Assembly (NCBI GenBank): GCA_016180425.1
Contig: JACPBF010000009.1
Location: 1 to 64,000 of the forward strand
DNA length: 64,000 bases
Source: Elusimicrobiota bacterium
GTDB lineage: Bacteria; Elusimicrobiota; Elusimicrobia; 2-02-FULL-39-32
Reading direction: 5' to 3'
In this document: positions 1 through 64,000 of the stretch, in pieces
Numbering within the stretch: the stretch's first letter is position 1
Layout: the number at the start of each line of letters is the position of its first letter
Translations under genes and position numbers: made by a program
Notes under the pieces: model-generated
What the model saw: the letters and a program-made list of their open reading frames with translations, nothing else
Database searches by the model: none
Told to the model about the DNA's origin: nothing

Positions 1-1
1 T

Positions 2-3000
2 ATTCAGACTAGCTATAAGCCAAATCGCACAGAAAAGATTATTCTTTCAATCGCATATCTTAGTTATCCTATTAATGTTTTAACTCATCATTTATTTAAT
101 CTTATATCTAATCTTACCCGTCCTCTGGGCAAGTGGAGATTAGCTCCATTGACTCAGGCAAATGGAACAGATAATAAAGAACTATACTATTGGGGGACAG
201 AAGAACAAGGCATAAAAAATGTTAAGGATGCAATCAATAAAAATGAGCCAGAACTTTTAGAAAGATATGCAAAGTTAGATTCTTTGGGATCTACAGCAAG
301 AGAACGAGAAAAGAAATCTTTAAGAGTAAAAGTTTATAAAATCACTTCTGCGCATTTTCAGCATTGGGGAATTCAGAGAGCTTTGGATAAACGGAGCGCT
401 CCTTATTTTCAGGGGAGTTATATTCGCGCTTTAATGGTTATTTTCCCAGAATTAGAACTGGAGCCTTTGGACATTCAATTGAATTGGTCAAGCAAAGAAA
501 AAGCGATTGAGTCAATTCTCTATGTGCTTTTGCGTGAAATTCCTCATGTTGTTCAGCAGTACAATGACCTTGATAATTTTGATCCAGCAAAAATAGAAGC
601 TCTTAAAAACGAAATCTATCAAATTACCTCTGCGCATTTTGATGTTTGGGGGTTGGGAAATGTAACGAGTAAAAAGCATGTTCCATATTTTAATGGAAGC
701 TATATCCATGCTTTGATAGCCCTATTCCCAAATCTAAATCTTGACCCATTAGGATTTGAATTAGACTGGTCATCACTTGAGAGTGGTATTAAATCTGTGC
801 TTTACATATTTAAGAGGCAAGTTCCCTACTTAATACAGGACTATGAAAGATTCGATGAATTAACAGGGTTAGAATTGAGTAATCTTAAAAAAGAGATTTG
901 TAGTATCACTAAAGCCCACTTCACTTCTTGGGGATTAGGGTCAGCCATGGTTCAACGCGGTGCGCCTTATTTCTATGGAAGCTACAAAAATGTTCTTATA
1001 TCTTTGTTTCCTAAGATTAATCTGAATTCTTTAGAATTTCAATTAGATTGGTCGAGTGAAGAAAGAGCTATTGATTCCATGCGGTTTGTATTCTCTAGTG
1101 AAATCCCCAATATTCTTCGTCAATATGACCAGCTTGAAGATTTAAGTCCAATACTAATCGAAAGGTTAAAAGATGAAATTTATCAAATCAGTTCTGCGCA
1201 TTTTGATGTTTGGGGGCTGTCAAATGCAACGATGAAAAAGAATGTTCCATATTTTAATGGAAGCTATATCCAAGCTTTGATGGCAGTATTTCCTGATCTA
1301 AATCTGAATCCTTTAGGATTTCAATTAGACTGGTCTTCCAAACAAAGAGCTATTGATTCCATGAGATTTGTTATTTCTAGAGGGATGCCTACCTTTATTG
1401 AAAGATATGAAAATATTGATGGTCTAAGCGCAGGTGAAGTTCAAAGATTAAAGAATGAAATTTATAGTATTACTCAGGGACATTTTGTTCTTTTGGGATT
1501 AGCCAAAGCTCTGCATAGAGATACTGTTCCTGATTTTGAAGGGAGCTATATGAAAGCTCTTGTAGAGCTGTTTAATCATCCACGGTTAGGTTTATCAGTA
1601 GAAGGGTTTATAAATTTTAGGAGAACTAATTGGCAAATAAAGTATAGCTGGAGAACGCGTGACTCTGGAATTTTTAATATTAGAGATGCTTTAGCGGCTT
1701 ATCAGCCTGCACTTCTTGCAAAATATGATCGCTTGGATAGTTTAAGAGAAGAAGAGAAAAATGAATTAAGGAATGATGTTTATAAAATTACTCAAGCACA
1801 TTTTAAGGTATGGGGTTTAAGCAGTGCAGTGGATAGAGAGAAATCTCCATATTTTAATGGATCTTATATCGTCGCTCTTATGGCTGTTTTTTCAAATTTG
1901 AATTTGAATCGTTTAGGATTTGAACTGGATTGGTCTTCAAAAGAAAAAGCAATTGAATCTGTGCGCTATGTACTGTCGCATGTAATGCCAGATTTAATTG
2001 AGCAGTATGATCATCTTTCTAATATAAATCCTCATAAGATTCGTGCTTTTAGAAATGAAATCTATAGAATTACTTATGGTCATTTTGGATTGTGGGGATT
2101 GAATGGGGCAATGAATCAAAAATTAGTTCCATACTTTCATGGGAGTCATATAAATGTCTTGATAGCGCTGTTCCCTAAACTGAATTTGAATCCATTGGGT
2201 TTTAAACTAGAGTGGTCCACAAAAGAGAAAGGAATTGAGACGATTCAATTTATTTTTGATCGTGAGATTCCTTCCATTGTTCAGCAGTATGAGCGCGTAG
2301 ATCAAATTAGTGAGGATGAAGTTGAAGAATTAAAAAATCGCATTTATGCGCTTAGTGAAGCAGAGCTTAAAATGTGGGGATTGAGCAGAGCCATGCATAG
2401 AGAATCAGCCCCTTATTTTCATGGCAGCTATATTGAAGCGCTGATGGCTGTGTTTCCAAAACTTGATCTTGATCCTTTAGGATTTCAGTTAGATTGGTCC
2501 ACTAAAGAAAGAGCGTTGGATTCTATTCGATTTGTACTCACACATAAAGTCCCGCATATTATGCAGCGTTATCAAAATATAGAGAACTTGAATGATTTGG
2601 AACTTACATTGTTGAGAGAAGGAATTTATCGAATCAAGCGGGCACATCTACTTTTATGGAAACTTGGGGCTGTGTTTAGTAATACCTATTTTAATGATTT
2701 TATTGAGCTATTTATCAATCTTTTTTCTCATTCTAAACTTGGTCTTACTCGTGAAGGGTTCTTGGAAAAAGGCAATGGTTCTGATGATAGCTCTGGGAAA
2801 CGAGTTGAAAATAATTCACTGGACAATGTTGGGAATAGCTCTTCAGATACATCACTTAATGATTCTACAGATATTCTTGAACCCTTAGTTCAGCCTCTAC
2901 AGCGATTTAAAAACTGGCAGTCATTAAGAGCCTATTATCTTTTTGTAGGGAGTTGGGAGGAGGGTATATATAGGTGGGGAGGATTGGTTGGTCTGCCTTT

Positions 3001-3703
3001 TCTTTTTTCCTATTTTGGATTAGATTTTAATTCAGGTCAGGTATTAGGAGTTGTTTGGAGTAGCGCTGGATTCCTGTTCTCTCACACTATTGTGCGTTGG
3101 CTGGCAAAAAGGAACAGCATAGGTTGGGATGGATGGAGGATGGAATTAAAGAAAGATTTCCTCTCTCTTCGCTCTTTTAACGCCTTACTTTATAATCTCT
3201 TATTTATCTCTATTATCTCTTTTCAGCCTACTTTAGTTTCCTTTGCCCTTTTGTCAGTTAGTTCTTTTCACTTTACAATTGATATGTTAGATGCTTACAA
3301 GAAGAAAAGCTTAACTTCTCAAGAACTCTTATCCCAGGAGATACAGTTAATAGCGGATAAATTAGGAACATCCCAGCCAGAACTACAATCTTTAAGTTTT
3401 GATCTTAATCTAAACTTCTCAAATTTAGTTCAAACTCTTTTTGGCGTATGGTCAAAGGATACAAAAGGTTCAGAACTATATTTAGTTGACTTAACTGGAT
3501 CAAGAGATCAATCCAGTCAAATAGCGATGTTAAGGACGATCCATGAGATCTATGGTTTGAATCAGAACGCTCGATTTATTTTAGTGATGGATGAACCAAA
3601 GCCAATAGAAGAATTAGAGAGTATATTGGGTATTAAAGGCATTCTTTCTACAGGCTATCTTAAAGCAAAGCTCCTACGCAGTTCGGCTGATAGCAGGCTC
3701 TGA
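2..3703 (+). CDS. Giant repeat protein, C-terminal part (5' end outside window)
   Basis: The frame is open to the left edge (in-frame codons from base 2), so the TTG at 149 is probably not the true start. From about 170 to 2780 there are nine tandem units of about 94 residues; most begin W-S-[ST]-x-[EQ]-x-[AG]-[IL] and contain AHFxxWGL, PYFxGSY and FPxLNLxPLGF. I do not recognise the repeat family. A Ser/Asn-rich linker follows, then a hydrophobic domain at about 2950-3300 with the motifs EEGIYR, FLFSH and HFTID. These resemble the EExxxR, FxxxH and HxxxN motifs of CPBP intramembrane proteases, with the last Asn replaced by Asp. The upstream in-frame HHLFN could be the end of another such domain. 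The ending LLRSSADSRL looks unnatural; the +1 frame continues as good protein (next entry). Family membership with the other giants is inferred from this layout. Confidence 0.75.
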   Translation: MQTSYKPNRTEKIILSIAYLSYPINVLTHHLFNLISNLTRPLGKWRLAPLTQANGTDNKELYYWGTEEQGIKNVKDAINKNEPELLERYAKLDSLGSTAREREKKSLRVKVYKITSAHFQHWGIQRALDKRSAPYFQGSYIRALMVIFPELELEPLDIQLNWSSKEKAIESILYVLLREIPHVVQQYNDLDNFDPAKIEALKNEIYQITSAHFDVWGLGNVTSKKHVPYFNGSYIHALIALFPNLNLDPLGFELDWSSLESGIKSVLYIFKRQVPYLIQDYERFDELTGLELSNLKKEICSITKAHFTSWGLGSAMVQRGAPYFYGSYKNVLISLFPKINLNSLEFQLDWSSEERAIDSMRFVFSSEIPNILRQYDQLEDLSPILIERLKDEIYQISSAHFDVWGLSNATMKKNVPYFNGSYIQALMAVFPDLNLNPLGFQLDWSSKQRAIDSMRFVISRGMPTFIERYENIDGLSAGEVQRLKNEIYSITQGHFVLLGLAKALHRDTVPDFEGSYMKALVELFNHPRLGLSVEGFINFRRTNWQIKYSWRTRDSGIFNIRDALAAYQPALLAKYDRLDSLREEEKNELRNDVYKITQAHFKVWGLSSAVDREKSPYFNGSYIVALMAVFSNLNLNRLGFELDWSSKEKAIESVRYVLSHVMPDLIEQYDHLSNINPHKIRAFRNEIYRITYGHFGLWGLNGAMNQKLVPYFHGSHINVLIALFPKLNLNPLGFKLEWSTKEKGIETIQFIFDREIPSIVQQYERVDQISEDEVEELKNRIYALSEAELKMWGLSRAMHRESAPYFHGSYIEALMAVFPKLDLDPLGFQLDWSTKERALDSIRFVLTHKVPHIMQRYQNIENLNDLELTLLREGIYRIKRAHLLLWKLGAVFSNTYFNDFIELFINLFSHSKLGLTREGFLEKGNGSDDSSGKRVENNSLDNVGNSSSDTSLNDSTDILEPLVQPLQRFKNWQSLRAYYLFVGSWEEGIYRWGGLVGLPFLFSYFGLDFNSGQVLGVVWSSAGFLFSHTIVRWLAKRNSIGWDGWRMELKKDFLSLRSFNALLYNLLFISIISFQPTLVSFALLSVSSFHFTIDMLDAYKKKSLTSQELLSQEIQLIADKLGTSQPELQSLSFDLNLNFSNLVQTLFGVWSKDTKGSELYLVDLTGSRDQSSQIAMLRTIHEIYGLNQNARFILVMDEPKPIEELESILGIKGILSTGYLKAKLLRSSADSRL

Positions 3704-3728
3704 TAAGATAGGGATTTGGTCAAACCTG

Positions 3729-3986
3729 ATGGATGAGTTAGGTAAAACAGTAAGAGACATTCGCATATTAGTTTTACAGATACTAGATGTGGGGGTATCT
3801 ATTACGATAGTCTTGCCCAAAGATAAGATTTTTAATGCAGGGATTGATCAGTGGATCAGGGATTTAGAAGGGAGAGGAAGAATTGAGAGAAACGGAAGAG
3901 AACTGACCATTCAAGGTGTTGAGCTAGAACCTCCTTCCCTTAAAGAAGATCACCAAATCCATTCACTGTTTAGCTCGCAAGCTTAA
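3729..3986 (+). CDS. Displaced C-terminal segment of the preceding giant gene (probable frameshift)
   Basis: This frame encodes DELGKTVRDIRILVLQILDVG and further well-behaved mixed alpha/beta sequence, ending FSSQA. Read upstream without needing a start codon, the same frame continues back to about 3666 (SYAVRLIAGSDKIGIWSNL), overlapping the unnatural tail of the previous ORF. A single-base indel near 3665-3690 would join the two into one protein with a C-terminal domain like those of the other giants. Either the gene is really broken or the assembly has a sequence error; the bases alone cannot decide. As a stand-alone 85-residue gene starting at ATG 3729 it has no convincing ribosome binding site, so I favour the frameshift. 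Confidence 0.55.
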   Translation: MDELGKTVRDIRILVLQILDVGVSITIVLPKDKIFNAGIDQWIRDLEGRGRIERNGRELTIQGVELEPPSLKEDHQIHSLFSSQA

Positions 3987-3996
3987 AATTGTAACC

Positions 3997-4025
3997 TTGA
4001 CAGTTAATTCCATATAATCTAGACT
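3997..4025 (+). promoter_or_regulatory. Sigma-70-like promoter giving a leaderless ATPase mRNA
   Basis: TTGACA at 3997-4002 and TAGACT at 4020-4025 are separated by 17 bp. The predicted transcription start, about 4032, is next to the ATG at 4033. A better -10 hexamer, TATAAT at 4013-4018, would leave only 10 bp of spacer and was not chosen. Confidence 0.5.
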
Positions 4026-4032
4026 ACATGTA

Positions 4033-5190
4033 ATGAATTCCACATTGTCCAGAATCCAAAGGATTCTAAAAATTGACCTTAACGGCAATAATTCCGCCTT
4101 TCTCTGGGGCCCGCGCAAGGTTGGGAAAACGACTCTCCTTCATCAAAAATTTCCAAACGCAAAGTATTATGATCTATTAAATACAGAACTTAAAACCCGT
4201 CTGCTCCTCATGCCCTCTTTGCTTCGCGAAGAATGTTTGGCGGAAAAATCAGATATTGTTATTATAGACGAAATTCAAAAGGTCCCCGCTCTTTTGGATG
4301 AAGTTCACTGGTGCCTTGAAAACACAAGAACTAAATTTATCTTATGCGGTTCAAGCGCTCGAAAGTTGAAACGGGGCGCGGCAAATCTTTTAGGAGGAAG
4401 AGCATGGCGTTATGAACTATTCCCCCTAACCACAAAAGAATTAGGAGAATACGATCTTAGCCGTATTTTAAACCATGGCTTAATTCCAAAACATTATATT
4501 GAAAAAATTCCGGACCGCAGTTTAAAAAGTTATGTCTTAGATTATATTGAGGAAGAAATTCATACAGAAGCATTGGTGCGTAATATCCCTTCATTTGCCA
4601 GATTCCTTGATGCCGTATCTCTCACTCACGGACAGCTTATCAATTACGCGAACATTGCCCGAGATTGCGGCGTTTCACCTAAAACAGTGCGAGAATATTA
4701 TCAAATATTGCAGGATACTCTTCTTGGGCATGAGCTTCCTCCCTGGAGAAAAAGCAAGAACAGACGCCTGATTGAAACAGCGAAATTTTATCTTTTTGAT
4801 TTAGGGATTGTGAGGGAACTAACCGGCTTAAAGATTATTCAAGAAAGGACAGAAGAATTTGGCCGTTATTTTGAGCATTTTTTAATTGAGGAAATAAGAG
4901 CATTTATATCGTATCGTGAGAAAAATGTGAATCTTTCCTATTGGAGAACCAGCACGGGGATGGAAGTTGATCTTATCGTAGGAAATATGGAATTAGCAAT
5001 AGAATTCAAAGCTACAGCCCACGCAGATGAAAGGCACTTAAAAGGATTGTGCTCTCTAATGGATGATCAAAAAGTAATAAGACCCATCCTAGTTAGTTTG
5101 GATATGAAGCCGCGCAAATTGTCATCCGGCATTGAAATTTTTCCTTGGCAGAAATTCTGTGAGAAATTATGGAATGGTGATCTTATTTGA
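4033..5190 (+). CDS. AAA_14/DUF4143 family ATPase
   Basis: 385 residues, the usual length for the family. Walker A is GPRKVGKTT near residues 26-34 and Walker B is IVIIDEIQ near residues 75-82; a GSSARKL segment follows in the sensor position. The C-terminal half has the DUF4143 signature: an ExFLIEE segment, then SYWRTSTGMEVDLIV, which resembles a PD-(D/E)XK-like core. The biological role of this family is not firmly established. It is the first of four paralogues in the window, each a single-gene unit with its own promoter, and it follows directly on a giant gene. No Shine-Dalgarno sequence precedes the ATG; promoter geometry suggests a leaderless message. The family call is firm, the cellular role unknown. 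Confidence 0.9.
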   Translation: MNSTLSRIQRILKIDLNGNNSAFLWGPRKVGKTTLLHQKFPNAKYYDLLNTELKTRLLLMPSLLREECLAEKSDIVIIDEIQKVPALLDEVHWCLENTRTKFILCGSSARKLKRGAANLLGGRAWRYELFPLTTKELGEYDLSRILNHGLIPKHYIEKIPDRSLKSYVLDYIEEEIHTEALVRNIPSFARFLDAVSLTHGQLINYANIARDCGVSPKTVREYYQILQDTLLGHELPPWRKSKNRRLIETAKFYLFDLGIVRELTGLKIIQERTEEFGRYFEHFLIEEIRAFISYREKNVNLSYWRTSTGMEVDLIVGNMELAIEFKATAHADERHLKGLCSLMDDQKVIRPILVSLDMKPRKLSSGIEIFPWQKFCEKLWNGDLI

Positions 5191-5433
5191 TCCCTTGGGA
5201 GCCAGAAATCTAAAATCGGATATCCATTTTAATTTTTTGAGATGTTCTAGTAGATCAACAGTAATTATGAATGAACCAATGTTTGTTTTACTAAATTCCT
5301 GTAAAAAGGGGAATTTTATCTACATATTTAGGTAAATTTTCCTTACTTTTCAAATTACCGCATTAAAAAATCATTTATATTGTTTTATTTTGGCACTTTA
5401 ATTGCTACTTATTTAGATAAAGATATGATTCAT

Positions 5434-5600
5434 TTAAACCCGAATATTGCATTAGGACGTTGGATTCGACGAGCGATGGCGGACTTTTTTGTCCTCAAAA
5501 AGCTCGACCGTAGCGAACGCTACGCTCTCACTTTTTTCGTCAAAAAAGTCTCGCCCTCACTCGTCTCCTCCGACACGCCTAATGCAATATTCGGGTTAAA
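5434..5600. repeat. Long imperfect inverted repeat, about 167 bp
   Basis: The outer arms CCCGAATATTGCATTAGG (left) and CCTAATGCAATATTCGGG (right) are exact complements. Inner arms GACGAGCGATGGCGGAC and GTCTCGCCCTCACTCGTC pair with few mismatches, each next to a run of T or A. The centre GTAGCGAACGCTAC is itself a hairpin. The whole could form a cruciform in DNA or one long hairpin in RNA. The short ORF across it (5380-5643) reads through both arms and is not a credible gene. No transposase is near; a MITE-like element or structured RNA are both possible. Confidence 0.8.
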
Positions 5601-5770
5601 GTTGGCGTATAGATATCTAATGAGTGGGACAGGTAGTCAATAATACTTAGAAAGTCAGCTAAGCTCTACAGATGCTCGTAACATTTTTCACCCAACAAGG
5701 AATTAGGCTAGAAGAGGAAGGTTTATAAGTGATTTTTTAGGATAATAGATAGAAAGTTTTAAACTAGTTA

Positions 5771-5826
5771 GAAACTTTTGCAAAAATAATGTTACAAAAA
5801 TGTTACAAAAAGTTTAAGAAAAGTTT
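5771..5826 (+). promoter_or_regulatory. 11-bp iterated TTACA element (copy A)
   Basis: GTTACAAAAAT (5791-5801) and GTTACAAAAAG (5802-5812) are exactly phased, preceded by a degenerate TTTTGCAAAAA and followed by TTTAAGA. A TATAAA at 5840-5845 could be the -10. The same arrangement precedes other giant genes. Spacing and half-site resemble binding sites of OmpR/PhoB-family response regulators (Bacillus PhoP: TT[ACT]A[CT]A with about 5 bp between); the regulator itself is not in the window. A further GTTACAAAG lies at about 5911. Confidence 0.65.
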
Positions 5827-5989
5827 CGGCAATACCTGTTATAAATGACCTACAAATATGAAAATAGATAAGACGCTGAAATTGAACTGTTTTTGGAATG
5901 AAACAAAAATGTTACAAAGGGCAGTTAATTTAGCAGTAAAGAGAAAGTTCGATAAAAAGAGTAAGTAAAAATTTAGAAGTTTAGTTCTT

Positions 5990-6116
5990 TAAAAAAGTTA
6001 GCAACACGCACAAGGCAAATCCGTTGAAAAACGGAGACGCAAAGCTACAAGACTAAGTTCCGAAGATTAAATCGGAATAAGTTGGTTGAGCCGCCGAAGG
6101 TTGAAGAATCTTTAAA
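5990..6116 (+). ncRNA. Cyclic-di-GMP-I (GEMM) riboswitch
   Basis: The conserved aptamer core is visible: ACGCACAAGGCAAATCC at 6004-6022, a CCGTT-GAAA-AACGG hairpin with GNRA tetraloop at 6021-6034, GACGCAAAGC at 6036-6045, a CTAAG segment, a TCCGA...TCGGA hairpin at 6059-6076, and the closing GAGCCGCCGAA at 6088-6098. Flanking TTCTTTAAA and TTTAAAGA can extend the basal stem. An intrinsic terminator follows about 50 bases later, then the start codon of the 5781-residue gene, so this is a transcription-control riboswitch for that gene. The direction of control (on or off) cannot be read here. Confidence 0.85.
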
Positions 6117-6146
6117 GAGAAGTTCTAACTGGATTCTCCATAAGTG

Positions 6147-6188
6147 GCCAACAGTCTTGTAGAAATTACAGAAACTGTTGGCTTTTTT
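6147..6188 (+). terminator. Intrinsic terminator of the riboswitch expression platform
   Basis: Arms GCCAACAGT (6147-6155) and ACTGTTGGC (6174-6182) are perfectly complementary and followed by TTTTTT (6183-6188). It ends 11 bases before the ATG at 6200, so read-through is required for expression. Confidence 0.85.
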
Positions 6189-6199
6189 ATTAAAGATTT

Positions 6200-9100
6200 A
6201 TGGAGAAAAAAGAGATTAAAAAATATCCTTTCTGGACCCGCCTCACTTCCTGCGGTATGGCGGTTATTTTCTTTTACGTGCAAGTGGCTTATGGCGTCAT
6301 TGAACCCAGCTCAAAACTTTGGGAAGAACGAAGAAAAGCAGCGGAAGAGCTAAAAAGGGGAAAACATAAGGGAATACCAAACTCTAACCAAACAGGTAGT
6401 AACTCTGAAGAAAATCAAATTTTGCTGGCAAAAGTGCCTTCACCTGAATCTGACAAAGGTCTTGTGGCTCAACTTCCATCCTTGGAATTGAATGTCCTTT
6501 CTCAGCAGGTTCCTCAAAAACTAGGTTCTGACATTCTTGGATTAGGTTCTCAAAGGGAAAATCTTCAATCTCAAGATGCCAGGCTCCAATCCGAAATCAA
6601 GTGGCTGGAAACTATTCCAGCTAGTTTTGCCAATCTTAAAGAACTTTACCTTCCTTCTCAATGGAAGCCACAAGACCTTATGGTCATCCACATACAGGAT
6701 GTGCATGAAAACTATGAAGCTCAAAAAAATATCGCTCGGATTATTCAAGCTCTTAAAAAACCAGAAATCCAAAGTTCCTTGCAAAGTCCTTCTTCCAACC
6801 CGCAAGTTCAGTTGGTGGTGGGTTTAGAGGGAGCAAAAGGATCCTTTGCTTTTGATTCTTACAGATCCTTACCTGAAAAAGAACATGTAAAAAAGATCGC
6901 TGAGTATTTCTTAAAAGAATCTTTAATTTCCGGAGCAGAATATGTTGGCATGACTTTAGATTCTAAAAATTCTAAAGAGTCTCCAATTCTATTTTGGGGA
7001 GTGGAAAATGAAAGACTCTATTTAGAGCATGTCAGAGCTTTTAAAGATTCTATTCCGCAAGAAAAAGAGGCAAAGAAAATTGTTTTAGATCTGCAAAACT
7101 CTTTAAACCTGCTTAAAACCAAAATATTAAATTCAGATTTAAAAGAGTTAGATGAAAATATGACTTTGCACCATAAGGGTCAGATCAAACTGAGCCAATA
7201 CCTTAAAGTCCTTACTCAGGATGGAATCCCTTCTTATTCAGAGATGATTCGCAAATTTATGAGCGCTTTAAACTTAGAAGAAACCTTAAACTATGAGCAA
7301 GTGGAAAAAGAAAGAAGAGCTCTAACCAATAGTTTAGTTGAGAGACTGCCAAAAGCGGAACTAAAGAATTTAGTTTCATCTGGTCTTTCTTATAGGTTAG
7401 GAAATATCAGTTATGGCGCTTTTTATCAATATTTAAAAGATTTGTGTCAGGCTTATGGGGTGGTTTTAGCCAAATACCCAGAAATGGACAAATATGTTCG
7501 ATATGTTTTAATTGCGGATAAAATTAAAAGTGAGGCGCTATTTAAAGAGGTAGAGAGTTTAGAAAAAAGCAGAGTTCAATCTTTTATTGTGACTAAAGAA
7601 GAAAAAGAGATTGTGGAGTGTTCTAAAGATTTGGTTTTAATGGAAAAGATGGTGGGCTATCGTTTTAGTCCTGAAGATTGGAAAGAGTATCTAAGCAGGA
7701 AGAATGAGATAGTGGATGTGAGCCAAAGAATTAAAAGATTAGAAAAATATTCTGGAAAAACTGGAAGTTTTGGCAAAACAGGGATCAGCATGGTAAACCC
7801 AGAAATTGTAGTGGATCCTTTAATCGCGGGAAAAAAGAAAAAACAAAAATCATCTCAAGGACAAGAGTCAGGAGAGAAGAGCGTTTTAGTTAAAGCGCTT
7901 AAACCTTTTGAAAAATTCAATGAGGCTGCAATTAAAAGAGATAAAGCTTTAGTAGAAAATCTTCTTCATAAGGTAAGAGAAAAGAGGAAACTTCAAGTAG
8001 GAAACCTGGCGCTATTAGTTTCTGGAGGTTTTCACACGCAAGGCATGACAGATCTTTTAAGGCAAAAACAGATTGCTTATGCGGTTTTAACTCCCCGTTT
8101 AGGCAAGGTAGAAGGTACTGGGACAGATTATTTAGAGATTTTCCGCAGAGATAAAACCCCTTTAGAAAAACTTTTTACAGGGGAGCGTATTACCCTTAAA
8201 TCAGAAATGGGAACAGCTTCTAGTTCCATGAAAGAGACTTTACCAATTGTAGGTTTGATTAACCGCTCTTTGATTAATTTGTATGCCATGCTCACTATTT
8301 TTAGCGCGGCAAAATCAGTGACTAATTTAACTCCGGAGCAAAAGGAAGAGATGGCAGAATCTTTAGAGATGGGTTTATCAAAACAGTTTAGAACTGTGGA
8401 TAAAGTGAAGATTGATGAGAATATTCAAACTGCGGGAGATGGAAGAAAAGTGGAAGGGGTGGCTGCTGGCATAGAAATTTTTGGAAAAATTAATGATCAA
8501 AGAAGCGATGTCTATTTTTGGAGCGAACTTTTTGAAAAAAATTCTAGAAAGAAAAAAATCAGTGATTCTTTAGATCCAGAAATTCAACCAGAAGAGATGG
8601 TTTTAGATGATTTTGTGAATCGTCTCTATCCAAGTCACCCTGGATTGACCAATCAAGTTTTAAATGCGCTTTCTGACACTTTAAAATCCGCTTTTGACAG
8701 AGCAAGAAATACCTTTAGTAATATTGATACCCTTCTGGTTGGAGTAAGAGCGCCTACTCCTCAAATCCCCGCAAAAGGAGAAGTTGTTCAGTTTGCGGAG
8801 GAAAGAGTTACTTCTCAGGAAACTATAAGCCAGGAAGGCAAAATTGTTCAGTTTGCTGACAAAAAGGTAGAAAGAATAAATAGATTAAAAGCAGCTTCAA
8901 TCCTCGATGCAATCTTAAGATGGCCGCTGGATAAGTTATCTGAGCTGGATGATCAATCTAAGAATAAAATATTTGAAAACAGAATTTTTCGTTTTCTTAT
9001 AAATATCTATAAGGTTTTTTATGCAGTTGTAACAGGTGTGGTTATGCCATTAGTAGAAACCCATGGGCTTGCCTACGCGGTTACAGTAATTTTTGGCGGG

Positions 9101-12100
9101 AATGTTTTTTTGGCAGCAGCAGTGATCGCTTTGGTTTTTCCCATAGCGCACACAGATCTTTGGGCATTCAAAGGATATGAGGGGGGTAAGTTTAGCTGGA
9201 AGGAATTTGCCTATCGTTTTACTTTAAGGTTTATTGGAGGCGGGGTTTTTACCTTACTTTTAGCTTTGCCTAATGGTTTTGAAATCAGTTTTGCTTTTCA
9301 TATGTTTTGGAACATCGCTTCTGTAATAGGAGAACTTACAGGTCTTTGGAAAATCCTTCCTTTTGCAGTCACTTCCCAACTTCCCAGAACCATTTTAGCT
9401 CCCAGGGGAAAAATAGAAACTGAAAGAATGGTTCCTCCTATCCCTATTAAATTACCTCTTTCTATGGGCGCTAGAAGTATTAAATCAGCAGACCGAACTC
9501 GCAACGAAAATAATCAAGATTCCTATTTTGCAGAAAAGTTAAGCAATGGCATTCAAATCGCCGCTGTATTTGACGGAATGGGAGGTCATCTTGCAGGAGA
9601 GAGGGCTAGCGCTGCTGCGCGCAATGCTATTCAATCTGAATTACGCAAAATCACTGGTCAGGAATCTGAAGAAGAACTCATTAAACTTTTAGAACAGGCG
9701 ATGTTGTTGAGCGTTAAAGCAGTAAGAAAAGAATTGAAAAAAATAAATGGCGGGACCACTGCTACAGTCGCTATTATTTTGCCGCAAATAGACGGTTCTT
9801 CCCGCATATTAATTGCAAATGCAGGGGATTCGCGGGCTTATCTTCGGGGCGTTGATGGCGGATTTGAACCATTAACTGTTGACAATGTTGCGCCCAGAAC
9901 TGCTCAAATTATTAAACAGTCAGAGTTATCTAAACATCCAGATAGAAAAAATCAGGAATTTTTATCCTCTGTTCAGAGCTATAGCGATCTTGATCAAAAG
10001 AGTGAGGAACTTTTTAATGACCGTCATGTTGTAAACAATGTTTTATCTTCTAAGAGTAGATATGTGCCTGTGATTATAGTTGCGCGTGCGCCAAAAGGAT
10101 CGCGTCTCTTACTTACTTCTGACGGCATTCACGATAATCTTACAGACATGGAAATTAAGGATATTCTTGACCAAATGACTGACGACACTTTAGCTCCTCA
10201 GAAAATCGCGGAAAAACTCATTGCCTCTTCTCAAAGAAGAGCAGAGGATGGGTTGAGTTTGCGCAGTAAACCAGATGACATGACTGCTGTGGTTATGGAT
10301 TTAGAAGGTCTGGCAGCAGTCAGTCAGGAATATGCAGTGTTAGATTCCATGAGAAAAGAGGCTGCTAAAAAGGCAGGAACTGAAGGTGCGGTTAAACTTT
10401 CTTTACAAGCAAATACAATGAGTTCTAGTGAAATATACAGCGCTCCAATGCTTCTTACCTTAAGCAATGAAAAAAATAAAAGGAGCGCTGAACTTAGAAT
10501 TTATCATTATAAAGATTTGCCAGAAGATCGGCAGGTCTTAGTGCAAGAGCTTTATGATCAGGGAACTGAATATTTTATTGTGGATATAACCCGATATAAC
10601 CCAAGAGAAGGGTTTGTAGGGTTAAAGGAGGGAGAGAGTCTTTCTTTAGATAAAAATAGCAAAATTTTAATTGCAAAATTGCCTGCTCTAGCCTCTTTTT
10701 TTGATTTTAAAGAAGATGAGGTTAAGGCTGGAAAGATAGGAAAGATCACTCTGCGTAAAGTCAAGGGGAAAGATTTAATTATTATAGAGAATTTAGATGA
10801 GCTGAAAAATGGTTTGGGCTTTGAAATGATCGTAAGACAAGGCGAAAGAACAATAAGTAATTTTAAGCTGGCTTTAAGAAATTTTCAGGTTGATTTAAAG
10901 TATATTTATTTAGCGAAAGTTTTTAATATTGAGAGAAAATTTTATCCTTTATTAAACATATTAAAGGATTTAAGAAGTTCCGAGGTTTATAAACTGCATC
11001 GTTCCTTTGCCATACCCACTATAGAAAACCTTAGTCTTATGTTGTTTTCTGAAACTTTAAAAAATATCTATTGGGTTGCTCATTTTTCCGACCCTACCGG
11101 CGCTTCCAATTTAATTTGGCTGGCAACTACAGCGCTTCTTATGTCTTACCATTTGGTAATTCCCGCAATTTATTTAATCTTTAAGTTTTTATGGAAATTT
11201 ATTTCAGGAAGAATCGCGTTTGAAGATATTGAAAGAGAATTTAACCGTATATTTACAGAGGAATATCCAAGAGAAGAATTGTCGCTTTTTGTGCTTTCCC
11301 AGAGATTGGTTTTTGGCGGATTTTTCGTAACTGCTCCTCTTATTTTCTTTCCTTTAGGGGATGGTCCTTTCCAGACCAGCGGCCCATTTTTTAGTTTAGT
11401 CATGCACATGTTTTTAAACAATCTATTTTTTGTATTGCATCAAAGAGGGTTAGCCACAGAGATGGTTTTAAAACCATTGGATGCTTTAACTCCTCCTCCT
11501 GGAAAAGGTTCAAAGACAGGTTCAGGAAAACTAAAAGGCAGAGCCACAGAGCCTTATACCCCGGCGGATTTATTACAAGGTCTTTTTTATTTTGTGCTTT
11601 ACCCCGCAGGGTATCAATATATGCAATACAGGCGAAACGAAGCGCTGCATGTCATAAAAAGAGTGAAGCGTAAGATTGAGACTATTCAACAGCTTCACTT
11701 AGAAACCAAAGAACTTTTAGGCAAAGAAATTGCGGCAAGATTTTTATCGGACTATGAAAATAGAATAGGAACTTTAGAAAGATATGTTCAGATTGAGTTG
11801 AAAAGGATAATAGAGGAAGGTGAAACAACAGAGTCCATAGATGGCGAAGAAATAAAAAAGAAAGCAACTCCTAAATATGTGGATACGATCTTAAAACCAA
11901 TTAAAGATAGTTTAGGTTCTATTGAGGGACATGTAGATGAAAATCTTGATTATATTCAGTCCTTAATCAATCTTGTGGATAGAGACGGGGAACTTTTAGA
12001 GGCTAACTTATTGTCCGTACAAAAAAAGGCTATGGAATATGCGATGCGTATGAAATGGAAAATGTTAGTTTTTGCTAAACCTTCGATAGGAGATATAGTT

Positions 12101-15100
12101 TATGGAACTACTCTTTCTGCTGTGCAAAGAATGATTGAAACCAAACCTGAAGTTCTGAATTCAGAGAGCATTCTGAAAGGCAATTATGGCTGGGTTGGAT
12201 CCAAAGTAGAATTTAAAGATTGGGATTTAAAAGATCCTAAAAAAGATTTAAGCATGGAGAACTGGGCAACCAATGTTGCTATGGCAGGAGAGAATCCTAT
12301 TTTAATGCGCATGCAGCTTAAAGATGATCTGGATTACATGCAGATTTATGGGTTTCGGGTATATGAAGTTGAGATTTTTGATCCTATAGATTTAGTTTGG
12401 GTAAGACTGGAGAATTTTCGAGAAGAGTGGAGTGAAAGAAATCAAAGAATAAAGGATGAATGGGAACAATTTGTAATGAAAGACGCTCCAAAACTAAAAG
12501 TAAAAGCTAGGGAGCCTGTAGTAGTTAAGAGTAAGAAATTTAAGAAAAAACAAAAAAAGGTTGCGCAGAAAAAGCCTTTAGAATCGTTGCGTAATTTTTT
12601 AATGGATCGCACAAGATTACAAAGACCCTTAGCAGAAACTCTTGTTTTTCAATGGTTTGGCATGGCAGTCCTGCCAGTTCTTTTAACAACATTTTTTGGA
12701 GTGGACCCTGAATTAGCAAAAAACATAGGGATTGCATGGGCTACAGCAGGATTTACTCTGTTTCATTTTGCTTCCAAAATTGTTCAATGGATTGTTAAAG
12801 CAGAGAAAAATGGCTGGACCAGTAAAGATGCAGTAAATTTTGCAATCTTGCTTGTTGTTTCTGCTTTCTTCACCGCCCCCTTTCTAGTTTTAGATCAAGT
12901 TAGTTCCTCACTTATCACGATAGGACTCCATTCTTTTTATAATTCAATTATTCTTTGGGCAAGAGCCAGAGTCAAAGAACTCTCTTCCTTAAGAAAACCC
13001 ATTCCTGGCTGGATAAAATTCATATCTATTCTTCCTTTAGCTCAAATTGCTGCTCCACAGCTCCCTAGAGGTATTAGCATTTTGGAAGTTAAAAAGGATC
13101 ATTTAAAAGATGCTACTCGAGATGCAGAAGATTTAGCCAAAATTTTATTTAGCGATCCAACTGTAGAAACAGTAGATATGCTCCGTGAAGTAACAGGGAT
13201 CAATTTTGAACTTTCTGATCTTACTGAAAATTATCAGGTTAACTTTTTAGGCTCTGGCAGTCACAAGTGGATGTTTATGATCGAGTTAAGCTTAAAAGAT
13301 GGACGGAGTGTTATTTTTAATTTGGGGTTGAGTAATAATGATTCTCCCAATGCTATTGGGCCACAAGAACTAGAAGATTTAGAGATTTTATCTACAAGTG
13401 GGTATGTGCCACGAATTGGAAAAATAGGTGAATACAATTCTAGAAAATATTTTGTAGGACAGTTTATAAAAGGTTCAACTCCTAAAAAATTAAAAGAAAA
13501 AGGGCCTCTAAATTTGGATAAACGTAAATTAATTGTTCAAACCCTTTTAACCATTACTTTTTTACTTGGCAATAATATGCCTAAAGATATCCATGCTGGA
13601 AATTTCATCCTTACAGGTAGGAACAATCAAGATTCTGCTGTAATAATAGATTTAGGAGAAAGAAGACAACCCATTGAAGTAGGTCTGATCAGGATCATTA
13701 GTCATTATGGATATTTTGGAAAGGACAAAGGGAGCAATAGCTTTATTTTTCAAGCATTTGCAGATCGTTTAGGGGAGAATGGCGTAGATGTTTTAAAAGA
13801 GAATTTAAAGCTTTTAAATAGAGTTAGAGAGGATGAAAAAAGAACTGGAAAAGGGCTAACTCTAACACCATTGGATAAAGAGATTTTAAGGCAGGAAAGA
13901 GGTGAACCAGCTTTACAACCAGAAGATGTGGACAGGGTCATTCAAGAGTTAGAGGAATTTCTTGCTCAGTTTGAACGTTCTCCTGCTCAAACTTTTACTG
14001 ACCAAACTGTAACTCCTGTTTCAGCGCAGGATCGCATTATTGAAGCAATTGAAAAAGCGTTTCTAGAAGCAGCTAAATCTGAGGATGCATGGCCTGACTT
14101 TAAAAATCTTAAAAGTGTTGTTGAGGAATTTTATTTAACTAAAGATAAAATTCCTCAAGAGATAGACCAAATTGTCTATGAAATGGTGAAGAAGTTTAAT
14201 GAATCGTTTAAATCCTGGAAAGAGACGAGTAAAGCTGCTAAAGAGCGTGAGATTGTGGCTCTTGTAAAAAATGAGTTCATGGATGTCTTAAGGAGTCTAC
14301 AGCAGGATCCTCTAATGCCGCAAATAAAAGGCAGAGATTCTTTTTTAAAATTACTTCAGAACACTCCGATAGAAAAGTGGGATAAAATTTGGTATGTGAT
14401 GGGGGATTTAGATCTTATAGGCACAATCAATAAAATTTTAGGAAAATCAATTGTGGGTAGTTTAAATTATAGTGATTCCCCGGATTTAGAATTTGCCAAA
14501 AGATCTTTATTTAGGGAAATTCGCGCAGTATTGGCGAAGGAAGCTAAAGATTTAGGATTTCTTTTAATTTATAAAGGTGTGGGAGCAGATGAGTTTAACC
14601 TTGTTTTTGTAGGAGAGCAAGAGCTTGTGGAGCAAAGAGTGAGTGAATTAGTCAAACGCGTGAATAATCATTTCTTGAGTGTAAAAAATAGTTCACGCAA
14701 TAGTTATGATGTTTTTGAGATTAAGTCGGCTGATCTTACTTCAGAACAAAAAGCTAAGTTAGAAGAGATGAAAGGTTCGCTTGTTTTAGCAAGATATGGC
14801 TCAGGATATACGCTTTTGGTGGATAGAAAAATAACTTCTAAAAATCAGATTGAGCAGGAACTGAATACCATTATTGGTAAAGAAAATTATGAAGCTATTA
14901 AATATGATGATGAAACAACTGGACTTTTTACTATTTCTGCTAGCGCAGTTTCTGCAAAACAGGTTTTGGATCATATGGGGGAACTAGCGCCATCCCTTAA
15001 AAATATATATGAGAAAAAGAAAGATGTAGTTATTTCTGAAGAAGAATTCAGCAGCCAGTGGATAGTGGAGGAAAAGCCAACCCCTCTTTTTTTAAATTTA

Positions 15101-18100
15101 ATGATGTGGATCAATAATGATTTCTTATCCATGGCTAAGGAAAACGGAAGGAATCGCGCAGTTATTTCTCTTAATTTAAGAAAGGAGCTTGAAAATTCAA
15201 AGAATCCCATCACTCTAGAGGTCATAGAAGAGCTAGAAAAACAGGCTCCAGAAAAATATTCCACCCCATCCCAAGAGAATTTTAACTATCAGATTAGTGA
15301 GGGAGAATTCCAACATATCTATTACTTTAGCGTGCATCAATTTTTTGATGAAGAAGCTTTTGAACAGTTGAAAAAAGATGGGAAGATTAAGGAAAAAAGC
15401 GCAGTTCCTCATATGCGCGCATTTCATTGGCTGCAAACCATCATTAATTATTTTGGCGGAAATAGAGCTATTAAGCTTTTTGAAGATCAGGTTGTGGCTC
15501 TGATAGGTCAAGCTTACAAAGACAAGAGAGGTAAATCCTCTGAAAAATTAACAGATCAAGGGAGCGGAAAAGAAAGAGAAGAGGGTTCTGAGAAGTTAGT
15601 TTACACGCGATTCCAGCCGGAAAATATCATGGTTGCTGCAAATGTGGATATTCGCGGTCCTCCTTTAGATCAAATGGCAGAGGCCTATGAGCAAGGGATG
15701 AAAAATATAAAAGATAAAGATGATAAGGAATTATCAATTAGCCCCACCTATCTTGTTTTTGATGTTCCTTTAGTTGAGTTAGAAAATCTTAAACAAACCA
15801 ATCCAGAACTATACGAAAAATTACAAAATCAATTTAGACTTGTAGATATGATTAAAAGTATTGTGGATATGATGAGCGCAGTATCCACTAATCTTGATAA
15901 GTTAGAGGAGGTTGTAGATTTTTCAATAGAGGGTAAATTTAAAATTTTACGCTTTAATCATAAAAAGGTAGATCAGCTTTTAAAAGAATATCGTTCTTCT
16001 CAAGATAGCGCTAAAAATTCTGGCAAAGATGAGATGAAAGAGAAGCGTAAAAAGATGCGTAAAAATATGTCAGCTGCTGCTACAACAGAGGGAACTTACG
16101 ATCTAGTTTATAACGTATTAGACTTTTTATCATTTTTAAATAAAAAATTAGGATTAGAACGTTTAGGGTTGCATTTCCCAGATGCTAGCAAAAGAAGTTT
16201 TGCGATAGACCAATGGATACAAGAGAAATTTGCTCGTTGGTGGGAATCTCCAGAATTTATGTGGATATCATTGCCTTGGAATCAGATGGGCAGGGAAAGG
16301 TTTTTAGCAAAACATGAGAATGATACTCCAGAAAAATTAGAGGTTCGTAGAGCTGGAATTAAAAACATTGTGGAAGCAACTCAAAAGGCATTTATCGCGG
16401 GAGTTATAGCCGGGTTAATAGTTGCTTTATTTTTTGTCATTCCATTTTTTAGCGCACAAGTTGTGGATTTAAATGTTTTGCTTCGTTTTAGTTGGAAAGT
16501 TGTAGGAGCTATTTTTGTCGCAGGATTGGTGCCATCTTATATTACAAATGTTTGGCAGCATGGAAAATTTAATCTGCAAAATCCTTTTGCTCCTTTAACA
16601 GCAGGAACAGCGGTTTTTCAAGAAAGGCTGAATATTGTTACCCGCTCTCCTCAGATGAGCGGGGATCAGAGAGAGGGTGGAAGAGATGTGCCTTTAGGAA
16701 TTGTTCAGCTTGTAGAAGAAAAAGAAAAGGCTGAAGAGACAGAATTAGTAGGCAGAATGGCGCAAGATCAAGCGCAATTAAGTTCTGGCTGGCAAGCAGC
16801 AGTATCGCAATATATGGGTGGGAGGAGTCAAGAGAGTAAAGTTGCTGGAGTTAAAGAAGCTTATTCAGAATTAGATACAGTTTTAGATCAGCTCATTGAA
16901 AAATATAGTTCTATTCTTATGATTGGCAGCATGGCTTTGGCTGGAATAGGACTGATTGTTTCATTTTTTAATCTTTGGATTGGAGTTCCTTTATTAACTT
17001 TAGGCAGTGGTATTGCGGTTGGTGTCCTATTGAAGTCTTCTGATTTAAAAGTAGAAAAAGATCGTTTAGCTAAAAAAGAGGCTTTAAGAAAAGGTATAGA
17101 GAAAAAGCAAAAAGAGCTTCAGAGTTTGTACAGAAGCAATCTTGCGATTGCTCAGATCCTATCTAATGCAGAGGCCATTGGCTATAAATTTACAGATGAT
17201 TTTAAACTGAGATTATTGCGAGGAGCTAGAGTTGTTAGAAATACAATAGTGGATGAAAAAGGGAGTATGATTGGCAGTGTTATTTATCAAAATGGAAAAT
17301 TAATTCCTGCTTTTAAGGCAGTAAGACAATTGAAAGGGGTATCTGGGAATGAGTGGAGTAAGGGAGAGATTATAAAAGCGCTTGCAACCAACATGATGCA
17401 AAAAGGTTGGGATAAAAAATATATTGTTGAACTCCTTCAATCCACTATTAATGAGAAGGGAGAGATTATTAATAAAGAAGGAGTTAAGATCGGAACTTTT
17501 CAATACAAAAATGGAAGGTTTATTCCTTTTATTTTTGATCGCTATGCTCCTCCTTTAAAAACAGACAGCTTAATTAAAAAAGTTTTAGCAGCCAGGGGAC
17601 ATACAACCAGTAACCTAGCACTTGTCACAGGATCATGGGGCGTGTGGGCTCTTTTACCTCAAGATTATAGATTTTTTGGATTTAGAAGACTCTCCATAGG
17701 AGGTTTTCTGGAAGATATCTTTATCATCCTTGCTGGAGTAGTTATCCTGATTAACACAGGCTTAATGCCAGTTGTGCCTCCTACAGATTTCTTAAGTTAT
17801 AGCCATGTAGTTTTATCTTTAATAATAAATCCTTTGATTATTTATGGCGGTCTATTTTTAGGCCATCTCTTATTTGGAGTGGTTGACCCTAAAACTAAAA
17901 AAGTGGTTTGGGATTTAGAAAAGATTTTTGCCGCGACACAAACTGCTCGTTCCCCTTTAGTTGCCATACCCATCATTCATTTAATTTTATTATTCACAAG
18001 CGGACCCCTTTCCATTCTTGCTGTTTTAGTCACTGTATTTGTTTCAGCAGTTTATCATGGGAATAAGAATTTAGGTATAGAAGAGCAGGATGAGTTAAAA

Positions 18101-21100
18101 GGAAAGGCTAGAAAAAAATCTCCTACGAAATTTGTTCAAGGCACAGATCAACAGGCCAGGCAAAGAAATTGGGAGAAAAGTCTTAAGATATTAGATGAAT
18201 CTTTTGATAAAGGAGACTATTTGCAAAGGATGCCTCCTGAATTTAGATACTTAAAAGCCATTGAAATAAAAAGAATCGTTACAAGCATTGCCAATATTAG
18301 AATTTTAGGCTTAGAAAGAGCAATCGCTCCGAATGAAGTAGAAGATGAAGATGAAGTTATTTTGAATCAGATATTAAGAATTTTCTGGATGATAGATCTA
18401 AGGAATTTAAGTGATCATCAAACTCCAGAAATCGCTTTAGAGCTGCTTAGGAAAATAGCAGAAGACGCGGTTAAAATCAAAAAGAATCTTAATTTAAAAG
18501 ATGGTTTGCTCCTGTATTTTACTAAAAAGATTTCAGAGGACACGCTTGTTCTTACCGCTTTAAAGGCACGAGAAAATCCAATAGAATCTTTTAATTCCTA
18601 TTTAAAAATATTGAACAGGGATCATCCATATTTAAATAGCCAATGGCACCGTACCTATACCTATACTGGCAAAGATAAAGAACCAGAGCGCCAGGCTCTT
18701 TTACAGGCGATAAGCGCTATTTATCAAGTGGATCCTCTTTTAAAACCAGAACATGTTGCAAGAATATTAAATTTTGTGGATGAGCACCCCAGATTACTAA
18801 GAGATAATCCGCATAAGCTTTGCTACGAAGCTTTAAGAGGCATAGCTATTACCATGAGATATTTGTCATCTGTTGAAGTTGGCTCTCATTCTTTTGGTTC
18901 CCAAGAGATTATGCAAAATTTCTTGTATAGAATTTCTGGGCTTGTTCCATCAGGATTAAGAGATAGAACCCAAGAAGGATGGGCTCAAAGGGAAACAGAA
19001 GACACTTATTCTAATTTTTTAGCCATGGTAAAAATTTCTCAAGCTGCTCCCTCTGCTTCCTTAAAAGATTCCATTCAGTCCCCTCGCGTTCAATCCTTAG
19101 TTTTACAAGCAGATCCGAAGAAAATTTTAATTGCCCAGGCGCTTTTAGATCAAGCTCGTTTAGAACTAAAGCTGGCCAATGATTTTATTGAACATTTAAA
19201 CGGTTACTTAGATCTGAATCTAAATCCATTTGATCTGGAAGAGAATAAAGAAGATATTCTACAGGAACTTAATCAAGAAAGGATCGTAGAACTTGCGCGA
19301 ACCATTGCAAGGTTACGAGGCGCGTTTAATTATGATGAGATGTTTATTTTACTTACATTAGTTTATGCCCCTTCCTTAAAATCTTTAGGCGTTAGAAAGG
19401 TGTTTAACACTTTAGAAAAAGTTGCGCAAGAGAAAGAAGCTCAAGGATTGGGGATTATGGTTAACCAGCGCGCAAAAGTTGATTTAGCCGGGATATTTGA
19501 AAGACTGATAAAAGAAGAATTGGCAAAAGAGAATAGAGCGCTTTCACAAGCTGGAGCTGCTCCTCTGGGAACTCCTTCTAAAGCAGCGTCTAAACCAGTG
19601 TTAGGAAACGCGATTGACAAATTTAGAGAACTGCAAGCTAGTAAAAAATTAGCGATCATTGAGGGGGTGGATGATCAAGAGATGATTGGGCTTATTGAAA
19701 TTTTAGTGGAATTAGGAAATACAGACCGTTTTGAGGCAGACTTATTACCTGTGCTTGAACTGATAAATAGCGATTTAAGATTTAAAGAAGAAAATTTAAG
19801 TCCTAGACAATCTTTTGAAGTGTTAAGAGAGATCGCTATAAAGAAAAGAGATTTAGTAAGGGATGGAAAGTTAATCTTAGAAAAAAAAGCAGCGAGACAA
19901 ACCCAAGAGCTGCTCGTAAATAAATTCAGTCGCTGGATTGGGGAATGGAAAAACGAAAGAGAGGGAGAGAAAGAAAAAATAAAACAGAGACCAAAACAAG
20001 ATAGAATTAGATCCATTACTTTTGAGCCAGCAGTAAAGAGAGCAGCTTTTGCTCAGCCAAAAGTTAAGGATCCTTTGGAGACCATAGCCAGAACTTTATT
20101 AAATCCTAAATCAAGATACTCTAATTCTCAAATTGCTGATTTAGTTAAGAATGAAGAAAGTTTGGAAGCTAAAGTGAGTTCGCTCAAAAACATTCTTCAA
20201 CCTTATATCGCTCCTATTTTAAGCTTAAAGGGAGATATAAATACATTATTGGATGTGGAGAAATTAAATTATGCGGAGGAGATCGTCAATATCGTGAATT
20301 TAGTCTCTATTATTACTTTACGTTCTCGTGGTTCTAAATCGGTTCTAGAAGCTTTAAGTGAATTAAAAAAGATTGGGGAGGCTTTGCAAAACGCGATTAG
20401 ACAAGGGGATCAAACTTTTAGTGTGCTTAGACTAAAAGATTTTTCCATACCCAATAAAAATTTAAAAGCATCTTTAAATTTATGGAGACTTTACGAAGCG
20501 GTCATTGATAAAAATTATCCTTCTACAAGCGTGTTGGTGCAAGCCACCCAGCCTAAAACCTATAAAGCAGTAGAGAATTTTTTTGCAACGTTTGGAGTGC
20601 AAGTTCCTAAAGAGTGGTGGGTGACCTCCACATTTTTTTCTGGATTTTTAGAATCTAACCAAACATTGCCTGCCATGCTCAGCAGAAATGCTTTAGATCA
20701 ATTCATCCAAACTCATAACCCAACAACAGAGCAAAGAGCCTGGCTAGAAACAACTCTAAATTTTATGAAGGTTTCAACTTTGGTTGGCTTAGGAGTTGGT
20801 TTAAGCTTTAGCGCTCATGCATTTGGTTTTAGTGGAATTGAAGCAATAGGTAAAATAATTCTAACCACCTCCTCCAGCGCTTATCTTTTTCATGTGGCAA
20901 GCCATTCTTTAAGAAATGTGCAGCAGAGGTTTGGCGATGGCATGGCTATAGGAATTACCGCTATTTTAGTTGGTCTTTTTTCTGCTGGTTCTGGCTATGC
21001 AATAACTTTGACTGGAAGTGAGATTCTTGGCTCTGGCTTAATGGCTGCTGGCTGGCCAGTAGTGATTGTAGTATCTGTTATTCTTGTGCTTGCCTCTATT

Positions 21101-23545
21101 CTTGGGCCAGGAAGAAAACCAGAAGCAGTTCCTTACGGCGTTTCTCAAGCTGATTCTTTAGTTCCAGAGATTCATGCTCCACTGCCCTTAGTTGATGCGT
21201 TTACACTGGAAGGAAGTGGAATTGATCAGGGGACTCTAGACTCTGGAGAAAAACAAGAAATTTATAAAATTGTTTTTATTTCAGATGCGAAAACCATAGC
21301 TGATAAGTTTAATAAGGTCTGGTTTACTGAGCAAGTTGGAGAAGGTGTGGATATTAGGCAACTGATGAATATGTTAGATGCTCTTAAAGGCAGTAACCCT
21401 TTGATGTTGAAGCTTATAGGAAAAACTATTGAACAGAATGTAAATCTTAAAAAATTGTTGGTAGATCCTTTAGTAGATTTAGTTTTACATTTACATTTAG
21501 AAGATGAAATTAAAAAAGATGAAGTTGCTAGAAAAGACCAGTACATAGAGCAATTAAAATCGCATATTTCAAGAGCAGCAGCCCTGCATGCTTTAAAAGG
21601 TTTAATGCCAGAAGCTGCGGATATAGAATTAACAAATGCTTTTAATAGTTTAATGGATAGCATGGAGAGAGCAAAGATATTTCAACATCTTTCCATTAAT
21701 TCTAGAACAGCGCAAAATCATATTTTGATAGTGGAAATCGCTAAAGCAATTCATGATTTTGAAAGACAAACTCAAACAAAACTGCCAATCACCGTGCATA
21801 CAGCTTCAGACATTTTTACCACCTTTTTAAGCCGCTTAAATTTGGATAAAAGGTTGTTTGCAGTTCCAGCTGCAGCTGCGGAAAAAATTAAAACTCCCAC
21901 CACAGGCTCTTTAAGGCGTGGTCTAGCGACTGGCACACTTCCGGAAACTTATCTTGCAGGAAGAAAATTTTTTAAGGATAAGTTTGGCTGGGAAAACGCT
22001 CCTAATACAGTGATTAATATCTTTTTTGCCGGGGCGTATGAATCGCTAAAATCATTCAGAAGCTTTAAATTATTTCAAGAACACCAAGAAAAACTAAATC
22101 TTACCCCTTTTCAACAGATTCAATTGGGAGTCACATTCCTATTTATTTCAGCAGCCATGATTGGCACAGCCATAGGGCTTCCTTTTGGCTTAGATTTTTT
22201 AAATTCTGGCGGAGCTTTAAAACATATGGGGGGCGATTTAGCAGCCTCTTTCTTAGGAATAGTAACTTATGCTCTGGGATTAAGATTAAGTTATGCGCCT
22301 GAAAGTCAAGGGAAGGTTTTTGATTTAGTAAAACGGTTATTTCCTGTTTTGGCTTTTCCCATGATTTTTATTGGCGCCATTGTTCATGGTTTGTTTAATC
22401 TGCTTTCCCTTATTATTAATTTTGTGATGGATGAAGTTCAATTAGTCATAGATTTTTACAAGTCAGAAACAACTTTAAGCAAAGAATATAAAAAAGTAGA
22501 GGTTAAAGCTAAAGTAAGTCTGCCTCATCTGATTCAACCACTGAGTCAAATAGAAAAAGAGTATGATGCTCTATTAACTAATAATCAAAATCCAGATAAA
22601 CGAAGACTTTTTTTAAGAAGCCTTAAGGTCTTAGCTTTAGCTGCTGCTTTAGGAGCTGCCAGCGCACAGGCGATGCCCCAAGCAACGACCATTGATCTTT
22701 ACTCCCTTCCTACTGTTCTTGGCCATTTAACAGCGCAAGAGCTGGCAGGTCAAATTAATTCTCTAGAAGATTATAAAAAAATATTGGATGAAGCTAAAAA
22801 TCAAGAAGAGAAAGATTCATTTGAGGTGGAAGTTATAAGATTACTGATGCATGGGGGAGAGGCTGAATATTTGGGTCTAAATTTAGATGGCGTAAACATT
22901 TCATTTAATGATCTTTACGCAGCCATAGAGCAAACTTTTTCAAAATATAAAATTTCTAGAAAAGCCGCTTTAAAGATTTGGAATTTAGGCAAAAAAAGAG
23001 CTGAAATAAATTCAACTTCTAAGCTCCTTTCTATGGATGAAATTGAGCAGCTGCCAAATATTCCTTCAGATAAAAACAAGATTCCCGGAGAACTATTTTA
23101 TGGCTCTGGACTTTCAGCCAATGGCTACGTTCATTTAGTCAATAAAATTACGCGCATACAGCTAGAAGAGGGTAAAAAGAAAAGAGCGCATTTCCTTTTA
23201 GTGGAAACTAGAGAGGAGCTTGAAGTTCTTAATGTTCATGGAATTAGCCCTGCATTATTAGCCTTCAAAGGGGTTCATATTATTGTTAGGGAAGAGGCGG
23301 AAGAATTAAACAAGATTAAAGGCAGCGCCATTGATTTAGATCTTTTATTTAAAGTAATTCATAAACTAGACAAAGAAGTCGGCTCATTAGACATCTATAC
23401 GGAAAAAAGGGTGTTTAAGAAAGGAAAAAGAAAAGAGCTGCAGATTAGAATTTTAAAGATTGTTTCCCAGACCCAAGTGATTGAAATCACCAGTGATCTT
23501 GAGCTCTTTGCCAAAGCCAAACAGCTCCTCTCCAGACAACAATAA
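6200..23545 (+). CDS. Giant exported multidomain signalling protein (5781 aa)
   Basis: Domains in order, by approximate residue. Hydrophobic export segment 12-33. Domain 150-640, opening VIHIQDVHENYEAQKNIA and closing LVSGGFHTQGM, shared with two other giants. CPBP-like membrane block 930-1050 (FPIAH, HMFWN). PP2C phosphatase 1085-1370 with NNQDSY, VFDGMGGH, GGTTATVAI, NAGDSRAYL, TSDGIHDN and PDDMTAVV, so metal ligands are intact. More CPBP-like blocks near 1610-1750 (HMFLN), 2130-2265 (FTLFH, HSFYN), 3800-3960, 4855-4970 and 5300-5410 (HGLFN). Kinase-like domain 2330-2600 (GSGSHK, MPKDIHAGNF, IIDLGERRQP). GGDEF-like domain 2725-2830 (GDLDLIGTINKILG, GVGADEF). An internal signal-like segment ending AASAQA lies near 5490. 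The protein ends SRQQ. No Shine-Dalgarno is seen before ATG 6200; the ATG follows the riboswitch terminator. Confidence 0.85.
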   Translation: MEKKEIKKYPFWTRLTSCGMAVIFFYVQVAYGVIEPSSKLWEERRKAAEELKRGKHKGIPNSNQTGSNSEENQILLAKVPSPESDKGLVAQLPSLELNVLSQQVPQKLGSDILGLGSQRENLQSQDARLQSEIKWLETIPASFANLKELYLPSQWKPQDLMVIHIQDVHENYEAQKNIARIIQALKKPEIQSSLQSPSSNPQVQLVVGLEGAKGSFAFDSYRSLPEKEHVKKIAEYFLKESLISGAEYVGMTLDSKNSKESPILFWGVENERLYLEHVRAFKDSIPQEKEAKKIVLDLQNSLNLLKTKILNSDLKELDENMTLHHKGQIKLSQYLKVLTQDGIPSYSEMIRKFMSALNLEETLNYEQVEKERRALTNSLVERLPKAELKNLVSSGLSYRLGNISYGAFYQYLKDLCQAYGVVLAKYPEMDKYVRYVLIADKIKSEALFKEVESLEKSRVQSFIVTKEEKEIVECSKDLVLMEKMVGYRFSPEDWKEYLSRKNEIVDVSQRIKRLEKYSGKTGSFGKTGISMVNPEIVVDPLIAGKKKKQKSSQGQESGEKSVLVKALKPFEKFNEAAIKRDKALVENLLHKVREKRKLQVGNLALLVSGGFHTQGMTDLLRQKQIAYAVLTPRLGKVEGTGTDYLEIFRRDKTPLEKLFTGERITLKSEMGTASSSMKETLPIVGLINRSLINLYAMLTIFSAAKSVTNLTPEQKEEMAESLEMGLSKQFRTVDKVKIDENIQTAGDGRKVEGVAAGIEIFGKINDQRSDVYFWSELFEKNSRKKKISDSLDPEIQPEEMVLDDFVNRLYPSHPGLTNQVLNALSDTLKSAFDRARNTFSNIDTLLVGVRAPTPQIPAKGEVVQFAEERVTSQETISQEGKIVQFADKKVERINRLKAASILDAILRWPLDKLSELDDQSKNKIFENRIFRFLINIYKVFYAVVTGVVMPLVETHGLAYAVTVIFGGNVFLAAAVIALVFPIAHTDLWAFKGYEGGKFSWKEFAYRFTLRFIGGGVFTLLLALPNGFEISFAFHMFWNIASVIGELTGLWKILPFAVTSQLPRTILAPRGKIETERMVPPIPIKLPLSMGARSIKSADRTRNENNQDSYFAEKLSNGIQIAAVFDGMGGHLAGERASAAARNAIQSELRKITGQESEEELIKLLEQAMLLSVKAVRKELKKINGGTTATVAIILPQIDGSSRILIANAGDSRAYLRGVDGGFEPLTVDNVAPRTAQIIKQSELSKHPDRKNQEFLSSVQSYSDLDQKSEELFNDRHVVNNVLSSKSRYVPVIIVARAPKGSRLLLTSDGIHDNLTDMEIKDILDQMTDDTLAPQKIAEKLIASSQRRAEDGLSLRSKPDDMTAVVMDLEGLAAVSQEYAVLDSMRKEAAKKAGTEGAVKLSLQANTMSSSEIYSAPMLLTLSNEKNKRSAELRIYHYKDLPEDRQVLVQELYDQGTEYFIVDITRYNPREGFVGLKEGESLSLDKNSKILIAKLPALASFFDFKEDEVKAGKIGKITLRKVKGKDLIIIENLDELKNGLGFEMIVRQGERTISNFKLALRNFQVDLKYIYLAKVFNIERKFYPLLNILKDLRSSEVYKLHRSFAIPTIENLSLMLFSETLKNIYWVAHFSDPTGASNLIWLATTALLMSYHLVIPAIYLIFKFLWKFISGRIAFEDIEREFNRIFTEEYPREELSLFVLSQRLVFGGFFVTAPLIFFPLGDGPFQTSGPFFSLVMHMFLNNLFFVLHQRGLATEMVLKPLDALTPPPGKGSKTGSGKLKGRATEPYTPADLLQGLFYFVLYPAGYQYMQYRRNEALHVIKRVKRKIETIQQLHLETKELLGKEIAARFLSDYENRIGTLERYVQIELKRIIEEGETTESIDGEEIKKKATPKYVDTILKPIKDSLGSIEGHVDENLDYIQSLINLVDRDGELLEANLLSVQKKAMEYAMRMKWKMLVFAKPSIGDIVYGTTLSAVQRMIETKPEVLNSESILKGNYGWVGSKVEFKDWDLKDPKKDLSMENWATNVAMAGENPILMRMQLKDDLDYMQIYGFRVYEVEIFDPIDLVWVRLENFREEWSERNQRIKDEWEQFVMKDAPKLKVKAREPVVVKSKKFKKKQKKVAQKKPLESLRNFLMDRTRLQRPLAETLVFQWFGMAVLPVLLTTFFGVDPELAKNIGIAWATAGFTLFHFASKIVQWIVKAEKNGWTSKDAVNFAILLVVSAFFTAPFLVLDQVSSSLITIGLHSFYNSIILWARARVKELSSLRKPIPGWIKFISILPLAQIAAPQLPRGISILEVKKDHLKDATRDAEDLAKILFSDPTVETVDMLREVTGINFELSDLTENYQVNFLGSGSHKWMFMIELSLKDGRSVIFNLGLSNNDSPNAIGPQELEDLEILSTSGYVPRIGKIGEYNSRKYFVGQFIKGSTPKKLKEKGPLNLDKRKLIVQTLLTITFLLGNNMPKDIHAGNFILTGRNNQDSAVIIDLGERRQPIEVGLIRIISHYGYFGKDKGSNSFIFQAFADRLGENGVDVLKENLKLLNRVREDEKRTGKGLTLTPLDKEILRQERGEPALQPEDVDRVIQELEEFLAQFERSPAQTFTDQTVTPVSAQDRIIEAIEKAFLEAAKSEDAWPDFKNLKSVVEEFYLTKDKIPQEIDQIVYEMVKKFNESFKSWKETSKAAKEREIVALVKNEFMDVLRSLQQDPLMPQIKGRDSFLKLLQNTPIEKWDKIWYVMGDLDLIGTINKILGKSIVGSLNYSDSPDLEFAKRSLFREIRAVLAKEAKDLGFLLIYKGVGADEFNLVFVGEQELVEQRVSELVKRVNNHFLSVKNSSRNSYDVFEIKSADLTSEQKAKLEEMKGSLVLARYGSGYTLLVDRKITSKNQIEQELNTIIGKENYEAIKYDDETTGLFTISASAVSAKQVLDHMGELAPSLKNIYEKKKDVVISEEEFSSQWIVEEKPTPLFLNLMMWINNDFLSMAKENGRNRAVISLNLRKELENSKNPITLEVIEELEKQAPEKYSTPSQENFNYQISEGEFQHIYYFSVHQFFDEEAFEQLKKDGKIKEKSAVPHMRAFHWLQTIINYFGGNRAIKLFEDQVVALIGQAYKDKRGKSSEKLTDQGSGKEREEGSEKLVYTRFQPENIMVAANVDIRGPPLDQMAEAYEQGMKNIKDKDDKELSISPTYLVFDVPLVELENLKQTNPELYEKLQNQFRLVDMIKSIVDMMSAVSTNLDKLEEVVDFSIEGKFKILRFNHKKVDQLLKEYRSSQDSAKNSGKDEMKEKRKKMRKNMSAAATTEGTYDLVYNVLDFLSFLNKKLGLERLGLHFPDASKRSFAIDQWIQEKFARWWESPEFMWISLPWNQMGRERFLAKHENDTPEKLEVRRAGIKNIVEATQKAFIAGVIAGLIVALFFVIPFFSAQVVDLNVLLRFSWKVVGAIFVAGLVPSYITNVWQHGKFNLQNPFAPLTAGTAVFQERLNIVTRSPQMSGDQREGGRDVPLGIVQLVEEKEKAEETELVGRMAQDQAQLSSGWQAAVSQYMGGRSQESKVAGVKEAYSELDTVLDQLIEKYSSILMIGSMALAGIGLIVSFFNLWIGVPLLTLGSGIAVGVLLKSSDLKVEKDRLAKKEALRKGIEKKQKELQSLYRSNLAIAQILSNAEAIGYKFTDDFKLRLLRGARVVRNTIVDEKGSMIGSVIYQNGKLIPAFKAVRQLKGVSGNEWSKGEIIKALATNMMQKGWDKKYIVELLQSTINEKGEIINKEGVKIGTFQYKNGRFIPFIFDRYAPPLKTDSLIKKVLAARGHTTSNLALVTGSWGVWALLPQDYRFFGFRRLSIGGFLEDIFIILAGVVILINTGLMPVVPPTDFLSYSHVVLSLIINPLIIYGGLFLGHLLFGVVDPKTKKVVWDLEKIFAATQTARSPLVAIPIIHLILLFTSGPLSILAVLVTVFVSAVYHGNKNLGIEEQDELKGKARKKSPTKFVQGTDQQARQRNWEKSLKILDESFDKGDYLQRMPPEFRYLKAIEIKRIVTSIANIRILGLERAIAPNEVEDEDEVILNQILRIFWMIDLRNLSDHQTPEIALELLRKIAEDAVKIKKNLNLKDGLLLYFTKKISEDTLVLTALKARENPIESFNSYLKILNRDHPYLNSQWHRTYTYTGKDKEPERQALLQAISAIYQVDPLLKPEHVARILNFVDEHPRLLRDNPHKLCYEALRGIAITMRYLSSVEVGSHSFGSQEIMQNFLYRISGLVPSGLRDRTQEGWAQRETEDTYSNFLAMVKISQAAPSASLKDSIQSPRVQSLVLQADPKKILIAQALLDQARLELKLANDFIEHLNGYLDLNLNPFDLEENKEDILQELNQERIVELARTIARLRGAFNYDEMFILLTLVYAPSLKSLGVRKVFNTLEKVAQEKEAQGLGIMVNQRAKVDLAGIFERLIKEELAKENRALSQAGAAPLGTPSKAASKPVLGNAIDKFRELQASKKLAIIEGVDDQEMIGLIEILVELGNTDRFEADLLPVLELINSDLRFKEENLSPRQSFEVLREIAIKKRDLVRDGKLILEKKAARQTQELLVNKFSRWIGEWKNEREGEKEKIKQRPKQDRIRSITFEPAVKRAAFAQPKVKDPLETIARTLLNPKSRYSNSQIADLVKNEESLEAKVSSLKNILQPYIAPILSLKGDINTLLDVEKLNYAEEIVNIVNLVSIITLRSRGSKSVLEALSELKKIGEALQNAIRQGDQTFSVLRLKDFSIPNKNLKASLNLWRLYEAVIDKNYPSTSVLVQATQPKTYKAVENFFATFGVQVPKEWWVTSTFFSGFLESNQTLPAMLSRNALDQFIQTHNPTTEQRAWLETTLNFMKVSTLVGLGVGLSFSAHAFGFSGIEAIGKIILTTSSSAYLFHVASHSLRNVQQRFGDGMAIGITAILVGLFSAGSGYAITLTGSEILGSGLMAAGWPVVIVVSVILVLASILGPGRKPEAVPYGVSQADSLVPEIHAPLPLVDAFTLEGSGIDQGTLDSGEKQEIYKIVFISDAKTIADKFNKVWFTEQVGEGVDIRQLMNMLDALKGSNPLMLKLIGKTIEQNVNLKKLLVDPLVDLVLHLHLEDEIKKDEVARKDQYIEQLKSHISRAAALHALKGLMPEAADIELTNAFNSLMDSMERAKIFQHLSINSRTAQNHILIVEIAKAIHDFERQTQTKLPITVHTASDIFTTFLSRLNLDKRLFAVPAAAAEKIKTPTTGSLRRGLATGTLPETYLAGRKFFKDKFGWENAPNTVINIFFAGAYESLKSFRSFKLFQEHQEKLNLTPFQQIQLGVTFLFISAAMIGTAIGLPFGLDFLNSGGALKHMGGDLAASFLGIVTYALGLRLSYAPESQGKVFDLVKRLFPVLAFPMIFIGAIVHGLFNLLSLIINFVMDEVQLVIDFYKSETTLSKEYKKVEVKAKVSLPHLIQPLSQIEKEYDALLTNNQNPDKRRLFLRSLKVLALAAALGAASAQAMPQATTIDLYSLPTVLGHLTAQELAGQINSLEDYKKILDEAKNQEEKDSFEVEVIRLLMHGGEAEYLGLNLDGVNISFNDLYAAIEQTFSKYKISRKAALKIWNLGKKRAEINSTSKLLSMDEIEQLPNIPSDKNKIPGELFYGSGLSANGYVHLVNKITRIQLEEGKKKRAHFLLVETREELEVLNVHGISPALLAFKGVHIIVREEAEELNKIKGSAIDLDLLFKVIHKLDKEVGSLDIYTEKRVFKKGKRKELQIRILKIVSQTQVIEITSDLELFAKAKQLLSRQQ

Positions 23546-23596
23546 CCTTTTGCTCTTGTTTTAAAAGCTAAAACTACTCCCGATTGTCTGCAGTGT

Positions 23597-23625
23597 TTGC
23601 AAAATAGAAATTTAATTTCTAAAAT
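23597..23625 (+). promoter_or_regulatory. Sigma-70-like promoter, leaderless geometry
   Basis: TTGCAA (23597-23602), 17-bp spacer, TAAAAT (23620-23625). The predicted start, about 23632, coincides with the ATG of the ATPase gene. Confidence 0.65.
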
Positions 23626-23631
23626 GTACGC

Positions 23632-24819
23632 ATGAACTATATCCCTCGTTCAAAGGCTCAGGAGCTTAGACATTTCCTTAGACTCTTTCCAGTTGTGGTT
23701 GTTAGCGGTCCTCGTCAATGTGGAAAAACGACCTTTGCTCAAATGGAACTCTCTCAATGGAGATATTTGGATTTAGAGAAGAGTTCTGATTATAATAGGG
23801 TCCAAGGAGATATTAATTTTTTTTTAAAAGAGTATGGCAAGCATACTATTATTGACGAAGCTCAAAGTTTGCCTGAGCTGTTTCCTGCTTTGCGCAGCGC
23901 CATAGATCAAAATAGAGAAGAAAAAGGGCAGATCGTTCTCTTGGGATCCGTGAATCCAATTTTAGCTCAAAATATTTCTGAATCCTTGGCCGGGCGGGTA
24001 GGATTTATAGAACTCACACCATTTAGCTATTCCGAGATAGCTAAAAAAACTTCTCTTTCAATGGAAAATGTTTGGTTGCGAGGGGGATATCCCGAGCCGA
24101 TCCATTGGATAGAGTCAGATTTTTGGGTATGGATGGAGAACTATGTCAAAAGCTTTGTCACTCGGGACGTATTGAGGATTATTAAAACAACCTTTTCACC
24201 TCAAAAACAAATTCAATTGCTGACAATGGTTGCTCATTGTCATGGAAAATTGTGGAACTCTTCTCAAATTGCAGGAGCTTTTGGCTCTACCTACCATACG
24301 ATCAATCAATACCTAGATGTGATGGAACAGTTTTTTTTAATTCGGAGGCTCCAGCCTTATCATGCCAATATAAAAAAGAGATTAGTGAAAAGTTCAAAGT
24401 GCTATTTTCGGGATACTGGACTGCTCCACTTTTTTTTGAATATTCAAAATAAGGAAGCTTTAAGAACTTCTCCTTATCGTGGTTTTAGTTTGGAAGGGTT
24501 TGCCATTGAGGAATTAATTCGCCTCTATGCAAAAGGTGGAGTAGGAAGAAAACAATTCTATTTTTATAGGACTGCTACTGGAGAAGAGATTGACCTGCTC
24601 GTTGAGAATGGGAGTAGATTGGATGCATACGAAATTAAAGCCTCTACAAGCGTTGGATTAAAAGACCTTTCAGGGTTCATAAAAGCACTGGAGCAGCTAA
24701 AACTTGATAGGGGAACTATTCTTTATCTTGGGAATGAGGAATATAACCTGAATTCACAGATTAAGGTGAAGCCATTAATCTCTGCTCTCACTTCTTCTAA
24801 TTTGAGAGTGTCTTCATGA
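23632..24819 (+). CDS. AAA_14/DUF4143 family ATPase, second copy
   Basis: 395 residues. Walker A GPRQCGKTT lies near residue 25 and Walker B HTIIDEAQ near residue 80. LLGSVNPIL occupies the sensor position and GRVGFIELTPFSYSE follows, as usual in AAA_14. The DUF4143 part has FSLEGFAIEELI and FYFYRTATGEEIDLLVE. It begins 86 bases after the stop of the 5781-residue gene and has its own promoter. No ribosome binding site is seen and the predicted transcript starts at the ATG. It is clearly diverged from the copies at 4033, 25095 and 31201, so these are old paralogues rather than recent duplicates. The role is unknown; nothing in the sequence marks it as a transposase. Confidence 0.9.
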   Translation: MNYIPRSKAQELRHFLRLFPVVVVSGPRQCGKTTFAQMELSQWRYLDLEKSSDYNRVQGDINFFLKEYGKHTIIDEAQSLPELFPALRSAIDQNREEKGQIVLLGSVNPILAQNISESLAGRVGFIELTPFSYSEIAKKTSLSMENVWLRGGYPEPIHWIESDFWVWMENYVKSFVTRDVLRIIKTTFSPQKQIQLLTMVAHCHGKLWNSSQIAGAFGSTYHTINQYLDVMEQFFLIRRLQPYHANIKKRLVKSSKCYFRDTGLLHFFLNIQNKEALRTSPYRGFSLEGFAIEELIRLYAKGGVGRKQFYFYRTATGEEIDLLVENGSRLDAYEIKASTSVGLKDLSGFIKALEQLKLDRGTILYLGNEEYNLNSQIKVKPLISALTSSNLRVSS

Positions 24820-24844
24820 CTGCTGGATTTTATTTTCCAATAGA

Positions 24845-25038
24845 ATAACCTTCATGTCCCATTAGTTTTTTAGATCCTCTATGGTTTCCTTTAATGGGAT
24901 ATCACCCTGATGTTCTCTTATTGCAACAATCCCTATGAAACTTTACAAAAGAGTCACAATAATTTTACAAAAAGTCGAAGACAGAAAGGCAAAATTTTTA
25001 TATATTGTATCTTATGGATAGGGCTATAACTATTTTGT
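24845..25038 (+). repeat. Upstream copy of a duplicated promoter region
   Basis: This segment resembles 26366-26517: both contain CCCATTAGTTTTTT, GAAACTTT, the phased TTACA units, TTTACAAAAAGT, GAAGACA, GCAAAAT and TGTATCTTATGGAT in the same order. The two copies bracket the ATPase gene at 25095-26336. The downstream copy drives a giant gene; this one has no giant gene after it. Confidence 0.7.
24937..24982 (+). promoter_or_regulatory. 11-bp iterated TTACA element (copy B)
   Basis: Three phased units TTTACAAAAGA (24942-24952), GTCACAATAAT (24953-24963), TTTACAAAAAG (24964-24974), then TCGAAGA. A TATATT at 25001 lies at -10-like distance. The next gene is the ATPase at 25095, which has a separate closer promoter, so this copy may be a relic of a lost giant gene. 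Confidence 0.65.
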
Positions 25039-25056
25039 ATATTAACACAAAAAAGT

Positions 25057-25085
25057 TTGATTTTTTTTGTAGTTTCATGTAAAAT
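25057..25085 (+). promoter_or_regulatory. Sigma-70-like promoter, near-leaderless
   Basis: TTGATT (25057-25062), 17-bp spacer, TAAAAT (25080-25085). The predicted start, about 25092, is three bases before the GTG start at 25095. Confidence 0.6.
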
Positions 25086-25094
25086 AGTGTTATT

Positions 25095-26336
25095 GTGAAA
25101 AGAATCCAAGATCTTTATTTGTTTGATGAAAAACTTCAAGGTGGAAAAATGGTTTTTCTCTCTGGCCCGCGGCAAGTCGGTAAAACTACTTTCGCTCAAA
25201 ACAACCTAAAAAAATTTGGGGATACAAAATTATATTTCAACTGGGACGATCCTTTTATACGCAGGGAATATGTTCGGAACCCACATTTTTTAGATGTAGT
25301 TTTGTCAGGGTCCAGTCACCCAATGCCCTGGATTGTTTTCGATGAGATCCATAAACATAAAAATTGGAAAAATATACTCAAAGGGCTTTATGATCATTAT
25401 CATTCAAAAGCGCGATTTTTAATCACTGGCAGCGCGCGGCTGGATTATTTTCGATCGTCCGGAGATAGTTTGGTGGGAAGGTATTTCTCCTATAAAATGT
25501 TGCCTCTAAGTTTGGCTGAAGGAGCTCAGAATTTTGATTTTTTGTTGTCACAGGACAATGTTCTATCTCATCCAGTTGAAAATAAACTTGTCCATCTATT
25601 GGATAGAATTCCTATTGCCAAGTTTAAAAATGCGTTAAAAAAACTGTATGAATTTGGCGGATTTCCAGAACCATTTTTAAAGGCGAGCGCAAATTTCTCC
25701 GTAAAGTGGCGCCGCGATTATCAATCGCTTTTGAGCAAAGAGGACGTGCGGGATTTAAGCCGAATCCAAGATTTAAAGGGGCTTGAGCAATTACTGCTTT
25801 TGCTGCCCGAGCGTGTTGGCTCGCCTCTCAGCATTAATTCGCTCAGAGAAGACTTACAGGTGAATCATCGGACCATTAGCAATTGGCTTGAGGTATTAAA
25901 AAAAGTTTATCTTCTGTTTTCTATTTTGCCTTGGTCAAAGAATCTAGCGCGCGCTATTCGAAAGGAAAATAAATTTTATTTCTATGATTGGACATTTGTG
26001 GAGGATCCCGGCGCCAGGTTTGAGAACATGGCGGCTGTTCATTTGTTACGCTTAGTCAGCCGATGGAATGAACTGGGTTTGGGAAATTTTGATTTACGTT
26101 ATGTGCGGACAAAACAGAAACAAGAGATTGATTTTTTGATAATTAAAAATCAAAAACCTTTAGCGTTATTTGAGGCTAAAGTGAGCGATACTCAAGTTCA
26201 GCCATCGAGCCTATATTTAAGCTGCATCCTATCCGTTCCTTTTTATCAAGTGGTTTTAAATACAGATAAAGTTGTATCCAACTCGCAAAATATTTTTACT
26301 ATTCCTGCTGTTCAATTTTTTGCAATCAGCGGATAA
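25095..26336 (+). CDS. AAA_14/DUF4143 family ATPase, third copy
   Basis: 413 residues from a GTG start, chosen because the promoter predicts transcription to begin three bases upstream and the protein opens in the family's usual way (KRIQDLYLFDEKLQ). Walker A is GPRQVGKTT, Walker B is WIVFDEIHK, and the sensor segment is ITGSARLDYFR. The DUF4143 half has RFENMAAVHLLRL and RYVRTKQKQEIDFLI, with the conserved EIDF acidic pair. It stands alone between two copies of a giant-gene promoter region (24845-25038 and 26366-26517). Of the four ATPases it is the most divergent. Function unknown. Confidence 0.9.
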   Translation: MKRIQDLYLFDEKLQGGKMVFLSGPRQVGKTTFAQNNLKKFGDTKLYFNWDDPFIRREYVRNPHFLDVVLSGSSHPMPWIVFDEIHKHKNWKNILKGLYDHYHSKARFLITGSARLDYFRSSGDSLVGRYFSYKMLPLSLAEGAQNFDFLLSQDNVLSHPVENKLVHLLDRIPIAKFKNALKKLYEFGGFPEPFLKASANFSVKWRRDYQSLLSKEDVRDLSRIQDLKGLEQLLLLLPERVGSPLSINSLREDLQVNHRTISNWLEVLKKVYLLFSILPWSKNLARAIRKENKFYFYDWTFVEDPGARFENMAAVHLLRLVSRWNELGLGNFDLRYVRTKQKQEIDFLIIKNQKPLALFEAKVSDTQVQPSSLYLSCILSVPFYQVVLNTDKVVSNSQNIFTIPAVQFFAISG

Positions 26337-26365
26337 ATTGGTCAAAATATTCAGTAGCCAATATA

Positions 26366-26517
26366 ATAACTTTCCTTGCCCATTAGTTTTTTTGACCCTC
26401 CAAGGCAAATCGCCTTTTGTGAAACTTTTCATTTTTGTCACAAAAAATTTACAAAAAGTTGAAGACAAAAGTGCAAAATTCTTCTATAGTGTATCTTATG
26501 GATTGGACTATTTTTGT
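26366..26517 (+). repeat. Downstream copy of the duplicated promoter region
   Basis: Partner of 24845-25038, with conserved blocks in the same order. The repeats are diverged, so the duplication is not recent. This copy leads into the giant gene at 26587. Confidence 0.7.
26421..26466 (+). promoter_or_regulatory. 11-bp iterated TTACA element (copy C)
   Basis: Units TTTTCATTTTT (26426-26436, degenerate), GTCACAAAAAA (26437-26447), TTTACAAAAAG (26448-26458), then TTGAAGA. TATAGT at 26485-26490 is a likely -10. It lies about 120 bases upstream of the giant gene start. Confidence 0.7.
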
Positions 26518-26586
26518 CAATCGTTTAGACCTAATATTTGATTTAAAAATAAAGGCATTCATTTAGGGTATATTTTTTTATTTATT

Positions 26587-29500
26587 ATGAAATCGTTTAC
26601 ATATCAATTAAAACAAATCATAGTGGTTATCCTCATTCAGTCCTTGTTATTTACAACAGTGATCTGTCCTATAGCCCAAGCTAAATCACAAGAGACGATG
26701 ATATCCAACCAAGGTGAGTCTTCCAAAGTAAATCCTGACACATATAAATATAAGATAAAGAGCGCGGGAGATAAATTAAGGAGAGAGAGTAAATTAGCTC
26801 ATGGGAATGGTTTTTTCTTGGCAGAAGCGGCAAAACATATAGCTTTAAATTCCCCAAAGTTGACTCCTCAACAATCCCAAGCATTGATTAACATTTATGA
26901 ATCAGAGATTGAGAAAGAGGGATTAAGAGGGATAGAGGAGATGGAGAGATCAAAAGATAAAAGAAGAGAAATAGTTCAGAGGGTTTTTAATCTTTTTGAT
27001 TTGCCAGGAAAGGGTAGAAGGATTAAGGGTGAGGGGGATGAATCGCCTCAGATAAAGGGTGTAGGCGGGAATAAGATTGTAAATATAGGGAGTAGGATGA
27101 GGGGTCAGTGGTATAAGAGGATGAGAGGATTAAAAGAGATAAAAGGGATGGTGGGAGCAGTAGGTACAGTATTGTTAGCAGGATGTTCAGTAGGAGGGGA
27201 AAAGAAAGGGATAGGGTTGGGCGTGGGAGATACAGGTGTAAGAGGATGGATAGGAGGAGAATGGAACGGGATAGATTTGACAGGGGTGATGGAATTGTTA
27301 AGAGGTCATCCTTTAGAGATAGCGGTGGTGGTGGGGATAGTGGTGGTGGGAGTTATGTGGATAGTAATAGTGGAGGAATTGTGGAAGAAGTGGAGGAGAA
27401 ATGAGATATTGAGGGAACTGAAGGAAACGAAAGAGTATATAGTGAAGGAGGTAAGTGAGGCAAAGGGGATGAGGGAGAAGGTAAAGAAGTTGGTGGAAGC
27501 ATTGAAGTGGAGAAAACACTTTTTGTTGCAGAAGAGTAAGTTATATTTCAGGATAACATGGAATATGAATCATAAGGTGTTTGGTGTCAGGTTTAACAAG
27601 TGGAGAAGGCTGGCGATATTTGGTGAGTTGTGGGGGCTAACGCATACAAGAAAATATATAGTGAGTGTGATAAAGTCGCAGAAAGATTGGAGGGAGAAGA
27701 TAAAGGATATTGGGTGGGAGTTAAAGAGGGTAATAGGATTTAGTTGGGATATTCTGCGTACGCAGGAGGGAATTGAGTATGCAAATGAAAAGAAAAGTGC
27801 GCTTGGCATACGCACAGAGTCTAGACCACCAGCCAGATCGCCTAGGATCTGTTTGATACAAGTAGGGGATATAGCAGATGTGGTTAAAGTATTAAATACA
27901 TATGCTTCTAAACATGAGTTATCAAAATCATTTAAGACTATATTTTATTGGACATCTATTGATGTAGATCAGAAAGGTAGGAAGGCAAAAAATGAGAGAG
28001 AAGACGGAGGTTATAAGAAATCAGTTATTCATAGTATCTCTGAATCTAGTGAAAAGGTGAATGATTTTGACGATTTTATGCAATTTTTATCCAATTATTT
28101 TAAGGGTTATGTAGATATATGGAAGAGAGAGGAAAAGAGAGAAGCGTTAAATAAGGTAGGAGAAATATTTAGGAGGGAGGCAGAGAAGAATTATAAGGTG
28201 TTGGGGATAAAGAGTTATGAGGTCATAGGGTATGAGGGGAAAGGAGTAATAGAGATAGATGGCACAGGGGTGTTAGGTAATTTGCGAGTGATCAATAAGA
28301 TTGAGGGGGTGTTAGTAGAGGGAGACTATTTTACGGATAAAGATTATCGAGAGAATTTGAAGGGGTTAAGTAAAAGGAAGGAATCAAGGTTCTATAAGAA
28401 GTTGGATAGAGGGGAAATAAGAGAGAGGGTAGGCGTGTTATCAATAGATATGGATTTAGTGGGATACATTGCAAGGTTAGATGTATCAGAACAAGAAAGA
28501 GTGATAGAGGAGATGGTGTCAGGGTTATTGATGAAACAAGTGATTGGAGCAGCATGGGAGAGCATGGATGTAGCAGGTATTTATAAGAGAGAGACAGTAT
28601 CCATATCCCCAGAGACAATTGAATATAGGAGGAATCTTAATTTTGATCGAGAGCCGGTATTTAAATATAGGAGGAAATTTAATTTTAATCGAGCGCAGGA
28701 GGCAGTATTACATTCAAGTAATGAGGAACAGCAGGCAATGATGGTAGAAGCGTTCACTAGATTGGGGGTAAAAGAGGTAAAGGCAAGAGAGATTGTAGGT
28801 AGGTTCCCTAGTCAGGGTAGATTCCAGAGGGTAGTAGAGCAGGTGATAAAGGATAAGATAGCTAGATTTATAGAGATGGAGAAGGGGGAAGGGAAGATTG
28901 AGGAAGGGAGTGGTAAAAAAAGAGGGGTGAAAGTGGAAGGAGAGAAGATAGAAGTAAGTGACGTGGGGGATAAAGGTAGGGAGAGTGAAGGAGATAAGCG
29001 TAATGAAGATGGAAGTGATGAGAAAGGAGGTAAAAATGCAGGGGAGGAAATGAAGATATTAGTACAACATGGAGGACAGTCCGCAGCAGATAAATCCCCA
29101 GTATTTGCAACTGTGGTTGCGGAAGAAAAAGAGATAAATAGCAATCAGGATCGCAGGCAAAATTATTTGGTAAGAAGCGCTAGAGAGGATATAGAAAAGA
29201 AGATCATGTCCACACCGCAGGAGGAGATTGTGGAGATGATTAATCGGGTTACAGGGGAACGTTTAAAGCCCACAGATTTTTCTGGATTGGTGAAGGTCAA
29301 GTATCATAGGGAGGGAACTCATAAGTTAGTATTTATAGTTTCATTTGACTTAAGGAATAGCTCATTTTCTCCCGAGTTGATATTTAAAAAGGAGATTCAG
29401 CCTGGAGACATAACAGAAAGAGAGATTAAGGATTTAATGATGTTAGATAGGGATGGGAATCCATATACTCCTAAATTTGGGATGGAGTGGAAAGAGGATG

Positions 29501-31116
29501 GGCGGCAATATTATTTAGAGCAGTATATTAAAGGGGATACCGTAGAGGAGCTAAAGAATTGGGAGGGTGAATCTGCCCAGGAATATCGGCGGCTAGGAAT
29601 GATCCATCCTCCTGAGATTATAGGAGTTTATGATGAGGAACATCGGAAAGCAGTTGTAGAGTCCTTGCTTGGCACCACATTATTATTGGGAGGACAGATG
29701 CCTAAGGACATGCATGATAAGAATTTTGTTAGATCAGTGATGGTGGATATAGGTGAGAGAAGGCAGCCTATAGACAAATCTTTATTAAGGGTGATAGGAT
29801 TTTATGGATATTTTGGTGAGATATATGTCAGTAATCGTTTTGTATTTCAAGCCTATATTGATCAGTTTGGCAAGATTGGGAAAGAGAGCGGGATAGAGAT
29901 ATTAAAAAGGAACTTAGCGCATATAAAAGAGATGAGAGTTTATGATAAGAGGACCGGTAATCTGGTAGGACAGACCTCATTAGAAAAAGGAAAGGTAAGG
30001 GAAGAAAGAGGGGAACCAGCTTTACAGCCAAAAGATGTGGATCGTATTTTAGGAGAATTAGAACAATTTATAGCAGAGTATGAGAGTAGTCATTTGAGTA
30101 TAATTGATGTGGAGAAGGAAGGAAAAGAGGAGACGAGTCAGGGGGAAGAAAAGAAAGGAAAAGAAGAAGGAGATAGCGGGAGTGGATTTAAAACAGTGGG
30201 TGTAATTATTACAGCATTGATAGGAGTTGCAGCTTATGAAGCAATGGCACAAGCCATTCCATTAGGGAGTTTGATAGGAGGTGGAACATTAGAAGGTATC
30301 AAGGAATTATTCCCTATGATAGGAATAGTTTTAGCAGGTTCAGTGATAACAGCGCATGGTAGAGAAAATATATTTTGGAGGAATGCATTCAGAGAGAAAA
30401 GGAAAGATGTTTTAGGGGATAATGAAAGTAAAAATATAATTCCTAATAGAATTGAAAAGAATTTAGAGCGTCATGCAACTGATAAGGGGAATGAGATAGA
30501 GAACGCGGTAAAGATGGTTGCCAAGAGGTTAGGAGAATATAAGATAGTAAAGAGGATGGTAAGTCCTTTACTTTGGGATGTATTATCCCAGAATGTAAGA
30601 GGAGCTTCTACAAAGGTGGTGGTGAATTTTGTAGATTTACCCTCATTGATTAGCACAGTGAAGCGCTATATGGAAGAGAAAGAAGAAGGGAAGAATTTGG
30701 AGTTGGTGGTAGTGACAGATGAGGCATGGATGAGCAGGAAAGAGCTGAAAAGAGAATTAGGGAAAGCTGGAATATATTTTAAAGGAAGTCAGATAAAGAT
30801 CATTAGCGATAAACTAGAGGATGGAAAATTTAATTTAGATAGGATATTTAAGAATCATAGAAGATACTTTAATGGCAGTTCAGTGATACTTTTAGATGGG
30901 TTTGGGTTGTGGAGATGGGAAGGGGAGATTGAGGATGTTTTAAGGATAGTGTTAAGTGTGGATGGGAATGAACTTGCAGAGTGGGTGAGGAGGAACGTTC
31001 AGGGGCTATCCCCAGAAGAGGTGAGCCAAATAGAAAGAAGCAGATTGTTTGAGAAGTATAGCGTTTTGATTGAAGAATCAAGAGAAGATGTGGAAGTGCT
31101 AGATGTTCAGCAGTAG
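26587..31116 (+). CDS. Giant exported protein with kinase-like domain (1509 aa)
   Basis: An N-terminal signal peptide ends CPIAQA at about residue 32. Near residue 200 there is a second, internal signal-like stretch with a lipobox (TVLLAGCS), then a membrane segment at about 240-265. The kinase-like domain at about 890-1165 matches the one in the 5781-residue protein: EGTHK, LIFKKE, QYIKGDT, MPKDMHDKNF, MVDIGERRQP, EERGEPALQP. This resembles the APH/ABC1 type, in which the Asp of KDxH and of DxG bind metal and substrate. A membrane segment with AMAQA lies at about 1200-1250. The C-terminal domain (VNFVDLPSL...) ends LDVQQ. From about 26960 to 29100 the coding strand is strikingly rich in G and poor in C, unlike neighbouring genes. 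No Shine-Dalgarno precedes the ATG. Confidence 0.85.
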   Translation: MKSFTYQLKQIIVVILIQSLLFTTVICPIAQAKSQETMISNQGESSKVNPDTYKYKIKSAGDKLRRESKLAHGNGFFLAEAAKHIALNSPKLTPQQSQALINIYESEIEKEGLRGIEEMERSKDKRREIVQRVFNLFDLPGKGRRIKGEGDESPQIKGVGGNKIVNIGSRMRGQWYKRMRGLKEIKGMVGAVGTVLLAGCSVGGEKKGIGLGVGDTGVRGWIGGEWNGIDLTGVMELLRGHPLEIAVVVGIVVVGVMWIVIVEELWKKWRRNEILRELKETKEYIVKEVSEAKGMREKVKKLVEALKWRKHFLLQKSKLYFRITWNMNHKVFGVRFNKWRRLAIFGELWGLTHTRKYIVSVIKSQKDWREKIKDIGWELKRVIGFSWDILRTQEGIEYANEKKSALGIRTESRPPARSPRICLIQVGDIADVVKVLNTYASKHELSKSFKTIFYWTSIDVDQKGRKAKNEREDGGYKKSVIHSISESSEKVNDFDDFMQFLSNYFKGYVDIWKREEKREALNKVGEIFRREAEKNYKVLGIKSYEVIGYEGKGVIEIDGTGVLGNLRVINKIEGVLVEGDYFTDKDYRENLKGLSKRKESRFYKKLDRGEIRERVGVLSIDMDLVGYIARLDVSEQERVIEEMVSGLLMKQVIGAAWESMDVAGIYKRETVSISPETIEYRRNLNFDREPVFKYRRKFNFNRAQEAVLHSSNEEQQAMMVEAFTRLGVKEVKAREIVGRFPSQGRFQRVVEQVIKDKIARFIEMEKGEGKIEEGSGKKRGVKVEGEKIEVSDVGDKGRESEGDKRNEDGSDEKGGKNAGEEMKILVQHGGQSAADKSPVFATVVAEEKEINSNQDRRQNYLVRSAREDIEKKIMSTPQEEIVEMINRVTGERLKPTDFSGLVKVKYHREGTHKLVFIVSFDLRNSSFSPELIFKKEIQPGDITEREIKDLMMLDRDGNPYTPKFGMEWKEDGRQYYLEQYIKGDTVEELKNWEGESAQEYRRLGMIHPPEIIGVYDEEHRKAVVESLLGTTLLLGGQMPKDMHDKNFVRSVMVDIGERRQPIDKSLLRVIGFYGYFGEIYVSNRFVFQAYIDQFGKIGKESGIEILKRNLAHIKEMRVYDKRTGNLVGQTSLEKGKVREERGEPALQPKDVDRILGELEQFIAEYESSHLSIIDVEKEGKEETSQGEEKKGKEEGDSGSGFKTVGVIITALIGVAAYEAMAQAIPLGSLIGGGTLEGIKELFPMIGIVLAGSVITAHGRENIFWRNAFREKRKDVLGDNESKNIIPNRIEKNLERHATDKGNEIENAVKMVAKRLGEYKIVKRMVSPLLWDVLSQNVRGASTKVVVNFVDLPSLISTVKRYMEEKEEGKNLELVVVTDEAWMSRKELKRELGKAGIYFKGSQIKIISDKLEDGKFNLDRIFKNHRRYFNGSSVILLDGFGLWRWEGEIEDVLRIVLSVDGNELAEWVRRNVQGLSPEEVSQIERSRLFEKYSVLIEESREDVEVLDVQQ

Positions 31117-31128
31117 TTTCTTATAGGA
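31021..31128 (+). repeat. First copy of a ~108-bp direct repeat (giant-gene 3' end)
   Basis: The last 32 codons of the 1509-residue gene plus the next bases (TAGTTTCTTATAGG) recur at 32565-32672 with about six or seven substitutions, most of them synonymous. Confidence 0.85.
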
Positions 31129-31165
31129 ACAGCTAAATGCGAACTATGCAATTTTAAATTATAAC

Positions 31166-31194
31166 TTGCAATTTGCATAGAATTGCGTTATACT
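31166..31194 (+). promoter_or_regulatory. Sigma-70-like promoter, leaderless geometry
   Basis: TTGCAA (31166-31171), 17-bp spacer, TATACT (31189-31194). The predicted start at 31201 coincides with a GTG codon in frame with the ATPase gene. Confidence 0.65.
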
Positions 31195-31200
31195 ATTCAA

Positions 31201-32358
31201 GTGATCAAACGAGAGATATCCAATAGATTAAAAGAGTTAGCCCGTCAATATCCTGTCGTTTTAGTGACAGGTCCCAGACAATCAGGCAAAACCACTCTTT
31301 GTAAATTCGTTTTTTCGAAAAAAGATTATGTGCTTTTCGAAACTCCAGCGGTAAAGGAATATGCTGTTTCAGACCCGCAGGGTTTTTTGGCAAAGTATCC
31401 GAATGGCGCAATTTTCGATGAAATACAGAAAGTCCCAGATTTAATAGCTTATATTCAAGGCATTGTTGATGAGAAAAATAGGAATGGCCTGTATATTTTG
31501 ACTGGCAGCCAAAATCTATTGCTCTCCAGCAAGATAAACCAGTCTCTTGCAGGCAGAGTTGCTGTGGTTAAACTGCTGCCGTTTTCATTTAGGGAACTTA
31601 GGAATCAATCCTTATCGGCAAACGCAATGATGCTAAAAGGTTTTTATCCTAGAATTTATGATAAAAATCTGAATCCTTTTGAAGCGATGAGTTTTTATTT
31701 TCAAACTTATGTGGAACGAGATATTCGAGATTTAATCCATTTAAAAGATGCGCTAAAATTTCAAAATTTTGTAAAGCTCTGCGCAGGACGGATAGGACAG
31801 TTATTGAACCTTTCTTCATTGGGCAATGAGGCAGGGATATCTCATCAAACAGCGCATGAATGGATTTCATTATTAGAGGTTAGTTATATTATTTTTCGTT
31901 TGCCGCCTTATCATAAGAATTTTAGCAAACGGATTATTAAAATGTCTAAACTGTACTTTTACGATGTTGGTCTGGCATCTTACTTGTTGGGAATTGAGAA
32001 TATTTCTCAAGTGGAGAGGGACCCTTTGAAAGGAGCCCTGTTTGAGAACATGATTGTTGCCGATATTTTGAAAGGAAGATTTAACAAAGTCCGTGAAAGC
32101 AATTTATCGTTCTTCAGGGATAGTAATGGAAATGAGGTGGATATTATAGCGCAAACCCCCAGGGGTTTAGTTGCGATTGAAATCAAATCTGGAGAAACCA
32201 TTGTGCCTGACTTTTTTAGGGGATTAGATTATTTCGAAAGAATCGCCGCACACAATTTAATAAAAAAATATATAGTTTACGGGGGAGAAGATAAACAGCT
32301 GCGTTCCAAAGCGCAGGTGCTTTCATATAAAAATTGTCATGAAATTAAGGAAATATAA
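31201..32358 (+). CDS. AAA_14/DUF4143 family ATPase, fourth copy
   Basis: 385 residues from GTG 31201. An in-frame TTG at 31183 lies upstream of the promoter's -10 hexamer and is rejected as start. Walker A GPRQSGKTT and Walker B GAIFDEIQK are intact; LTGSQNLLL is at the sensor position and LAGRVAVVKLLPFSFRE follows. The DUF4143 part has LFENMIVADIL and SFFRDSNGNEVDIIA. It follows the 1509-residue giant gene after 84 bases. A near-identical copy of that giant gene's 3' end reappears downstream at 32565-32672, so this ATPase sits between direct repeats. Function unknown. Confidence 0.9.
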   Translation: MIKREISNRLKELARQYPVVLVTGPRQSGKTTLCKFVFSKKDYVLFETPAVKEYAVSDPQGFLAKYPNGAIFDEIQKVPDLIAYIQGIVDEKNRNGLYILTGSQNLLLSSKINQSLAGRVAVVKLLPFSFRELRNQSLSANAMMLKGFYPRIYDKNLNPFEAMSFYFQTYVERDIRDLIHLKDALKFQNFVKLCAGRIGQLLNLSSLGNEAGISHQTAHEWISLLEVSYIIFRLPPYHKNFSKRIIKMSKLYFYDVGLASYLLGIENISQVERDPLKGALFENMIVADILKGRFNKVRESNLSFFRDSNGNEVDIIAQTPRGLVAIEIKSGETIVPDFFRGLDYFERIAAHNLIKKYIVYGGEDKQLRSKAQVLSYKNCHEIKEI

Positions 32359-32364
32359 GAAGAA

Positions 32365-32523
32365 TTGAAATTACCAATTATTAAGGGAAAAATTCCTGCC
32401 GCAAAAAAATTAGATATGAATGACTATCTGGAATTTGTTAGTTTTAATTTAAGATTTTTTCCTAAAAATGAAAAATTAAGAAGATCTTCTTATGTGAAAG
32501 TCCCATTTGTTCTTAAACCCTGA
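32365..32523 (+). CDS. Small hypothetical protein (52 aa)
   Basis: The frame from TTG 32365 reads KLPIIKGKIPAAKKLD, then NDYLEFVSFNLRFFP and SSYVKVPFVLKP, a composition typical of real protein. It lies seven bases after the ATPase stop and has an AAGAAG just upstream that could serve as a weak ribosome binding site. I do not recognise the family. It could be a small partner of the ATPase or the remnant of a larger gene. Confidence 0.4.
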   Translation: MKLPIIKGKIPAAKKLDMNDYLEFVSFNLRFFPKNEKLRRSSYVKVPFVLKP

Positions 32524-32549
32524 TTGACCATGTTAATTTTTTCAGGCAA

Positions 32550-32660
32550 TTATTCCAAGAGCAGGTGAGCCAGATAGAAAGAAGCAGATTATTTGAGAAG
32601 TACAGCGTTCTGATTGAAGAATCAAGAGAAGATGTGGAAGCGCTAGACATTCAGCAGTAG
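32550..32660 (+). pseudogene. 3' remnant of a second giant gene
   Basis: The reading frame gives QVSQIERSRLFEKYSVLIEE and ends EALDIQQ, nearly identical to the end of the 1509-residue protein. Differences are mostly synonymous (Q, L, Y, L, D codons; V to A and V to I), meaning the copy evolved under protein-level constraint before losing its upstream part. The homology covers 32565-32672, including bases past the stop. Confidence 0.75.
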
Positions 32661-32695
32661 TTTCTTACAGGGATATTTCAAAAATTTACATTTGC

Positions 32696-32724
32696 TTGCA
32701 AATATAATCTTTTTCTGCTATATT
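32696..32724 (+). promoter_or_regulatory. Promoter of the RelE-type toxin-antitoxin pair
   Basis: TTGCAA (32696-32701), 17-bp spacer, TATATT (32719-32724). The predicted start near 32731 leaves a short leader containing GGAGGTGA before ATG 32747, unlike the leaderless ATPase genes. Confidence 0.6.
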
Positions 32725-32746
32725 TACATATATTGGAGGTGAGCTT

Positions 32747-32983
32747 ATGGCTAAAACAACTTTTGCAGTAAGAATTGATTCAAAACTGGCAGAATTAATT
32801 AGAAGTTTTTGCAATTCACATGGAATTAAACAAAATTTTTTTGTAGAAAAAGCCCTTCAAGATAGAATTGAAGAAGAAGAACTAAAAGAAGATTTATTAG
32901 ACTTTAAAAAACAGAGAGCAGACGAAAAAAAAGCGATCAGCTTTGAAGAATATTTACATTTAAGGAAGAGTGTATCAGCTTAA
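32747..32983 (+). CDS. Antitoxin, ribbon-helix-helix-like
   Basis: 78 residues: KTTFAVRIDSKLAELIRSFC then a helix, resembling a short DNA-binding beta strand and two helices of ribbon-helix-helix proteins, followed by a charged C-terminal tail that would bind the toxin. Strong Shine-Dalgarno GGAGGTGA six bases before the ATG. Its end overlaps the start of the toxin gene by 14 bases, so the pair is translationally coupled. Expected role: repress the promoter and neutralise the toxin. Confidence 0.75.
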   Translation: MAKTTFAVRIDSKLAELIRSFCNSHGIKQNFFVEKALQDRIEEEELKEDLLDFKKQRADEKKAISFEEYLHLRKSVSA

Positions 32984-33221
32984 AGTTCTTCCTTCCGCGC
33001 AAAGGGATCTGGATTCGCTAGACTCACTTCTTTTTGAACGAATTAAATCTAAACTTTTAGAATTAAGGCAGGACCCAAGACCCATTGGGATCGTTAAACT
33101 AATAAATGAAGAGGGTTATAGAGTTCGAATAGGAAATTACAGAGCTCTTTATAGAATTGATGATCGCAACAAACTGATTTATCTTTACCGCATCAAACAC
33201 CGCAAGGAAGTTTACCGTTAA
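32970..33221 (+). CDS. RelE/ParE-family toxin
   Basis: 83 residues from a GTG start preceded by AAGGAAGAG. The sequence YQLKVLPSAQRDLDSLD, the middle RPIGIVKL, then YRVRIGNYRALYRIDD and IYLYRIKHRKEVYR is the standard RelE/ParE fold pattern. The terminal basic IKHRKEVYR matches RelE ribosome-dependent mRNA interferases more closely than ParE gyrase poisons. It overlaps the antitoxin gene. Confidence 0.88.
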   Translation: MYQLKVLPSAQRDLDSLDSLLFERIKSKLLELRQDPRPIGIVKLINEEGYRVRIGNYRALYRIDDRNKLIYLYRIKHRKEVYR

Positions 33222-33265
33222 GCTCATTTAAAGAACCATCCTGAAAAATTCAAAGGCTCTATTGA

Positions 33266-33544
33266 TTATTTCGCAGCAGACCTTAATTCCATTTCCACTT
33301 CCTTTTCCACATAAGATCTTAATAAAGATTGATAGGAAGTATGATGTCTATTCGCTAAAAATTTAAGGCTTTCTATCAACCAAGTTGGAAGTTTGATTGG
33401 AACCGCGCGTGAAGTTGGTTTGAGGTTAGGAAAAATTGTTCTTTTGGCTTTTCCCCAATCAATATATTCAGTAGTATCATGGCTACTCCAAAATTCTGCC
33501 TCTTCTTTTTCTGATTTAAATTTCGGAATCTTTTTAAGCTTCAT
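33266..33544 (-). CDS. brnA: BrnA-type antitoxin
   Basis: 92 residues: KKIPKFKSEKEEAEFWSSHD then the conserved TTEYIDWGKAKRTIFPNL typical of the CopG/BrnA family, followed by a ribbon-helix-helix region (VPIKLPTWLIESLKFLA). It starts inside the end of the upstream toxin gene (11-base overlap) on the minus strand, the usual brnT-brnA order. It would act as DNA-binding antitoxin and autorepressor. Confidence 0.8.
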   Translation of the reverse strand: MKLKKIPKFKSEKEEAEFWSSHDTTEYIDWGKAKRTIFPNLKPTSRAVPIKLPTWLIESLKFLANRHHTSYQSLLRSYVEKEVEMELRSAAK

Positions 33545-33821
33545 ATTTTCTCCTTTCTTTTTTATTCGCTTCTCTAGTAGTAATAATTCGAATCTTTCGA
33601 TTTCTTATTGTGAAAATAACAACCAAAATTCTATTTCTATTGGTTTTACCCAAAGCAAAATATCTTTTTTCCTGCTTTGAATGAATAATATCCGGTTCGA
33701 TTGTAAAAGGAATGTTAAAAAATACTCGCTCACATTCACTAGGCTCTACTTTATGTAAACGAACGTGTTCCATATTATATTGATCCCATTCAAATTCAAA
33801 AGGCAGGACAAGGAGTTCCAT
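33534..33821 (-). CDS. brnT: BrnT-type ribonuclease toxin
   Basis: 95 residues with the BrnT pattern: FEWDQYNMEHVRLHKVEPSE near the start, RYFALGKTNRNRILVVIF in the middle and IRIITTREANKKERRKYE at the end. BrnT is a RelE-fold RNase of type II toxin-antitoxin systems. The start codon is about six bases from the predicted transcription start, and the promoter overlaps a palindrome, so autorepression by BrnA is expected. Confidence 0.88.
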   Translation of the reverse strand: MELLVLPFEFEWDQYNMEHVRLHKVEPSECERVFFNIPFTIEPDIIHSKQEKRYFALGKTNRNRILVVIFTIRNRKIRIITTREANKKERRKYEA

Positions 33822-33822
33822 T

Positions 33823-33861
33823 GGTATAAATAAATTATACCTTTAGAATGGTTTTTGTCAA
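33823..33861 (-). promoter_or_regulatory. brnTA promoter with palindromic operator
   Basis: On the minus strand TTGACA (complement of 33856-33861) and TATAAT (complement of 33834-33839) are 16 bp apart. The palindrome GGTATAA-N5-TTATACC at 33823-33841 covers the -10 and start region, a likely BrnA binding site. Confidence 0.65.
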
Positions 33862-33891
33862 GGGAAAATGTATCAGGGAAGATTAATTGAT

Positions 33892-33936
33892 GAAACTTTA
33901 CAAAATTGTTACAAATTTTTTACAAAAAGTTTGAGA
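33892..33936 (+). promoter_or_regulatory. 11-bp iterated TTACA element (copy D)
   Basis: The clearest copy: TTTACAAAATT (33897-33907), GTTACAAATTT (33908-33918), TTTACAAAAAG (33919-33929), then TTTGAGA. TATACT at 33957-33962 is a plausible -10. It is upstream of the 3327-residue giant gene. Confidence 0.72.
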
Positions 33937-33969
33937 CCAGACTAGGCAAAATCATCTATACTATAGGTG

Positions 33970-34053
33970 TCTTTTAGGAGCTTATTCTACGAGAACCCGA
34001 AGGCAGCGTGCCTAGGGGCTTGCCCTTAGGGTATCTATTAAAATTCCTAAAGA
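33970..34053 (+). ncRNA. Structured 5' leader of the 3327-residue gene, no known class
   Basis: TCTTTTAGGA (33970-33979) can pair with TCCTAAAGA (34045-34053), enclosing an AGGCA-GCG-TGCCT hairpin (34001-34013) and a CTAGGG/CCCTTAG hairpin (34012-34029). The latter two overlap by two bases, so they may be alternatives. I compared it by eye with fluoride, ZTP and ykkC-type consensus features and saw no match. The 9-mer TTTAGGAGC also occurs in the leader of the gene at 52905. A novel regulatory RNA is possible but not shown. Confidence 0.35.
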
Positions 34054-34145
34054 GATATTTTTTTAATTTAATCTGTATTCGTTTACAAGAAATCAATAGA
34101 GGAAGGGAATCTTTAAGTAAATTTAGAGTTGACTGATGACCATAA

Positions 34146-37100
34146 ATGTTTAGTTTTTGGATAAAAAGAAAAAATCAAAACTGTTTAAAAATTGCGGCAG
34201 TCACTGTTGTAAGCTCACTGCTTTTTAGCGCGCTTCTGCCTCCTTTTGCCGATGCCAGGAGACTCAACTCTTCTTATTTAGATCAAGGCCCAACTAAAGC
34301 AAAATTTAGAAAAGAGCAAACCAGCGGTTCCTTATCTAGCAATCAATTTTTCTCAAATAGAGTTGCCAAATCCAAGATTAATCTGGACTCCCTGAATCGG
34401 ATAAAATCAGAAAGAGCGGAATCTCTGGATTTTGACACAGATTCAGGGCTTGATTCTCAGAAATTTTTCCATACTTTGGATCAATACGTAGAAAGGCTTG
34501 AAGATTTTAAAATTGGAAATAAGGATAAAGAGATTGAAGAACAAATCAATAAGATCATTAAAGAAATAAAGAAGAGTTTGTCTTTTAGCAAACCTTTTGT
34601 GAAAAATGACAAAGAATATAAAATTGGAGTTTATCAAGGAGAAAAAAAGAAAGCGCTTGAGTTTATAGTTCAAAACACAATGAGGGAGTTGGATCAGCTT
34701 ATGGCTGGTCAAGGCAATCTTGGAATGCTTCTCTCAACTTTAAAGCTGGAAACTCCTTTGGCAGAAGACCAAAGCAAACTACAGGAGTTTTCGATAAGCC
34801 CAAGAAATAAAATAAGACGAGCAAAGTCTTCAACAGTTTTTTTTCGGATCAGCCATAAAATTAGAGTGATAAAGAATGAGTTTGGACAATTAGTAAAGAG
34901 TCTGGAAAGCGAAAGAGAGGTAAATTTAGAACATACTATATTTAAACAGGCACGTCTGATTGGAGTCAAACTGCCTTCAATTAAAGCGCGTTTACACTGG
35001 CCAAAATTGCGAAGAGGCAGAGAAGTTGTTAGAGATAAACAGTTTTTGCATGGAATTCCATTTTCCTTAAAGAAATCATTAGAAGCAAAAAATTTTCTTT
35101 CAAGGTTAAAGATCGAGCGCAATAGGGTTGCAGCTATTCGCTTCTTGACCCTTAAAGAAAAGTTTGGGGAAAAATCAGAAGAATTTAAGGCTGCTGTGAC
35201 TGAAAAAGAGCCGATTTGGGAGACAAAAGCGTTTCCTCTTATTGGATTTCTCATTATGGGAGCAGCTCTTATTTTAGGGGATTGGGATTTGGTCAAAGTA
35301 GGTTTTATTTGGGCTACTGGTTTTTTCGCCTTAGCTCACCCTCTATACTCTTTTAGCTTTTTAATTGTTGGATGGACTCTGAAAGCAATCAGATCTGGTG
35401 AAGATTGGCAAGTAAAAATAGCAGCGTTAAGAGAAGAAACTATTAATTTTTTAAAGGAAACAGCTCAATCCTTTCTCTCCCCTCTCCAACTAGAACCTAT
35501 TGCTTTAGCCATTACAACCCGGGGCGAAAGAGGAATTTTTTATCAAAAACCTCTAACTTCAAATTTTAAAGTTAGAGTCACCCAGCCGTTAGATGCTCTA
35601 TCTCAACCTTTTATTAGTTTACAGACTATAAAGTCAATTTTTAGTTCTTTAAAAACAGTTGTAAAAGTTTTAATCATTGATTTGCCTATATTGACATTTC
35701 TATCCTTTTTCTTTTTAGCGCCCTATTTGCTCCCTTTTGCTCCAATTTTTGCGCTTAGTTTTGTTCCTGACCTCTTCTTAAGGATCATTATTTTATTAAT
35801 TTTCTTTAAACCCATGCTGCATCTTGTTAAAATTGCAACTTCCGCAACTATTAAGTTGCATCAAAAATATAATCTTTGGGTTTATGAAAACAATTTGTCT
35901 CTTCCTTACGCGCGTATTTTTCAGGGGTTAGGCGGGGCTGGAGTTTCAACTGGAGTTGGAGAAAATTTGCAAGAGAATTTGCGTGAACACGCCGCGCTTG
36001 CTTTAGCAGAGGTTAAAAAATCACTTAAGCGCCATTATAAAAAAATTGCAGACAATGAACGTCGGCGAGAACAGGGGTTATACATTACTATGGATATGGC
36101 AGGCAAGCAGGATTTACTTAAAGAACCTCCTAAGGGAATCAATGAGATTATTAAATATTTAGAGAAAAAAGGGCATCCAGAACCACTGCATCATCTTGAA
36201 TCTTTGATTAAAGCTTCCTTAGAACAGAATGATTTTTCTAAGTACCTCAATTATATAGAGACCATGGATCGTTATCTACCATTAGTCTATTGGATGAATT
36301 TGTTGCGAAGATTAAAACCAATGATGGAGATGCCAGAGATAGTTGATTTGGCGTATTCTTTAGAAGTATTGCCTCAATCAGCTCCTTTTTTGTCATTGCC
36401 TGAGGATGGGTCAACACCAGAGGTTGAATCCATTCAGGGAGAGGATGAGGTTGGGAATCCAGAGGAGCTGCTTGAGAATAGAAAAAGAAGAATTGAGGAA
36501 CTCAATCTTCATTGGGAAGAGATCAAGCAGGAGGCAGAGACTGGGAGCTCTAAAATTTTTAAAGAGCTGGCAAACATATTTTACGAGAAAAAAGAGGATC
36601 AAGACCAAGCGAGCGAGCTTAGCATCTCGCTTTTCCGTTGGGGAGCTTCTGCAAATACGATTTTTGCAGCCCTGCTGCACAAACATTTTCCAGAAGACAG
36701 CTCTGTGACCGCTAAACAAATAGAGGATTTATTGAATTCGCATTTTAAAGAAAAAGCGGTTTCATTAACTACAGAAAAACTCCCCCAGAGGATCATCAAA
36801 AAGATTAAAGAGCTGTTACAGTCAAAAGTCACACTGGAAGATGGTAAAAAAGAAGAAGAGGTAATTAGAGAGTTAATTAAAGATCTTGTTCAAGAAAAAC
36901 CAGTTAAATCCAGTGAAAGGATTAGCGGTTTATTGGAAAAGCATGGCATTCAATTTAAAGATGAAAGATCAAAAGAGGAGATCGCTGAAAGCATAAAACG
37001 TTTAATTAATCGGGAAATGAAAGGCGTGGATTTTTTTGAACTAAAAGACCGTGATCTAAATGAGATTGTAGAACGCTTAAATCGTTTGCGATCTGTTCAT

Positions 37101-40100
37101 CAGATTCCTTATGATTTTCCAATTGACGTTAAAGGCCCTCCTGACGCTCTAATGAATCAGATTGATCTTAGCTTGAAGATGGTTGGAGATCCAGAGTCTT
37201 TACTTTTGGTTTTGGCAGATCGTTACTATGCGTTAGAAACAGCGCCGGAAGAAGAAAGCGAGAGAATCACTAGTAATATACAGATGCAGATTCGTCTGAT
37301 CTGGGCAACGCTTGCGGATAGAGTTCTAAGAGAAGATATCGCTTCAGAGCTTTTAACCGCATCTTTAATTAAGATCATTGGCAAGGAGGATTATGAAAAG
37401 TTTTTAAGAGCTATGCAAGTTGCAGACGCCGAGATCATGAAGAAGAATGTTGAGAATTATTTAAAAGAGAATGAAATTCCCTATCTTCAGGTTTTAGTGC
37501 GTCCTAAAGGAGCTCCTCAAACCATTAATAAAGTGATTCGTAAAGGGGGATTGCCCAAAGATCCTGTAAAAGGAGTTTTAGTGAGCGACCTTCTTGGGGT
37601 TGCGATTGTGTTTCCAGATCAGGAATCTTTGGATAAAGCCTGGTCAAGCAGTGAATATAAGATCAATTTAAGAGAGAATAGAAAAGAGCCTCAAGTTAAA
37701 GAGTGGAAGCACACTTTAGATCCTAATCATGCTCACATAGGATTGGCTGTAGATAAAGATAGAGCATGGGAAGTGAAAAGAAAAGAAAAGGAAGATGGAA
37801 ATTTTGTTTATACCAATATCAAGTTTGGCGGAATAGAAATCAAGTTAATGACTCAACCAGATTTTTTAAGGGGAGAAAGCGGAGAAAACGCGCATTGGCT
37901 TTATAAATTGCTGCAGCGTTTGGAAGAGATTAAAATGGAATTAAGGACCAGGCAAGAGTTTAGCTATGTTGGAGTCCAAATGAGCAATGATTTTAAGAGT
38001 AATTTTCAAGCGGTGCTTCAGTCCATTGAAAATAAGGATTTCTTGCTTAAATTTGATGAGAGAACCGGCTCTATTTGGCCCATAGATCGGAATAGTCTGC
38101 CACCTGAAGATCCGTTCAAGCGTTCCAGCGCTCAACTTTATTTTACTAAACCAGAAATGAACCTTCAGCCCAACTCTCATCTTTATAATGTAAATCAAAG
38201 GATTAAGGATCTAAAAGTTGAACAGCCAATAGAAGTAATGAATTACAATATTTCTTACGATAAATCTTCCGAGAACCACAGGATAAAATTAGTGATAAAA
38301 GTGCATTATAGTATTCCCGGCATCTTACATCAAATTGCCGGAATCAGCTGGTCCTGCGGAAATATTGTGGATATTCATACTAAGACAACTAATCAAGGCC
38401 ATGAGATTATCACTCTTCAATTAACTGGGGAGCATCTCCGTGGGACGCATGTTACTCAAGCGCTTATTTCAGAAATGATTCAGAATTTAGCGAATATTAA
38501 AGTAACTCAAGAGCAGTGGTTAAAATATAGAGCCTTGAATAAACAAAGAGGAAAGTTAAATGTGATTGCTTCCGATCGCAATGGTTTAGTTTATGACATT
38601 ACTGACAAAACTAGAGAAGTGGGCGTAAATGTTAAAGGGCTTAGTTTTACAACGATCATAGAAAAGAGTCTTCAGAACCATGAAGGAGAAGATGGTGATC
38701 TGGAAAATCCAAGCAGGGAAGATACAGAAAGAATAGAAAGGGAAGAGCTTGTTTTTAGAATTAGGATGAAAATGGTTCGAAGCGGGCTTAGAAAAGCGAG
38801 CGGTGAAAAACTTCAATTCAGCATGGATGTGGAGGTTCCTGAAGGCGTGGATGTTAAAAAATTGGAAAATTCCATAGAGGCTCTGCCAGGAGTGGAGGCG
38901 GCAAAAATTGAATTAAGAGAACGGTTTTTGCCTGGAATAGCAGATTTAGATGTAGAAACAGATCATAATTTAGGAGCAGGATCAGGAGCAGCAGCAGCAG
39001 TAGAAGCTGATCCTAAAAACCTGCAAAGGAATCGAGGTACAGGCAAGCTGGTGGGAACTCAAGGAACACAGCCGTTATTGATAAGTGGCACTCAGCCTTT
39101 AAGAACTCATTTTGATGAACTATTGGGCGGGGTGAGGCATGTGAACTTAGTGCTGGAAGGCGGCGGCGTAAGAGGTTTAGCTCACATTGGCGCAATTCAG
39201 GAGTTAGAAAAGCAAGGATTCAAATTTAAATCTTTTGCTGGAACCTCTGTAGGAGCCATAGGCGCAGCTTTTTTGGCTGTGGGATATACTGGCAAGCAAT
39301 TAGAAAAAATTATGGAACAGACTGACCCTCGTATTTTTACAGATGGAAAGTCTCGTCCCACATGGTTTACAGGTCTTTTAAGTAAATTAAAGCTTAGCAC
39401 TCAAGCTGGACTTTATGAAGGCAATCATTTTGAAGAGTGGGTTAGAAACATAATATTTGAAAGATATGTAGAATCTACAGGTCAAATTAAAGATCCAACT
39501 TTTCAAGATTTATTAGATCAAGGGGTTGATTTAAACATTGTGGCTACTGATCTTACCACACGGGATCGTTTTATTTTTAATGCAAAGAACAGTCCACAAG
39601 TTGAGGTTTATAAAGCAGTAAGAGCCAGCGCAAGTTTCCCTTATTTCTACCGCCCGCCCACAATACGAATCAATGGAGATTTACACTATTTTTCTGACGG
39701 CGGGATTGTAAGCAATCGTCCTATAGATATTTTTAAAGGAGAGGAGGAGGATACCATTGTTTTGGGTTTATCGAATGCTGATCTGGTAGATGAGGTGGCA
39801 AAAATTTTCTTAGGGGATACTCACTGGATGGTTAAATTAAATGATACAGGTTCTACTATTTTAGACATGCTGGCTGCCAGAGTTAAAAGCCATGATCTCA
39901 ATGCGCAAAGGCAGTCTCAAGATTGGAATGAAATTTCTATTGAAACCCAGGATGTAAGAATTATGGAGGTCAATTTAAATAAAAGCAAGAGGAAAGAGTT
40001 AATTGATCGCGGGGCACAGGCTGTTCCGGAAAATTTTAGATTGCTTTTTGAACAAAAAAAGATAAAAAAAGGGGAACCGGTTGCGATAGAAAATACTTTT

Positions 40101-43100
40101 AAAATGATCAGCCAACAGTTAAAAGCAAAAGACCCCCGCGCCATTCAATTTTTGCGAGCAGTTGCAGGGGATTTAGGAAAAGCTCTTAGGGCTTTTGTGG
40201 ATGGTTACTCTAATCCAGACAAAGAATTTAAGAATAATATTTATTTGTTTGCAGGGGGAGAAGAATTTGCGCTTGGAGATCTGGTAAATGAAGATTTTTT
40301 AGTGAGCGGGGTTCAAAAGACTATGATCCCTAGAAAAATTAAAGTCAGCAGAATTTATGAAAACAAAGAGAATCGTTTATTGGCTTTTACCCCTGAACAG
40401 CAGGAAATTCAGATCGCTCTTAGCATCGGCAGCAAAGAAATAGAGATCGCTCTTTTAGATCAAAATGGTTTTTTACGTGAGAAGGATTTTTTTGGAAGGA
40501 AATCTATCTTATGGTCTGAAATAGAAAAGGATATTTTAAAAAAGAGAATTAAAAATTCAGAGGCTGCTAGAACCCTCATCTATTATTATTTAATGAGAGA
40601 AATTAATTCTTTAGTAGAAGAGTTTGCCAAAGCTAGGAACATGGATAAGACTAGAGCTAAGAATCAAATACATAATTTAAAGATCGCGTGGTCAGGACAC
40701 GTTAAAAGTAAAAGAAAAGTGTTTAGCCATAATATTAAATATTTCAGGCCTCAAGATTTTGAAGATCCTTCTTACGTGCAGGAAGGAGGAGTGGATTTAA
40801 GTTCAAAATTGTCCGGTATCCTTAAAGATAGCTATGGTTTCAACGCGATCATTTCCATTGAAGTTGTAAACAGTTTATTGGCTGAAGTTTTTGGATACAG
40901 AAAAAATAAAAGTACAAAAAAAATGACTCGAGAAGCTACTTTTGTCAAAATCGGATTGCAAGGCATTGGAGCTGCCATGTTTGGAAAGTCTGTTGGCAGG
41001 AGAGACCATTATGTTGGAGAGTTAGGGCATCGAATTATTTGGGGGAGAAAGCCAGACGGCAGTTTTGGTTATGAATTGCGCTTGCCGCCTAAAGGACGAG
41101 CTTATCCTATAGTTAGAGATGGGGAAGAAAGATTAGAGCAGCGTTTAAGCATGCAGGCCATTGCCTTGCGCTATCTTGATTTTATTGTAGGAGGCAGTTT
41201 AAAAGATTCAAATGATCCAATCGTAACCTCATTGCATCAGGGAGAAGCGGAGCATTTAATTTGGATGCTTTTGCAGGGCGATTTTTCTAATGAAGCAAAG
41301 GCCGCGTTCAATTCTGTTTTGCCTCTTGTCAGGGGAGTTAATGATGAAATCTCTGTTCCTATCACAGAATTTTATGAAAATTTTACATTTGATGTTGTTC
41401 AAACTGTGGTTTCCCTATACCCCAAATTTGTTCCTTATTTTTTAAACGCTTTTTTTGAAAAAACTTTTTCTCAGTTAAGAATGAAAGCGAGCGCTGTGCC
41501 TCTAAGCGCGCAAAAAATAGGCAGGCAGCTTCAGAATGAGTTTGCAATGCAGCTAAAGTTCTATCCAACTTTAGGCATGAAAAGTATTTGGCCAGTGGCA
41601 ATGGATCAATATTGGGCTGCCAAGAAAGAGGATGATTCCTATCATTATTATCTAGCATTTTTAACCCGCTTAATGATTGGAGAAAGCGACCATGCGCTTT
41701 TTCTATTGTCTAAAAAATGTTCGCTGGGGTTAGCCAGTTTAGATAGAAAGATTAGAAAAAAAATGATTCAGGCCCTTGCTGCCAGGGAACTGATGCTGCA
41801 TGCCTTGATGAGGTCTGGATTGAGTTTTCAAGAGGCTCATAAAAAGATCGAAGAGCTTGCTCAATTGCTTGGGGAAGAAGAGCAACACAGAATAAAATCT
41901 GAAATAAAGCTTTGGGAAAAAACCAGAAGTCAGAGAATGGAACTGCAAATAAAATTAATGAATTTCTTGACCCAGCCCGCAGTTGGATTAACAAAGGATG
42001 AAGCCTGGAAAGCAGTGGATCATTTTATATACACGGATCAAGCTGGACTGCTCTTTTTTGCGGAAAAAGACATAGCGCAGTATGATGAGATTATGAATAC
42101 CATTGTTCCCAAGCATGATAGTGAAGCTGAGGAACTTCTAAAACATTTGCAAAGTATTGAGGAGCGATACAAAAATGAGTCCTATTATAAGAAAATAAAG
42201 CAGGAGCTGGCTCTTAAAGATTTAACAGAGGCAAAGAAATTTAAAAAGATACTGGATGAACTAGATGAAGATTATAGGTTAGCGCAGGCTCTATTCTCTA
42301 ATGCTTTTAGCGGCAACCCTGTTGAATATGAATGGAGCAAAGGTTTTCCAACTGATTTTGAAGAGTTTCTTTACTTTTTAGATTATGCGGGACGGGGAAA
42401 ATTTAACGTTAATGTGAATAAAACTGCACTCATAGAAGAGTTGTTTAATATTGCGATTCTGATTGATAAAAATCCGCAAGTTTATCTTGAATTTAAGCAG
42501 TTAGTGAATCGTCTATTGCCCACCATGAGCGTCTTTTCCCAAGATTCAATGGATTTCAGCGATTCAATTAAAATGATCTTAGAGCTCAATGTCCCTACGC
42601 CTGAGGATCCATCTTCAATAGAGGTTTTAAGAGAGTTGTTGAGCCAAGTTGAGGCCATGAAAGAGGTTGTAGAGCCAGTAAAGAAAGAGCCCCTAGATTT
42701 AAGACATTCTGCTTTTGCATTAGCAGTTTCTCTAGCTTTTATTTTAATTTGGCCAGATTCTATTTTCCCTTTGATCTGGTTTGTTCCGTTTTTAGCTCTT
42801 GGGCTTTCAAATCTGATGGTTTATTTAATAGGGAATGAAAATAATGAAGATAAGGCAGATCCTTTCTGGCTGGACATTATAAGGTCTTATTATCCACAGG
42901 CGGCAGTGGAAGTTAAAAGTTCTCGAGAAATGGGTTGGAGACTCGCTTACTATGATCCGAACAAAAATAGAATTACCCTGAATTTAGGGTGGGTCAGAGG
43001 TTTTGAAAACAGAATTCTCAATTCTTTCTGGGATGCAATTCGAATTTTTACTCTTCCTTGGATGCTGACGCAGGAAGGGGGACGAGTTTGGCTCAATCGT

Positions 43101-44129
43101 CATCAAATTGCGCGTCTCACGCCTCCTATTTTAAAAGATTTTTTGCTCTATTTTTTAAAACCAGTTCAGTATCTTTACGGGATTTCTAAATTAGTCTTTA
43201 TTTTAAGTCGGGTCGTTCGATTTCATTTTTCAACCTTCTTTTTAAACCCCAATGATATTTTTAGGTTTAGTCTCTTAAGAAAAATTCCAATGTTCTTACG
43301 CCAGCTCGCTACCACAGGTCATTTAGAAACAGAACTTTTTGGAAAATTTTCATTTTTTAAAGATGATTTAAAGGAAGAGTCTGAAAGTTTTGAGAAAAGG
43401 ACTCAAACTATTATTGAGCAGGTTTCAAAAGGCATGGGGTACTCTTATGAACAGATTCCTCCTGAAATATTAAAACCAGACTGGGTTCAAACTGTAAAAG
43501 AGAATATTGGAGATAGAAATTTAAGGATCGTGATCAGTGTCTTTGACTTGCCTTTACTGGCGGATAAACTAAATGAGTTTATTCAATCCTTTGAAAAAAT
43601 TGAGGATGCAAATGAAAAAAGCGAGGCATCGCTTCAGAAGAAAAAGATGGAAGAAAATAATAGTGGTTTTGGTTCAAAAGAAAGAAGGATGATAGAGCTG
43701 GTATTGGTTCAAGATCAAGGAACTTTAAATGAGGCAGAAGTGGAAGGTTTTTTGAGAAAATATAGAATCGCTTCTCAATCTTTAAAGATTAAGCAGCTTC
43801 AGCAGAAACTGACGCAAGGGAAATTTAATTTTAGTTCTTTAGTTGAAAAAAATGGTCTAAGAGAGGATTCCTTTGATCTTTTATTGTTCCGAGTAAAATC
43901 TAAAAATTGGGAAGGGTGGTGGAGCGAGGATTCGCTTAAGGGCGGCTGGGACATCTTATTTAAAGCAAATGGAAAAGAGCTGGCAGATTTCTTAAAGCTG
44001 GTAAAAGGGCTTAGCTCAATGGATCTAAATGAGATTAGACAGATGCAATTAAGAGATAGTTTTACCCGTCTAGTAGAAAAAGTTGAAAAAACAGGCATAG
44101 AGTTAGAACTTTATCACGTCCAACAGTGA
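34146..44129 (+). CDS. Giant exported protein with RelA/SpoT-like, ACT, patatin and ROK-like modules (3327 aa)
   Basis: The signal peptide ends PPFADA at about residue 36. A CPBP-like membrane block lies near 355-420 (FALAH), and more membrane helices at 500-570. An HD-domain-like stretch at about 815-870 (AALLHKHFPEDSSVT, the HD Asp replaced by Lys) precedes a RelA/SpoT-synthetase-like region at about 1050-1260 (LVRPKG, DLLGVAIVF, GIEIKLMTQP, NAHWLYK). Two ACT-like domains follow (about 1380-1430 and 1470-1510), then a patatin domain at 1660-1875 with oxyanion GGGVRG, nucleophile GTSVG and catalytic SDGG all present. The ROK-like domain at 2085-2400 has IGLQGIGAAMFG and VGELGH. Membrane segments lie near 2850-2900. 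The shared C-terminal domain ends YHVQQ. There is no Shine-Dalgarno before ATG 34146. The patatin call is firm; the RelA/SpoT and ROK calls rest on pattern similarity. Confidence 0.85.
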   Translation: MFSFWIKRKNQNCLKIAAVTVVSSLLFSALLPPFADARRLNSSYLDQGPTKAKFRKEQTSGSLSSNQFFSNRVAKSKINLDSLNRIKSERAESLDFDTDSGLDSQKFFHTLDQYVERLEDFKIGNKDKEIEEQINKIIKEIKKSLSFSKPFVKNDKEYKIGVYQGEKKKALEFIVQNTMRELDQLMAGQGNLGMLLSTLKLETPLAEDQSKLQEFSISPRNKIRRAKSSTVFFRISHKIRVIKNEFGQLVKSLESEREVNLEHTIFKQARLIGVKLPSIKARLHWPKLRRGREVVRDKQFLHGIPFSLKKSLEAKNFLSRLKIERNRVAAIRFLTLKEKFGEKSEEFKAAVTEKEPIWETKAFPLIGFLIMGAALILGDWDLVKVGFIWATGFFALAHPLYSFSFLIVGWTLKAIRSGEDWQVKIAALREETINFLKETAQSFLSPLQLEPIALAITTRGERGIFYQKPLTSNFKVRVTQPLDALSQPFISLQTIKSIFSSLKTVVKVLIIDLPILTFLSFFFLAPYLLPFAPIFALSFVPDLFLRIIILLIFFKPMLHLVKIATSATIKLHQKYNLWVYENNLSLPYARIFQGLGGAGVSTGVGENLQENLREHAALALAEVKKSLKRHYKKIADNERRREQGLYITMDMAGKQDLLKEPPKGINEIIKYLEKKGHPEPLHHLESLIKASLEQNDFSKYLNYIETMDRYLPLVYWMNLLRRLKPMMEMPEIVDLAYSLEVLPQSAPFLSLPEDGSTPEVESIQGEDEVGNPEELLENRKRRIEELNLHWEEIKQEAETGSSKIFKELANIFYEKKEDQDQASELSISLFRWGASANTIFAALLHKHFPEDSSVTAKQIEDLLNSHFKEKAVSLTTEKLPQRIIKKIKELLQSKVTLEDGKKEEEVIRELIKDLVQEKPVKSSERISGLLEKHGIQFKDERSKEEIAESIKRLINREMKGVDFFELKDRDLNEIVERLNRLRSVHQIPYDFPIDVKGPPDALMNQIDLSLKMVGDPESLLLVLADRYYALETAPEEESERITSNIQMQIRLIWATLADRVLREDIASELLTASLIKIIGKEDYEKFLRAMQVADAEIMKKNVENYLKENEIPYLQVLVRPKGAPQTINKVIRKGGLPKDPVKGVLVSDLLGVAIVFPDQESLDKAWSSSEYKINLRENRKEPQVKEWKHTLDPNHAHIGLAVDKDRAWEVKRKEKEDGNFVYTNIKFGGIEIKLMTQPDFLRGESGENAHWLYKLLQRLEEIKMELRTRQEFSYVGVQMSNDFKSNFQAVLQSIENKDFLLKFDERTGSIWPIDRNSLPPEDPFKRSSAQLYFTKPEMNLQPNSHLYNVNQRIKDLKVEQPIEVMNYNISYDKSSENHRIKLVIKVHYSIPGILHQIAGISWSCGNIVDIHTKTTNQGHEIITLQLTGEHLRGTHVTQALISEMIQNLANIKVTQEQWLKYRALNKQRGKLNVIASDRNGLVYDITDKTREVGVNVKGLSFTTIIEKSLQNHEGEDGDLENPSREDTERIEREELVFRIRMKMVRSGLRKASGEKLQFSMDVEVPEGVDVKKLENSIEALPGVEAAKIELRERFLPGIADLDVETDHNLGAGSGAAAAVEADPKNLQRNRGTGKLVGTQGTQPLLISGTQPLRTHFDELLGGVRHVNLVLEGGGVRGLAHIGAIQELEKQGFKFKSFAGTSVGAIGAAFLAVGYTGKQLEKIMEQTDPRIFTDGKSRPTWFTGLLSKLKLSTQAGLYEGNHFEEWVRNIIFERYVESTGQIKDPTFQDLLDQGVDLNIVATDLTTRDRFIFNAKNSPQVEVYKAVRASASFPYFYRPPTIRINGDLHYFSDGGIVSNRPIDIFKGEEEDTIVLGLSNADLVDEVAKIFLGDTHWMVKLNDTGSTILDMLAARVKSHDLNAQRQSQDWNEISIETQDVRIMEVNLNKSKRKELIDRGAQAVPENFRLLFEQKKIKKGEPVAIENTFKMISQQLKAKDPRAIQFLRAVAGDLGKALRAFVDGYSNPDKEFKNNIYLFAGGEEFALGDLVNEDFLVSGVQKTMIPRKIKVSRIYENKENRLLAFTPEQQEIQIALSIGSKEIEIALLDQNGFLREKDFFGRKSILWSEIEKDILKKRIKNSEAARTLIYYYLMREINSLVEEFAKARNMDKTRAKNQIHNLKIAWSGHVKSKRKVFSHNIKYFRPQDFEDPSYVQEGGVDLSSKLSGILKDSYGFNAIISIEVVNSLLAEVFGYRKNKSTKKMTREATFVKIGLQGIGAAMFGKSVGRRDHYVGELGHRIIWGRKPDGSFGYELRLPPKGRAYPIVRDGEERLEQRLSMQAIALRYLDFIVGGSLKDSNDPIVTSLHQGEAEHLIWMLLQGDFSNEAKAAFNSVLPLVRGVNDEISVPITEFYENFTFDVVQTVVSLYPKFVPYFLNAFFEKTFSQLRMKASAVPLSAQKIGRQLQNEFAMQLKFYPTLGMKSIWPVAMDQYWAAKKEDDSYHYYLAFLTRLMIGESDHALFLLSKKCSLGLASLDRKIRKKMIQALAARELMLHALMRSGLSFQEAHKKIEELAQLLGEEEQHRIKSEIKLWEKTRSQRMELQIKLMNFLTQPAVGLTKDEAWKAVDHFIYTDQAGLLFFAEKDIAQYDEIMNTIVPKHDSEAEELLKHLQSIEERYKNESYYKKIKQELALKDLTEAKKFKKILDELDEDYRLAQALFSNAFSGNPVEYEWSKGFPTDFEEFLYFLDYAGRGKFNVNVNKTALIEELFNIAILIDKNPQVYLEFKQLVNRLLPTMSVFSQDSMDFSDSIKMILELNVPTPEDPSSIEVLRELLSQVEAMKEVVEPVKKEPLDLRHSAFALAVSLAFILIWPDSIFPLIWFVPFLALGLSNLMVYLIGNENNEDKADPFWLDIIRSYYPQAAVEVKSSREMGWRLAYYDPNKNRITLNLGWVRGFENRILNSFWDAIRIFTLPWMLTQEGGRVWLNRHQIARLTPPILKDFLLYFLKPVQYLYGISKLVFILSRVVRFHFSTFFLNPNDIFRFSLLRKIPMFLRQLATTGHLETELFGKFSFFKDDLKEESESFEKRTQTIIEQVSKGMGYSYEQIPPEILKPDWVQTVKENIGDRNLRIVISVFDLPLLADKLNEFIQSFEKIEDANEKSEASLQKKKMEENNSGFGSKERRMIELVLVQDQGTLNEAEVEGFLRKYRIASQSLKIKQLQQKLTQGKFNFSSLVEKNGLREDSFDLLLFRVKSKNWEGWWSEDSLKGGWDILFKANGKELADFLKLVKGLSSMDLNEIRQMQLRDSFTRLVEKVEKTGIELELYHVQQ

Positions 44130-44153
44130 GCGCGCCAGCGCCTTGCTTTTTTG

Positions 44154-44159
44154 TATAAT
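44154..44159 (+). promoter_or_regulatory. -10 hexamer of the MNT/HEPN module
   Basis: TATAAT seven bases before ATG 44166 would place the transcript start on the ATG. No good -35 is visible at 17 bp. Confidence 0.45.
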
Positions 44160-44165
44160 CAAATA

Positions 44166-44459
44166 ATGGAAAATAACAACCTTATTATTGAAGGAATAAA
44201 GAAAAAAAAATCTGAATTGATTAAGAAATATAATATCGAAAAGATAGGATTATTCGGATCTTACGCCAAAAATACGCAAAGAAAGGATAGTGATATTGAT
44301 ATTGTCATTCAACTTAAAAGACAGGATCTATTTGACATGATTGGAATTAAACAAGAATTAGAAGAAGAATTTCGTCGGAAAGTAGATATTGTTAGTTATA
44401 GAAATAAGATGAACCCCTTTTTAAGAAACCGAATTGACAAAGAAGCAATTTATGTTTGA
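44166..44459 (+). CDS. mntA: MNT-type minimal nucleotidyltransferase (antitoxin)
   Basis: 97 residues from ATG 44166; the in-frame TTG at 44151 overlaps the -10 and is rejected. The nucleotidyltransferase motif GLFGSYAKNTQRKDSDIDI, with GSxA and the DxD pair, and a third Asp in KVDIVSY are present, so the active site looks complete. In MntA/HepT systems this enzyme adds AMP to the HEPN toxin and inactivates it. It overlaps the toxin gene by eight bases (ATGTTTGA). It lies 36 bases after the 3327-residue giant gene. Confidence 0.85.
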   Translation: MENNNLIIEGIKKKKSELIKKYNIEKIGLFGSYAKNTQRKDSDIDIVIQLKRQDLFDMIGIKQELEEEFRRKVDIVSYRNKMNPFLRNRIDKEAIYV

Positions 44460-44823
44460 TAAGCTATTAACAAAGGAAATTTTAAATCAGATTCTTCATT
44501 CGATTGAAACTGTTTTACAACGTTTTGAACATATCAAAAAGGAGGGCGATTTTACAAACAGTCCAGAGGGTATGGAAAAACTAGATTCTATTTGTATGCA
44601 ACTGATTGTCATTGGCGAAGGGTTGAAAAATTTTGACAAGGTAACAGAAAATTCAATTCTAGCCCAATACCCTCAAGTGGAATGGAAGAAAGCCATGGGT
44701 TTAAGAGATATTATCACCCACCATTATTCAGATATTAATGCTGAGGCAATTTACAATGTATGCCTGACTAAGATTCCAGCTCTAGCAGATACTATCAAAA
44801 AAATAATTAAAGATATCAACTAA
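44452..44823 (+). CDS. hepT: HEPN-domain toxin, HepT-like (DUF86)
   Basis: 123 residues from ATG 44452 inside the end of mntA. All-helical HEPN fold with GLRDIITHHYSDIN, containing the RxxxxHxY catalytic motif of HepT RNases, and MQLIVIGEGLKNF upstream, typical of DUF86. It forms a type of toxin-antitoxin pair with the preceding nucleotidyltransferase. Confidence 0.88.
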   Translation: MFDKLLTKEILNQILHSIETVLQRFEHIKKEGDFTNSPEGMEKLDSICMQLIVIGEGLKNFDKVTENSILAQYPQVEWKKAMGLRDIITHHYSDINAEAIYNVCLTKIPALADTIKKIIKDIN

Positions 44824-44825
44824 CC

Positions 44826-46745
44826 CTGCTTAAAAACTTAAACAAACCTTCTTTTTTTTTCTGGGCAAATTTAGCGGTTCTTGTTTTTCCTTTTTTTATC
44901 TATCTCAATTCCCTTAACGCGCCTTTTATCTTTGATGATTGGAGCAATATTGTCCAGAATCCAGATATTAGAAACTGGGATCATCTTCCTCAAAAACTTT
45001 TTTATCAAACAGATCAACTTCTTGCTAACCGTAACGTTCCACATCGCCCAATTCTATTTTTAACCTTTACTTTGAATTATGCCATAGGCGCGCTTAATCC
45101 ATTCAGCTACCGTCTTTTCAATGTTTTGCTCCATAGCGCGACCGCTCTTTTGATATTTATTCTTACAAAAAGAATATTTTTCTATTCCGGTACTGAGAAC
45201 ATTTTTTCTTTAAGCGCTGCTTTAATTTTTGCGCTCCATCCCTTTCAAACAGAAGTAGTCACTTATATCAGTAACCGTTCGGACGGTTTAGCTGCCTTTT
45301 TCTATCTGCTTGCTATTTTCTTTTTTGTCAAAGCTTTTGAAAAGAATCGTTTATTTTACTTATGCTCTTATTTTTCTTTTTTTCTGGCGCTCTTTTCAAA
45401 AGAGATTGCGGCGACCCTGCCAGCTCTTATTTTTTTATACGATTATTTTTTCTTAAGCAATTCTGATTTTAAAAAGATCATAAATCGTTGGCGTCCTCAT
45501 TTATTTTACTGGGTCATTTTACTACTCACCATTCTATTTAGACACTATTATTTTGGAAAAATTGGCTTTATGGGAGGGGGAATAGAAAAAAGCTGGTCAG
45601 CTTATTCTTACTTTTTAACTCAGACGGTTGTAGTTATAAACTATCTTAAACTATTTTTATTGCCGCAAGGCCAATGTATAGATCATTTTATTCTGCCTAT
45701 AAAAAACCTGCTGGATTTAAAAGTCATTTATTCTTTATTTTTTTATTTATTTTTAGGGACCGCAGCATTGACTATTTTTAAGAAGAACAAAATTTTCCTA
45801 TTTTCTCTTTTGTGGTTTGTAATTACACTGCTTCCCACTTCAAGTTTTTTTCCTATCTATGATGCCATGGTAGAAAGAAGGCTCTATTTACCTTCATGGG
45901 GACTTTGTTTGGGGCTAGTCTCTTTTCTTTTACATTTTAGATCAAGGATTGAAGAGAGAAATTTCCAAGGGCGCTCCCAGATATTCCATTTCTTGGCTGG
46001 GATGTTCAGACCAAAACATATAAGTGTTGAATGTAGGTTAAATTTAAGAGCAATCTTTGCAGGCCTCTTAATGCTTTATATTTTTGTACTTTCAGGATTA
46101 ACTTGGAAAAGGAATCAGTTGTACAGATATCCATTAAAAATTTGGGAAGAGTCCGTAAGGCTTTACCCAAACAATAACAGGGCATTAAATAATCTTGGGA
46201 TGCTTTATGCGGAAAATAAAGAAGTGGAAAAGGCAAAGTTGGCTTTTGAGATGGCATTGCAATTAAATCCAAATGTCAGCGGTGTATATTATAATCTTGG
46301 GAAACTTTTAAGTGAAAAAAATGATCTTAAGGCAGAAAGTTTTTATTTAAAAGCGATTGAGTTAGAGCCAAAAAATAAAGAGGCTCTTAAAGCGCTAGCC
46401 TTTTTTTACTTTCAAAATAGATTTTTTTCCAAAGCGCAGATTTTTTATGAAAGAGCTCTTAAAATCATGCCAAATTCTAAGACGGACTACTCACTTTATA
46501 ACAATTTGGGCATACTTTATGGAAATTTAAGGAAATTTGAGGAAGCTGAAAAATCTTTTCAACAAGCGATTGAACTAGAACCTCTTAATTCCGAAGCTTA
46601 TCTTAATTTGGCTTATCTCTATACTCAACAAAAAAGATTTAGCCAAGCGATTTCAGCCTATCAAACAGTTCTTAATCTTGATCCAACAGCTCCTGTAAAA
46701 GATAAACTCAACATCTTAAAGGCAAAGTTAATCAAAGGAAAATAG
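44826..46745 (+). CDS. TMTC-like membrane protein with TPR repeats, possible CTG start
   Basis: The N-terminal half is a polytopic membrane protein. FIFDDWSNIVQNPDI, NRNVPHRPILFLTFTLNY and GALNPFSYRLFNVLLHSAT are hallmark segments of the family related to TMTC/O-mannosyltransferase-like TPR proteins. After about ten helices come TPR units (NNLGMLYAENKEVEKAKLAF, YYNLGKLLSEKNDLKAESFY, YNNLGILYGNLRKFEEAEKSF, YLNLAYLYTQQKRFSQAISAY). These N-terminal hallmarks are in frame upstream of the first ATG/GTG/TTG (TTG 45072), which would remove them. The only near-cognate codon in a good position is CTG 44826, three bases after hepT. Starting there the protein is 639 residues and opens LLKNLNKPSFFFW. Confidence 0.7.
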   Translation: MLKNLNKPSFFFWANLAVLVFPFFIYLNSLNAPFIFDDWSNIVQNPDIRNWDHLPQKLFYQTDQLLANRNVPHRPILFLTFTLNYAIGALNPFSYRLFNVLLHSATALLIFILTKRIFFYSGTENIFSLSAALIFALHPFQTEVVTYISNRSDGLAAFFYLLAIFFFVKAFEKNRLFYLCSYFSFFLALFSKEIAATLPALIFLYDYFFLSNSDFKKIINRWRPHLFYWVILLLTILFRHYYFGKIGFMGGGIEKSWSAYSYFLTQTVVVINYLKLFLLPQGQCIDHFILPIKNLLDLKVIYSLFFYLFLGTAALTIFKKNKIFLFSLLWFVITLLPTSSFFPIYDAMVERRLYLPSWGLCLGLVSFLLHFRSRIEERNFQGRSQIFHFLAGMFRPKHISVECRLNLRAIFAGLLMLYIFVLSGLTWKRNQLYRYPLKIWEESVRLYPNNNRALNNLGMLYAENKEVEKAKLAFEMALQLNPNVSGVYYNLGKLLSEKNDLKAESFYLKAIELEPKNKEALKALAFFYFQNRFFSKAQIFYERALKIMPNSKTDYSLYNNLGILYGNLRKFEEAEKSFQQAIELEPLNSEAYLNLAYLYTQQKRFSQAISAYQTVLNLDPTAPVKDKLNILKAKLIKGK

Positions 46746-46934
46746 TTCTAAAAATGAAAATAAGAATTTTTTATTCCTCATTTCTTGCTAAGGTTATTAC
46801 TTCCAGATATGACGAAATGGTAATTTTTTAGAGCTGGTGGTATCTCAAGATGACAAGATGCACCCACTTGACAAGGTTCGCCACTTCTGATAACCTTTCA
46901 CTTAGATTTATTTAATTTAAAAATAGGAGAAAAT

Positions 46935-47186
46935 ATGCCTACTAAAAATCCAAGAATACATGTTGTTTTGGAAACTCCTCTTTACAAAAATTTAAAGGGA
47001 CTAGCAGAAAGGAGAGGTTGTTCCATGAGTTTAGAAGCTAGAGAACTTATTCGAGATGCGTTATGTTCAGCAGGCAGGCGAACGCTTCGTATTTATACAG
47101 GCAAGCAGATGAAGAATTTAATTGGTTCTTTTAGGTTTGGAAAATTAGATTTAGATAAAGAATTAGGAAGACAGGTCCATGGCTAG
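46935..47186 (+). CDS. FitA-type ribbon-helix-helix antitoxin
   Basis: 83 residues with a ribbon-helix-helix region (IHVVLETPLYKNLKGLAERR, then SLEARELIRDAL) and a C-terminal tail for toxin binding. A GGAGAAA ribosome binding site precedes the ATG. It overlaps the PIN toxin gene by eight bases, the normal arrangement of FitAB/VapBC pairs. Confidence 0.8.
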   Translation: MPTKNPRIHVVLETPLYKNLKGLAERRGCSMSLEARELIRDALCSAGRRTLRIYTGKQMKNLIGSFRFGKLDLDKELGRQVHG

Positions 47187-47589
47187 TATTTTGTTAGATA
47201 GTAGCGCAATTTTTGCTCTGATTAATTTAGAAGATAGTCACCATGAAAATGCGCTTATCATCAACGATTCTCTAATTCATCGTCATGTTACATTGATTTT
47301 ACCTAACTTTTTGCTTGCAGAGTCACACACCATACTTAATAAGCGTTTAGGTCCAAACGTAGCGCGGGATTTTTTAAATGCAGCGTTACAGGACTTTGAA
47401 ATTGAAAGAGTTACTATTGAAGATGAATGGGCTGCTCACGCCATCTTGCAGCAGGTTACGAAAAAAAAAGATATTAGTTATTTTGACGCTATTTTAGTTG
47501 CTGTGGCTGAAAGACTTGGAATTGATGAGGTTTTTACTTTTGACCACCATTTTAGACTTCTTGGTCTTAAGATGGTTGGAGTTAAGTAG
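47179..47589 (+). CDS. PIN-domain RNase toxin (VapC/FitB-like)
   Basis: 136 residues. The PIN acidic residues are visible: LLDSSAIFALIN (first Asp), NFLLAESHTIL (Glu), ISYFDAILVAVAERLG (Asp) and VFTFDHHFRLLGL (Asp). PIN toxins cleave RNA with Mg2+. The overlap with the upstream antitoxin implies coupled translation. Confidence 0.9.
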   Translation: MASILLDSSAIFALINLEDSHHENALIINDSLIHRHVTLILPNFLLAESHTILNKRLGPNVARDFLNAALQDFEIERVTIEDEWAAHAILQQVTKKKDISYFDAILVAVAERLGIDEVFTFDHHFRLLGLKMVGVK

Positions 47590-47593
47590 TCTA

Positions 47594-48607
47594 GTGATTG
47601 TTCAAATAATTTTTTTCTTTGCGCTATTCTTGGCGCCTTCCTTAATTGGTTGCGCGACTGCTGTTAAAGTTCCTGTGCAAATCATGCATCCCGCAGAAGT
47701 AAATATGTCCCCATATAAACAGGTGGTAATTGGTGAAATGACTGGGGATATGTCGCAAAGATTTTTAGGCGGTTTAAAAGAAACGCTTGTGGAAGCTAAA
47801 CAGTTTAAGGTAGTAGATCGCAGCCAGCTTCGTCAAATATTAGGAGAATTAACCCTTTCTCATTCAGATCTAGCAGATTCATCTAAAAGGTTACGGATAG
47901 GAAAACTTCTTTCTAGCGCGGTTATTTTTACAGGCCATGTAGAGGGAAAATATAATGAAGAGTTGACCTCAGAAAATACGAGATGCAAAAGGGCTAAAGG
48001 AAAAGATTCTGAGGGGAAAACAATTTATGAGGAATATGATTGTAAATATTATAAGAGATTAGGACAAGGAACAGTGACTGGCAGCATGGATGTGGTTTCT
48101 GTGGAAACAGGGGAAATTATTAAGAGTAAAAAAATTTCAGGGGTTTGCGCCAATAAAACCACAGCTAAAGACGCTACTCCTGAACCTTTAGATAAAGAGG
48201 CGATCCTATCCTGTGCTTTAAAAGAAGGTCTTAATATCTTTACTAAAGCGATTATTCCTTGGAGCGAAACCATCTATCTTGCTTTTGCTAAAGATGGAGC
48301 TCTTCCTGCCTTAGAGCAAGGGATTCGCTACGTTCAAATTAATGATTATCCGAATGCCGCAAAAGTTTTCAAAGATACAGCTAAGTCCGCAGAGATGAAT
48401 CCTGAAATAAAAGCAGGAACCATTGCAAAAGCTTATTGGAATTTGGGATTAGCCTATCAATGCCAAAATCAGCATGATCAAGCTTTGGAGGCGATGAAAA
48501 AAGCCTATGTTTTTAAGCCGGATCCCGTTTATTTAAAGGGACAGGAGAACATTAAAAAAATGCAGGCTGACCTTAAAGAATTGAAAAATCAAGGGGTGGT
48601 TAAATAG
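47594..48607 (+). CDS. CsgG-like envelope lipoprotein
   Basis: Start GTG 47594 is chosen because it gives a clean lipoprotein signal (IVQIIFFFALFLAPSLIGC, lipobox LIGC) with a GGAG about 11 bases upstream; 337 residues. The mature part VVIGEMTGDM, FKVVDRSQLRQILGELTLS and IGKLLSSAVIFTGHV is typical of the CsgG/LpoB-related family of outer-membrane-associated lipoproteins. A TPR-like tail follows (KAYWNLGLAYQCQNQHDQAL). It is the first of a likely three-gene envelope group with the LPP20-like genes at 48604 and 49900. Confidence 0.8.
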   Translation: MIVQIIFFFALFLAPSLIGCATAVKVPVQIMHPAEVNMSPYKQVVIGEMTGDMSQRFLGGLKETLVEAKQFKVVDRSQLRQILGELTLSHSDLADSSKRLRIGKLLSSAVIFTGHVEGKYNEELTSENTRCKRAKGKDSEGKTIYEEYDCKYYKRLGQGTVTGSMDVVSVETGEIIKSKKISGVCANKTTAKDATPEPLDKEAILSCALKEGLNIFTKAIIPWSETIYLAFAKDGALPALEQGIRYVQINDYPNAAKVFKDTAKSAEMNPEIKAGTIAKAYWNLGLAYQCQNQHDQALEAMKKAYVFKPDPVYLKGQENIKKMQADLKELKNQGVVK

Positions 48608-49719
48608 TTAAAATTTTTAATTTTTCATCGTCTTTCACAATTCAATCTCAGTTCTGGGGTTTCATTTTAACTCTTTTTTTTATTCTTCCTTCTTGCGCTC
48701 CCAAATCCCAGCTGATTCGCGAATCTTCTTCAAAAATAAAACCTGCATGGATAGAAAAACCACCCCAATCTCAAGAATTTCTTTATTTTGTCGGACTCTG
48801 TTCCAGCTGCGATTCTCTGCAAGCTGCGCAAGAATCAGCCATAAAAGACGCTCTATCTAAAATTTCTCAATTTGTAGGGGTTCAGATACGCTCTGAATTT
48901 CAGGAAAAGACAACAGAACTAGAAAAACATCTTTCCAGGCAGCTGCGCTCTAAGAGTGAATCTAATTTGCTTGGAGTCCAATTAGTGGATTGGTATTTTG
49001 AGAAAAAGACTCGTTTGGATAAAAATTTTTCTTTGGAAAAATATGATGTGTATGTATTAACCAGCTATTCTAAAGGTTCTGCTTGGGAAGAAAGAGAAAG
49101 ACAATTAAAAAATAAGAAATCTCAAAGTTTAAGCGCTCTGGAGCTTTATGGAAGAGGGAAAAGAGTCTGTGCCGATGGAAAAATATGGTTAGGAATCAGA
49201 ATGTTTAAACAGGCAAGTAAAATTTTGGAGAGCGTAGGAGAAGATGTGGAATTTTTTGAAGGGCAAATTAAGGATACCAATGAACTAAGAACGCTTCTTA
49301 AAAATGAGATCCAAAAAACCATGGAGCTTTTAAAAGGCTTTACTCTTTCCGTGAAAGTGTCAGGTTTGGAAAATGGAGCTTTGGCTTTTAATTCTAGTTT
49401 TATGGGGGCTCTTTCTCCCTTCGGCTATGTGTTGCAAAAGGAAAATCCAAGTTTGGAGATTGTGGGTGAAATTTATTTAATGAAAGGCGGCTTGGTGCTT
49501 AGCAATCGTGTTTATACTGCTGAAGGCAATGTCTCTGTGCAGAAAAAGGGGGATGGCAAAACCATTGCTTCCGCGCATGTGAATGCCAAAGGATTCCATA
49601 GAGAGTTAAACCAATCTGCCTTAAACGCTTTAGAGGAAGCTGGCAAGAGCGCTGCAGAAGCTCTAAAGGATCAATTAATCTTGCACGAGCAACAATTTTT
49701 AGAGGAAGCGCTGCCATAA
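48604..49719 (+). CDS. LPP20-like lipoprotein with non-canonical start
   Basis: The open frame starts after the TAA at 48601. A lipoprotein signal with lipobox (FILTLFFILPSC) and an LPP20-like domain (PAWIEKPP, FLYFVGLC, AIKDALSKISQFVGVQI) are in frame, but the first ATG/GTG/TTG is TTG 48967, inside the mature protein. Candidate starts are ATA 48604 (seven bases after AGGGG) or ATT 48613. From 48604 the protein has 371 residues. The C-terminal region (MGALSPFGYVL, GNVSVQKKGDG) is probably a periplasmic beta domain. It overlaps the preceding CsgG-like gene by four bases, so coupled translation may help this odd start. A disruption of the true start is the alternative. Confidence 0.65.
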   Translation: MVKIFNFSSSFTIQSQFWGFILTLFFILPSCAPKSQLIRESSSKIKPAWIEKPPQSQEFLYFVGLCSSCDSLQAAQESAIKDALSKISQFVGVQIRSEFQEKTTELEKHLSRQLRSKSESNLLGVQLVDWYFEKKTRLDKNFSLEKYDVYVLTSYSKGSAWEERERQLKNKKSQSLSALELYGRGKRVCADGKIWLGIRMFKQASKILESVGEDVEFFEGQIKDTNELRTLLKNEIQKTMELLKGFTLSVKVSGLENGALAFNSSFMGALSPFGYVLQKENPSLEIVGEIYLMKGGLVLSNRVYTAEGNVSVQKKGDGKTIASAHVNAKGFHRELNQSALNALEEAGKSAAEALKDQLILHEQQFLEEALP

Positions 49720-49720
49720 T

Positions 49721-49800
49721 TAGTGTGCTGTATCCGAAAAAACATTGCAGAAGGTCGTCAACGATGACCATTGTAAAGCCGTTACTGTTACACCACATTA
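49721..49800. mobile_element. 80-bp MITE-like element, copy 1
   Basis: It begins TAGTGTGCTGTATC and ends GTTACACCACATTA, imperfect terminal inverted repeats ending in TA. The centre is the near-palindrome GTCGTCAACGATGAC. A second 80-bp copy lies inverted at 59894-59973. It sits one base after the stop codon of the LPP20-like gene. The TA ends recall IS630/Tc1-type non-autonomous elements (inference). Confidence 0.75.
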
Positions 49801-49899
49801 GTAGTTCATGCTGATAAACTGTTTTTTGTAGTGAAATGATTTTAGCGGCAGAAATTAATTAAGAGGAGGACGTATTAAATCTACAATACAAGAAAATTT

Positions 49900-50448
49900 A
49901 TGAGAACTTTGAAAAAGTCTGGTTGGAATTTTAGTTGCAAATTTATAATAGTGGGAATTTCATTTTTAATTGTGAGCGGCTGCGCAGCAAAACAACATAC
50001 CATTGCCCCTAAGAGCGCTCCTGAATGGGTGAATAAGGGAGGAGGGTGGATTACAACTCAAAATGCAGGCAAAAGAATTTTTGCCGGAGTTGGTTTTATG
50101 TCCGGCATTTCCGACAGGTCTTTAGCTGTAGAAGCTGCGGATAATCATGCCCGAGCTGAGATTGCGAAAATTTTTGGTGTTTTTACAACGACTATTTTTA
50201 AAGATTATCAAGACTCTTCCGGGAAAAAAGATATTGCCCGTTCTCAAACCACAGTTTCCGAGGCAAGCCTTCTTGGGGTTTTAATTACAGAACACTGGAT
50301 AGACCCAGATACAAACACTTATTATTCCCTGGCTCAATTAGATCTTAATTGGGTTTTAGAGAATCTTGGGGGAATGCAAATCGCTCCAGAACTAAAAGAT
50401 TTTGTCCGTCAAAAATCTTTTTCTCAATTCGACTCCCTTCCTAAATAA
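49900..50448 (+). CDS. LPP20-like lipoprotein
   Basis: 182 residues from ATG 49900. Lipoprotein signal KFIIVGISFLIVSGC with lipobox VSGC. The mature domain APEWVNKGGGW, RIFAGVGFMSG and AADNHARAEIAKIFGV is the LPP20 pattern also seen in the gene at 48604. The clear AGGAGG at 49864-49869 is too far from this ATG (about 30 bases); an in-frame ATC at 49879 would be at ideal distance, so the start is uncertain. The gene end overlaps the convergent AbiEi-like gene by eight bases. Confidence 0.8.
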   Translation: MRTLKKSGWNFSCKFIIVGISFLIVSGCAAKQHTIAPKSAPEWVNKGGGWITTQNAGKRIFAGVGFMSGISDRSLAVEAADNHARAEIAKIFGVFTTTIFKDYQDSSGKKDIARSQTTVSEASLLGVLITEHWIDPDTNTYYSLAQLDLNWVLENLGGMQIAPELKDFVRQKSFSQFDSLPK

Positions 50449-51082
50449 AAAATCGGGGCAAATACAGACTAAACAGGTTATTTTTCTTTAGGTAAGTGAT
50501 TAAGGGTGGAAAATTAAACTTTCGCGCATATTCACTTAACCTTTGCAGGTTTAAGCGCCACTTTCTTCCTCTCTTGTGAACTAACTCAATAGGCGAGCGA
50601 GGAACTAAAGCCAGATAGACCATATCTAAAAACGCTTTCTCAGGGTCTGCCATAGGAAAAGATCCCTGCCCCATCTGTTTAATTTCATACCCCCACATAA
50701 GATGCTTTGGAAGATGATGAATATGAAACTCTCCCAACTCTGTTTGATAATTTTTAGGGCTAGCGGATGTAACCGCATAGATAACATGAGGGATTTCTTC
50801 TATCAATCCATGATCCGCAAGCGCGCTATGAAGTGAAACATAAGATGGCCATGGGTTTCTAAGAAAAGGGACGATTTCAAAAGGATTATGATTCTCAATT
50901 AACTTATTGACCCAAACCCCTCGTTTAACTCTACTTAAGAGCTGTTGCTTTTTCAAACGGCAGAGAGCCTGAGTTACTGCCGGGCGATTCATTCCAGTCA
51001 AGGTTAAGATATCTAGGGTTGTGAAGACACGAAGTTGGTGTGAATGCAGTAATTTTAATAATTCCACAGCGGATTTTCTCAT
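50441..51082 (-). CDS. AbiEi-like antitoxin
   Basis: 213 residues. An N-terminal winged-helix segment (TTLDILTLTGMNRPAVTQAL, KKQQLLSRVKRGVWVNK) is followed by the AbiEi-type domain (PWPSYVSLHSALADHGLIEE, MADPEKAFLDMVYLAL). In type IV AbiE systems this protein represses the operon and counters the nucleotidyltransferase toxin. Here it is the second gene of the pair, overlapping AbiEii by four bases; usually the antitoxin gene comes first. Confidence 0.82.
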   Translation of the reverse strand: MRKSAVELLKLLHSHQLRVFTTLDILTLTGMNRPAVTQALCRLKKQQLLSRVKRGVWVNKLIENHNPFEIVPFLRNPWPSYVSLHSALADHGLIEEIPHVIYAVTSASPKNYQTELGEFHIHHLPKHLMWGYEIKQMGQGSFPMADPEKAFLDMVYLALVPRSPIELVHKRGRKWRLNLQRLSEYARKFNFPPLITYLKKNNLFSLYLPRFFI

Positions 51083-51852
51083 GACAATCGTCCAATCAGG
51101 AACTCTTCAACTTTTGACCTCAGCTCTTCATAAATATTCTTGTCTTTGTAAAGAGAGATCATAGTTTCTGTGAGAAAAGGAAGGACCTGTTCTTTAAAGT
51201 CGTTATATGAAAATTTAGATATTTTTTCATAAGCATGTTCGATCTCTTCCTTTGCCTCAATTTTGAGGAGGTTCATCTTTTCCGGTTGAACAGGAATATT
51301 GAAAAAAAGGTGGTGAAGGTCAAATAAATCCCTGACCGCATTGCGCGAGGGAGAAGAAAGCGCAAGAATTTTTTGCTCTGCCATAGAACCAGAATCGTAA
51401 TACTGCGATGCGAAGGGAGAGAACTGATATTGGGCTAGAATTTCAGAATTGGGTATCCCTTTACAGTAAATGATATCTTTTCTTCTGCGGCTAAATTCTA
51501 GCTTTGTCGGCAAAGCGATTTGTTTACTTAAAATTAGTAAAAATTTCCATCTTTGAGTGGTTTCTGTTTGTTTTGGCTTGCGTATTTTAATATCAATCAG
51601 GCCTCTTGGAATCAAAGGGCTAAGAAAGGAACGGCTGTGGATAATGGAATCCACGGCATTTTCTAACGTTTCTTTTCTTACCCGTGATGAAATATCTAAA
51701 TCCATATCTTCTGATAGTCTGGGGGAATGGTGAAAGAAACGAAGACAGATCCCTCCTTTTAGCGCATAGGCGCGCCCAGAAAGACGGACTCCCAAATGGC
51801 GCAGCAAATTTAAGTGAAACAATTCTCGCAGTTTAAAGGATAACGTTAGCAT
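51079..51852 (-). CDS. AbiEii-like nucleotidyltransferase toxin
   Basis: 257 residues with the AbiEii pattern: ALKGGICLRFFHHSPRLSED then MDLDIS, the GG and DxD catalytic nucleotidyltransferase residues, and RDLFDLHHLFF in the C-terminal half. Such enzymes transfer nucleotides to tRNA or other targets. First gene of the minus-strand pair; its ATG is only about two bases from the predicted transcription start, so the message may be leaderless. Confidence 0.85.
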   Translation of the reverse strand: MLTLSFKLRELFHLNLLRHLGVRLSGRAYALKGGICLRFFHHSPRLSEDMDLDISSRVRKETLENAVDSIIHSRSFLSPLIPRGLIDIKIRKPKQTETTQRWKFLLILSKQIALPTKLEFSRRRKDIIYCKGIPNSEILAQYQFSPFASQYYDSGSMAEQKILALSSPSRNAVRDLFDLHHLFFNIPVQPEKMNLLKIEAKEEIEHAYEKISKFSYNDFKEQVLPFLTETMISLYKDKNIYEELRSKVEEFLIGRLS

Positions 51853-51860
51853 ATTCTAAT

Positions 51861-51890
51861 ATTATAACTAATTGATTTATTTGTCAATTA
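51861..51890 (-). promoter_or_regulatory. abiE promoter with inverted repeat
   Basis: On the minus strand TTGACA (complement of 51882-51887) and TATAAT (complement of 51861-51866), spacer 15 bp. The inverted repeat AATTGA...TCAATT (51870-51889) overlaps the -35 and spacer, a likely autorepression site. Confidence 0.55.
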
Positions 51891-51919
51891 AGTATTTTAT
51901 ATAATATTAGCCAAGCGCT

Positions 51920-51947
51920 TTAATCCTCTCTTAAAAGAGAGGATTAA
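51920..51947. repeat. 13-bp perfect hairpin
   Basis: TTAATCCTCTCTT and AAGAGAGGATTAA are separated by AA. No T-run follows on either strand, so it is not a standard intrinsic terminator, although it lies between the mazF stop and the abiE promoter. Confidence 0.7.
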
Positions 51948-51993
51948 GTAAAGAACCAAAAAATGTAAGATGCAAAAATGAATAAATCCCGGA

Positions 51994-52320
51994 TTAAACT
52001 CCTAAAATCGTTTTTATTCCCTGTTCCAATTGAGTCATATCATTATTATCTAAACGATCGCATTGTTGAATGAAGCGTGATTTGTCAACTGCTCGGATTT
52101 GATCAATGACCGCCACAGCTTTCTTATTCATACAGTTTATGCCAATCGCAAGCGGTGGATATTCCTTGCCAGAAGTAGAAAGCGGGATCACAACCACAGT
52201 TCTACGAGCCATATTGACAGGATCAACACCGATCACAACGCAAGGCCTTTTCTTTTTAATTTCAGATCCAATAGTAGGGTCTAGGTTAACCCAGTAAACA
52301 TTACTTCTTTTTATTTCCAT
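51994..52320 (-). CDS. mazF: MazF/PemK-type mRNA interferase toxin
   Basis: 108 residues with the MazF/PemK pattern: KRSNVYWVNLDPTIGSEIKK, RPCVVIGVDPVN, TVVVIPLSTSG and AVIDQIRAVDKSRF. These toxins cleave mRNA at specific short sequences. It overlaps the upstream antitoxin gene by ten bases. Confidence 0.92.
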   Translation of the reverse strand: MEIKRSNVYWVNLDPTIGSEIKKKRPCVVIGVDPVNMARRTVVVIPLSTSGKEYPPLAIGINCMNKKAVAVIDQIRAVDKSRFIQQCDRLDNNDMTQLEQGIKTILGV

Positions 52321-52562
52321 TCAGTCTCACCCAGTCCATCATGAATGGTCGTATTCCAATCTTTCATTTCCGCATTCAGAGCAGAATCTTTTTCAACAGA
52401 CTTTGCTATTTTGAAAAGTTCTTGTTCTCTCTTACGTATCTCGCTCTGTAGGAGATTGGTAACGATTTGACTCCTCTTTCTTTCTGGTATTAAAGATTTT
52501 AATGCAGAGTAAACATCTCTTGGAAGCATAAAATTAACTCTAACGTAATTAGATTTAAACAT
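52311..52562 (-). CDS. mazE: MazE-type ribbon-helix-helix antitoxin
   Basis: 83 residues from the ATG complementary to 52560-52562, chosen because a strong AAGGAGGA precedes it; a longer in-frame ORF to 52613 lacks such a site. YVRVNFMLPRDVYSALKSL and KRSQIVTNLLQSEI fit a ribbon-helix-helix DNA-binding part, followed by a long charged tail ending in acidic residues for MazF binding. Confidence 0.8.
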   Translation of the reverse strand: MFKSNYVRVNFMLPRDVYSALKSLIPERKRSQIVTNLLQSEIRKREQELFKIAKSVEKDSALNAEMKDWNTTIHDGLGETEWK

Positions 52563-52589
52563 AATGTCCTCCTTGCAAATTAGGTTGGA

Positions 52590-52633
52590 TGTATGAATGC
52601 TTATGTAATACATACAACGTTAAGCATACACCA
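52590..52633 (-). promoter_or_regulatory. Inverted repeat upstream of mazEF
   Basis: ATGCTTA and TAAGCAT are inverted around an AT-rich centre, with extra TATG/CATA half-sites nearby. Position just upstream of the antitoxin start suggests a MazE operator. Confidence 0.45.
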
Positions 52634-52692
52634 CATTAAATCTATTGTCAATAGTTTTGATTTGCCTATAAAAAGGGAAGGTCAAATTTTAT

Positions 52693-52736
52693 GAAAATGT
52701 ACATTTTTGTTACAAAAATGTTACAAAAAATTGAAG
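52693..52736 (+). promoter_or_regulatory. 11-bp iterated TTACA element (copy E)
   Basis: TGTACATTTTT (52698-52708), GTTACAAAAAT (52709-52719), GTTACAAAAAA (52720-52730), then TTGAAGA. TATATC at 52757-52762 is a possible -10. The following leader (52763-52890) contains TTTAGGAGC and a TCATTT/AAATGA pairing but no riboswitch I know. Confidence 0.7.
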
Positions 52737-52904
52737 AAAAGTTTCTTTATTTTTTTATATCTTTCATTTAGGAGCCTGAGCCTTAGTTGTTTGGGTTTCT
52801 TAGGGAAATGACCTAGAGAAGTCCGTTTGTATTAGCATTTATTTTGAAATGGTTGAATCCAGTAAAAATCTATGAAAGGGCAATGATGTTCTAAAGTGGA
52901 AAAA

Positions 52905-55900
52905 ATGATCAAGCTCTGGGCTTCTAAACAACGCAAATTTTATATGAAAGCAACCGCAATCGTGGTTGCTTTTTCATTTTTGTTTAGCTCTTTAAGCGCT
53001 CCATATGCAGATGCCTCTTTTTGGCAAGAGCGTAAAAAAAATGTGGATGAGTTTAAAAAGAAAATAGAGCCCATGCAATTAGCTTCTCTACCTCTAAACT
53101 TGGGAGGCAGTGGGGAAATAAATTTAGATCAGAAAAATTTTTCGTCTTTTTCTTTAAATTTGGCAGGTAGAGATGGGGTAGATCTAAATCTGGATGAATC
53201 GCTTCCTAAAATTCAAAGGGAAGCTATTAATAAAATTTCTCAAGAACATCTAGGGTATCTTTTAGAGAAAATAGAAGAAAAGCGTCATGGTAAAAAGAGC
53301 TTAAGGGAGTTTTCAACCATTCCTCATAAGCTAAGAGATGAAATCCAGCGTTATGGCGAAATTGTCAGGGTTCATTTTGCCCAAGGAAAAATTTCCAATG
53401 ATCTTGAGGGTAAAATAGAAGTTGAAGCGCCTTTAGTCATCCACATCCAAGATGCTCATGAGATTTATTCTGTACAGAAAAATATCGCATCTTTGCTTAA
53501 AGGGTTGATGGATTCCGGAGTGGATCTCGTAGGGGTAGAAGGCTCTGAAGGAAAATTAAAGGGAATTGAAAAATATCGCCGCTATCCAGATCAAGTAACT
53601 TTGCTGGGACTTGCAGACTATCTTTTAAAACAAGGGCTTTTAACTGGCGTGGAATTAGCAGGTTTAGGCAGGGAAAGGGCGGAAGTTGAATTTTATGGAG
53701 TAGAAGAGAAAAGTAAATATTTAGAACAGGTAAATAGTTTTAAAAAGAATTTAAGAAAGGCTAATGAAATAGAGAAATGGCTCAAAGATTTAGAGTTAGA
53801 AATTTCATTTTTGAAAGAGAAACTTTATAGTTCTCAGATGAAGGAGCTTGATGTTTGGAAAATGCAATTTAAAAACGGGGAGAGAAATCTTGGTGAATGG
53901 GTCAGATATTTAGAATCTCATTCTACCTTCCATGGTTCTCAAGGGCGAAAAGCATTAGGACGCATCCTAGAAGATCATAGGAGTCATCAGAAATCTAAAG
54001 ATCCAAAAGATAAGAGATTGCAGGTCGAGCAGGGTTCATCCTTTTTTTCTAATGTTCAGAAATTTTTAAAAGCATGGAGTCAAGAAAAAAAATTAGATTT
54101 TAAAAAGGTAGAGAAAGAGCAGCAAGTTTTATTAATGGCCTTATCTCAAAAACTTTCAGATCAAGAGATTACTGAACTGTTAGAGGTTAGCTTGCTCACT
54201 AGACTAGGGAAAATAGAACAGAGTGAGTTTTACAGCTTTTTAAATGAAAAATTGGATCAGGCAAATTTAAAAATTAATCCTGAATTAGAAAAATATATTA
54301 AGTATCTCGTAGTCGTAGAAAGCATAGATAAAGAACAACTTTTTAAAGAGCTTAAAAAATTAGAAGAGTCGTTTCTTAAAAGAGCAGTGTCTGATCGGAA
54401 TCCAGTTCAGTCTCTCCTTCTTAATCTAGATCAAGATTTCCAATTATTAGAAACAGCATTGGAATATAAGTTAAGCCCAGAAGATTACGAGCAATATAAA
54501 AAAAGAGAAAAAGAGATAACTAAAATTGATGAACGAATCCATGAGATTTTTGTTAAAGCGAATCTTCTGGAAGATTCATTTTTTAAAGAAACTAGAAATC
54601 TCTCCCCAGAGCTTCCTTACTATGATCATCATGGAAGAAAGATGCAAAAGCCATTCTCGGCTCAACCCGCTTGGCATATGAAAAAATTGATGCCTTTTTT
54701 AAAAAATGCCGCTCGATTTAGTCTTTGTTCAGACCAGAGAAATAATATCTTTGTCCAAAAACTCATGCAGAGAATGGAGGAAAAAAAATGTAAGGTTACT
54801 GTTTTAGTTGCTGGCGGCTATCATAGCTTGGGTATAGAAAATGAGTTAAAAGAAAAAGGCATATCTTATCTTACCATCCGCCCAAGAATGGATATCAGTG
54901 GTTCGGAAAGAGAGGCGCATCCGCTTTATAGTTTCAAAAGAGAGCTTCTCCCTTTAGAGAAATTATTCTTGCCTGAAAAAATTTCTATTCCCCGTTCTCA
55001 AGGATTAGGTAGTGGAGCAGATTTTGGTTTCCGAGAGGTTAGAGATGCGATTAAAGGTATTTTTGAAGTTGTGGGAGGGGTATTAAGTTCTTCAAAAGAG
55101 AATCATACAGAAAACAGAGAAAAGATAGAGCCCCAATGGAATAGCTGGATAAGAAGAAGTGGACAAAAGGCAGAACAAATGGAGTATTGGAAAGAAAAAA
55201 GTATGCCAAAGATAAGACAGATGGGGAACTGGAAAAGGAGAGATGTGCTAAAAGTAGAGGAACAAGGGAATTGGCAAGGAGAAATCTATAGCGCGCAAGT
55301 TAGATATAGAGGAAAAATTTATAGAGTCTGGACCCCTCGCAAAGAAAATGATTTCCTAAAAAAAGATCTCGTTCAAAATCCAAAAGCAACCTTGAAAAGC
55401 CTTAAGCTATTTAAACAAAAGTACAAAAATCTGCAATCTGGAGAAACAGAGATTGGAGATTCTTTTGCCATAGCAGAAGTTGAACCTAATTCAAATTTAA
55501 TTCTTTTTCTTGAAGCAAGAAAATTTGTTAAAAAAGGGGCTGTTAGATTTTTAAAAATTGCTAAAACCGCTTTACTTTCCGCTGCTTTTTTCACAGGGGC
55601 TTTTGGTATGGGCGGTGGAGCTTCCGGAGGTAGCGGGAGTGGAGGTGACTCTGGAGGGAGTGGAGGTAGTAGTGGCAGTGGAACTGGGGATGGAACCGAA
55701 AACAAAGAAGGCGCTGTTAGGTTATTTATCAATCAAGCATTAGAGAATCTTTCAAAGTTAGCAGTTCTTTATGGGCTGAGCGATAGTCAAGTAATGGAAC
55801 TCTGCCTTGAGCTTAGTCAATTCGAATCAAGGCGTAAATGGAAAAATATCCCTACCTTAGAGGAAAGATTAATTGAGATGAAACAGTTATCAGAAAAATA

Positions 55901-58900
55901 TGGGCTGACCATTTCCCAAATGTATGCAAGATTAAAATTAGTAAAACAGATGATAGAAAGATATAAATTATTTTATGAAGGAGTAGTCAAAACATATGAT
56001 CATTTTCCCTATACCTATAGTTTTAATTATGAGGATTTGGATTATTGGGCTGATCCAGAGTTTAGCGTTGCACAGTTAGAAAGAGAATTCAATGCCCGTT
56101 CCACTATCCGACATTGGGCCAATGAGATAAGGTATCACATTGATTCTCCAACCAATCTAAGTCCACGAGATCAGTTAACTTACTGGGCAGATCAACTGAC
56201 ACTAGGTGAAAGAACAAGCGAACAATTAAAAAAATATTTTAGTGATATCAGGGAAGGAGAGTCAAGTAGATACGAATATAGATTAGTATTTGCGTTGAAA
56301 TTGAAATCAATGAAAGGTCAGTATGGAATTTCCGATACAAGCAGGATTCGTTCAATAGCTGAAGAGTATGCTCTTTTTGAACCCAATCCCTATGCCTATT
56401 CTTTAACAGATAAGGATATTACTATTTATATTGGTATGGGATTAAGTGAATATGCTCTCAGAAGAAAGTTTGAAGCAATGCAAAAGGTAAGAGAAATCGC
56501 TAGGGATAAGAGATACAGTATTAAAGATGAGAACGGTTTATCATTCCTTGATTTAAATTATTGGGCACATCGTTTAAATGAAGGAGATTATAGAGATGAT
56601 ACATTGGCAGATAAATTTACGGAATTAGCTCTGCTTGAAGATAAAGCTAATAATTTCGATTTAGAGTGGGGTATCAAATATTGGATGGGAGAGTTAAGAA
56701 CTACCCCCATTTCCAGGGATTTTAGACCTAGCAGAAAAGAGGATGTTTTAGATATTAATGAACTTTCTGATCAGGAAAGATTAGAATTAGAAAGATTAGG
56801 GGTAGAATCTTTATTAAAAGGTGAGGGAACCATTTCCATGTTAGCTGGAGGAGCTAGTTCCAGAATGAATCCAGCGGAAGTCCCGCGGGAAGTTCAATCT
56901 TTAATTAATGAAATGAACTATAGTAGAACTAATCCTATCGTTACAATTAGAGTTCCCGAAATAAGATCTAAAGCTGCAGTACCTATTGGGAAAGATCAAG
57001 ATGGAAGAGTCCTGACTTATTTGGACATTTTTGGTTTTAACCTATTTCGTTTATTTGAAGGTTTAGAAAGAGAGGCGCGTGGATATGAAAACCAAGAGTT
57101 AGCTTATGGCGCTGGGGCTGTATGGAAAAATGATATTGCTTTGATCAATAATTGGGGTTATCGAGCTGAACATATCAGATTAATAAAGGCTAATCAAGGA
57201 TATGGTCTGAAACAAAAAATACGTTTTTTTTATGCCCCTTTAAGAATTAAATTTTTTGCGCCTGTAGAGGATGTACAAAAAGCAAAGGGAAAATTTTCCG
57301 AAGATACAAGTCATCAAAGGGCTCTGGATCATGCAAAAGCAGTTCAAGAAAGATTTAGAGCAGGGGATGAAGATGCAATCATTTTTAAAGGTGAACGGGA
57401 TCCTTGGGGGCATGGAGACTATTTTCATGAATTGGTCAGAAGCGGGGAGCTGCTCCACATGATTGATAGTAAAAAAAGATGGGCTTTTGTAAGGAATGTG
57501 GATAATTCTGCGGCTAAGTTTGATAAAGTTTGGCTTGAACTATTAGGTCTTTTTTTAAAAAGAGAATTAGATTTTCAGCCAGAGGTTTCACCTCGATCTC
57601 CAGGCCAAAAAGGTGGGGATCTTATTGTAATGACTGACACTCCTAATCAAGACCACCAGCTAGCTGAACATCCTAATATTGAGGCAACTTATCGTGAAAA
57701 AAGAATTACTAATCCAGAGAGTTCTTATTGGTTTAATGATGCAGTAGCTTTTTTCACTCCCATGTATGTAATCAATATTTATAAAAGACCAGAACAGAAT
57801 GATCAGGAGTTTACTGAAGAGCTTAGGGCAGCTTTGCAACAAAGCAAAAAAGGGCATAAACAGCTGATAGACCAAATTGTGGAACGAGGACGTAAAAAAT
57901 ATCCAATGATTTGGGATGCAAAAGTTGCAAAAAGAATGAATGCTTTGACTGTTAGACCGGAAAACAACATGTGGCAGTCAACTGGAATTGTGGAACCCCA
58001 TATCAGGATACAGGCAGTGGGAGTAAGAGGGGCTAGAAATATCCCCATTGTTCAATATCCACATTTAAGTAAACCAGAAAAATGGCAAGTTCTTAGCTCG
58101 TTAAGGTTTCTTTCTACAAAGGGTTGGACAAAAACTCCTGCTGAATTTTTGGATGCAAAGAAAAAACTTACAGCAGCCAAGCTAGGTAAGAACGTGGAAG
58201 AATTAACAGAAGATGAGATTGAACATATATTGACTAATGAAGAGGTTTGGATCACTCTTGAGACTTATGAGGGAAATAAAATTTTGATTAATGATCTTTT
58301 AGAATATATTTTAACCGCAGATTTAGTGACTCCAGGCATTTTAAAACTAAAGGAAGAGATCACTTCAAATCCACCTTCAGGTACTCCAACCCTACTCCCA
58401 AATCCACCTCCAACATCTACTCCACCCTCGCCCCCAACTCCGACCCCAGATCCAGCTCCGCCCCTGACACCAACTCTTAAACCACCCTTACCTTCTCCTC
58501 CTGCTAGAATTTCGACTCAACCTGATTTAGGGAAAAAATCAAATTTGCCATCTTTAGGTCTAGGAATCTATTTTAGATCGTTAGCAGGAGTTTTGATCGC
58601 ATGGATCAAAAAAATAAAAAATTCTAATAGAACTTCTTCATTTATAGGATTCTTTGCTCCATTTGCTGCTTTCGGAACCATATTGGGCTTTGCTCCTCAT
58701 GGATATGCTATGAATCTTTCTGAAACTCTTCCTCAATTTATTTTAAAACCAGCGCAAATTTCTCCTTTTCCCATAGATATTTTAGTTCCTTTGTTGATTG
58801 TTATAGGAGTTGCAGTTCTGGGATTAGCTCTAACATTCTATTTTTTAAAACAGATTCCTCAAAATCAAATTAAAGAGGTTGTAACTTTCTCTCAAGAATT

Positions 58901-59825
58901 TTTAGTAAGAGAAGTCCGGTATTCTCAAGATCCTAAAATTTTAAATGAATTAAAAGAATTTTTAAAATCAGAAAAAACTGAAAAAGCAGTTTTTCCTGAG
59001 ACTCCTAGCGATCGCATCTCCATTGCCCAAATTGCTGGGATATTAGAACTTCTTAGTCATAAGGATGCCAAGGGTCAAGCAATGGTTCTTAGCTCTTTAA
59101 AGAGAGCATTGCCCAATGCTCAATTTAAAATTTTGCCTGCAATAAAAAAGAGTTATCTTTTGGAAAAGATGGATAGAAGGATTGTTATGGATGTAGAGGA
59201 AAAATCAAATTTGCTTAATTTTATTCAATGGGTTCAACTCTTCCGCGCACAGGCTAGTCAAGCTGAGCAGGAAAAAATTAGGGATGCTTTTATAAAGGGA
59301 TATGGACTAGCTCGTTGGGCCACGCTTTCTAAAGAAGAGAGGTTGGGTGAAAAAAAGAGTATTTTTGATCTTAAAGGGATTTTTCTTCTGGATGTCAGTG
59401 AGCCTGATTCTTTGTGGATTCAGTCTGTTTTGGAGTGGTTGGCGCTTGGCTTAAAACAAGGGGGATTAAATGAGCTAGCTTTATCTGCAAATTCTCAAAA
59501 GAGTTTGGATAAAGTTAAAACATTCTTGAGCAGCCGTTTAGAAAAAGAGCAGTTGGATCGTTTAATTTGGATATTGGATGAAGAGGGAATGGATGGGCGC
59601 ATCCGCGCAGATTATGTGTTACAGGAGCTTGAAAAACATGGGTTGGGCGGAAGAGCTGTAAAGATTGTAACGGATAATTTTGATCGTTGGATTGAAAGTT
59701 TTAATCACCAGACTTTGATTAAGATCATTGAATTGGTATCTGCTACAGAGGGTAGAGTTGCCAGAAATTTACAGGAGATTACGGATGATGTGAAAGAGTC
59801 TCTAGTGCTTTTAATTCAGCAGTAA
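52905..59825 (+). CDS. Giant exported protein with UDP-sugar-pyrophosphorylase-like module (2306 aa)
   Basis: ATG 52905 is preferred over GTG 52896 because MIKLW aligns with the starts of the related giants. The signal peptide ends PYADA, residue about 34, followed by the family motif SFWQERKK. Domain at 176-650 opens LVIHIQDAHEIYSVQKNIA and closes LVAGGYHSLGI; it resembles the ChaN/Tiki/EreA superfamily layout. A Gly/Ser-rich linker lies near 902-928. A region with YWADQLTLGE repeats (about 1030-1265) resembles DUF4214. Residues 1305-1810 resemble eukaryotic-type UDP-sugar pyrophosphorylases: MLAGGASSRM, KAAVPIG, DPWGHGDYFHELVRSGELL and FVRNVDNS. A Pro-rich linker (1823-1865), two membrane segments and the shared C-terminal domain ending LLIQQ follow. 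Confidence 0.85.
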   Translation: MIKLWASKQRKFYMKATAIVVAFSFLFSSLSAPYADASFWQERKKNVDEFKKKIEPMQLASLPLNLGGSGEINLDQKNFSSFSLNLAGRDGVDLNLDESLPKIQREAINKISQEHLGYLLEKIEEKRHGKKSLREFSTIPHKLRDEIQRYGEIVRVHFAQGKISNDLEGKIEVEAPLVIHIQDAHEIYSVQKNIASLLKGLMDSGVDLVGVEGSEGKLKGIEKYRRYPDQVTLLGLADYLLKQGLLTGVELAGLGRERAEVEFYGVEEKSKYLEQVNSFKKNLRKANEIEKWLKDLELEISFLKEKLYSSQMKELDVWKMQFKNGERNLGEWVRYLESHSTFHGSQGRKALGRILEDHRSHQKSKDPKDKRLQVEQGSSFFSNVQKFLKAWSQEKKLDFKKVEKEQQVLLMALSQKLSDQEITELLEVSLLTRLGKIEQSEFYSFLNEKLDQANLKINPELEKYIKYLVVVESIDKEQLFKELKKLEESFLKRAVSDRNPVQSLLLNLDQDFQLLETALEYKLSPEDYEQYKKREKEITKIDERIHEIFVKANLLEDSFFKETRNLSPELPYYDHHGRKMQKPFSAQPAWHMKKLMPFLKNAARFSLCSDQRNNIFVQKLMQRMEEKKCKVTVLVAGGYHSLGIENELKEKGISYLTIRPRMDISGSEREAHPLYSFKRELLPLEKLFLPEKISIPRSQGLGSGADFGFREVRDAIKGIFEVVGGVLSSSKENHTENREKIEPQWNSWIRRSGQKAEQMEYWKEKSMPKIRQMGNWKRRDVLKVEEQGNWQGEIYSAQVRYRGKIYRVWTPRKENDFLKKDLVQNPKATLKSLKLFKQKYKNLQSGETEIGDSFAIAEVEPNSNLILFLEARKFVKKGAVRFLKIAKTALLSAAFFTGAFGMGGGASGGSGSGGDSGGSGGSSGSGTGDGTENKEGAVRLFINQALENLSKLAVLYGLSDSQVMELCLELSQFESRRKWKNIPTLEERLIEMKQLSEKYGLTISQMYARLKLVKQMIERYKLFYEGVVKTYDHFPYTYSFNYEDLDYWADPEFSVAQLEREFNARSTIRHWANEIRYHIDSPTNLSPRDQLTYWADQLTLGERTSEQLKKYFSDIREGESSRYEYRLVFALKLKSMKGQYGISDTSRIRSIAEEYALFEPNPYAYSLTDKDITIYIGMGLSEYALRRKFEAMQKVREIARDKRYSIKDENGLSFLDLNYWAHRLNEGDYRDDTLADKFTELALLEDKANNFDLEWGIKYWMGELRTTPISRDFRPSRKEDVLDINELSDQERLELERLGVESLLKGEGTISMLAGGASSRMNPAEVPREVQSLINEMNYSRTNPIVTIRVPEIRSKAAVPIGKDQDGRVLTYLDIFGFNLFRLFEGLEREARGYENQELAYGAGAVWKNDIALINNWGYRAEHIRLIKANQGYGLKQKIRFFYAPLRIKFFAPVEDVQKAKGKFSEDTSHQRALDHAKAVQERFRAGDEDAIIFKGERDPWGHGDYFHELVRSGELLHMIDSKKRWAFVRNVDNSAAKFDKVWLELLGLFLKRELDFQPEVSPRSPGQKGGDLIVMTDTPNQDHQLAEHPNIEATYREKRITNPESSYWFNDAVAFFTPMYVINIYKRPEQNDQEFTEELRAALQQSKKGHKQLIDQIVERGRKKYPMIWDAKVAKRMNALTVRPENNMWQSTGIVEPHIRIQAVGVRGARNIPIVQYPHLSKPEKWQVLSSLRFLSTKGWTKTPAEFLDAKKKLTAAKLGKNVEELTEDEIEHILTNEEVWITLETYEGNKILINDLLEYILTADLVTPGILKLKEEITSNPPSGTPTLLPNPPPTSTPPSPPTPTPDPAPPLTPTLKPPLPSPPARISTQPDLGKKSNLPSLGLGIYFRSLAGVLIAWIKKIKNSNRTSSFIGFFAPFAAFGTILGFAPHGYAMNLSETLPQFILKPAQISPFPIDILVPLLIVIGVAVLGLALTFYFLKQIPQNQIKEVVTFSQEFLVREVRYSQDPKILNELKEFLKSEKTEKAVFPETPSDRISIAQIAGILELLSHKDAKGQAMVLSSLKRALPNAQFKILPAIKKSYLLEKMDRRIVMDVEEKSNLLNFIQWVQLFRAQASQAEQEKIRDAFIKGYGLARWATLSKEERLGEKKSIFDLKGIFLLDVSEPDSLWIQSVLEWLALGLKQGGLNELALSANSQKSLDKVKTFLSSRLEKEQLDRLIWILDEEGMDGRIRADYVLQELEKHGLGGRAVKIVTDNFDRWIESFNHQTLIKIIELVSATEGRVARNLQEITDDVKESLVLLIQQ

Positions 59826-59893
59826 GCTAAAGGCGCAGGGGATTTTTTAAGTTCAGCTTGGATAATGGGGTCATTCTTTTCGGGAGGCCCTCT

Positions 59894-59973
59894 TAGTGTA
59901 GTGTAACAGTAACGGCTTTACAATGGTCATCGTTGACGACATTCTGCAATGTTTTTTTTGATACACCACACTA
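59894..59973. mobile_element. 80-bp MITE-like element, copy 2 (inverted relative to copy 1)
   Basis: Starts TAGTGTAGTGTAACAG, ends GATACACCACACTA, with the same centre GTCATCGTTGACGAC. Same length as copy 1 with few differences. It lies between a giant gene stop and the next control element. Confidence 0.75.
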
Positions 59974-59982
59974 GGGGGGCTT

Positions 59983-60030
59983 GAAATCTGTTACATTTCT
60001 GTTACAAATTTGTTACAAAAAGTTTAAGAA
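59983..60030 (+). promoter_or_regulatory. 11-bp iterated TTACA element (copy F)
   Basis: GTTACATTTCT (59990-60000), GTTACAAATTT (60001-60011), GTTACAAAAAG (60012-60022), then TTTAAGA. It lies 48 bases before the ATG at 60078 and probably drives the two-gene unit 60078-60905 and onward. Confidence 0.72.
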
Positions 60031-60077
60031 AAGTTTTGGGTTTGTCAGCTAAACTTTCATTGGGTTAGAGTTTTAGT

Positions 60078-60905
60078 ATGAAAATAGAATTTAAAAGCAT
60101 GATAAAACTTATGAAACAACGAATGAAAAAGCAGAAGAAAAGAACTGAGTTTTTGAATAAGGCGTTTCGTTTTTTAACGCTTCTATCTTTTTTTCATTTT
60201 AGCGGTTTAAATAACGGATTCACGCAAATTGTGGTGGTCTCAGGTTCCATTCAGCAAACCAATTTCGCGCCTGTAGCAATTTCCAAGATGGCCTATATCC
60301 TAAATCCTGGAATTTGGAAAAAATGTTTAAAAGCCAATCATTGGCAGAAACTTTTCTTTAGCTCCAGTAAAGTGATTGAGGTGGCAAGCAAAGGCGCAGT
60401 TGAGCGGATGTTGTCAGAAGGCAACTTGCTGCAGATGTGGGTACAGGAAACTCTAAAAAAGAATTTAGAAAAATCCAAAGAGTCTTTAATGCCAGAAGGC
60501 AAAAGCATACAAGAATTAGGCGGTATCAATGCAAAGCAGATCAAAACTTCTGCTTTTTTTAATTTTAAGTTGGGGGTTTACGATTTAAGAACCTGGGTCT
60601 GGGAGAAGTTTTTACAGGCCAATGGTTTTCATAAGCTGCGCTTTTTCCCATGGAAGAATTCTCTTGCCAGCTGGGTCAATAAAAAATTTATATTTGAGTT
60701 TAAAGCAATAATGATTTTAGTCCAATTTAAGCAAAGTCAGTCGCAGCTGCCAGTTGAAACTTTTAAAGAGATGAAGAGCCATCAGTTTAATTTCTCTGAG
60801 GAAGATCCAGCTAGCATTATCATAAACGCGCTGAGCCAGGTTGAACTGAAAGTCACTCCAAAGAGTACCCTTGGGGTGATTTTCTTTTTAATAGAGGGAA
60901 AATAA
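60078..60905 (+). CDS. Hypothetical exported protein, coupled to the next giant gene
   Basis: 275 residues with a long basic N-terminus and one hydrophobic segment (FRFLTLLSFFHFSGL), suggesting export or membrane anchoring. Two related stretches, LNPGIWKKCLKANHWQKLFF and RTWVWEKFLQANGFHKLRFF, form an internal repeat. I do not recognise the family. The stop overlaps the ATG of the next giant gene in TAATG, so the two are translationally coupled, and both should be controlled by element F. A dedicated partner of that giant protein is a reasonable guess. Confidence 0.7.
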   Translation: MKIEFKSMIKLMKQRMKKQKKRTEFLNKAFRFLTLLSFFHFSGLNNGFTQIVVVSGSIQQTNFAPVAISKMAYILNPGIWKKCLKANHWQKLFFSSSKVIEVASKGAVERMLSEGNLLQMWVQETLKKNLEKSKESLMPEGKSIQELGGINAKQIKTSAFFNFKLGVYDLRTWVWEKFLQANGFHKLRFFPWKNSLASWVNKKFIFEFKAIMILVQFKQSQSQLPVETFKEMKSHQFNFSEEDPASIIINALSQVELKVTPKSTLGVIFFLIEGK

Positions 60906-63900
60906 TGATTCGTTTTTGGATAGAAAAGAAAAATAGAAGTTGGTTAGAGAGCACAGCGCTCTTGGTGCTGGGGGCGCTTTTGTTTTCTATTGTTGCGCCT
61001 CCCTATGCTGAGGCTTCTATCTGGGATGAAAGAAAAAAAGCAGTAGATGTAATGACAGAGAAAAAAGAAAAGGTGGCAGAGGCTCTTAAAAAAACAGATA
61101 AAAGTCTGGAAGAAAAAGAAAGAATTAAAGAATTAGGCATAGCTTCTGGCATTGAAATTCCAGAGGATTTAGGAACTGTGGTTGAAGCTTGGGGAGGAAT
61201 TCCAAATTTGGCTGAACAGCCGCCCTTGGTGATTCATATTCAAGATGCTCACGGCGTTTATGACGCTCAAAAAAATGCGAGTGAAATATTAAAAATTATT
61301 CGTTCCGGAAACCAGGAGGATAAAGAAGCAGCTTCTGTTCAGCCGCTTTTAGTTTGCGTGGAAGGAGCATGGGGAAGGGTAAGCCCTGAATGGATTAGTG
61401 TATTCCCTGATGAAAACTTGAAAAAGGAAATGGCGGAGCGTTTACTTCAGGAGGGAGAGATTACAGGCGAAGAATATCTGGCTATTATGATGGGGCCTGG
61501 CAAGCTAAAGATTTATGGCGTGGAAGAAAAAGAGCTTTATGAAGCGAATGCCAAAGCCAGAGAGGTGATTGATAGGGATAGAAAAAATTTATTAGAAGAG
61601 TTGGAAAAATTAAGTTTCAGGTTGGATGCGATTAAGAGAAAGATTTATCCTAGAAAACTTTTAGAATTAGACCATGTCAGCGGAAATTTTGAAACACAGA
61701 AAATTCCTTTAAAAGAATATTTTTCTTATTTACTAAAGGCCGATCCTCAAAGCTGGAAGAATCAAGATTATCCAAATTTAACCAGCTTAGAGGATATGGT
61801 TAAACTAGAAGCGCAATTTACAAAAGAAGGAATAGAAGAAGAAAGAAAGAAATTGCTTATTTTTCTAGAAGATAAGTTAGATAAATCCAGCCTAGCTCAG
61901 TTAGGACAGGTAAGTTTAAGCTATCGTCTGGGAAAGATCAGCGGGGAGCGTTTCTATGAGGGGATTATTCATCTTGCCGAAGCGCATAACAAGGAGCTGC
62001 CTCAAATAAAGATTTATGTGAATTATCTTAAAAAATATAGCGCAATTAAAACAGAAAAACTCAGCGATGAGATCATAAAATTAGAGAAAAATGTATTTTT
62101 AAGTTTTGCGGGTAAGGATGAAAAACTAAAAAAATTAGTGGAGGTGGACAGGGGCTTAAGAATAGAAACCAAGTTTTGGGATGAAAAACTTTCCCCTACA
62201 GATTGGGAAGATTACAGGCAAACAGTTAAAAAAGGGGATTTAAAAAATTTTAGCGGTAAAGTCTTAGGTTGGAAAGAGATTGAAAAATTTGTTTTCCAGA
62301 AGGAAAAAGATTTAAGGCTGGAAGTAAGCCAAGCGCATCAACCCTCTAAAATTAGCCGAGCTCAAACACCCACTTATGCCCAGATGAGATATTTACAAGA
62401 AGGCTATTACAGACTTGCTTTTAAAAGAGACCAAACCATGGTGGAGAAGACCCTGGAAAAAGCAAAGGAATTGAATGAGGAAAGAGTGGTATTGATTGCA
62501 GGAGGTTTTCATACTGCTGGCATGATGAAGTTTTTAAGAGATAAAGGGGTGCCTTATATTGTGATTCGTCCAAAACTTTCTTTTGAAAGAGCCCAGAAGC
62601 AGGAGAAAAAAGATAAGAGCGATAAGAGGAAAGGAATAGAAAAAGTAAAGTACGCTTCCTTGATAGGAGCTTACACAAAAAAATTAGAAGAGTTAAAAAG
62701 CGATTTGGAAACCAATGTTCAGGGACAGGATCAAGAGCTGGCAGAAGCAGTGGAAAAAGTAATGGACATTATTAAGAACAAATTGTTTTTTGTTGGCCCT
62801 GTTGAAGATAAAGGTAATAATATCCTTTTAGGCGCTTATCAGGGAGAATTTTCCAGAGTTAATTTTTTAATTGAAAGTTCAGATTTTGAACCCGCGCCTC
62901 CTGTAGTTTCTGTGGAATTTGAGAATGCCATTGAACAAGCTATGGGAACTTTACGATCTAAACCCGGAAGTTTTGGCGAAGAAGGGGTTGTGCGCATTTT
63001 TTCTGGATTAAGTTTTTGGCTGCAAACCGGGATGGAGAGAGCAGGCCATCTTAGTTTTAGGAAAGCAAAAAAAGAAGATAGCGAAAGATTAGAGCCTTAT
63101 TCTAAAGAAGTTTGGCCATACTCTAATATTCAAAGGAAAGTTCCTCCAGAAAGGGCAGGACCAAAACAATTAAGTAAAGCCTCTCCTCAGCCGCTTAAAA
63201 AAGAAGTTGCGGCTCTCCCCACCTTAAAACAAAAAATATTTTCTCATATTGCGGCAGCAAGCGGTATTGCAGCTCTTTTTGTGATTGCAGTTTTAGCTTC
63301 CATGTTCCCTCCCATTGCTAAAGTTTCAGAGCAAACTTCATTGCAATCTTTAGAAATTCAAACTGGGATGATAGGGATGGGATTTATTTTTAGCCGTTTA
63401 CAGATGAATCCCAAACAAATTATTTTATTTTTGTTAGGAATAGTTACTCTTTTTTCTGTATTTTCTCAGCCGCCTCAAGTCCAAAAAAAGAACAGCCGTT
63501 TTATAGCGCCATCTGTTGAGGCTAGCGCAATGCAAACCCCTCCGCCATTATCTAATTTTGGTTTTTTTAGTTTTCAAGCGCCTACTAGACAACCTGAGAG
63601 TCAAGTTCCTACTCAACAACCAGCTCCAGCTCCTTCAGTTGTGGTAAGTCCAAGTCAAGCTCTTAACTCGTTGGATCAGATTTTACCTCAAGCATCTGGC
63701 AGCGAAGTCATTGACGCCATGGTGAAAGCCGCGCATGATTTAGAAACAGAAAAAGTAAAACTTTTAGATGACCTTATCCGAAATTCCAGATTTTCTTATA
63801 ACGTTGAAGATGTTTTAGTTATTAGAAATTTAATTTCCAGCGGTCGTTTTCCTTTTAATGTGCCTCCTTCAAACATTCGCATGAATCAGGGCTATAATGT

Positions 63901-64000
63901 AGCCTCCATCACTAAGGTTCAGGTTGCTTATAATGCGGATTTTGATCCTGGGAGCTGGGGTATTGCGGATGCGGCGCACAATGGTTTACATGAAGGAATT
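60905..64000 (+). CDS. Giant exported protein, N-terminal part (3' end outside window)
   Basis: ATG 60905 overlaps the previous stop, and AGAGGG lies just upstream. The frame is open to the window end (1032 codons). The signal peptide ends PPYAEA near residue 37, followed by SIWDERKK, nearly the same as in the gene at 52905. The shared domain runs from LVIHIQDAHGVYDAQKNASE (about residue 108) to LIAGGFHTAGMM (about 540). After a charged linker there are two membrane segments near 780-800 and 830-850, then a Gln/Pro-rich linker and a new domain ending the window (NVASITKVQVAYNADFDPG). The enzyme modules, if any, lie outside. Confidence 0.85.
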   Translation, partial: MIRFWIEKKNRSWLESTALLVLGALLFSIVAPPYAEASIWDERKKAVDVMTEKKEKVAEALKKTDKSLEEKERIKELGIASGIEIPEDLGTVVEAWGGIPNLAEQPPLVIHIQDAHGVYDAQKNASEILKIIRSGNQEDKEAASVQPLLVCVEGAWGRVSPEWISVFPDENLKKEMAERLLQEGEITGEEYLAIMMGPGKLKIYGVEEKELYEANAKAREVIDRDRKNLLEELEKLSFRLDAIKRKIYPRKLLELDHVSGNFETQKIPLKEYFSYLLKADPQSWKNQDYPNLTSLEDMVKLEAQFTKEGIEEERKKLLIFLEDKLDKSSLAQLGQVSLSYRLGKISGERFYEGIIHLAEAHNKELPQIKIYVNYLKKYSAIKTEKLSDEIIKLEKNVFLSFAGKDEKLKKLVEVDRGLRIETKFWDEKLSPTDWEDYRQTVKKGDLKNFSGKVLGWKEIEKFVFQKEKDLRLEVSQAHQPSKISRAQTPTYAQMRYLQEGYYRLAFKRDQTMVEKTLEKAKELNEERVVLIAGGFHTAGMMKFLRDKGVPYIVIRPKLSFERAQKQEKKDKSDKRKGIEKVKYASLIGAYTKKLEELKSDLETNVQGQDQELAEAVEKVMDIIKNKLFFVGPVEDKGNNILLGAYQGEFSRVNFLIESSDFEPAPPVVSVEFENAIEQAMGTLRSKPGSFGEEGVVRIFSGLSFWLQTGMERAGHLSFRKAKKEDSERLEPYSKEVWPYSNIQRKVPPERAGPKQLSKASPQPLKKEVAALPTLKQKIFSHIAAASGIAALFVIAVLASMFPPIAKVSEQTSLQSLEIQTGMIGMGFIFSRLQMNPKQIILFLLGIVTLFSVFSQPPQVQKKNSRFIAPSVEASAMQTPPPLSNFGFFSFQAPTRQPESQVPTQQPAPAPSVVVSPSQALNSLDQILPQASGSEVIDAMVKAAHDLETEKVKLLDDLIRNSRFSYNVEDVLVIRNLISSGRFPFNVPPSNIRMNQGYNVASITKVQVAYNADFDPGSWGIADAAHNGLHEGI

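Follow-up and report, generated by a model that had tools for sequence, protein, structure and literature searches.

Giant proteins of uncultured bacteria offer almost no functional handles, and an RNA sensor in front of such a gene is one of the few, since it names the signal that controls the gene. The window analysed here, the first 64,000 nucleotides of contig JACPBF010000009.1, comes from an uncultured groundwater Elusimicrobia MAG (G000; 2.6 Mb in 43 contigs). A sequence-only reading of this DNA had proposed that a cyclic-di-GMP riboswitch controls a giant exported protein that itself carries a GGDEF-like domain. The locus thus raises the question of whether the same class of signal acts on both the gene and its product, and in which direction. 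Features of the locus are collected in Table 1, and a genome of the same genus, Elusimicrobia bacterium RIFCSPLOWO2_02_FULL_39_32 (G001, which includes record MGUU01000016.1), serves as the sister species throughout.

Table 1. Features of the riboswitch-led giant gene and its leader (positions in the window; aa, residues of the giant protein)
Feature	Position	Strand	Remarks
Conserved upstream element GTTACAAAAAGTTTAAGAAAAGTTT	5802..5826	+	putative function, inferred
c-di-GMP-I (GEMM-I) riboswitch aptamer	6004..6098	+	RF01051, 75.4 bits, E 5.4e-13
Aptamer P3 5′ strand CUACAAGACU	6045..6054	+	alternative partner 6153-6162 (antiterminator)
Intrinsic terminator, hairpin 6146-6183 plus U run	6146..6188	+	between aptamer and ATG
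Giant protein, 5,781 aa	6200..23545	+	single open frame from ATG 6200
N-terminal signal-peptide or anchor segment MAVIFFYVQVAYG	6200..6301	+	conserved in riboswitch-led paralogs
N-terminal family domain (HIQDxHxNxEAQ...EGA...GGFHTxGM)	6584..8269	+	common to ~22 giant genes
First four-segment membrane group, aa 934-1057	8999..9371	+	HxxxN-type motif; weakly Rce1/CPBP-like
PP2C protein phosphatase domain, aa 1113-1347	9536..10240	+	PF00481, E 7.3e-14
Variable cassette, aa ~2287-3340	13058..16219	+	low identity to G001 ortholog
Kinase/APH-like stretch	13187..13700	+	glycine-loop-like start, KDIHAGNF ... IIDLGE; sequence reading
GGDEF-like module 1, aa 2691-2998	14270..15193	+	DPL..., GDLDLIGTIN, GADEF, TISASA, AKENGRNR
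GGDEF-like module 2, degenerate, aa ~3005-3218	15212..15853	+	profile versus canonical GGDEF

The riboswitch and its leader

The covariance search with RF01051, which the sequence-only reading had proposed as a check, is significant. The match covers the model in full length (positions 1-87) with a score far above the gathering score of 35, and it is the sole Rfam match above threshold within the window. Aptamer, terminator and start codon follow each other in the order that had been read from the letters. In the numbering of the Vc2 structure, position 20 of the aptamer, which selects the ligand, is G, the c-di-GMP type. An A at this position (G20A) shifts the selectivity of GEMM-I RNAs toward cGAMP (PMC6274999). 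The RNA is therefore a predicted c-di-GMP-I riboswitch, and its sequence supports a preference for c-di-GMP over cGAMP.

Both a terminator and an antiterminator are detected in the expression platform downstream of the aptamer. The terminator hairpin is calculated at -17.3 kcal/mol (z -4.6), a value equalled by none of 200 shuffles, and is likewise found in the leader of the G001 ortholog; a simple terminator scan is blind to it owing to the loop rule of that scan. The alternative structure arises from the 5′ strand of P3, which is a perfect 10-nt complement of AGUCUUGUAG at 6153-6162, a segment spanning the 5′ arm and the loop of the terminator, and the pairing is extended by the adjacent GGUUG.GCC. 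The cognate antiterminator duplex reaches -24.3 kcal/mol, compared with -9.9 ± 2.7 for shuffled arms (0 of 300 as good) and a mean of -11.1 for the window arms paired with those of other leaders. This pairing is identical in the G001 ortholog, and in G005 (genus g5) an equivalent pairing is made with different letters (-16.3; 5 of 300 shuffles as good). By the same duplex test, most other riboswitch-led leaders of G000 show no strong antiterminator of this kind. When the 3′ arm of the terminator is left out, the antiterminator fold lies at -51.6 versus -34.3 for the two halves folded apart. For the full-length leader it lies at -53.8 versus -42.5 for the Rfam aptamer plus terminator, ligand energy excluded, and the gap is small (-53.8 versus -51.1) when the upstream half is free to adopt its most stable structure.

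In the OFF switch Cd1, an antiterminator competes with aptamer and terminator, which can form side by side (PMC9262584). The same compatibility holds in the window, where both exclude the antiterminator, and shut-off by c-di-GMP is therefore predicted. At low c-di-GMP, CUACAAGACU would be taken up by the terminator's loop and 5′ arm, so that no terminator forms and the 17-kb gene is transcribed; c-di-GMP binding would keep CUACAAGACU within the aptamer, the terminator would form, and transcription would end before the ATG. Because the full-length energies differ little, this OFF direction of the Cd1 type is to be read as one inferred from folding models that leave out ligand and kinetics. An ON switch, or translational control instead of attenuation, appears unlikely. 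It would accord with the closeness in energy of the competing full-length folds, with the fact that GEMM-I RNAs are known in both directions (PMC9262584), and with six relatives in which the ATG lies just 1-5 nt 3′ of the aptamer (L025, L026, L027 and L028 in G000, L167 in G001 and L178 in G004). However, an antiterminator that borrows a strand from an aptamer compatible with the terminator, and a pairing kept in the ortholog and rebuilt with other letters in G005, argue for attenuation in the window, and most of the near-ATG relatives have a terminator too, within the start of the coding sequence. In five of these six, a terminator hairpin with a seven-U run is located ~75-90 bases into the coding sequence, and it is weaker in C32 (L027). 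The hairpin lies over TCTTTTTTTAT, which codes for a conserved VFFYVQ core, and it is possibly an intragenic expression platform. It is not proof of riboswitch action, because L111 and L116, giant genes with such a hairpin in their coding start, keep it with no visible aptamer and no Rfam match.

Further upstream, GTTACAAAAAGTTTAAGAAAAGTTT is found at 17 sites in G000, namely at 5802-5826, 52720-52744 and 60012-60036 of the window and at 14 others, where none is expected by chance. At least 6 of the 17 closely precede giant-protein genes, and the element is possibly a shared promoter or regulator site. In C21 it is placed between the riboswitch terminator and the gene, where it could be a riboswitch-independent promoter. 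At ~5438-5602, 5′ of the leader, AACCCGAATATTGCATTAGG ... CCTAATGCAATATTCGGGTT forms a long inverted repeat that may be a small mobile element.

Architecture of the giant protein

The 5,781-residue product is confirmed as one open frame. An ortholog is present in the sister species with a dN/dS of ~0.35, an estimate that includes the swapped block described below, and the frame is therefore a real gene. The N-terminal domain (aa ~129-690) carries the motifs HIQDVHENYEAQ, EGA and GGFHTQGM. Its AlphaFold model is fair (pLDDT 79), and the fold matches, EreC and ChaN among them, all have E > 0.05. PF04187 is matched in 2 of 17 members of the N-domain family (E 0.0025), and the domain is possibly Tiki/ChaN/EreA-like, judging from these similarities. 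A profile search of the PDB with the same domain returned only EF-hand-like helical noise and was discarded.

Behind this domain the protein turns into a series of membrane segments and soluble parts. In addition to the first four-segment group, further groups of this type are located at aa 1646-1746 and 2148-2252, and ~18 strong hydrophobic segments follow the N-terminal one in total. The kinase/APH-like stretch has weak best matches, an Ark-family kinase at E 0.08 and APH at E 0.3. The flanks of the four-segment groups are rich in K/R, which by hydropathy and flanking charges, a crude measure, places the large loops inside. Probably, the PP2C and GGDEF-like parts are cytosolic and the N-terminal domain is outside the membrane. 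The word "exported" therefore probably applies to one part of the protein and is doubtful for another: the N-terminal part looks translocated, and the phosphatase and GGDEF-like parts do not, by the same crude charges. One may alternatively regard the whole protein as an exported giant surface protein, whose cytosolic-looking domains act outside or are relics, as its signal-like N-terminus and the literature on Omnitrophota and Elusimicrobia, which takes their giant ORFs for proteins of the surface or of predation (PMC10066038, PMC12057145), would allow. This is doubtful in view of the many hydrophobic segments beyond the N-terminal one, of the K/R-rich flanks that suggest an inner location of PP2C and the cassette, and of the substrates of PP2C and GGDEF, which are cytosolic.

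The giant proteins of the window (6200-23545, 26587-31116, 34146-44129 and 52896-59825) and several riboswitch-led paralogs end in ...QQ-stop, possibly a shared C-terminal signal. In the two at 34146-44129 and 52896-59825, whose N-termini are both signal-like, a domain resembling patatin phospholipases (E 1e-37) and a segment resembling UTP-glucose-1-phosphate uridylyltransferase (E 2e-10) are found. Genes for AAA_14/DUF4143 (or similar) ATPases are found between the giant genes, at 4033-5190, 23632-24819, 25095-26336 and 31183-32358.

A tandem of GGDEF-like modules

The motifs from which a GGDEF-like domain had been read are GDLDLIG at aa 2735 and GVGADEF at aa 2793. Pfam GGDEF (PF00990) gives no match in the window protein, in its 8 homologs, or at C10 in a whole-genome search, and a scan of the genome contigs with the GGDEF-like domain finds nothing. 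More sensitive comparisons are positive. When the window protein and the 8 homologs are aligned (alignment A1) and the 9-sequence profile is compared with the PDB, seven of the eight matches are diguanylate cyclases (E 0.02-1.4, listed to E 10), with DxD, GGDEF and AKxxGRN collinear. Against a set of 28 canonical GGDEFs from the same class as the window genome, hhalign gives a score of 39.9, compared with 16.7 ± 4.6 (maximum 32.4) for 200 column-shuffled controls, none of which is as good. The stretch from DxD to GADEF is thus GGDEF-like, as had been supposed. A single-sequence AlphaFold model of this domain alone has a pLDDT of 44 and is uninformative about the fold.

Conservation among the nine copies is concentrated in a part of the cyclase site. 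The two D and the N of DxD...N, the G-x-D of G[GA]DE and the AK..G are invariant in all nine, as is the [GA]D[ED] core, and one copy has another residue for the Arg of GR. Module 1 of the window protein keeps the DxD metal site, the N of FKxxND, the DE pair and AKxxGR, and has lost the Lys of FK. The guanine-contact Asp (GHxxGD) is replaced by S, T, N, V or G in 9/9 copies, by S or T in 6/9, in an alignment accurate to ±1 residue; an inhibitory RxxD (I) site upstream of GADEF is absent from the window sequence. The GADEF spelling had been taken to suggest altered activity or a sensor role. Since the second Gly of the motif is Ala in five of the nine copies and Gly in four, the spelling is not peculiar to the window protein, and with G[A/G]DEF varying freely among paralogs the Ala alone is weak evidence.

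Immediately downstream, a second module aligns to canonical GGDEF even better than module 1 does. With a family profile, hhalign gives a probability of 92% (P 5.2e-7) and a score of 53 versus a shuffled maximum of 18.6, and the DxD and GGDEF motifs are absent. From these alignments, the window protein appears to hold a tandem in which module 1 has a plausible metal site and module 2 is degenerate. Module 1 retains those residues that in a cyclase serve metal and triphosphate, and the pair most likely binds, and perhaps forms or senses, a guanine (di)nucleotide. That the resemblance is due to chance or to another palm domain (class III cyclase, or the Cas10/GTP-cyclohydrolase-III type) is very improbable. 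The silence of Pfam GGDEF, one family member that touches GTP cyclohydrolase III at E 0.07, an FK-less helix after DxD and one extra residue before the second Gly are in line with such an origin; nevertheless, diguanylate cyclases make up nearly all PDB profile matches, ANDLLKxAKxxGRN at the C-terminal end is a typical GGDEF motif, the collinear profile alignment beats 200 of 200 controls, and module 2 aligns to GGDEF independently.

Both modules lie in a region that behaves differently from the rest of the protein. The cassette is 27-43% identical to the G001 ortholog in a protein that is 74-97% identical elsewhere in most 250-residue blocks, and because of this difference it has the look of a swapped block. 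The G001 cassette opens directly with its own GGDEF-like module, and the kinase/APH-like stretch is absent from it. A GGDEF-like module is present in both species despite the sequence exchange, which suggests, as far as alignment can tell, that aa ~2287-3340 is an exchangeable cassette in which the module is retained.

Paralogs and sister species

The arrangement recurs in paralogs. In a profile search, the N-terminal domain is found at ~22 places in G000, with open frames up to 10,906 aa, and it is present in 20 of 60 related genomes surveyed; a count of 44 giant genes in G000 was a count of HSPs and was rejected. Ten GEMM-I RNAs are present in G000, six of which precede N-domain giant genes (C10, C19, C21, C32, C34 and C41). 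A seventh (C39, L024) precedes a disrupted giant gene whose counterpart in G001 (C25, L172) is intact: L024 reads for 132 aa only, L172 is open for thousands of bases, and the disruption reflects either a decayed gene or an assembly error. Elsewhere, riboswitch-led giant genes number four in G001 and one each in genera g4 and g5.

A survey of 341 genomes of the phylum gives five GGDEF-like modules in G000, three in G001 and one in G013, plus a weak match in G323. All copies with a visible 5′ end are riboswitch-led in G000 (4/4) and in G001 (3/3). Four of four would occur by chance with a probability of ~0.002 given that 6 of 22 giant genes are riboswitch-led, in a calculation where paralogs and orthologs are not independent. 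The link between riboswitch and GGDEF-like module is limited to the genus, because the module of G013 is unaccompanied by any GEMM-I RNA in that genome, and G323 has its riboswitches on other contigs than the weak domain match. A 13,760-aa open frame from another family of the class contains, at G010:C13:8148-8540, a match to canonical GGDEF (139 bits, positions 2-133).

Ligands and the supply of cyclic dinucleotides

A class-wide survey gave 90 GEMM-I RNAs, of which 83 are cleanly readable at position 20; in 23 of the 83 this position is A, the cGAMP-type, GEMM-Ib-like base. Three such aptamers are present in G000, and one of them precedes a giant gene (C19). A PF00990 search of G000 finds four loci, all other than the window protein. 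The genome has canonical GGDEF enzymes, and therefore c-di-GMP is likely made. In the 28 canonical GGDEFs, the residue at the Hypr position is D in 25 and N in three (L142, L143 and L165), and Ser/Thr is found in 0/28.

Like Hypr GGDEFs such as GacA (PMC6456294), 6/9 of the GGDEF-like copies carry Ser/Thr close to where the guanine-contact Asp would be. The signature of natural Hypr enzymes is GGDE[F/Y] (PMC6456294), whereas 5/9 copies here have GADEF or GADEI, in an alignment uncertain by one residue; where the Hypr criterion combines Ser/Thr 348 with GGDE[F/Y], the window module has Ser with GADEF. The giant modules are candidate makers of cGAMP with low probability. A more elaborate scheme may be imagined, in which the pair of a catalytic and a degenerate module, resembling a two-domain cyclase, makes a cyclic dinucleotide besides or other than c-di-GMP (e.g., cGAMP), and the giant paralogs, with leaders of either the c-di-GMP or the cGAMP base, form a self-regulating network where each giant protein contributes to making the signal by which giant-protein genes are shut off. 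We consider this clearly improbable.

A putative feedback loop

Taken together, the claim that the riboswitch controls a giant GGDEF-like protein gains from the placement of the aptamer and from its G20, and it is refined by the OFF direction, the tandem pair, the variable cassette, and the recurrence in paralogs and the sister species. The reading that we hold with moderate confidence is that an OFF-type riboswitch attenuates a giant multi-pass membrane signalling protein with a GGDEF-like pair, and that the same class of signal acts on gene and product. PP2C and the cassette with its two GGDEF-like modules would be on the inner side and the N-terminal domain probably outside, and the circuit would be one of negative feedback, provided that the product makes c-di-GMP. 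Or the GGDEF-like link may be incidental: the riboswitch would then serve a programme of cell-envelope lifestyle, and the cassette would be an enzymatically dead structural or binding module shuffled among giant paralogs. This is a real possibility, though one that we lean against. Most other targets of the 90 GEMM-I RNAs have signal-like N-termini and are, as named by sequence reading, PorV-like outer-membrane, prepilin-like and small secreted proteins; furthermore, the module has lost residues that are key in canonical cyclases, paralogs of shared descent do not count as independent cases of co-occurrence with the riboswitch, and the domain is present in G013 without a riboswitch. On the other hand, every visible GGDEF-like copy in the genus (7 of 7) is riboswitch-led, whereas the ~22 giant genes of G000 include just 6 that are; the residues for metal and triphosphate do not vary, and the module persists in the exchanged cassette. 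If the feedback loop is true, a second messenger gates very costly genes of 17-40 kb, and a divergent branch, invisible to current domain libraries, is added to the GGDEF superfamily.

Comparison with known systems

The two halves of this arrangement are known separately, as riboswitch-led cyclic-dinucleotide genes (PMC7266159) and as giant ORFs of these phyla (PMC10066038, PMC12057145). In the open-licence literature searched, no case was found of riboswitch control of giant ORFs, of both halves together, of divergent GGDEF-like modules in tandem or of such a cassette exchange. The arrangement shared with sister genes suggests a feedback loop in giant proteins that is not described before in that literature.

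Cd1 of Clostridioides difficile (PMC9262584) shares with the window the aptamer class, transcriptional control, and a coexisting aptamer and terminator opposed by an antiterminator. Its targets are flagellar genes, whereas the target here is a giant membrane signalling protein, and in the window, unlike in Cd1, the antiterminator joins both P3 strands to the arm and loop of the terminator. Canonical GGDEF domains (PF00990; PleD, WspR, DosC) have D.LT..., DxD.....N, GG[DE]EF, TxSxG and AKxxGRN in the same collinear order. The window module differs from them in its sub-Pfam similarity, its long inserts, the missing Asp of GHxxGD, Lys of FK and RxxD, and the degenerate second copy behind it.

GEMM-I RNAs precede genes of the c-di-GMP network (Sudarsan 2008, as related in PMC7266159). 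These cases are alike in that one transcription unit joins the riboswitch to a protein related to cyclic dinucleotides; compared with them, the window product is no ordinary cyclase or phosphodiesterase, being a membrane protein of 5,781 aa with several domains, among them the divergent modules in tandem. The giant ORFs of Omnitrophota, Elusimicrobia and other PVC relatives (PMC10066038, PMC12057145) resemble it in their thousands of residues, several membrane segments and few recognised domains, and in being many per genome. Unlike them, the genes defined here form a riboswitch-led subfamily with PP2C and GGDEF-like modules, for which the RNA sensor names the controlling signal.
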